Source: a virus. Taken from it: 23,955 bases of DNA. Each line of letters starts with the position of its first letter. Positions within the stretch are counted from its first letter, which is position 1. Location of the stretch: IMG/VR virus record IMGVR_UViG_3300035698_006332, positions 1 to 23,955 of that record; one strand, 5' to 3'. The notes beneath the pieces are model-generated. The model did no database searches and was not told where the DNA came from. It saw only the letters and a program-made list of their open reading frames with translations. Below, piece after piece: positions 1 through 23,955 of the stretch. Made by a program: the position numbers and the translations under genes.

Positions 1-159
1 ATACTCAAAGTAGACAATCACAACACAGTAACTATTCATGCTATTAAAGATAGTTGGAGTAGGGATGAGGTTGAACAGTTAATTCATCAATATTCAACAG
101 ATATACACTTATATGATTCAGAGTATTGTGATAAGTGGGTCAAAGAGAATTTACCTTAA
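1..159 (+). CDS. Hypothetical protein, C-terminal fragment (5' end outside window)
   Basis: Frame 1 is open from the first base and stops with TAA at 157-159, giving 52 residues. The start lies outside the window, so the full length is unknown. The visible part is mixed polar (it includes KDSWSRDEVEQLIHQY and ends CDKWVKENLP), has no membrane segment, and looks like a small soluble domain. I do not recognise a family. The next open frame begins only about 40 bases downstream on the same strand, so the two are probably co-transcribed. Confidence 0.6.
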   Translation: MLKVDNHNTVTIHAIKDSWSRDEVEQLIHQYSTDIHLYDSEYCDKWVKENLP

Positions 160-191
160 AGCTGTCTAATCTGCGGGGTCCTATCGAAAAT

Positions 192-223
192 AAGATCATT
201 GGTGAGGAAGATCATTGGTGAGG
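192..223 (+). repeat. 16-bp perfect tandem duplication
   Basis: The unit AAGATCATTGGTGAGG occurs twice head to tail (192-207, 208-223), followed by a further AAG. Sixteen is not a multiple of three, so the duplication shifts the frame of any gene reading across it. It lies exactly where the start of the 199-423 gene is unclear. Confidence 0.9.
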
Positions 224-423
224 AAGCAGAAGTTGAATTCTGTAACGATGATCATCCACATTTCATTGCAATTGTGATTGAACCATCAAATATGTGGAAC
301 ATCAAGATCGGAGATCAAATTGCCATTTCTCCAACACACATTAAGTTGATACAACCTCGAGGTTATCGCAGAGAACCTAACCGTGTGCTCAAAGTTAATT
401 TTACGCCTTGCTTAAAAAACTAA
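199..423 (+). CDS. Hypothetical protein with a possibly damaged 5' end
   Basis: The 74-residue frame has no ATG; the usable starts are TTG at 199 or GTG at 202. A 16-base tandem duplication (192-207 and 208-223) lies at its beginning. Upstream of the duplication a different frame reads SNLRGPIENKIIGEE from 165, preceded by CTG at 162 where an ATG might be expected. Removing one copy would join that frame to this one. So the gene may have begun near 162 and been altered at its 5' end. The body (EAEVEF...GDQIAISPTHIKLIQPRGY) is a small soluble domain that I do not recognise. The stop TAA shares its last A with the next ATG (TAATG), which suggests translational coupling. Confidence 0.5.
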   Translation: MVRKIIGEEAEVEFCNDDHPHFIAIVIEPSNMWNIKIGDQIAISPTHIKLIQPRGYRREPNRVLKVNFTPCLKN

Positions 424-833
424 TGGGACAAGAAATCTATGTTAAGAAAACACTTGTAGAAGCTATTGAACTTTCTGAGATCGACTTTGATCTGTATGAT
501 GAGTTTGGTGTTGATACCGATGTTGATGACGATCTAGTAATCATCGAGGAAAAGAAAACTCATTATGGTGCAGATGGTCATCCTGTTAAGATTGATCGGA
601 TTTTAGATGTTCTTAACAGGATGAAAACCAATGGTGCAACTCATGTTGAGATGGAGTATCATTGTGATCATATCGGTTACATGATTGATGGGTATGCACT
701 CGTAAAAACTGATGCTACCGGTATCGAAGAATATAAGAATGGCGAGGAAGAAAAGCAAAAGATTGAAAGAGAAAAAGAAAAACTTAGACGTCAAATGCAA
801 GATCTTGATGACAAGTCTCGAGCATTAGTTTAG
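423..833 (+). CDS. Hypothetical acidic protein
   Basis: The protein has 136 residues from ATG 423, which overlaps the preceding TAA as TAATG. A TTG at 408 in the same frame is possible but less likely. It is acidic near residues 20-45 (EFGVDTDVDDDLVIIEE). The middle part (GATHVEMEYHCDHIGYMIDG) contains His and Cys residues. The last about 30 residues (KQKIEREKEKLRRQMQDLDD) should form a charged helix or coiled coil. I do not recognise the family. The 3' end overlaps by 50 bp the end of the convergent ATP-grasp gene, and no terminator is visible between them. Confidence 0.65.
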   Translation: MGQEIYVKKTLVEAIELSEIDFDLYDEFGVDTDVDDDLVIIEEKKTHYGADGHPVKIDRILDVLNRMKTNGATHVEMEYHCDHIGYMIDGYALVKTDATGIEEYKNGEEEKQKIEREKEKLRRQMQDLDDKSRALV

Positions 834-1860
834 CGATTTCTTTAGCGTAGTCGATCGGATTCTTCGATAAAGCAAATACCTTCTTATTCTTTGGATACAC
901 CGCTTGGTATCCTTTCTTAACATATTTGGAATACAAGTAATCGATATACCACTTTGGTAATTTCTGCTGATAGAAATCTTCATAAACTGCGATGTATAAT
1001 TTTACGATTTTGATCACACCAATACCGGTTTCGACATTAGTTTCCAGAACCCAGATCTTGTCATTCTCATCTAACACGATGTCTAGAGAATAGATATTCA
1101 TATCCATTTTTTTGCGAATCTTTTTGGCAATGGCAATAACCTTATCCTTAAATGCTACTCTGTTGTTTTGGATAACATATGTAAATTCTACACTCTCGTC
1201 TGCTTTCTTATTATCAATGCTAATAGCGTCTCCATCCGCGATTCGTTCATTGATTTCAATGATTTCTTCGTTCACGAAAAATACTCGGTACTCTCTTTTG
1301 AAGTTGATGTATTCACTGAACAGGTCGAATTTATCTTTCGATTCCTTTAATTCTTCAACAGTCTCAAATTTCTTAATACCTCTTCCTGAATGCCCGCCCT
1401 TTGGTTTGGCAACAATAGGAAATTTCAATTCGGTTAGTGCCTTCGTTTTACTCTTAACAGTTTTAGGCATGAAAGATTCACCTGCAAACGTTTCATAGAA
1501 CTTCCATTTATCTCCTGAGATTGCTCCGGATTCCGGACAGTTGTAAAGGTTCTTCTTTGCAACACTTCTCTTCTTCAAAAATGTTTTGGACTCAGTATTG
1601 TTACTACTGTAATAAATGATTGGACAGGCCTTATCAATATCCGTTTGATGTGCTTTCTTTTTAGATAGATCTATATTTTGGAATAACTCATCTATAACCT
1701 TAGCGTTCAATTTATGAACCTTGTCCGTATTGTAACCCATCAAAGATATTTGAGAATTGTTTTTTCTCAGGAAATAGACTTTCTTATTATAGAGTTCTGG
1801 ATCTTCTTTAACTGCTATAGTTTTAGGATCAAAATTTTCAAACCGTTTAATGTGTTTCAT
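784..1860 (-). CDS. ATP-grasp (RimK/D-Ala ligase-like) enzyme with packaging-tag-like N-terminus
   Basis: The protein has 358 residues from the ATG at 1858-1860. The open frame runs upstream to 1926, but that extension crosses a terminator hairpin. I chose the inner start because it gives MKHIKRFENFD, the N-terminus shared by many genes here. The ATP-grasp signature is visible: FPIVAKPKGGHSGRG (about 147-161) is the nucleotide-binding strand and glycine loop, EYINFKREYRVFF (183-195) carries the basic residues, and SLDIVLDENDKIWVLETN (258-275) supplies the acidic/Asn metal ligands. The family ligates a carboxylate to an amine or thiol through an acyl phosphate; the substrate here cannot be read from sequence. 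A TATATA box lies 4 bases before the start. The tag suggests head packaging, but its cleavage site is imperfect (RFE, not LxE). Confidence 0.8.
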   Translation of the reverse strand: MKHIKRFENFDPKTIAVKEDPELYNKKVYFLRKNNSQISLMGYNTDKVHKLNAKVIDELFQNIDLSKKKAHQTDIDKACPIIYYSSNNTESKTFLKKRSVAKKNLYNCPESGAISGDKWKFYETFAGESFMPKTVKSKTKALTELKFPIVAKPKGGHSGRGIKKFETVEELKESKDKFDLFSEYINFKREYRVFFVNEEIIEINERIADGDAISIDNKKADESVEFTYVIQNNRVAFKDKVIAIAKKIRKKMDMNIYSLDIVLDENDKIWVLETNVETGIGVIKIVKLYIAVYEDFYQQKLPKWYIDYLYSKYVKKGYQAVYPKNKKVFALSKNPIDYAKEIAKLMLETCHQDLAFDV

Positions 1861-1864
1861 ATCG

Positions 1865-1870
1865 TATATA
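1865..1870 (-). promoter_or_regulatory. TATATA box 4 nt upstream of the ATP-grasp start
   Basis: The minus strand reads GATATATACGAT then ATG, directly after a terminator hairpin for the preceding gene. A gene that follows a terminator needs its own promoter. The box resembles the T4 late promoter core (TATAAATA) and recurs before several other genes here. The short distance would give a nearly leaderless mRNA. Function is inferred. Confidence 0.35.
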
Positions 1871-1885
1871 TCGGAACTAAGGAGA

Positions 1886-1916
1886 ATAAAAAAGGCCCCT
1901 ATAAAGGAGCCTTTTC
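1886..1916 (-). terminator. Rho-independent terminator after the 94-residue gene
   Basis: On the minus strand AAAAGGCTCC pairs with GGGGCCTTTT (10 bp including one T-G wobble) around the loop TTTATA, followed by a T run and TATTC. It sits about 20 bases after the stop of the 1936-2223 gene and before the start of the ATP-grasp gene. Confidence 0.85.
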
Positions 1917-1935
1917 TCAAAAACAATTAGATCAG

Positions 1936-2223
1936 TTATTGACCTGGAGGTGTAGCTGCTTCAACTACTTCCATTGCAACTTCTGGTTGTTCAGCTGTTG
2001 GAGCTTCTTGGCTGGAAGGCTGTGTAGCTTCTAGTGCTTCGCCCTCAGGTTTGTTAGTGAACACTCGTACAGCTTTCGAGATTAACTCGGCATCAGTAAG
2101 AGAGTAAACTCCTTTGGTTTGTGCGAACTGAACTCCTTGAACAAGAATGGCTAAAGCCTGTTGTGGTTCAAGGTTCTCAGGAACTTCTGTTGTTTTTGGG
2201 GGTTGGACCGTTTGATTTTCCAT
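1936..2223 (-). CDS. Hypothetical small phage protein, Pro/Glu-rich tail
   Basis: The protein has 95 residues from ATG 2223 (MENQTVQPPKTTEVP). An upstream in-frame Met at 2268 would extend over the TATATA box and is less likely. The middle (QALAILVQGVQFAQTKGVYS followed by LTDAELISKAVRVF) predicts two amphipathic helices. Both ends are rich in Pro, Glu, Thr and Ala and look disordered. There is no Cys, signal peptide or membrane segment. I do not assign a function. The gene is monocistronic, with its own TATATA box upstream and a strong terminator downstream. Confidence 0.7.
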   Translation of the reverse strand: MENQTVQPPKTTEVPENLEPQQALAILVQGVQFAQTKGVYSLTDAELISKAVRVFTNKPEGEALEATQPSSQEAPTAEQPEVAMEVVEAATPPGQ

Positions 2224-2246
2224 TGTAAAATATTGTTGTTTAGATG

Positions 2247-2252
2247 TATATA
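2247..2252 (-). promoter_or_regulatory. TATATA box upstream of the small Pro/Glu-rich protein gene
   Basis: The minus strand reads GGCGTATATACATC, about 23 bases before ATG 2223 and downstream of the ribonucleotide reductase terminator. Position and sequence fit a phage promoter core. This is inference only. Confidence 0.35.
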
Positions 2253-2324
2253 CGCCTATTTTATACAAGACTCATTGCAATGTTTCATCTTTATCGTCTT
2301 TATGTTTCGGTGAAACCAAAGAAA

Positions 2325-2354
2325 AGGCCGAGCGAATAAGAACTCGCTCGGCCT
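2325..2354 (-). terminator. Strong Rho-independent terminator after the ribonucleotide reductase gene
   Basis: AGGCCGAGCGA (2325-2335) pairs perfectly with TCGCTCGGCCT (2344-2354), an 11-bp GC-rich stem with an 8-base loop. On the minus strand the stem is followed by TTTCTTTGG, so it ends minus-strand transcripts. It begins about 50 bases after the reductase stop codon. Confidence 0.9.
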
Positions 2355-2406
2355 ATGATACATTAAAAAATAAAGTGGCTTATAAAGGATGGTTAATTAC
2401 CAAAAA

Positions 2407-5019
2407 TTAGCACTTACTATTTCCGCAATTAGAACAGCGAACACAACCATCCTGATATACTAATGCATCTGTACCACAATCTGTACATATACCAGATTTT
2501 AATACTGTACCATCTTTAATATATTTCTTGATCATTCTAACAACGCCACCTTTCCATGTTGAAATAAGTTGATTATCTATGTTTAAGCCGTTAATCACAC
2601 TGACAACATTTGGTAGAGGCATCTTGTGTCTGAGTATACCGGAGATCAATTTTGCGTAGTTGAAATACTCTTCATTAAAGGTTGTATTTAACCACTCACA
2701 GACTATTTCTTCACCCGTGTGATCAATATACAAGAAATCATATTTAGAGACCTTAACGATCTCCCCATGTATATCCTTATTGACTTTAGTCTTTCTGATC
2801 CGGCCATGCTCACATGAGTGTGGTACATTCATGGCATCAGCCAAACCTGTGAAGATCTCGTATGGTCTATCTTCAAACATTCCAACGAAGCCAATCCACT
2901 TCTCACCTTTGTTTGTGAAACGGATAACATCAGTATCCAGATATTTCAAACGTTTCGGAGCATTGTTATCTGCATTGTTGTACTCATCTTCCTCTTTGCC
3001 ATCAGTCATTGAGATCAATACACCATCTCGACATCCATCACGATAAATTGTACATCCTTTACATCCAGCTTTCCAAGCTGCAACGTAAACCTGGTTTACT
3101 AGGTCTTCGTCAACATCTTTCGGAAGGTTCACAGTTACAGAGATCGAGTGATCAATCCATTTCTGCATTGCTCCTTGCATGTTTACTTTCTCTACCCAGT
3201 CAACATCATTTGACAAAGCACCGGCATAAGGCGATCGGTCAATCAATTCCTGTAATTCCTCTGCATTCATTGTAGAAACGGCAGATGGATCGATACCATT
3301 ATAAAGCATCCAGGTTTTGAAGTGGTGGTGGAATACAGTGTACTCCTCCCATGTATCACCATTCTCATCGGTGTGGGCGACTACAGAATTTTGATCATGT
3401 GCATTCACTTTACGTCTTCTTCTGTAAGCAACCATGAATGCACATTCGATACCCGAAGTAGTCTTGGTAAGAATTGATACCGATCCGGCTGGAGCAATTG
3501 TAAGCAAGGCAATGTTTCTACGACCGTACTTATCCATGCGAGCTTTCAATTCTGGGTCAGCATCTTTGATACGATTTAAGAATGGATTATCGACTTCTAA
3601 ATTTGGATCATATATTGGGAATGCTCCACGCTCTTCAGCCATTACGGTTGAAGCTGTATAAGCACTCAAAGCAATACTCTTCTGAACTCGCTCAGCAAAC
3701 TTTGTTGCTTTCTTAGTTCCGTATTGGTATCCCAAAGCAGCAAGCATATCACCCTCACCTGTAATTCCGGTTCCGGTTCTTCGTCCTTGTGTACACTTCT
3801 CACGAACCTCCAACCAAAGATCAAGCTCATTCGCTTTGATCTTCTTGTTCTCAGGATCACTCTTGATCTTCTTGATAATCTTGTTTACTTTCTCAAGCTC
3901 AAGATCAACAATGTCATCCATCAGTCGTTGTGCTTTCTGTGTATGTTCATTAAACAATTCAAAGTCGAACTTAGCATTCTTCTGGAATGGGTTGGTCACA
4001 TATGAGAAAAGGTTCAACACCAATAGTCTACAACTATCTCCTGGAGGAAGTGGTAACTCACCACATGGATTTGTTGAAGTAGTTCTGAATCCTAAGTTAG
4101 CATAACAATCAGCCGGAGATTCACGAATGATTTGATCCCAGAATAAAACGCCAGGTTCTGCAGAATTCCATGCATTATGAATAATCTTGTTCCATAATAA
4201 AGTAGCATCGATCTGCTTAGTGATCTTTGGCTCTTCTGCTTCGATCGGCCATTTCTGCGTGTATTCTTTCCCATCTAATACGGCTTCCATGAAATCATCG
4301 TGGATCTTAACCGATATGTTTGCACCTGTTACCTTAGTTGAATCTAACTTGGCATCTATAAATGCTTCAGATTCTGGGTGACGAATAGAACATGATAACA
4401 TCAAAGCTCCACGACGTCCACCCTGTGCAACTTCTCTAGTTGTGTTTGAGAAACGTTCCATGAATGGTACGATACCTGTTGAGGTGATCGCTGCATTGTT
4501 TACTGGTGTGTTTGCTGGTCGAATATCTGAAACATCAGTACCAACTCCAGCACGTCTTTTTTGAAGCTGTGCAATTCGTTCATCTATCCTAAAGATCGCA
4601 CCATAAGAATCACCTTCACCCTCAGGATTACCAACGACAAAACAATTACCAATACTGATTGTCTGATGGTCGTTACCAATACCAGACATGGGACTTCCTT
4701 GAGGGACAATGTATTTGAAATCTTTAAGAAGTCCGTAGATCTCCTCTTCAGACATTGGGTTAGGATACTTCTGTTCGATCCTAGCAAATTCCTTTGCCAA
4801 CCTGTGATGCATATCATCAGGTGTTAATTCATACAAAACGTACTTATCCGTTCCATCTTCATTCTTCTCAACGGTCTTTAATGCATATTTGGTTGCCCAT
4901 ACCTTACCGGCAAGATCATCCCCATCAAAATACTTCGTTGCTGCTTCTATTGCCTCTTCTAATGTATAGAGACCTGTTTTAGTCGGGGCCTCGATAACTT
5001 CTTGGAAAACTTCGTCCAT
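2407..5019 (-). CDS. nrdJ: Class II (adenosylcobalamin-dependent) ribonucleoside-diphosphate reductase
   Basis: The protein has 870 residues and is complete. Class II reductases make deoxynucleotides from ribonucleotides using B12 to generate the active-site radical. Visible landmarks are SIGNCFVVG with the first redox Cys (about C126), RRAGVGTDVSDIRPANTPVN (155-174), TNPCGELPLPPGDSC with N317, the thiyl Cys C319, E321 and the second redox Cys C330, IAPAGSVSILTKTTSGIE (508-525), CKGCTIYRDGCRDGVL near 653-668, and a C-terminal zinc-ribbon-like tail (CTDCG and CSNCGNSKC). The ribbon and length match the long NrdJ type rather than NrdA, and no small-subunit gene lies nearby. The enzyme would supply dNTPs for phage replication, with cobalamin coming from the host. 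The gene is a single unit with a TATATA box upstream and a strong terminator downstream. Confidence 0.95.
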   Translation of the reverse strand: MDEVFQEVIEAPTKTGLYTLEEAIEAATKYFDGDDLAGKVWATKYALKTVEKNEDGTDKYVLYELTPDDMHHRLAKEFARIEQKYPNPMSEEEIYGLLKDFKYIVPQGSPMSGIGNDHQTISIGNCFVVGNPEGEGDSYGAIFRIDERIAQLQKRRAGVGTDVSDIRPANTPVNNAAITSTGIVPFMERFSNTTREVAQGGRRGALMLSCSIRHPESEAFIDAKLDSTKVTGANISVKIHDDFMEAVLDGKEYTQKWPIEAEEPKITKQIDATLLWNKIIHNAWNSAEPGVLFWDQIIRESPADCYANLGFRTTSTNPCGELPLPPGDSCRLLVLNLFSYVTNPFQKNAKFDFELFNEHTQKAQRLMDDIVDLELEKVNKIIKKIKSDPENKKIKANELDLWLEVREKCTQGRRTGTGITGEGDMLAALGYQYGTKKATKFAERVQKSIALSAYTASTVMAEERGAFPIYDPNLEVDNPFLNRIKDADPELKARMDKYGRRNIALLTIAPAGSVSILTKTTSGIECAFMVAYRRRRKVNAHDQNSVVAHTDENGDTWEEYTVFHHHFKTWMLYNGIDPSAVSTMNAEELQELIDRSPYAGALSNDVDWVEKVNMQGAMQKWIDHSISVTVNLPKDVDEDLVNQVYVAAWKAGCKGCTIYRDGCRDGVLISMTDGKEEDEYNNADNNAPKRLKYLDTDVIRFTNKGEKWIGFVGMFEDRPYEIFTGLADAMNVPHSCEHGRIRKTKVNKDIHGEIVKVSKYDFLYIDHTGEEIVCEWLNTTFNEEYFNYAKLISGILRHKMPLPNVVSVINGLNIDNQLISTWKGGVVRMIKKYIKDGTVLKSGICTDCGTDALVYQDGCVRCSNCGNSKC

Positions 5020-5093
5020 GTGCTCTTGTGATTTTTGAATTTTATAGTTTCTACTGCCCCTGGAATTTTTTGAGATTACTTCGGGGCGCTTTC

Positions 5094-5099
5094 TATATA
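5094..5099 (-). promoter_or_regulatory. TATATA box upstream of nrdJ
   Basis: The minus strand reads CGAATATATAGAAAGCG, about 75 bases before the nrdJ ATG and just after the stop of the upstream glycosyltransferase. The leader that follows contains a weak GCCCC/GGGGC pairing (5056-5060 with 5083-5087). It is too short for a cobalamin riboswitch. Confidence 0.3.
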
Positions 5100-5103
5100 T
5101 TCG

Positions 5104-6330
5104 TTAAGAGTTGAGAAGTTTCGAAACTTGTGTAAAGACTTGGTTAACAGTAGGAAACGCGGAACCGTCATAGGCAGTTTGTGTCCATAGTTGGAATTGC
5201 TCGTCCCTTAAATAATCCCTTGATTTTAAGAGGTTTACGTTTGAGGAATGTCCAAAAATGAGCGGATCTGACTGTGAAAAAATTACCACACCTTTTTTCC
5301 CTAAGAACGTTGCAAAATGTTGATAAAACGAATCTACGGATATAAAGGAATCTACTTCGTTTGTTAATTCGGTTAAACTTTCAGTTGTTAGATTAAAACG
5401 CATCTCGTCTGTGCCTAGCAAATCTTCGCCAGTCACACCGATTTGTATAGTGTATATATTGGCATCTCGGAGCATTTCTACGAGTTCTAACCACATAACA
5501 ACAGGAAAGTTCTTAGGGTTGATTGTACCATCAGACAATACCCTTGCGAACGGAGCAATAACGATCGTTTTTCTAGGGGCAATTTTTTGTTCGGTTAATT
5601 TTTCTTGTGCTTCTAATTCTAGGTTTTTCTTAACTAATGCTGAGGCCGATACCATATCTTCTGGTTCATAATAACTACCTGATTCTGCCTTCCATAAGTA
5701 TGTGACCGTTGTCATTATATTGTGATAAACTGGGTGATTCCTTTCAGATACACGTAACCAATAATCCCAATCCTCCATTGGTGTGGCCTCATGATTAAAT
5801 CCTCCCGTTGTACGTAAGACTTCAGGACGAATCATTACGGTCGACATGAAAATAAAGTTTTGAAGCTCTAGATTCGCTCGATTGAATTTTACGTAATAAG
5901 GTATCTTGGTAATAGTGAGTGGATTACCTCGCTCATCAACACAACGAATATCAGAATAAATCATATCAGCACCTTGATTGTTCATCATCGTTATGGAAGT
6001 GACCAAATGATCCGGGTCCCAAACATCATCGCAATCACAGAATGCAACGGCATCAAATTTTTGATCAGACGAATTGATCAGACGAATTGCACCATTTCGG
6101 GCATGAGCAACTCCTTGTTCTGAAACTTGCATCCGAACTACACCGGAAGTATTACCTAATACACGATGAACTATATCCGTTGTCCCATCTGTTGAATTAT
6201 TATCAACAATAAACAATTTAACATTTACACCATTCTGAGCAAGAATGCCTTTTAGACATTTCTCAATGTATGGTGCCATTCCATTGTGATAGGGAACTAT
6301 GACAGCAATATTATAGGTCTTCGATTCCAT
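5104..6330 (-). CDS. Family 2 glycosyltransferase fused to a GT9-like C-terminal domain
   Basis: The protein has 408 residues. The N-terminal GT-A domain shows IAVIVPYHNGM (8-18), LFIVDNNSTDGTTDIV (39-54) and a metal-binding acidic motif in FCDCDDVWDPDHL (97-109), typical of GT2 inverting transferases using nucleotide sugars. From about residue 253 a second domain begins (RKTIVIAPFARVLSDGTINP) and continues with ISVDSFYQHFATFLGKKGVV and SQSDPLIFG. This resembles the C-terminal Rossmann half of GT9 heptosyltransferase-like enzymes. It is the last gene of a three-gene operon and overlaps the preceding stop as TAATG. The acceptor could be a virion protein, DNA or host glycan; the sequence does not decide. 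Confidence 0.85.
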   Translation of the reverse strand: MESKTYNIAVIVPYHNGMAPYIEKCLKGILAQNGVNVKLFIVDNNSTDGTTDIVHRVLGNTSGVVRMQVSEQGVAHARNGAIRLINSSDQKFDAVAFCDCDDVWDPDHLVTSITMMNNQGADMIYSDIRCVDERGNPLTITKIPYYVKFNRANLELQNFIFMSTVMIRPEVLRTTGGFNHEATPMEDWDYWLRVSERNHPVYHNIMTTVTYLWKAESGSYYEPEDMVSASALVKKNLELEAQEKLTEQKIAPRKTIVIAPFARVLSDGTINPKNFPVVMWLELVEMLRDANIYTIQIGVTGEDLLGTDEMRFNLTTESLTELTNEVDSFISVDSFYQHFATFLGKKGVVIFSQSDPLIFGHSSNVNLLKSRDYLRDEQFQLWTQTAYDGSAFPTVNQVFTQVSKLLNS

Positions 6331-6530
6331 TAAGCTGGAGGATACAATAATTCAATACGTGTCTCACCAGTGGTAATTGGCAATACAATGTACTTCTCTA
6401 AATATTGATCGGTTTCCTTTGGCTCTAATAATTCAGTAAAGGTCCTAATGAATTCTTTCGATTTTTGTGGGGTCTTTGCTCCAGTGTTAATGTAGACTGC
6501 AAAGATCAGTTGTTGTTTTTGTTGTTCCAT
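6330..6530 (-). CDS. Hypothetical small protein in the glycosyltransferase operon
   Basis: The protein has 66 residues, with ATG at 6528-6530, one base after the stop of the upstream glycosyltransferase, and a stop that overlaps the next ATG (TAATG). The pattern is strand-helix-strand: LIFAVYINTGA, then SKEFIRTFTELLE, then KYIVLPITTGETRIELLYPP. That reads as a compact alpha/beta fold. There is no catalytic motif or membrane segment, and I do not recognise a named family. Tight coupling to two glycosyltransferases suggests a related job or simply co-expression. Confidence 0.7.
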   Translation of the reverse strand: MEQQKQQLIFAVYINTGAKTPQKSKEFIRTFTELLEPKETDQYLEKYIVLPITTGETRIELLYPPA

Positions 6531-6531
6531 T

Positions 6532-8286
6532 TTAGTATATTGTTTTAAATGCTTCTATAAGGGACTTATCCCATTTTCTATCCATACACCATTGATAAAC
6601 GTTTAGTTTATCAAAACCTGGAACGTTTTCTTTGCCATCGGCAATACTACGAATCTCAATTCCTGGTTCGTCCAAAAGACAATGTGGGTAAGCCGTGTAC
6701 ACAATGATGTTACTGTTCCGGTGTTTCTTCTTTATATCGGGTAACGCCATTCGGAACATATAGTTATCGCCCATTCCACCATCCAAGTTAACGTGGATGT
6801 TATCTGACGTCTTTATAGTGGTAGACCAATTCGAGTCACATAACTGTTTGAAATATGCTTCGTCCTTTGCCCACAACGATTCGTCCGTATGAGAACGTAT
6901 TCCACCAGCAGTTCTGAGATGCCAAATAATAGGATCTCTATTTATGATCAATTCATAACCGGCCTTAAATAACCGGTGAGAGAAAATCGTTTCTTCTCTG
7001 TGGCCAACAACTGATAGTTCATTTACGTCATAACCAAATGGTAATGCTGCTTCCCGTCTATAAATGAATGTGCTATATAAATGCTCGGCCTTTAAAATGT
7101 TCGGGAATCCTGGTCCCATCCATTGCATATTGCCTTTGGTATCGATTTCATCGATCTTCACTGAGCCAGATGCCGGAGCATTTGCAATCGGAGATAACAC
7201 ACTTGGAGCAACGGCACCGACTCCTGGTTTAGCATATTCCATCAGGGAACTCAATACATCCGGTTCTGCAACGTTATCATCATCCATCCTCCAGATCCAT
7301 TCAGTATCTGACATTTCTAATGCTCGTTGGTGATTCGTAACCTGACCTTCACCTGTTCCAAATATGACTTCCCATTTTATATAAGCTCTATCCAGAAGTG
7401 AAAACAAATAACGGTACGTATCACTATTTGCCATATCGAAATCCTTTGGATCATCTTGGGTTATGATGAGTCTCTTGGGTTTCAGATCCTGTTGTATGAT
7501 AGACATGATCGCCAATGGTAATGTGGTATCGTACCGGCCTTTGGTAGAGATCTCACACGTCACATCAGCATGTGTTGAATAATAACCGGTAATAGTTCTA
7601 TCCTCAATGATCTTCATACGTGCCTGGAACTTCTCTTCCCAGTTTTCAACTTTGCTGTGTACAGTCTTTTCACCGGCATGATAGATCGGGAATTGAGTTG
7701 CGTATGTCCATCCGATTTCATTACTAGGAACTTTAACCTGTTTGTATCCTGCCTTCTTGAGACGCATACAAAAATCAATATCCTCTCCGCCTCCCGGATT
7801 AAATGATTCATCCAGGAATCCGATTTCAAAAAAGATCTTACGTGGAATCATCACACAGAAGAAGATCATGAAATAATCATTGGCCTCTTTACTGTACAAA
7901 CGGCTTGGTCCTGTGATCCCGACATTATTACTGTACATCGGATCAAATGGATCATGTAACATATCCAACCATTTACCTGGTTCAGTAAAATCAAGGATCT
8001 TACAATCGTCATTCAATAGAACTACGTATTTACCGACAGCTACACCGAGACCAAGATTTATGGCTTTCGTGTAACCCAATGGTTCCGGATATGAAAGAAC
8101 TTTAATGTAATCCCGAGAGTCACAGAATTCCTTACGGAATTGATCAGCAAACTTCTCGTCACCATTGAATACCACGATAATTTCGGTGTCGTCATTAGAC
8201 CAATCAGTATTGGCTTGGATTGACTTAACACAGGTTGAGATCAACTCATAATTATCGTAAGTCGGAATGATAATGGAATACAACAT
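6532..8286 (-). CDS. Tandem family 2 glycosyltransferase with a short GT9-like N-half at the C-terminus
   Basis: The protein has 584 residues from ATG 8286 (MLYSIIIPTYDNYELI). Longer in-frame starts up to 8355 would add a basic stretch and run across the divergent promoter, so I reject them. Domain 1 (1 to about 215) is GT-A: IIIPTYDN, EIIVVFNGD, PLGYTKAINLGL, VVLLNDDCKI (DxD-like at 93-94), and GGGEDIDFCMRLKKAGY (165-181). Domain 2 (about 240-490) is another GT-A fold with IWRMDDDNVAEPD (331-343) and GHREETIFSHRLFKAGYE (428-445). The last 90 residues (DNIHVNLDGGMGDNYMFRMA onward) resemble the start of GT9/heptosyltransferase folds but then stop. The next glycosyltransferase in the operon ends with what looks like the other GT9 half. 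Confidence 0.85.
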   Translation of the reverse strand: MLYSIIIPTYDNYELISTCVKSIQANTDWSNDDTEIIVVFNGDEKFADQFRKEFCDSRDYIKVLSYPEPLGYTKAINLGLGVAVGKYVVLLNDDCKILDFTEPGKWLDMLHDPFDPMYSNNVGITGPSRLYSKEANDYFMIFFCVMIPRKIFFEIGFLDESFNPGGGEDIDFCMRLKKAGYKQVKVPSNEIGWTYATQFPIYHAGEKTVHSKVENWEEKFQARMKIIEDRTITGYYSTHADVTCEISTKGRYDTTLPLAIMSIIQQDLKPKRLIITQDDPKDFDMANSDTYRYLFSLLDRAYIKWEVIFGTGEGQVTNHQRALEMSDTEWIWRMDDDNVAEPDVLSSLMEYAKPGVGAVAPSVLSPIANAPASGSVKIDEIDTKGNMQWMGPGFPNILKAEHLYSTFIYRREAALPFGYDVNELSVVGHREETIFSHRLFKAGYELIINRDPIIWHLRTAGGIRSHTDESLWAKDEAYFKQLCDSNWSTTIKTSDNIHVNLDGGMGDNYMFRMALPDIKKKHRNSNIIVYTAYPHCLLDEPGIEIRSIADGKENVPGFDKLNVYQWCMDRKWDKSLIEAFKTIY

Positions 8287-8330
8287 ACGTATTCTACGCA
8301 TTCTACGAGATTTTGTCTCATTAGATCCAA

Positions 8331-8340
8331 TATATATATA
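8331..8340. promoter_or_regulatory. TATATATATA tract in the divergent spacer
   Basis: Ten alternating T/A bases end 6 bases before ATG 8347 (+) and about 45 bases before ATG 8286 (-), in a 60-base spacer between divergent operons. On the plus strand it continues as TATAAATG, close to the T4 late core TATAAATA. It could serve either or both directions. Inference from position and composition. Confidence 0.4.
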
Positions 8341-8346
8341 AATGAA

Positions 8347-8520
8347 ATGAAACACATCAAATTATTCGAAGCGTATAGTAGAGGTGAAATTATATTTCAT
8401 GGTTCAAACGTACATCCAAGCAAATTTGAGATTGATGATGACTATGATGCGATGGAAGAACCTGGTAATGAAAATGTATATGAGGTAGATTTACCCAGGA
8501 ATGATGTTTCTCACAACTGA
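8347..8520 (+). CDS. ADP-ribosyltransferase-like protein, N-terminal fragment upstream of a frameshift
   Basis: This 57-residue frame is short. It starts MKHIKLFEAYS, the shared tag of this window, and continues RGEIIFHGSNVHPSKFE. That pattern, His after two hydrophobics and followed by Gly-Ser, is the first motif of H-Y-E type ADP-ribosyltransferase folds. It ends NENVYEVDLPRNDVSHN at TGA 8518-8520. The rest of the fold continues in the +1 frame (8501-8785). Deleting one C from the CCC at 8494-8496, or slipping +1 at CCC AGG, joins them as DLPGMMFLTTD to make one 145-residue protein. It is therefore either a broken gene, a sequencing indel, or a recoded gene. Confidence 0.65.
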   Translation: MKHIKLFEAYSRGEIIFHGSNVHPSKFEIDDDYDAMEEPGNENVYEVDLPRNDVSHN

Positions 8521-8785
8521 CATCCGAGAAGCTGGATCTTATGGCGATTACATAATTCCTTGTAAGTTGCTTACTACAGACATCAAATTATACGAGATTG
8601 ACACAGATAATCCATCCAGAGAATGGGATGACGATTTTATGGGATTTGGCAAATACGGAATGTACTCGACCATGATGAATGATGGATTTGATGCAGTTGA
8701 AATAAAGGGATACAGAAAATCAACGTTTGTTGCATTTACTAATGTCATTAAACCTCAGATGAATCTAATAGACGAGTATAACTAA
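8501..8785 (+). CDS. ADP-ribosyltransferase-like protein, C-terminal part in the +1 frame
   Basis: The 94-residue frame begins MMFLTTDIREAGSYGDYIIP, which matches the second ADP-ribosyltransferase motif (strand, T-x-D, then A-x-x-Y-G). It ends with GFDAVEIKGYRKSTFVAFTN, typical of the last strands of the fold. On its own it lacks the first NAD-binding motif, which is in the preceding frame. Upstream this frame is closed by TAG at 8486-8488, so any frame change must occur between 8489 and 8517. The stop TAA overlaps an ATG at 8785 that opens only a five-codon frame. Confidence 0.65.
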   Translation: MMFLTTDIREAGSYGDYIIPCKLLTTDIKLYEIDTDNPSREWDDDFMGFGKYGMYSTMMNDGFDAVEIKGYRKSTFVAFTNVIKPQMNLIDEYN

Positions 8786-8820
8786 TGAAGCATTTAAGGT
8801 AAAGGCATGAAGCATTTAAG
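8785..8820 (+). repeat. Duplicated gene start (14-bp direct repeat)
   Basis: ATGAAGCATTTAAG occurs at 8785-8798 and again at 8807-8820, 22 bases apart. The first copy encodes M-K-H-L-R and then meets TAA at 8800-8802. The second copy is the start of the 295-residue ADP-ribosyltransferase-like gene. It looks like a small tandem duplication of the start region, or a remnant from gene rearrangement. Confidence 0.8.
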
Positions 8821-9694
8821 ATCATATAAACTCTTTGAATCAACGGATGACCCAGCTTTTGTAACAGGCAAAAAGAAAGGTGATCTACTGTTCCACGCGA
8901 CCGGTGAAGAATTTGGTCCAGAAGGATTACACGGTGGATTCTATGACAAAGTTCTATGGACTGCTGAAGATTCAGGAATTGCTCAAATGTATATTCCAGT
9001 ATCTGGAGGAACTAGTTATATGTCAGCAGAAAGTATTGCTCGACCACATGAAGATTCAACCATACGAGATATTCAGCAAGCGATCGGTATAGAATATGAT
9101 TATGATGAAGTCGAATGGGGCAACATGGGAAGACCACAATCATGGAAACCTGCCGAGATATGGGATCAAGTCAGAGACATGAATCATTGGGACGGTGAAA
9201 AATTCAAGATGCAGTACATTAAAAATAAATTGAAAGAGGTCTATGGATATGAACCTTGGAGTGAAGATACCCGATCTGTATCATTTGCAATCAAAACTAA
9301 GGTCGGTAAAGTCATGCCAGCAGACTATAAAATGAAAGGACGACTATTCATTATAGATGTTGAATCCGATCTAAAAATATATGACATGACAATGGGCGGG
9401 CAAATCGATGGAGACCTTGGGGACCTTGATTACCACAAACTCAACCAATTCGAGATCCTCGAGAAGAAAGGATTCGATGGTGTAAAGATCAATGACTTCG
9501 CACAAAGCAAGTCGGAAGGAAACTTTGGACACACGTCAATTGGACTCTTCCCTAAAGGAATTCAGAAGTGTTCTTGGAAGATCTTACCGGATGTCGTACA
9601 CCCAGAAGATGTCGAGCGAATGTTCAAGGAAGGAGACTGGTCAAGTCAAGAATATTTGGACTTCAAAAAGTTGATTACAATAAAAGAAAAATAA
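8807..9694 (+). CDS. ADP-ribosyltransferase-like protein with packaging-tag-like N-terminus
   Basis: The protein has 295 residues. It begins MKHLRSYKLFES, a version of the shared tag with an LFE motif at residues 9-11. The fold is suggested by DLLFHATGEEF (about 26-36; the His of an H-x-T motif), KVLWTAEDSGIAQMYIP (about 49-65; the T-x-D, A-x-x-Y motif) and a late KGFDGVKINDF segment with TSIGLFPKGIQ, similar to the end of ADP-ribosyltransferase folds. The insertion between the motifs is larger than in the neighbouring gene. Such enzymes transfer ADP-ribose from NAD to a target; T4 Alt is a head-packaged example. The target here is unknown. The family assignment is by motif reading and is uncertain. 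Confidence 0.65.
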   Translation: MKHLRSYKLFESTDDPAFVTGKKKGDLLFHATGEEFGPEGLHGGFYDKVLWTAEDSGIAQMYIPVSGGTSYMSAESIARPHEDSTIRDIQQAIGIEYDYDEVEWGNMGRPQSWKPAEIWDQVRDMNHWDGEKFKMQYIKNKLKEVYGYEPWSEDTRSVSFAIKTKVGKVMPADYKMKGRLFIIDVESDLKIYDMTMGGQIDGDLGDLDYHKLNQFEILEKKGFDGVKINDFAQSKSEGNFGHTSIGLFPKGIQKCSWKILPDVVHPEDVERMFKEGDWSSQEYLDFKKLITIKEK

Positions 9695-9879
9695 TTTTCC
9701 ACAAAAGCGAAACAAAGTTCTGGAATCGTCATAAAAAATTACGTAAGATTACCCAGGGGTTAAACTATTTAAGGGTTGATCATCCCATATTCACATCCAG
9801 GTTAGGAAATACTTTAAGGTTATAAAGACCCTTCTTTCGAGATTTCACTTACATTTGAATCTCAACAACAGATTTCCTA

Positions 9880-10155
9880 ATGAAGTTTTTCTTAACGGTA
9901 CTTTTCCTTACAATGGTCTTATGCTCAACAGCACAGACCAAACAATACTCTAACAGCGATATACAGACTTATACTAGAGTATCTGACTTTTTTGTATACG
10001 TTACACCAGAAAGAGATACAATGTATATGACTAACTGTGAAATGTCTAGTCTTACTCTAAAGATTTGGACAGAACCTTTTTATGCTAAGGATATACATCC
10101 TGTATTCATTTTAACTTCAATACAGGATATTAAGAAAAAGTTAAATGGTAGATAG
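9880..10155 (+). CDS. Small secreted or periplasmic protein
   Basis: The protein has 91 residues. The first 20 form a clear signal peptide: MKF, a hydrophobic core FLTVLFLTMVL, then CSTA-Q as the likely cleavage site, a style common in Bacteroidetes. The Cys at 15 is not in a canonical lipobox, so a lipoprotein is less likely. The mature part (about 70 residues) is beta-like (DFFVYVTPERDTMYM, SLTLKIWTEPF) with no recognised domain. It is the first gene of a tightly overlapping run up to 14261. A 185-bp spacer upstream probably holds its promoter, though none stands out. It overlaps the next gene by 11 bases. Confidence 0.7.
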   Translation: MKFFLTVLFLTMVLCSTAQTKQYSNSDIQTYTRVSDFFVYVTPERDTMYMTNCEMSSLTLKIWTEPFYAKDIHPVFILTSIQDIKKKLNGR

Positions 10156-10357
10156 ATCCGAAGAATTTTTAGAGGAATACAATGAGGATTTTAAGCGATG
10201 GGAAAAACCTGTTGATTTAAGTGTACAGATCGAGTTCTGGAATAGAACGGGTTTATGGAGAGTAGGACATGAAGATGGAAAAGGATTTGCGCCTTTAGAC
10301 GTCTGGATAAATATTTATAAAGACAGTAATCAAATAATTAAAAGAGAGAAGAAATAA
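10145..10357 (+). CDS. Hypothetical small protein
   Basis: The protein has 70 residues from ATG 10145, which lies within the last codons of the previous gene. It is polar and acidic at the start (DRSEEFLEEYNEDFKRWEKP), with a central hydrophobic strand (DLSVQIEFWNRTGLWRVG) and a basic end (KRREKK-like). No domain recognised. Its stop overlaps the next ATG as TAATG. Confidence 0.6.
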   Translation: MVDRSEEFLEEYNEDFKRWEKPVDLSVQIEFWNRTGLWRVGHEDGKGFAPLDVWINIYKDSNQIIKREKK

Positions 10358-10746
10358 TGGGAATAATTTTAGGAGTATTAGGAGCACTAATTGTAGTTGG
10401 TGTAACAGGGTTAGGGAGAATCATTTGGAGGACGTTTAGAATTCAGATTGGACTTCCACATGATGAAAGAATAACTCGAGGTATCGGATTAGATCCAGAT
10501 CGGAAATTTTACACAACACCAATCTCTTTCATATCTGATATGTTCTGGTGTGATGTGTTCTTAAGTATCGATTTTGATACCAGAGCAGAGAAGGATGCCA
10601 AAGCACTACCGGGAAATATTAAGGCTTATGTGAAGACGATTCCAAATCGTGTAATTACATCACCAAGTAGGGTTTGGACATGGATCAATACTGATACGGT
10701 GTTTGATGCTGAAGAATTCTTTAAAGATCAGCAGAATGAAGTTTAG
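10357..10746 (+). CDS. Hypothetical single-pass membrane protein
   Basis: The protein has 129 residues. An N-terminal transmembrane helix (IILGVLGALIVVGVTGLG) is followed by basic residues (RIIWRTFRIQ), so the remainder is probably cytoplasmic. The soluble part carries FYTTPISFISDMFWCDVFLS and a Ser/Thr/Trp-rich end. No family recognised. The start overlaps the previous stop (TAATG), and the end overlaps the next gene by 11 bases. Confidence 0.65.
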   Translation: MGIILGVLGALIVVGVTGLGRIIWRTFRIQIGLPHDERITRGIGLDPDRKFYTTPISFISDMFWCDVFLSIDFDTRAEKDAKALPGNIKAYVKTIPNRVITSPSRVWTWINTDTVFDAEEFFKDQQNEV

Positions 10747-11299
10747 ACTTAAGGTCGAATGTTATCCAGATAAAGATCCGAAGTATATTCCTCAGGTTTA
10801 TGGATCAACCGGAAAAACTCTTGGAGTTGAAAATACTGAAATCAGTTGGTGTAATCTTGGTGAACATAAGAATAGTATTTATATTCAAATAGCTAGTTCT
10901 AAATATCCTACTGAAGAACAGGCTATGATTATAATTAAGGATTACAAAACTCAGCGGGCCATAGAACTACAAGCAGAACCTGTCTATTCTTATATTGATC
11001 TTGGTACTATGCTCCCTTCTTCTGAGGAAAGTATTAAAGCGATTATTCAAAAAGAACTCGGCAGAAGTTATGGTAAACTTTGGAATTACAAACTGAATTG
11101 TAATATTAAATGTGCAATTGAATTATCAAATTTTACTACACTTCAACATACTGAATCATTTATTAAGCTCGTTGAATTATGTGAGAATAGTTGGTTAGAT
11201 CTAGAATTGAGTGATACACAAATCAAAAATATCATAAATGGCCTAAAGGAGATCATGAAATATGACGGAGCTTTAACACAGAAAAACCTTGAACTATGA
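10736..11299 (+). CDS. Hypothetical protein
   Basis: The protein has 187 residues from ATG 10736 (MKFRLKVECYPDKDPKY), inside the end of the preceding gene. An earlier in-frame Met at 10703 would deepen the overlap and is less likely. The N-terminal half looks beta-rich (SIYIQIASSKYPTEEQAMII) and the C-terminal half helical (SFIKLVELCENSWLDLELSD, IKNIINGLKEIMKY). Several Cys are scattered without metal-site spacing. I do not recognise the family. The stop TGA overlaps the next start as ATGA. Confidence 0.65.
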   Translation: MKFRLKVECYPDKDPKYIPQVYGSTGKTLGVENTEISWCNLGEHKNSIYIQIASSKYPTEEQAMIIIKDYKTQRAIELQAEPVYSYIDLGTMLPSSEESIKAIIQKELGRSYGKLWNYKLNCNIKCAIELSNFTTLQHTESFIKLVELCENSWLDLELSDTQIKNIINGLKEIMKYDGALTQKNLEL

Positions 11300-11583
11300 G
11301 CGATACAAAACCAAAATTTCGTGAATTGAACATGCTGGAACGATCTGTATTAAATCAACTTCAATCAATGGCAGATGATGTTGTGGATCTTGAAGACGGA
11401 TTAAGATTCGCTAAGACAACAAAAGAATTCATTGCAAAGATTTTTGCTAATAACATAGAAATAAGAGGCAAGACTTTAGATGAGTGGAAGGAGTATTCTA
11501 ATAAGGATAAAGACATTCCAATACGCACGATGAAATACATAGTTGTATTAGAGGAAATTGTAAAGGCTAACATAGAAGAATGA
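11296..11583 (+). CDS. Hypothetical helical protein
   Basis: The protein has 95 residues and overlaps genes on both sides by 4 bases (ATGA). It is predominantly alpha-helical and charged (LNMLERSVLNQLQSMADDVV, TTKEFIAKIFANN, MKYIVVLEEIVKANIEE). No motif or membrane segment. Its position directly before the exonuclease gene in the same overlap chain suggests co-expression. Confidence 0.6.
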   Translation: MSDTKPKFRELNMLERSVLNQLQSMADDVVDLEDGLRFAKTTKEFIAKIFANNIEIRGKTLDEWKEYSNKDKDIPIRTMKYIVVLEEIVKANIEE

Positions 11584-12221
11584 AGTACGTAAGCATAGAT
11601 GTAGAAACGACAGGTCTTGATGTCGATAATGTTCAAGTGATTCAAATCGGAGCCGTGATCGATGATACCGATTGGTGGCCTTATAAAGATGGAGTAGAGA
11701 ATAACGACTATAAAGCACCAGAAGATCTACCAACACATAAAATCAATGTGATTCATGATTCCATTTCATATGGTGAGAATGGAGCACTTGGAATGAACGG
11801 CTGGATATTTGCATTGATAGGGACGTTCGTACGATTAGAGTCAAAAGGTGCTAAGGAAGATTTCGAAAGACTGCATGGTGAATTTACACATGTGAATAAG
11901 GCAATAAAAAATCTGGCTGATTGGCTGATTACAACTAGGTTCATGACTAATTATAAAGAACCGATTATTTGTGCTGGTAAAAACTTCGGTTCTTTCGATC
12001 GTCAAGTCCCAAATTGGAATAAGTACATGGTTGTTGGAACTAGAGCACTTGATCCTGGACCGATGTATTGGGACCCGAGCATGGAAACGATTCCAAATTT
12101 AAAGACGTGTTTGGAACTTGCTCAAGTTGAAGGCGATGTTACACATGATGCAGTTGATGATGCTCTGGATGTGGTTAAGGTCCTTAGAGCTCTTCCTGAA
12201 TATCACAAAAATCGATTATAA
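11580..12221 (+). CDS. DnaQ-like DEDDh 3'-5' exonuclease
   Basis: The protein has 213 residues. Exo I is visible as VSIDVETTGLDVDNVQVIQIG (D7 and E9 bind metal), an Exo II-like Asp is likely in GKNFGSFDRQVPNW, and Exo III is THDAVDDALDVVKVL (His and Asp, DEDDh type). Family members remove nucleotides from 3' ends of DNA or RNA using two metal ions. There is no polymerase domain, so it is a stand-alone exonuclease. It may act in proofreading, repair, or host nucleic acid turnover. It overlaps its neighbours by ATGA and TAATG. Confidence 0.88.
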   Translation: MKYVSIDVETTGLDVDNVQVIQIGAVIDDTDWWPYKDGVENNDYKAPEDLPTHKINVIHDSISYGENGALGMNGWIFALIGTFVRLESKGAKEDFERLHGEFTHVNKAIKNLADWLITTRFMTNYKEPIICAGKNFGSFDRQVPNWNKYMVVGTRALDPGPMYWDPSMETIPNLKTCLELAQVEGDVTHDAVDDALDVVKVLRALPEYHKNRL

Positions 12222-12700
12222 TGTTAGGAGAAAGTTTTGGTAGTGGCCACATGTTATTTGCTTTTAATTGGAATGATCGAGATCCTGATAAGTTGAGTGA
12301 TTTCTTTGAAGATGATAGTCCATATGCACAATACAATTTTGCATTTGATTGTGAAACCGGACAAATGAGCGATGATCATGGTAATTTAGATGGTGATAAA
12401 AAGGATTTTAGATACGTTCATGTAAGGGGCTTAGATCGAATGGCCAGAGAAGAACTCAGTAATATGGGTATGGATATGTTCTATGAAGATTTCGGTAAAC
12501 TCGGGAAGGAACTTGCCAATCAAGCTGGTTTTAATATGAAGAAACTATTGGAACGACACATAACTTATGGCCAATTGATATTCATATACAAATACCGAGG
12601 TGGTATAACGGCTTCTACACAAGATGGTCCAGGTGAAGGTTGGTTTGAAGCCGAATATATTGGGGAAATAAACAGCTTAAAGATCGAAACAAACGATTGA
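12221..12700 (+). CDS. Hypothetical protein
   Basis: The protein has 159 residues, and its start overlaps the exonuclease stop (TAATG). It is acidic with many Asp (NWNDRDPDKLSDFFEDD, DDHGNLDGDKKD). A helical middle (LDRMAREELSNMGMDMFYED) is followed by a beta-like end (QLIFIYKYRGGITAS, GWFEAEYIGEINSLKIE). I recognise no catalytic motif. It ends with TGA, one of several genes here using TGA as a stop. Confidence 0.65.
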   Translation: MLGESFGSGHMLFAFNWNDRDPDKLSDFFEDDSPYAQYNFAFDCETGQMSDDHGNLDGDKKDFRYVHVRGLDRMAREELSNMGMDMFYEDFGKLGKELANQAGFNMKKLLERHITYGQLIFIYKYRGGITASTQDGPGEGWFEAEYIGEINSLKIETND

Positions 12701-12718
12701 TTTTTAACTATTGAGAAT

Positions 12719-13138
12719 ATGAAGAACGTAGTAGAAAATAACGAGGAAGTATCCGGTAGAATAACACCAAGTATTATTGTAGAATACTTCAACGCATATC
12801 CTGAAGAGCTCCAAGGCACTTTATTAGTAAGTGAAGCAATTGAACGTCTGGATTCTTGGTCAAAGGGCGCTAGCCGAAACAAGAACACATTATACACAGA
12901 AGTTTATGCAGATATTGATATTGATGTCGATATTGAATTTGAAGACGTACAAACATATATTGACGATTCAGATAATAATGCTAAAGAGATTGCAGAATTA
13001 GTAAGTGATTCTGTTGAGTCCTTGGGAAGACTACCGATCAATACGCTCGCAGATGAAATGAAGGCCAAATTGTTACAACGAGCCTTTGATAAATTTAACC
13101 TTGAACAACTCGAGCGAAGACTTGGAATAAAATATTAG
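12719..13138 (+). CDS. Hypothetical acidic protein
   Basis: The protein has 139 residues. It contains an Asp/Ile dipeptide run (YADIDIDVDIEFEDVQTYID) encoded by near-repeats of GATATT. The flanking helices (PSIIVEYFNAYPEELQG and TLADEMKAKLLQRAFDKF) carry regular heptad-like hydrophobics. The name-like MKN start is not the tag seen elsewhere, since it continues VVENNEE. No family recognised. Separated by 18 bases from the previous gene and 3 from the next. Confidence 0.6.
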   Translation: MKNVVENNEEVSGRITPSIIVEYFNAYPEELQGTLLVSEAIERLDSWSKGASRNKNTLYTEVYADIDIDVDIEFEDVQTYIDDSDNNAKEIAELVSDSVESLGRLPINTLADEMKAKLLQRAFDKFNLEQLERRLGIKY

Positions 13139-13141
13139 AAA

Positions 13142-13300
13142 ATGACTTGGAAACAAATATTATGGTGGTATTGTTTTGGGGCTATAATGATACTAATGTG
13201 GTTGGGATCTATATCTGGTTGGATTACTATAATTTCATTAGTACATCTGATTCCGATAGTCATCTTACATTTTGATAAAAACTTTAACGCTTTCAGATGA
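13142..13300 (+). CDS. Small two-helix membrane protein
   Basis: The protein has 52 residues. It starts at ATG 13142 and ends at TGA 13298-13300, which overlaps the next ATG (ATGA). The sequence is strongly hydrophobic: QILWWYCFGAIMILMWLG, a short turn SISG, then WITIISLVHLIPIVILHF, ending with a polar tail DKNFNAFR. This reads as a two-helix hairpin in the inner membrane. It could act in lysis control or superinfection exclusion, but nothing in the sequence decides. The precise overlap with its neighbours supports it as a real gene. Confidence 0.65.
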   Translation: MTWKQILWWYCFGAIMILMWLGSISGWITIISLVHLIPIVILHFDKNFNAFR

Positions 13301-13824
13301 AACGTCCCGTCAATGTAGTAATGGTAATTTCAAATCCAAACGATGAATCGTCTGGAGGCAAATGGTTTTTCCATACAAGAGACTGGGGGCATTTATATTT
13401 CATTACTGACGAAGATGTAAAGGAAGGCGATTGGTACTATTACGTTGACGCATATGGGTTCCAACAGATATTCAATTGGGCACATGGTTGTTCGGCTGAA
13501 ACTGCTAAGCATGGAAAGAAGATCGTTGCTTCTACAAATCCCAACATGGGAATAATCATTGGAGACGCATTAGTAGAACCCGAAGTAAACTACAAAGAAC
13601 TGATCGCTGAAATCATACCTCAGATACCATATGCCTTTATTGATGAGTATGGTAAAGCAGGTGGAATTGAATCCGTACTGGTTGAAGACGAAATGTATAT
13701 GACTGCAGGCTGGGTTCCAAGTTATGGAAATCCAGACAATAATAATTTTGATCCACCAGCTGAGATGGAATACCGAATCAAGACCTCAGTAACAAACGAA
13801 GTAACTATACACCTACATTTATGA
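13297..13824 (+). CDS. Hypothetical phage protein
   Basis: The protein has 175 residues. An N-terminal beta-rich part (WFFHTRDWGHLYFITDEDVK, EGDWYYYVDAYG) is followed by KKIVASTNPNMGIIIGDALV and a short Pro-rich helix segment (IAEIIPQIPYAFIDEYGKAG). The layout KxGDWYYY followed by KIVASTNP recalls small uncharacterised phage proteins, but I assign no function. It starts MKRPV, as does the next gene. Overlaps both neighbours by 4 bases. Confidence 0.65.
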   Translation: MKRPVNVVMVISNPNDESSGGKWFFHTRDWGHLYFITDEDVKEGDWYYYVDAYGFQQIFNWAHGCSAETAKHGKKIVASTNPNMGIIIGDALVEPEVNYKELIAEIIPQIPYAFIDEYGKAGGIESVLVEDEMYMTAGWVPSYGNPDNNNFDPPAEMEYRIKTSVTNEVTIHLHL

Positions 13825-14261
13825 AACGACCAGTAGCAGAAGATTTTAAAACAACAGATTGGAAGGAATATGCCTTGGCCCTTGAAACCTACCTAGATTC
13901 TGTTGCCGTAATAACAGCAACACAGAAACGAGATCCCGAACTCGACAAATTCTTAGGTGATATAGATTTTGATAATTTACCAGAGAAAGAAGTCCCAAAT
14001 CCGTTCCCAGGACAACCATGGATAACCGTATACAAAGAATCAGCACACGACCCTGACAAACGTGCTAATTTCGATAATGGACACAGTGTGACTGGTGTAA
14101 TGATTTATCGTCCTGCACCTGGTATTCGATTCTTAGTCTCCAATCGTGAAACCGTATTTAAGACTTCGACTATTCAGGAAATATTAGAAGAGAATGCTTT
14201 GGGTGGAAGGTTTGCTACAAAGAATTCTGTTTACGCATATTCAATCGTCCAGACCAAGTAA
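13821..14261 (+). CDS. Hypothetical protein
   Basis: The protein has 146 residues and overlaps the previous stop by ATGA. It starts MKRPVAEDFKTTDWKEYALA. The middle is Pro/Asp/Asn-rich (DNLPEKEVPNPFPGQPWITV) and the end beta-like (GIRFLVSNRETVFKTSTIQ). No domain recognised. It is the last gene of the overlapping run beginning at 9880. A 98-bp spacer without a clear terminator follows. Confidence 0.62.
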   Translation: MKRPVAEDFKTTDWKEYALALETYLDSVAVITATQKRDPELDKFLGDIDFDNLPEKEVPNPFPGQPWITVYKESAHDPDKRANFDNGHSVTGVMIYRPAPGIRFLVSNRETVFKTSTIQEILEENALGGRFATKNSVYAYSIVQTK

Positions 14262-14313
14262 ATTGCTCCGTAAAGGAAACAAACGACTATTTCTCGCATA
14301 CTAAGTAGGAATG

Positions 14314-14333
14314 TTGGTCAATATTTGGTCAAT
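14314..14333 (+). repeat. Direct repeat TTGGTCAAT (11-bp spacing) before the Hc1-like gene
   Basis: TTGGTCAAT occurs at 14314-14322 and 14325-14333, 11 bases apart (about one helical turn), just upstream of a TATAAT at 14346-14351 and the gene start at 14360. Spacing and position would fit a repressor or activator site. This is inference. Confidence 0.4.
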
Positions 14334-14345
14334 GAAACAACTTAC

Positions 14346-14351
14346 TATAAT
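14346..14351 (+). promoter_or_regulatory. TATAAT box before the Hc1-like gene
   Basis: A perfect TATAAT lies 8 bases before ATG 14360, preceded by TTGGTC with a 15-base spacer, short for a sigma70-type promoter. Another TATAAT (14689-14694) lies 3 bases before the next gene at 14698. If these act as promoter cores the mRNAs are nearly leaderless. Confidence 0.3.
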
Positions 14352-14359
14352 CCGAGAAA

Positions 14360-14542
14360 ATGGAAGAATTAACAACACAGTTCGAAGAACTAAAAGAAAC
14401 TCTTGTAACAGCTGAAGCTGAACTAGAAAAGTTTAACAAGGGAAACAAGAGCGCTGGTACTCGTCTAAGAGGAGCCATGCAATCTGTAAAAGGCCTTGCT
14501 CAAACTATTAGACTTGGGGTTCAAGCTCAGAAGAACGCATAA
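14360..14542 (+). CDS. Hc1-like (histone H1-like) DNA-binding protein
   Basis: The protein has 60 residues. The first 25 form an acidic helix (MEELTTQFEELKETLVTAEA), followed by FNKGNKSAGTRLRGAMQSVK and a basic end (IRLGVQAQKN). The GNK-(A/S)-AGTR-x-R core followed by a basic helix matches the small histone H1-like Hc1 proteins of Bacteroidetes, which bind DNA non-specifically. It is less lysine-rich than cellular members. Possible roles are DNA compaction or interference with host nucleoid proteins. It stands alone, with its own upstream spacer and a strong terminator after it, so expression is probably high and separate. Confidence 0.7.
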   Translation: MEELTTQFEELKETLVTAEAELEKFNKGNKSAGTRLRGAMQSVKGLAQTIRLGVQAQKNA

Positions 14543-14561
14543 CCAAACCTACCGGTTTATT

Positions 14562-14604
14562 GAAAGGACCCCTTGCAGTGATGTGACGGGTCCTTTCATT
14601 TTAA
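14562..14604 (+). terminator. Rho-independent terminator after the Hc1-like gene
   Basis: GAAAGGACCC (14562-14571) pairs perfectly with GGGTCCTTTC (14588-14597), loop 16 bases, followed by ATTTTAA. It lies 20 bases after the stop. A smaller 7-bp hairpin (ACCAACA/TGTTGGT) begins right after it. Confidence 0.85.
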
Positions 14605-14697
14605 CCAACAATCCAATGTTGGTAAAAATGCACTAGAATAAGTTCTCCTGGTGTAAGAATAAGATTAAATTAGCCACGAACTAAATCTTATAATAAC

Positions 14698-15420
14698 ATG
14701 TTAGACAAGAATGAATTGCGTGAACAGATCGAAACCACAACCACTTTAATAGGGTTGGGTCAGATCAGCCCGAAAGATTCTGGTATCGGTACGATGCTAA
14801 AAGAGATGCGATCTCTTTGTATGGATACATATTACGAATTGGTATCTACTTATAAACCGGTTTCCGATGCATACTTTAAAGTGCACCAGAATGAACGTAA
14901 GGCGAATGCCAAGTATAAAATCGAAATGGCATTGAACAACATGGAATTCGATTTAGATGATTTAGATGGTGATCGACTTAGTTCCAATTCTAGAAATCGT
15001 GTCGTAAATAGAGTGACAGATAAAATTGCTAAGAAGAAAGCTGCACCAAAACCTGAACGAGATCCTAACATGCCACGAGTTCGTGACAGACGAGGATATG
15101 TCTTCAATGGTAATACGTACGGAAAGGGACCATTGGTTCTTGCTGTTGTTCGTCATTATATTGAGAACAATGAGATTACCTATCTGACGCTTAAAAACGT
15201 ATTTCCTGATGATCTACTTAAGATCTACGGTATCTTCAAACGTGTTGATGAAGCGAAAGAGGCATCAGTTAAACGTAATCGATACTTCCTCAAGGAGACT
15301 CAGGTACTAGATATTCTTGACGATCAGATTGCCGTTTGTAACCAATTCACCGGTGCAAACATCGGAGCATTCATTGATAAGGCCACTTCTATCGGATACG
15401 AAATTAAGCTAGAAGACTAA
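14698..15420 (+). CDS. Conserved-looking hypothetical protein, two domains
   Basis: The protein has 240 residues. The N-terminal half is helical and charged (KYKIEMALNNMEFDLDDLDG) with a basic linker (TDKIAKKKAAPKPERDP). The C-terminal domain from about 135 (RGYVFNGNTYGKGPLVLAVV, EITYLTLKNVFPDDLL, DDQIAVCNQFTGANIGAFID, KATSIGYEI) is a compact globular domain that I associate with uncharacterised phage and bacterial proteins. I cannot name its function. A hairpin precedes the gene and TATAAT lies 3 bases before its start. The stop overlaps the following tiny frame as TAATG. Confidence 0.7.
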   Translation: MLDKNELREQIETTTTLIGLGQISPKDSGIGTMLKEMRSLCMDTYYELVSTYKPVSDAYFKVHQNERKANAKYKIEMALNNMEFDLDDLDGDRLSSNSRNRVVNRVTDKIAKKKAAPKPERDPNMPRVRDRRGYVFNGNTYGKGPLVLAVVRHYIENNEITYLTLKNVFPDDLLKIYGIFKRVDEAKEASVKRNRYFLKETQVLDILDDQIAVCNQFTGANIGAFIDKATSIGYEIKLED

Positions 15421-15500
15421 TGGCTTGGTATTGGTGGTTGCTTATTATTATCATCATTATTAGAATAGAGGCCCGACTAATAAAAGACGACGAAGACTAA
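15420..15500 (+). CDS. 26-residue membrane micropeptide
   Basis: ATG 15420 overlaps the previous stop, and its own TAA at 15498-15500 overlaps the next ATG, both as TAATG. The sequence is MAWYWW followed by LLIIIIII and a charged tail RIEARLIKDDED. One transmembrane helix with an aromatic belt is evident. It is too short for most gene callers. The double TAATG overlap is the main reason to believe it is translated. Function unknown. Confidence 0.5.
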   Translation: MAWYWWLLIIIIIIRIEARLIKDDED

Positions 15501-15982
15501 TGTACTATTTTGCTTATGGAAGTAATATGCCTCTTGAAAGATTGCTTTCGAGAGGATTGACACCACGAGCAACGGTAGGTGTAGGTCATTTAGAACACTG
15601 GAGACTTCAATTCAACAAGAAGTCCTATAAGAATCCAGAAGTTGGATTCGCGAACATAGAACCACATTGGGGTGGTGAAGTCTTCGGTGTTATTTATGGT
15701 GTCAGTGATGAAGACATCAAACTACTCGATCGATTCGAGGGTTACCCAAAACATTATCAGCGTACATCACTTAAAGTTAAGTGGGCCAGTGGTGATTCTT
15801 ATTATGATTGCGTTACGTATATTGCCAATCGTAAATGGACCACGAGTAAGCCCTTAACAATCACAGAAGATTATAAGGGTTATATCAACAGTGGTATATC
15901 CGAACACATCGCAAGAACTCCGTTCACAGAACAATACAGAATGGATCTTCAAATACTAATGGAAAAACAGAATGTGGGATAA
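15500..15982 (+). CDS. Gamma-glutamylcyclotransferase-like (AIG2/GGCT) protein
   Basis: The protein has 160 residues. It opens with the family signature YYFAYGSNM (2-10), which binds the gamma-glutamyl group, and has FGVIYGVSDEDIKLLDRFEG (62-81) with the likely catalytic Glu at 80, followed by YPKHYQR. Length and motif spacing match single-domain GGCT proteins. The family releases 5-oxoproline from gamma-glutamyl amines or peptides. In a phage it might act on glutathione-like compounds or a gamma-glutamyl modification; this is not decided by sequence. Coupled to the upstream micropeptide by TAATG; it overlaps the next gene by 11 bases. Confidence 0.85.
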   Translation: MYYFAYGSNMPLERLLSRGLTPRATVGVGHLEHWRLQFNKKSYKNPEVGFANIEPHWGGEVFGVIYGVSDEDIKLLDRFEGYPKHYQRTSLKVKWASGDSYYDCVTYIANRKWTTSKPLTITEDYKGYINSGISEHIARTPFTEQYRMDLQILMEKQNVG

Positions 15983-16217
15983 ATTCATGACTTGGTGGGA
16001 AAGTACTAGAACACCAAATCCAAAATGTTCTAACTGTCAATTCATGACTTCGTACCAATCTCTTAACAATCGCGATGAACTTGATGACATAAATCATTGT
16101 CCATTGATGGGTGCAACTATCAGTTCTATAAAAACAAGTCACTTGAATACTGAACAGGTCTCTATAAATGATCCAGAAAATTTCAGTTGTTCTAAGCATG
16201 TTAAGCGCATAAATTAG
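15972..16217 (+). CDS. Small Cys-containing hypothetical protein
   Basis: The protein has 81 residues and starts inside the end of the cyclotransferase gene. An aromatic start (MWDKFMTWWESTRT) is followed by a CSNC pair, a later HCP and a late FSCSKH, which could form a Cys4- or Cys3His-type zinc site. No named family recognised. It is the last gene before a terminator. Confidence 0.6.
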   Translation: MWDKFMTWWESTRTPNPKCSNCQFMTSYQSLNNRDELDDINHCPLMGATISSIKTSHLNTEQVSINDPENFSCSKHVKRIN

Positions 16218-16248
16218 TCCCTATCTACTCGTATAGATAATTGATACA

Positions 16249-16276
16249 AAATGCCGGCTTTTTAGTCGGCATTTTT
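16249..16276 (+). terminator. Rho-independent terminator before the head module
   Basis: AAATGCCGGC (16249-16258) pairs with GTCGGCATTT (16265-16274; one G-T wobble) around the loop TTTTTA and runs into TTTATTTTA. It ends the 14698-16217 transcript. Confidence 0.85.
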
Positions 16277-16289
16277 ATTTTACCCTAAC

Positions 16290-16297
16290 TATATATA
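16290..16297 (+). promoter_or_regulatory. TATATATAAAT, late-promoter-like box upstream of the protease gene
   Basis: CTATATATAAATCG lies directly after the terminator, in a 160-bp leader before ATG 16437. It is close to the T4 late core TATAAATA. A second box (TATATA at 16403-16408, GAGATATATACGAAAAG) is 28 bases before the ATG. Either or both could drive the head operon. The leader also has a small CATAC/GTATG hairpin at 16313-16327. Confidence 0.4.
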
Positions 16298-16402
16298 AAT
16301 CGTTAAATGCCCCATACGTCCTGTATGAGCCATTTTTCGTATACCACCTTGACAGTATAAGAATATTATCAGGTTTTCGAATAAAATTTTCCAATGTGGA
16401 GA

Positions 16403-16408
16403 TATATA
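16403..16408 (+). promoter_or_regulatory. Second TATATA box upstream of the protease gene
   Basis: GATATATAC here matches the context of the boxes at 1865-1870 (minus strand) and 21822-21827, and is 28 bases before ATG 16437. Possible promoter core, by similarity of context only. Confidence 0.35.
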
Positions 16409-16436
16409 CGAAAAGACGAAAATCTAATTACTGTCC

Positions 16437-17705
16437 ATGATATTTGAAGATTTAATAGCAAAACCGGGTCAAGAAGTATTCATTCTCGAAAGAAGTGAAT
16501 CTAATCTTGCGGTTGTAGATAAGAAGGCGTATATCCTTGAAGGAATCGCTGCAGTCTTCGGACAAGAGAACAATAACGGTAGGATTTACGAGGAGAATGA
16601 ATACATGCCTCACCTTGAATACCTTATAGAGAAGATCAACGCTAAACGTTTAGTTGGTGAACTTGATCATCCGGAAAAATTCGATGTATCTCTTAAACAC
16701 ATCTCACACATGGTTGAGAGTTTAAGCTACGATAAGGATTCACGTCAGTTAAAAATTAAAGTAAGACTTCTTGATACTCCAGGTGGACGTATAGCAAAAA
16801 CCTTAGTAGATGCTGGAATTCCAGTTTCGATTTCATCTAGAGCCGCTGGTTCTGTTATGGAAAACAAGAGAGTTAAGATCAAAAAGATTTTCACATATGA
16901 TCTCGTTGCAGATCCTGGTTTCGAAAAAGCTCAATTAGAAAGAGTTTACGAATCCGCACAATTCGGAGCGTCCGTTACTAGGGTTCTAGATAAGGGTTCG
17001 ATCACGGAGGGATTGCATGAAATTACAGGCTTGCCTGCTAATATGAAGATGTACAATATTGATGAATCAGAAAATACCTCATTCCAATTAGCGGTAGAGG
17101 GCAAACAAAACCAAAATACAGACATGTCCGAATTTGTAACTGTTGATGAAATGAATGAGTATTCAGCGATCATCAAGAAAACTATCGATGAACTAAAGAC
17201 TCAGATTAAAGAAAATGCGAATACTGCTACTCCAGTTCTGGATGAAGCTGTATTAGGACGACTTACAAAACTTGAAAAGTACACTAAGTATATCGCTGAG
17301 AATGTTGATAAGAACATTCAGTATTCTGAATACCTAGCCGAGTCACTTGATAAGGACATCGAGTACACTAAGTATATCGCTGAGAATCTAGACCGCAACA
17401 TTACATTCTCTGATTACTTGGCTGAGAATGTAGAGAAGAACATTTCTTACTCTGAATACCTAGCAGAGAATCTAGACCGTAATATTACTTATTCTGAATA
17501 CCTAGCTGAGAACTTAGACAGAAACATTTCTTACTCTGAGTACCTAGCAGAAAATGTTGATCGCAACATTACTTATTCTGAATACTTAGCTGAGAACCTA
17601 GACAGAAACATTACATATTCTGAATACCTAGCAGAGAACCTAGACAGAAACATTACGTATTCTGAATATCTAGCTGAGAATCTTGATGGTAACATCTCAT
17701 ACTGA
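16437..17705 (+). CDS. 21: Prohead protease (T4 gp21-like) with a 14-residue repeat tail, ending at an in-frame TGA
   Basis: The protein has 422 residues up to TGA 17703-17705. Protease domain (1 to about 170): NNNGRIYEENEY (45-56), RLVGELDHPE with catalytic His 78, LLDTPGGRIAKTL (111-123), VSISSRAAGS with catalytic Ser 133/134, and YDLVADPGF (154-162). These match the gp21-type maturation proteases of T4-like phages, which cut scaffold, capsid and internal proteins after (L/I)-x-E. From residue 282 a 14-residue repeat, consensus YSEYLAENLDRNIT, runs ten times. In the eleventh unit the Ser codon (TCT elsewhere) is TGA. The frame then stays open through more repeats and a scaffold-like domain to 18413; read through, the product would be 658 residues. 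It directly precedes the major capsid gene, as in T4. Confidence 0.9.
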   Translation: MIFEDLIAKPGQEVFILERSESNLAVVDKKAYILEGIAAVFGQENNNGRIYEENEYMPHLEYLIEKINAKRLVGELDHPEKFDVSLKHISHMVESLSYDKDSRQLKIKVRLLDTPGGRIAKTLVDAGIPVSISSRAAGSVMENKRVKIKKIFTYDLVADPGFEKAQLERVYESAQFGASVTRVLDKGSITEGLHEITGLPANMKMYNIDESENTSFQLAVEGKQNQNTDMSEFVTVDEMNEYSAIIKKTIDELKTQIKENANTATPVLDEAVLGRLTKLEKYTKYIAENVDKNIQYSEYLAESLDKDIEYTKYIAENLDRNITFSDYLAENVEKNISYSEYLAENLDRNITYSEYLAENLDRNISYSEYLAENVDRNITYSEYLAENLDRNITYSEYLAENLDRNITYSEYLAENLDGNISY

Positions 17706-17810
17706 GAATACCTAGCAGAGAATCTTGATCGTGGAATCGGTTATTCCGAATACCTCGCTGAAAAGATCGAACGCAACATCGCATATTCCGAATATATCGC
17801 GGAAAGTGTA
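17280..17810 (+). repeat. 42-bp coding tandem repeats (14-residue units, about 12.6 copies)
   Basis: Units begin at 17280 and every 42 bases after that. Units 1-4 are diverged (YTKYIAENVDKNIQ, YSEYLAESLDKDIE and so on), units 5-10 are nearly identical (YSEYLAENLDRNIT), unit 11 contains the TGA, unit 12 reads YSEYLAEKIERNIA, and unit 13 is partial (YSEYIAESV). The 14-residue period equals two heptads and predicts a long amphipathic helix. Third-position differences between units show that the array is not a very recent expansion throughout. Confidence 0.92.
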
Positions 17811-17861
17811 AACAGTGAAGCTGTTGAAGTTGCACTAGACGAAAAGAAGAAAACAACGAAG

Positions 17862-18413
17862 ATGGATTACAACAATCTATCTGAATCTATAACAACATTG
17901 CTTGAGAGCGCTAACAACCAAAAAGCAGCCAGTAAGCTATATGAGACGCAGTACAAATTTTTCAGATTCCTCGGTGAGGAGAAGAGAGAGGAGTTTACAT
18001 CTCTAAACGAGACCAAGAAAGAAAAGGTCGCCAAAGCACTAAATGATGGTGCATATTTCTCACAAGCGGATATAACTCAGAAATGGGATGCCGCATTAGT
18101 AGAGCAAGAGGAGCAAGAGAAAGCTCCGTTGTTTATCCAGTTAATGCCTGAAAGTATTAAACCACTTTGGGAATCTGCTTCCACACAGGAACAAGAGAGA
18201 ACATTCGCTGCAAGTAAACTTCGCAAGCTCGAGACTGCATACCAAATCAAGAACTTCTGGAAGTCCAGAGCTTTTGTGAAGGGACAGACACTTGGACTTG
18301 TTAAGCTAAACGAGAATCAAACTACTGCTAAGACAAAGCCAAATCAGAACGGAATTTCTAATGATTATATGGCCGGAGTTGCTGACGCTGTAGGAAAAAG
18401 ATTCGGAAAGTAA
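17862..18413 (+). CDS. Scaffold/core-like C-terminal domain of the protease gene, possible internal-start product
   Basis: This 183-residue frame is in phase with the protease gene, 52 codons after the TGA. It is charged and helical (KKEKVAKALNDGAYFSQADI) with a conserved-looking end: LFIQLMPESIKPLWESAS, ERTFAASKLRKLETAYQIKN, FWKSR. This resembles the head-core scaffolding region that some T4-like phages carry in the same gene as the protease. ATG 17862 follows a purine-rich stretch and could start a free scaffold protein, similar in logic to nested scaffold genes such as lambda Nu3 within C. Otherwise the domain is reached only by TGA readthrough. The major capsid gene starts 34 bases after its stop. 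Confidence 0.75.
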   Translation: MDYNNLSESITTLLESANNQKAASKLYETQYKFFRFLGEEKREEFTSLNETKKEKVAKALNDGAYFSQADITQKWDAALVEQEEQEKAPLFIQLMPESIKPLWESASTQEQERTFAASKLRKLETAYQIKNFWKSRAFVKGQTLGLVKLNENQTTAKTKPNQNGISNDYMAGVADAVGKRFGK

Positions 18414-18447
18414 AATTTCCAAAAACAAAAACAAAAACCCTTTTCTA

Positions 18448-19974
18448 ATGAAAATGATTAACGAAACAGAGGTGTTTGAGGATTGGTTTCCACTTATTGA
18501 AAGTAAGACCGATATTTCTGACCCTTACAAAAAAGAATGGTTAGCGAAATACTCGCACTACCATGCTCTTAACGAATCTTCAGTTCACTCTGGATTCAAC
18601 ACTCTTGATGGTATGAACGGTCAAGGAGCTCCTTTAGCTCCAGGTCGTGGTGCTGACGGGTCTGGTGATAAATTCCCATCACTTCTTCCACTTGCAATTC
18701 AGGTTGCTGCGAAGACTGTAGGATTTGACATCGTTCCAGTTATCCCAATGCCAGGACCAACAGGTGTTCTTACGTACCTAGATTACGTATACGCTGGTGG
18801 TACTCTTGGATCAACTGCGCACAAAGCACTTACGATTAAGACAAACATTTCCGGTACCTGGACTTCAGGAACCGCTTATAATGCTGTTGCTGGTGCAAAT
18901 ACTCTTATTGTAACTTTTATCGGTTATTCAAGAATTGATGCTTACCCAATCTTCCGTGTTTCTCAGACTGGATCTACTCCAACTGATTTGCCTATCTCTT
19001 CCTTCTTTGGAACTGCTGGTGCAACTGTAACATCTGATGCTGCTGTTGTTGATATTGCTGTTAACTCAGCGGAACTTGTTGCTGCACTTGAAGATCACGT
19101 TGCCGGTTTTGCTGGTGCTGGAGATGATGACAGAGACGCATGGGGAGGACCTTACACAGAAGATCCAGAAGCAAACGGACCTATGAACAGAGAAGTTGGT
19201 GAATCAACGTATTACAGATCTATGGGTCTTAAGACGTTCACTAAGTTCGTTGAGGCTAGGACTTACCAGGCTGCTGCTTCAGTTACGACTGAGCAAATCC
19301 AGGATCTTAACAAGCAATTCGGTATTGACGTTGTGTCAATGGTTGAAAACGCTCTTGTTAATGAAGTATCACAAGCTATTAACAAGCACATCTTAGGATC
19401 TGCATTTGTTCTTGGTGGAACTAACGCTGCACAATTTGCTGCATCAGAAGGAGCTTCACTTAATCTTGACCTAACTGCTCTACCAACTGTAGGTACTTTC
19501 GAGAACCTACAAACATTCCAAAGAAGAATCTTCTCTAAGATCCTTGCTGCTGGTAATGTTGTTGCTAACAGAGGACGTAGAGGACCAGCAAACTTCGTTG
19601 TAACAAACGCACAGGTTGCTACCGCTATCCAGGATATTTCTCAGTTCGTTGCTGCACCTTTCGCAAACACTGCAACTCAGAATAACGGATCACTTTACCC
19701 AGTTGGAACCCTAGCGGGAATGACTGTATACGTTGACCAAAACATGAGATGGAATGATACTCGTGTTCTTGTTGGACGTAAAGGTGGTGACGATGAGCCA
19801 GGACTTAAGTTCATGCCGTACATGATGGCCGAGTCTATCCAGACTATTGCTGAAGGTACAATGAGCCCTAAGATCGCGGTTAAGTCACGTTATGCGCTTG
19901 TTGAGGCTGGTTTCCACCCACAGACAATGTACATTACACTTAGCATCACGGTGCCCACAGCCGGCATAGTTTAA
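18448..19974 (+). CDS. 23: Major capsid protein (T4 gp23-like)
   Basis: The protein has 508 residues. It has a typical gp23 layout: a removable N-terminal segment, then FPSLLPLAIQVAAKTVGFDI, VIPMPGPTGVLTYLDYVYAG, a variable Thr/Ala/Gly-rich insertion (about 130-235), YYRSMGLKTFTKFVEARTYQ, AAASVTTEQIQDLNKQFGID, RGRRGPANFVVTNAQVATAI and MTVYVDQNMRWNDTRVLVGR. It forms the HK97-fold shell hexamers. A probable prohead protease site is HALNE, cutting after E43 (L-N-E); LIE at 16-18 is another candidate. The leader is A-rich. The gene ends the head operon at a strong terminator. Confidence 0.93.
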   Translation: MKMINETEVFEDWFPLIESKTDISDPYKKEWLAKYSHYHALNESSVHSGFNTLDGMNGQGAPLAPGRGADGSGDKFPSLLPLAIQVAAKTVGFDIVPVIPMPGPTGVLTYLDYVYAGGTLGSTAHKALTIKTNISGTWTSGTAYNAVAGANTLIVTFIGYSRIDAYPIFRVSQTGSTPTDLPISSFFGTAGATVTSDAAVVDIAVNSAELVAALEDHVAGFAGAGDDDRDAWGGPYTEDPEANGPMNREVGESTYYRSMGLKTFTKFVEARTYQAAASVTTEQIQDLNKQFGIDVVSMVENALVNEVSQAINKHILGSAFVLGGTNAAQFAASEGASLNLDLTALPTVGTFENLQTFQRRIFSKILAAGNVVANRGRRGPANFVVTNAQVATAIQDISQFVAAPFANTATQNNGSLYPVGTLAGMTVYVDQNMRWNDTRVLVGRKGGDDEPGLKFMPYMMAESIQTIAEGTMSPKIAVKSRYALVEAGFHPQTMYITLSITVPTAGIV

Positions 19975-19996
19975 GCGACTGTTTGAATACTTATTA

Positions 19997-20025
19997 AAGC
20001 CCCTGAGAAATCAGGGGCTTTTTTA
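19997..20025 (+). terminator. Strong Rho-independent terminator after the major capsid gene
   Basis: AAGCCCCTGA pairs perfectly with TCAGGGGCTT around a GAAA tetraloop, followed by a T run (TTTTTTATTTT). It lies 22 bases after the capsid stop. Confidence 0.93.
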
Positions 20026-20039
20026 TTTTCAAAAACCAG

Positions 20040-20045
20040 TATATA
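20040..20045 (+). promoter_or_regulatory. TATATA box 4 nt before the first tagged gene of the right-hand cluster
   Basis: CAGTATATAGTTT then ATG 20050, directly after the capsid terminator, so a promoter is needed here. The spacing is the same as at 1860 (minus) and 21832. Confidence 0.4.
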
Positions 20046-20049
20046 GTTT

Positions 20050-20457
20050 ATGAAGAACATAAAATTATTTGAAAAATATTTCGATGCGGATATTGAGGAT
20101 ATTGAATGGGTAGATGAAAATATATATCGACCAAAATCTAATGCAACATTCACTAATACTACAGACCCTTTATTTTTAAGATTGAATTCTAAAGACGTGT
20201 ATATAACAACAGATGGATCTACGTATGGATTAGAGATTAAAGATCAGATTGAATTATATGATCTTACTTGGTTAAAGGATTTAAAATATGCCATAATTGG
20301 TGAAGCTCAGAAACAAACAAGTATTAAAACTTCAGGACTGTTTGTACATGACATTACAGAAGATGGTGAAACAATTGAGTTGCTTATAGTCAATAAAAAA
20401 TTAGAAGTTGATCAAAATTGGTTTATGTCCACAAAAATATATTTGGGATTACCCTAA
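20050..20457 (+). CDS. Hypothetical tagged protein, paralogue of the next gene
   Basis: The protein has 135 residues. It starts MKNIKLFEKYF, the shared tag with an LFE site. The body has DPLFLRLNSKDVYITTDGST, YGLEIKDQIELYDLTWLKDL and ends DQNWFMSTKIYLGLP. The following gene repeats this pattern (LFVLLNSKEGYNDNNGRTYG, EVKDQLEPWDMSWAKGMKY, EWFMVTKVHMGLD), so the two are tandem paralogues. No known family recognised; it looks like a small beta-rich domain. If the tag is a packaging signal, both would be internal head proteins. Confidence 0.72.
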   Translation: MKNIKLFEKYFDADIEDIEWVDENIYRPKSNATFTNTTDPLFLRLNSKDVYITTDGSTYGLEIKDQIELYDLTWLKDLKYAIIGEAQKQTSIKTSGLFVHDITEDGETIELLIVNKKLEVDQNWFMSTKIYLGLP

Positions 20458-20474
20458 TTAAAACACAAACACTA

Positions 20475-20912
20475 ATGAAGAACATTAAACTATTCGAAGA
20501 TTACGAAGGCATGGGAAGAGAGCATTCTAGTAGTGCTATTAACACTCGACCATTAGCTGAAGAACAAGTCTTCAGACCTAAAAAAGGATCTGACGCATTT
20601 CCAGAGAATGAAAATCTATTTGTACTATTGAATAGTAAGGAAGGTTACAACGATAACAATGGTCGAACATATGGTCCTGAGGTAAAGGATCAGCTTGAAC
20701 CATGGGATATGTCCTGGGCTAAAGGTATGAAGTACATACACATTCAATTAGATGGAAAGGATCTAGAGTTATACAAAGGAATAGGTGAAGGTGGAATATA
20801 CATTTACGAAACTCAATTGGATTTTGCTTGGTTAGGTTGCATCACTGACAAAGAATTGAATGATGAACAGGAATGGTTCATGGTTACTAAGGTTCACATG
20901 GGATTAGACTAA
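20475..20912 (+). CDS. Hypothetical tagged protein, paralogue of the preceding gene
   Basis: The protein has 145 residues from ATG 20475, giving MKNIKLFEDYEGMGREHSSS. An in-frame Met at 20418 would overlap the previous gene and bury the tag, so I reject it. The N-terminal linker is longer than in the paralogue. The shared core and end are described under the preceding gene. The stop overlaps the next ATG as TAATG. Confidence 0.72.
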   Translation: MKNIKLFEDYEGMGREHSSSAINTRPLAEEQVFRPKKGSDAFPENENLFVLLNSKEGYNDNNGRTYGPEVKDQLEPWDMSWAKGMKYIHIQLDGKDLELYKGIGEGGIYIYETQLDFAWLGCITDKELNDEQEWFMVTKVHMGLD

Positions 20913-21187
20913 TGAAGAACTTAAAACTATATGAAGAGTTCTCACAGCAACTTGATGAGAAGAAAGATCAACGTAAGCCGACGTCAATGGATTACTTACG
21001 AATCAATGATATGAGTATTAAAGCTGATGGAGATGATTCTAAGATGCAACAACTCGCACAAAAGATGGCCAACTCAATCACGAATGCAGATAAAGCTATT
21101 CGTAGATTCTTAGCAGCAGAAGATGATAACTTCCATAGTATTGCTAGGATCTTCCACGATCGTGCCCGTGACTTAGGAGCAGTATAA
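20912..21187 (+). CDS. Hypothetical tagged small protein
   Basis: The protein has 91 residues, starting MKNLKLYEEFSQQLDEKKDQ (tag with LYE). The remainder is helical (DSKMQQLAQKMANSITNADK, RRFLAAEDDNFHSIARIFHD). No catalytic motif seen. Its start overlaps the previous stop. It lies 13 bases before the HD hydrolase gene. Confidence 0.68.
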   Translation: MKNLKLYEEFSQQLDEKKDQRKPTSMDYLRINDMSIKADGDDSKMQQLAQKMANSITNADKAIRRFLAAEDDNFHSIARIFHDRARDLGAV

Positions 21188-21200
21188 ACACATCCACATT

Positions 21201-21815
21201 ATGGGATTAAAACATCTTCTACTATACGAGAAGTACGATAATAATAAACTGAAGCTGTCCCAACGGCAGAAGGCCTTATTTGAATGGGTTAAAGCCTGGC
21301 ACTTTGATGATGGTGTTGAGCAAGTACGTAAATATTCCGGTGATCCATACTGGACACACCTATTATCAGTAGCCAACCGAGTTTATGAATATGTTAAGGA
21401 CGTAACAGAGATCGCTCTTTGTCACGATGTTATCGAAGACACTGATTGCACATACGAGGATCTCGAGAATTATTTACTGGGTAACGGCTACAAGAAAGGC
21501 GAAACCAAGAAGATTGTTGAAGGTGTACGGGATCTAACCGATGTGTACACCACAGAAGACTATCCTAAGATGGCTAGGAAGCAACGTAAGGATCTCGAAG
21601 CAGAACGACTAGGTAAGATAGCTCCGAAGTCACAAAGCGTCAAATACGCCGACCTTATCGATAATGGTATTTCCATTACAGATAACGATATAGGCTTTGC
21701 ACGTACATACGTTGTAGAGAAAGGAGACATCATGCGTCAAATGAGAAATGGTAACGGAGCATTGCTAAAACAAGTTGATCAGATCCTTAAAAAGAACCTG
21801 GAACTAATCCGATAA
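21201..21815 (+). CDS. SpoT/MESH1-like HD-domain (p)ppGpp hydrolase with tag-like N-terminus
   Basis: The protein has 204 residues. Metal ligands of the SpoT/MESH1 HD fold are visible: H53 in YWTHLLSVANRVYEY, H75-D76 and E79-D80 in IALCHDVIEDTDCTYEDLEN, and D151 in VKYADLIDNGISI (147-159). The linking segment VEGVRDLTDVYT and the basic stretch PKMARKQRKDLE also fit. This subgroup removes the 3'-pyrophosphate of (p)ppGpp. No synthetase domain is present, so it would lower alarmone levels. The N-terminus MGLKHLLLYEKYD is a diverged version of the shared tag (LYE at 8-10), which raises the possibility that the enzyme travels in the capsid. A related nucleotide could be the substrate instead. Confidence 0.82.
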   Translation: MGLKHLLLYEKYDNNKLKLSQRQKALFEWVKAWHFDDGVEQVRKYSGDPYWTHLLSVANRVYEYVKDVTEIALCHDVIEDTDCTYEDLENYLLGNGYKKGETKKIVEGVRDLTDVYTTEDYPKMARKQRKDLEAERLGKIAPKSQSVKYADLIDNGISITDNDIGFARTYVVEKGDIMRQMRNGNGALLKQVDQILKKNLELIR

Positions 21816-21821
21816 TCCAGA

Positions 21822-21827
21822 TATATA
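21822..21827 (+). promoter_or_regulatory. TATATA box 4 nt before ATG 21832
   Basis: CAGATATATACTTC then ATG, the same arrangement as at 20040-20045. It lies just after the hydrolase stop. Confidence 0.35.
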
Positions 21828-21831
21828 CTTC

Positions 21832-22122
21832 ATGAGGGTGAAGGGGTTTAGGAGCGGTATTGGATCTGGACGAATGGTAGAGGGTGAGACACTTGCAGAA
21901 TTCTGTGTACAGTGTGACGTTACATTAACACTTATAGAGGGTAATATGCTTGATGGATTGGAACTAATCGTTACCAATTACAACAACAAAACTGGCCAGG
22001 CAACTATCATGTTTGATAGATCTATTTCAGAAACTGCTGCCCTCACCATTCTTAGTAAAAACGACCTATTGATCTATGATGATTTTAATGATCAAGATTC
22101 TAGTGGTTTTACCGATATATAA
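21832..22122 (+). CDS. Hypothetical protein
   Basis: The protein has 96 residues, with a basic Gly-rich start (MRVKGFRSGIGSGRMVEG) unlike the tag of its neighbours. A beta-rich body follows (DVTLTLIEGNMLDGLELIVT, NYNNKTGQATIMFDRSISE) with an acidic end (YDDFNDQDSSGFTDI). No family recognised. The end of its frame contains another TATATA box (22116-22121), 21 bases before the next gene. Confidence 0.62.
   Translation: MRVKGFRSGIGSGRMVEGETLAEFCVQCDVTLTLIEGNMLDGLELIVTNYNNKTGQATIMFDRSISETAALTILSKNDLLIYDDFNDQDSSGFTDI
22116..22121 (+). promoter_or_regulatory. TATATA box upstream of the Lys/Glu-rich protein gene
   Basis: CCGATATATAAAG overlaps the previous stop codon and is 21 bases before ATG 22143. 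Possible promoter core, by context similarity. Confidence 0.3.
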
Positions 22123-22142
22123 AGAAACTAACTAATCAATCA

Positions 22143-23123
22143 ATGTTAATAAATTTCAAACAGTTTGAAAAGGCAAACGCCATCTTAGAAAGCAGATCAC
22201 CAGATGGTGCTAGTGAACAACAACTATTTGAGGCCGGACTCACTAGAGACGACCTAATGATAGTTAACGAAGGTTTATTAGGTGACATCTTTGGTGGTTG
22301 GTTTAAAAAGATGAAAACCGTTATGCTTCGTAAGATGCCAGGTGGCGTTCTGAAGCAGGTCGATGCTATTGTTAAGAAATACGAGGAAGAGAAAATGTCC
22401 TTGATGAAGAAAGGCCTCGGTGAAAAAGAAAAGATCTTCAAAGCAGAATTATCTGCAGAAGAAGAACCTACTGCTGCAAAACGATATGATCAAATTATTG
22501 ATAGATCAAATCAGGCATTGACAGCAATCAAAAAGGCATCGAATGCCAAGATCGGTAAATTCAACACTGAGCTAGAGCAAATCGCAGAAGATAAGAGCGA
22601 GATGGTCACACAATATATCAACTTAAAAATTGCAGAAGTTAAAGAACGTGTTGCGATGGAAGAACTTAAGGAGATCGAGAAATTTGCTTCTGAAGAACAA
22701 GTACAAAAGTCTGCTGATGAAGTAGAAGCCAAGAAGGTTAAAAGAGAAGCTACACAGAAAGAATTAGAAGAAGTATTAAAGGCTGCCGAAGATCTTCCTG
22801 GTATTGATGCTAAGAAAGGTGAAAAGTGGATTCGTAAGAATAAGAAGGGTGAAGAAGTTGTCGTCGAATTGATGGCCGATCCAAATGCAACGAAAGAAGG
22901 TGAAGTACAGGTTAAGGGTGAAACTAATACCGAATATTCTTGTTCAGTCAATACGCTTATCAGAAACGTAAAAGACGATAACGAGGAGAAAAAGGAAGAG
23001 AAGCCTGAGAGACCAGAAGCACCACCAGCTCCAGAAGACAAGAAGAAAAAGAAAAAGAAAGCTGAGAAGCCGAAGAGACCAGAGACTCCCAAGTCAAAGA
23101 TCAATAAAATCGAGGAAGAATGA
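22143..23123 (+). CDS. Lys/Glu-rich coiled-coil protein, candidate internal head or core protein
   Basis: The protein has 326 residues. It starts MLINFKQFEKANAILESRSP, with a tag-like FKQFE and an I-L-E site at 14-16, then a possible further site (LFE in EQQLFEAGL). Residues about 85-220 are highly charged helix (KKYEEEKMSLMKKGLGEKEK, EQIAEDKSEMVTQYINLKIA). From about 275 the tail is nearly all Lys, Glu and Pro (EKKEEKPERPEAPPAP, DKKKKKKKAEKPKRPE) and must be disordered. The repeated (L/I)-x-E motifs and composition recall proteins processed by the prohead protease. No enzymatic motif. Overlaps the next gene as ATGA. Confidence 0.7.
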   Translation: MLINFKQFEKANAILESRSPDGASEQQLFEAGLTRDDLMIVNEGLLGDIFGGWFKKMKTVMLRKMPGGVLKQVDAIVKKYEEEKMSLMKKGLGEKEKIFKAELSAEEEPTAAKRYDQIIDRSNQALTAIKKASNAKIGKFNTELEQIAEDKSEMVTQYINLKIAEVKERVAMEELKEIEKFASEEQVQKSADEVEAKKVKREATQKELEEVLKAAEDLPGIDAKKGEKWIRKNKKGEEVVVELMADPNATKEGEVQVKGETNTEYSCSVNTLIRNVKDDNEEKKEEKPERPEAPPAPEDKKKKKKKAEKPKRPETPKSKINKIEEE

Positions 23124-23785
23124 AATTAAAAACCTTCCATAGTTTTGAGCGACTATATGAAGCCGCTTTATTTGAAGGACTGTTTGATAAGTTCGCCAAA
23201 GATCTTGCTGTGGACTACCGTCCAGAACTTGCAGCTTTGAATCCTATGTTGAATGAATATTCTCAGATAAAGAATAACAGTGCTGATCAACGTATTAAAA
23301 AAGAAGCTGAGCTTTTGAAAGCTGTAGATTCTAAAGATACAGAGAACCTTAACAATGATCTAGTGAAGATCAATAATGATGAGGAAAAGAAGATTGAGGC
23401 CGTAAAGAAGAAACTTGCTGATTGGACTGAGAATCTACCAGGCACATTAACATTCTTAATGAGAAGTCGTTTGGAAGAGATAGATCTTGAAGTTATGGAA
23501 GAAACTTTGCGTAAGGCAACAGAGATGCCTGAGCAAGCCAAGGAACGATTGGAAGACATAATTGAGTCTACTAAAGATGCACTTGATTCATCCGTTGCTA
23601 AACTAGAGAAGATGATTGCAGGTGAAGATTCTGAGGATGACGAAAAGGATCTTGATGACGCTAAGAAAAAGAGAGGTGAATCGGAAAGTGATTATGATGC
23701 TTCCGGTGATGTTGACCGTGCGGAAAAAACCGTGAAGAAACAAAAGGATAAAAAGGCGGAAGATGATCCGTTAAACCAAATATAA
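23120..23785 (+). CDS. Charged coiled-coil protein with tag-like N-terminus
   Basis: The protein has 221 residues. It starts MKLKTFHSFERLYEAALFEG, with an LYE and an LFE motif close together at 12-19, then helical segments (QRIKKEAELLKAVDSKDTEN, EEKKIEAVKKKLADWTENLP, PEQAKERLEDIIESTKDAL) and a disordered acidic/basic tail (EDSEDDEKDLDDAKKKRGES). It resembles the preceding gene in composition and position, so the pair may be internal head proteins. Coupled by ATGA. The next tagged gene begins 3 bases after its stop. Confidence 0.7.
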   Translation: MKLKTFHSFERLYEAALFEGLFDKFAKDLAVDYRPELAALNPMLNEYSQIKNNSADQRIKKEAELLKAVDSKDTENLNNDLVKINNDEEKKIEAVKKKLADWTENLPGTLTFLMRSRLEEIDLEVMEETLRKATEMPEQAKERLEDIIESTKDALDSSVAKLEKMIAGEDSEDDEKDLDDAKKKRGESESDYDASGDVDRAEKTVKKQKDKKAEDDPLNQI

Positions 23786-23787
23786 GG

Positions 23788-23955
23788 ATGAAGCACATTA
23801 AACTATTCGAAAATTTTGAAGATAAATATGATTCCACTATGGATGATTTCGCCGAACGTGCCGATTTCTTTGAAGGAGCAATTGATCAATATGGTGCAAC
23901 TTATGGCCAGCGTAAAGAGGCGATAGAAGTAGCACAAAACCTTTTCATGGATATG
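23788..23955 (+). CDS. Tagged hypothetical protein (3' end outside window)
   Basis: The first 56 codons are visible, starting MKHIKLFENFEDKYDSTMDD, a clear copy of the shared tag with LFE. The remainder is helical (FAERADFFEGAIDQYGATYG, QRKEAIEVAQNLFMDM). No stop occurs before the window edge. It lies 3 bases after the previous stop, with AAGG before the ATG. Confidence 0.75.
   Translation, partial: MKHIKLFENFEDKYDSTMDDFAERADFFEGAIDQYGATYGQRKEAIEVAQNLFMDM

Follow-up and report, generated by a model that had tools for sequence, protein, structure and literature searches.

Why do ten proteins encoded by a single stretch of phage DNA, most of them dissimilar otherwise, begin with nearly the same peptide? 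The window, by which we mean the whole 23,955-base IMG/VR record, has the gene content of a T4-type phage and also contains a ribonucleotide reductase gene besides those for a gp21-like protease and a gp23-like capsid protein. The preliminary description of this DNA had proposed that the peptide targets enzymes to the phage head, where they are trimmed and from which they are injected. Our analysis leads to a similar reading, to which we assign a probability of roughly 0.8: the peptide would be a T4-type capsid-targeting tag, by which proteins are loaded into the prohead core, clipped by the protease where a cleavage site exists and ejected with the DNA.

A genuine N-terminal tag in the window

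The ten window proteins share a genuine N-terminal tag. All ten peptides were found to be the starts of open frames, at the positions and with the spelling that the preliminary description had given (Table 1). In eight of them (1860 on the minus strand, 8347, 8807, 20050, 20475, 20912, 21201 and 23788) a pair of aromatic residues stands exactly three residues apart, at positions 7/10 or 9/12 and mostly as [F/Y]E-x-[F/Y]. The starts at 22143 and 23120 are loose fits without the aromatic pair, yet with several LxE|[ASG] sites (the bar marks the cleavage point), and a VNE/INE|G site is retained by relatives of the 22143 protein whose genes lie downstream of the capsid gene. Among the 37 window proteins, the motif [FY]Ex[FWY] lies in the first 12 residues at eight starts, compared with seven occurrences in the whole of the internal sequence, a 14.7-fold enrichment (p=1.1e-7); for the reversed motif, N-terminal enrichment in the same proteins was not significant. 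The frame of the protein starting at 8347 apparently shifts at about 8501-8520, leaving the protein in two pieces.

Table 1. Tags and head genes of the window
Feature	Position	Strand	Evidence and remarks
Tag MKHIKRFENF of ATP-grasp protein (784-1860)	1831..1860	-	Open frame, aromatic spacing; tagged orthologues
Tag MKHIKLFEAY	8347..8376	+	Open frame, aromatic spacing; protein apparently goes on in another frame, 8501-8785
Tag MKHLRSYKLFE, 295-aa protein	8807..8839	+	Open frame, aromatic spacing
gp21-like prohead protease, repeat array and scaffold-like C-terminus	16437..18413	+	phrog_207, 6.8e-38
Tandem array, 14-residue unit YSEYLAENLDRNIT, about 13 copies	17280..17807	+	Kept across relatives
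gp23-like major capsid protein	18448..19974	+	phrog_138, 4.4e-37; predicted cleavage LNE43|S, E codon 18574-18576
Tag MKNIKLFEKY	20050..20079	+	Open frame, aromatic spacing
Tag MKNIKLFEDY	20475..20504	+	Open frame, aromatic spacing
Tag MKNLKLYEEF	20912..20941	+	Open frame, aromatic spacing; cleavage possible at LDE, residue 16
Tag MGLKHLLLYEKY of SpoT/Mesh1-like HD hydrolase (21201-21815)	21201..21236	+	phrog_990, Mesh1 3nqw
Loose tag MLINFKQFE, head-cluster protein	22143..22169	+	Sites ILE|S, LFE|A, IVNE|G
Loose tag MKLKTFHSFERLYE	23120..23161	+	Open frame; LYE|A and LFE|G sites
Tag MKHIKLFENF	23788..23817	+	Open frame, aromatic spacing; gene runs off the window end

The tag in related phages

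The capsid protein of the window is 82% identical to that of contig L003, 74% to that of a 373,759-base contig and ~46% to that of the huge phage LR756500 (462 kb). Lak phages and phages of Bacteroidetes hosts are among the next named relatives, and the host phylum of the window phage was taken from such named relatives only. With the protease alone as query, one relative was recovered. Because the contigs are fragments, tag counts per genome are lower bounds; gene starts were set at the first ATG.

In IMG/VR relatives the full form of the tag is MKHIKLFE-Q-F-[IV]-N-E|[A/S]. When loci were selected on MK[N/H]IKLFE only, the next five residues were enriched for Q-F-[IV]-N-E, followed by A or S; positions 9-13 lay outside the search pattern, the loci themselves having been chosen by the tag. 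At these positions F10 was present in 119 of 147 relatives, any aromatic residue at position 10 in 141 and E13 in 97. In a profile of 138 relatives, otherwise flat, 91 had E at position 13 and 73 a hydrophobic-x-E ending there. In about a third of the tagged relatives, E8 of LFE is followed by Q.

The tag is modular. An alignment of 135 tagged proteins was possible over MKHIKLFExFxxE only (mean column identity 5%), which bears out the earlier remark that the rest of each protein is mostly different; the exception in the window is the pair at 20050 and 20475, apparent paralogues by inspection (unscored). Orthologues of the ATP-grasp protein (35-40% identity) carry the tag in the spelling of each lineage, MKHIKRFENF in the window, MKFIKPYEEF in LR756500 and MQYVKLFEEFIYEE in contig L145, and a relative in G002 has the deviant start MKKLMKFGEY. 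In G048 an adenylate kinase domain begins at residue 27, directly after the tag. For the alarmone-hydrolase-like protein, the tag was missing in the seven homologues compared, one of them in LR756500.

It is hardly credible that the tagged genes are recent duplicates merely retaining a common start, an objection that the preliminary description had raised against its own reading. The 20050/20475 pair and a contig (L084) with five genes sharing a longer start would fit it, but the 135 proteins have no likeness past 13 residues and the tag is borne by different folds. Together with the variety of DNA spellings described below, the alignment excludes duplication for the set as a whole.

Third-position codon variation, pointed out previously in the window, was also evident on a larger scale: 131 copies of MKHIKLFE are encoded by 55 DNA spellings, and conservation thus acts on the peptide and not on the DNA. 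The A-rich codons and AT-rich upstream regions might suggest an effect on translation initiation, aided by an A-rich 5′ end, or a recombination effect in which gene starts are exchanged through a DNA module. Such an origin is very improbable, as the 55 spellings encode one peptide, the constraint extends to residues 10 and 13 in a fixed register, and a permuted peptide of equal degeneracy was found in only 3 viral-contig stretches, compared with at least 120 for the tag and 10 for another MK-peptide; we rejected the translation-start explanation on the spellings and the permuted-peptide control. A narrower form of the tag occurred in only 2 stretches of 257 Gb of bacterial genomes, one of them a phage-like contig in a MAG and the other apparently a chance match. 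In three large related contigs, 14 of 549, 18 of 449 and 22 of 510 proteins had the tag at or just inside the N-terminus, and matches at internal methionines numbered 11, 4 and 6, respectively.

Register with the T4 capsid-targeting sequence

In a suppressor analysis of T4 IPIII, targeting depended mainly on residues 4 and 7 and processing on residues 8 and 10, and aspartate at position 10 still permitted targeting (PMC9026906). Aligned from the final Glu, F7/F10/[IV]11/E13 of the tag fall on Y4/F7/I8/E10 of IPIII (MKTYQEFIAE|A). By this alignment the tag aromatics take the place of the T4 targeting residues, and the closing [IV]-x-E that of the T4 processing site. Like the T4 capsid-targeting sequence of IPI, IPII, IPIII and Alt (Mullaney and Black 1996), the tag is a short N-terminal peptide on unrelated proteins, with aromatics three apart, a gp21-type protease and, in many relatives, a hydrophobic-x-E processing site; the window likewise encodes such a protease (phrog_207) and a gp23-type capsid protein (phrog_138). 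In contrast to its T4 counterpart, the tag is three residues longer, is spelled MKHIKLFE, has at least a dozen carriers per large contig and is found on many more enzyme folds, and most window tags have no processing site.

Motif scans covered the window, G002, G036, G048, T4, PAU and 400 of the 462 kb of LR756500 (577,000 residues, arrays excluded). The pattern [FWY].[EDQK][FWY][ILVM][AGSN]E, derived from T4 and the core array, gave 29 matches, and 21 of these fell within the first 14 residues (p=2.4e-19); the scan with the T4 rule itself found two T4 genes with MKTYQEFIAEA starts. At the N-termini of the window proteins the pattern was absent, and the full T4 rule including the processing site had 0 matches. 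The T4-type processing residues (hydrophobic plus Glu, T4 8/10), present in many relatives, are absent at that place in the window tags. Canonical trimming of the window tags is doubtful, since their position 13 is occupied by K, G, A, M, Q and similar residues. Judged by these residues, most window tags retain the targeting half of the signal and not its canonical processing half; they may escape cleavage or be cleaved at another place.

This bears on the cleavage after LFE or LYE that had been suggested earlier. For the family such a cut is probably placed five residues too early: the conserved site is [IV]NE13|[A/S], E13 aligning with T4 E10, and E8 of LFE aligns with T4 Q5, to which no processing role has been ascribed. 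In the window phage itself, however, cutting at LFE|A or LFE|S is still conceivable because its tags mostly have no E13 site, and these sequences of the 8347 and 8807 proteins could be candidate cleavage sites. The tag end [IVL]NE|[A/S] resembles the site predicted at residue 43 of the capsid proteins, which is LNE|S in 19 of 20 relatives and LNE|N in one. For phage PAU, N-terminal sequencing has shown that the capsid protein is shortened from 585 to 520 residues, with a loss of ~65 (PMC5646251); the PAU capsid N-terminus lies within one residue of LME64|N.

Association with T4-type heads in several lineages

A T4-type protease and/or capsid gene was present in 14 of 15 tag contigs of >=140 kb. 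Counting the protease, the one head gene for which the tRNA-selected controls were searched, the numbers were 13/15 tag contigs and 3/9 controls at >=140 kb (p=0.02) and 23/44 and 6/35 at >=50 kb (p=0.002). The tag occurred in none of the 35 control contigs.

Other lineages carry spellings of their own. In Sphingomonas (Sphingobacterium) phage PAU, MKTLTKLYEAKLNEA had 17 N-terminal matches (control 0), many of them near the portal, protease and capsid genes; LR756500 had 17 matches to MKYIxEYEEFLNEA (control 3). The PAU proteins gp142 and gp154, labelled 'internal capsid protein' without stated evidence, resemble the tagged proteins in this start and its xNE|A-type end, but PAU differs from the window in spelling, in having K for the second aromatic and in its separate protease and scaffold genes. 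Generic tag patterns gave no match in Tenacibaculum phage PTm1 and Chryseobacterium phage MA9V-2. In the passages searched, a report on bS21-encoding phages of freshwater Bacteroidetes (PMC9723584) refers neither to a tag nor to a repeat array. We found no published virion proteomics for any tag-bearing phage, PAU included; for phage MA9V-1 the published virion data are gels only, and for RaK2 virion proteomics has been published.

In large contigs the tagged genes are mostly scattered and distant from the head genes, as would be expected if the peptide were an address elsewhere in the infected cell (membrane, replication compartment or host polymerase) or a stability signal. We regard this as quite unlikely in view of the exact T4 register, the association with a T4-type protease, the NE|[A/S] end that is like the capsid cleavage site and the recurrence of the motif within the protease-core array. 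The core idea of the preliminary description, a T4-like capsid-targeting tag on various proteins, thus finds good support in the register, the association with the protease and the diversity of the cargo.

A protease-scaffold fusion around tag-like motifs

The gp21-like protease reported earlier for the window was confirmed by its phrog_207 match (Table 1). A new finding is that this protease is fused to a scaffold-like part around an array of tag-like motifs. The fusion was present in all 20 tag-bearing phages whose protease was examined, with 3-15 copies of the motif (YSEYLAE|N), for the most part in units of 14 residues. Likewise, in 73 of 84 loci gathered through the capsid gene, the protease ORF runs via motif copies into a scaffold-like C-terminus. 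Window relatives have 12-15 regular 14-residue units, and others have down to 3 recognisable copies. The window frame contains one in-frame TAA (17703-17705) and is intact in the relatives L003 and L004. A structure model of the protease-core protein (pLDDT 51, pTM 0.24) drew the array as a long helix, unreliably.

When the unit NITYSEYLAEN is aligned with T4 MKTYQEFIAEA, T3, Y4, E6, A9 and E10 are identical, and the array site is LAE|N. As the unit shares motif and register with the T4 tag, we propose, as a hypothesis only, that a tag is one copy of the core repeat that has become detached. The core would then be a polymer of targeting motifs, and one N-terminal copy would suffice for incorporation, release and injection of a protein, possibly of dozens of effectors; this extension is tentative. 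Alternatively, tag and array may have converged because both need to be protease substrates, but an (L/I)xE-type site alone does not explain the two aromatics. The array was not detected in T4: neither gp21 nor gp22 was among the array-type matches of the motif scans, and the imitation idea as it stands therefore does not carry over to T4.

A possible route from core to host

By analogy with T4, we infer that the tagged proteins are targeted to the head, packaged, cleaved and ejected. Aromatic residues 7 and 10 would attach each cargo protein to the prohead scaffold core while the protein is being synthesised, so that unrelated proteins become part of the core, possibly by mimicking the core repeat YSEYLAE|N with its identical motif and register. 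Upon closure of the shell, the gp21-like protease would take the core apart and remove tags ending in [IVL]NE|[A/S/G]; cleavage would be expected for MKHIKLFEQFINEA and not for the window tag MKNIKLFEKYFDAD. The freed cargo would remain in the head and leave together with the DNA. In SPN3US and other phiKZ-type phages, a head-maturation protease similarly cuts N-terminal propeptides from the proteins that are ejected (PMC5694885); these phages differ in that their propeptides are mostly >100 residues long and their heads are of another lineage, whereas conservation of the tag stops at residue 13.

The tag offers a sequence-only route to predicting head-carried, probably delivered proteins of uncultured large phages. 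The array suggests a simple answer to the question of what a capsid-targeting tag binds, which is unsettled in the cited T4 papers. If the tag does imitate the repeat, the phages of the lineage would inject dozens of effectors, with candidate counter-defence and alarmone-clearing enzymes among them.

Predicted cargo

Pfam matches among the tagged proteins comprised 2H phosphoesterases (Acb1, 2′-5′ RNA ligase), GNAT, adenylate kinase, CHAP and ATP-grasp. The earlier view of the set as enzymes holds for several proteins with recognisable folds (ATP-grasp, HD hydrolase) but not for the majority, in which no fold was recognised. The carriers could also be expendable core or scaffold proteins that disappear by degradation or loss as the head matures, with nothing functional injected. 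The T4 proteins gp22, gp67 and gp68, all of the core, are shredded (PMC5694885), and the 22143 and 23120 proteins, with their several LxE|[ASG] sites near the start, look scaffold-like. Tagging for core building only is nevertheless unlikely: many carriers have the intact fold of an enzyme (ATP-grasp, HD hydrolase, adenylate kinase, 2H phosphoesterase, CHAP and GNAT), which would serve little purpose in proteins to be discarded.

Since IPI and IPIII, two internal proteins of T4, act against defences of the host (PMC3012670, PMC9391042), an early counter-defence role would be the natural reading for the tagged cargo. The predicted head-carried proteins now include alarmone-hydrolase-like, Acb1-like (anti-CBASS family), ADP-ribosyltransferase-like, adenylate-kinase and ATP-grasp proteins. 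Two of the tagged 2H phosphoesterases (L125 and L163) scored above the Acb1 cut-off and one (L181) below it; a literature search found no report of Acb1 in virions. A tagged GNAT protein (L203:4330-5577) has a sub-threshold ADP-ribosyltransferase match. In the window, the FHGS...FLTTD pattern of the 8347 protein is merely suggestive of an ADP-ribosyltransferase, and for the 8807 protein no relative was found in Pfam, PHROG, the PDB, phage records or viral contigs, its single-sequence AlphaFold model (pLDDT 33) being useless; to call these two proteins ADP-ribosyltransferases is a guess. The 21201 protein matched phrog_990 at 7.7e-26 and Mesh1 3nqw at 5.6e-6. From position 20050 onward, the ORF at 21832-22122 is the sole untagged gene.

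Motif array and reading frame of the protease-scaffold fusion

The array of 14-residue units in the fusion of gp21-like prohead protease and scaffold was kept in 73 of 84 loci and was present in all tag-bearing contigs whose prohead protease gene was read (20/20). The single in-frame stop codon that breaks this frame in the window may be a sequencing error, a mutation or a natural split. In L004, one of the relatives with the intact frame, the region adjoining the capsid gene (11600-17800) differs from its surroundings, with short ORFs of GC-rich appearance on both strands, and is possibly a chimera or a foreign insert.

Positions of features in the window and in comparison loci
Feature	Position	Remark
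Motif array	17280-17807	Inside protease-scaffold fusion; 14-residue unit with T4-tag-like motif
In-frame TAA	17703-17705	Breaks protease-array-scaffold frame; uninterrupted in L003 and L004
Two overlapping frames, tagged	8347-8520, 8501-8785	Region 8347-8785
SpoT/Mesh1-like HD hydrolase, tagged	21201-21815	
2H phosphoesterase, tagged	L125:982-1518	Exceeds Pfam Acb1 (anti-CBASS) cut-off
2H phosphoesterase, tagged	L163:1897-2439	Exceeds Pfam Acb1 (anti-CBASS) cut-off

Proteins carrying the tag

The SpoT/Mesh1-like protein is a candidate for an alarmone-clearing protein borne in the head. The two overlapping frames look like a single gene split by a frameshift, and the motifs FHGS and FLTTD in its predicted product hint at a possible ADP-ribosyltransferase-like protein. 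Both 2H phosphoesterases scored about as well against the 2'-5' RNA ligase family as against Acb1.

In comparison locus L084 (1880-5241), five consecutive genes have an extended start in common, MKHIKLFEDYSDEEL..DLIGDLRSVG, which may be a tag enlarged through duplication. A tagged gene was also seen on a phage-like contig within a 'Pseudomonas' MAG (L443:2730-2756). A second start resembling the tag, MQLKTFTEFQMVNEA, belongs to a nucleotidyltransferase-like protein of this contig. In T4 itself (L398:18966-19127), a 54-residue open frame starting with MKTFKEFIKED matches the capsid-targeting rule.
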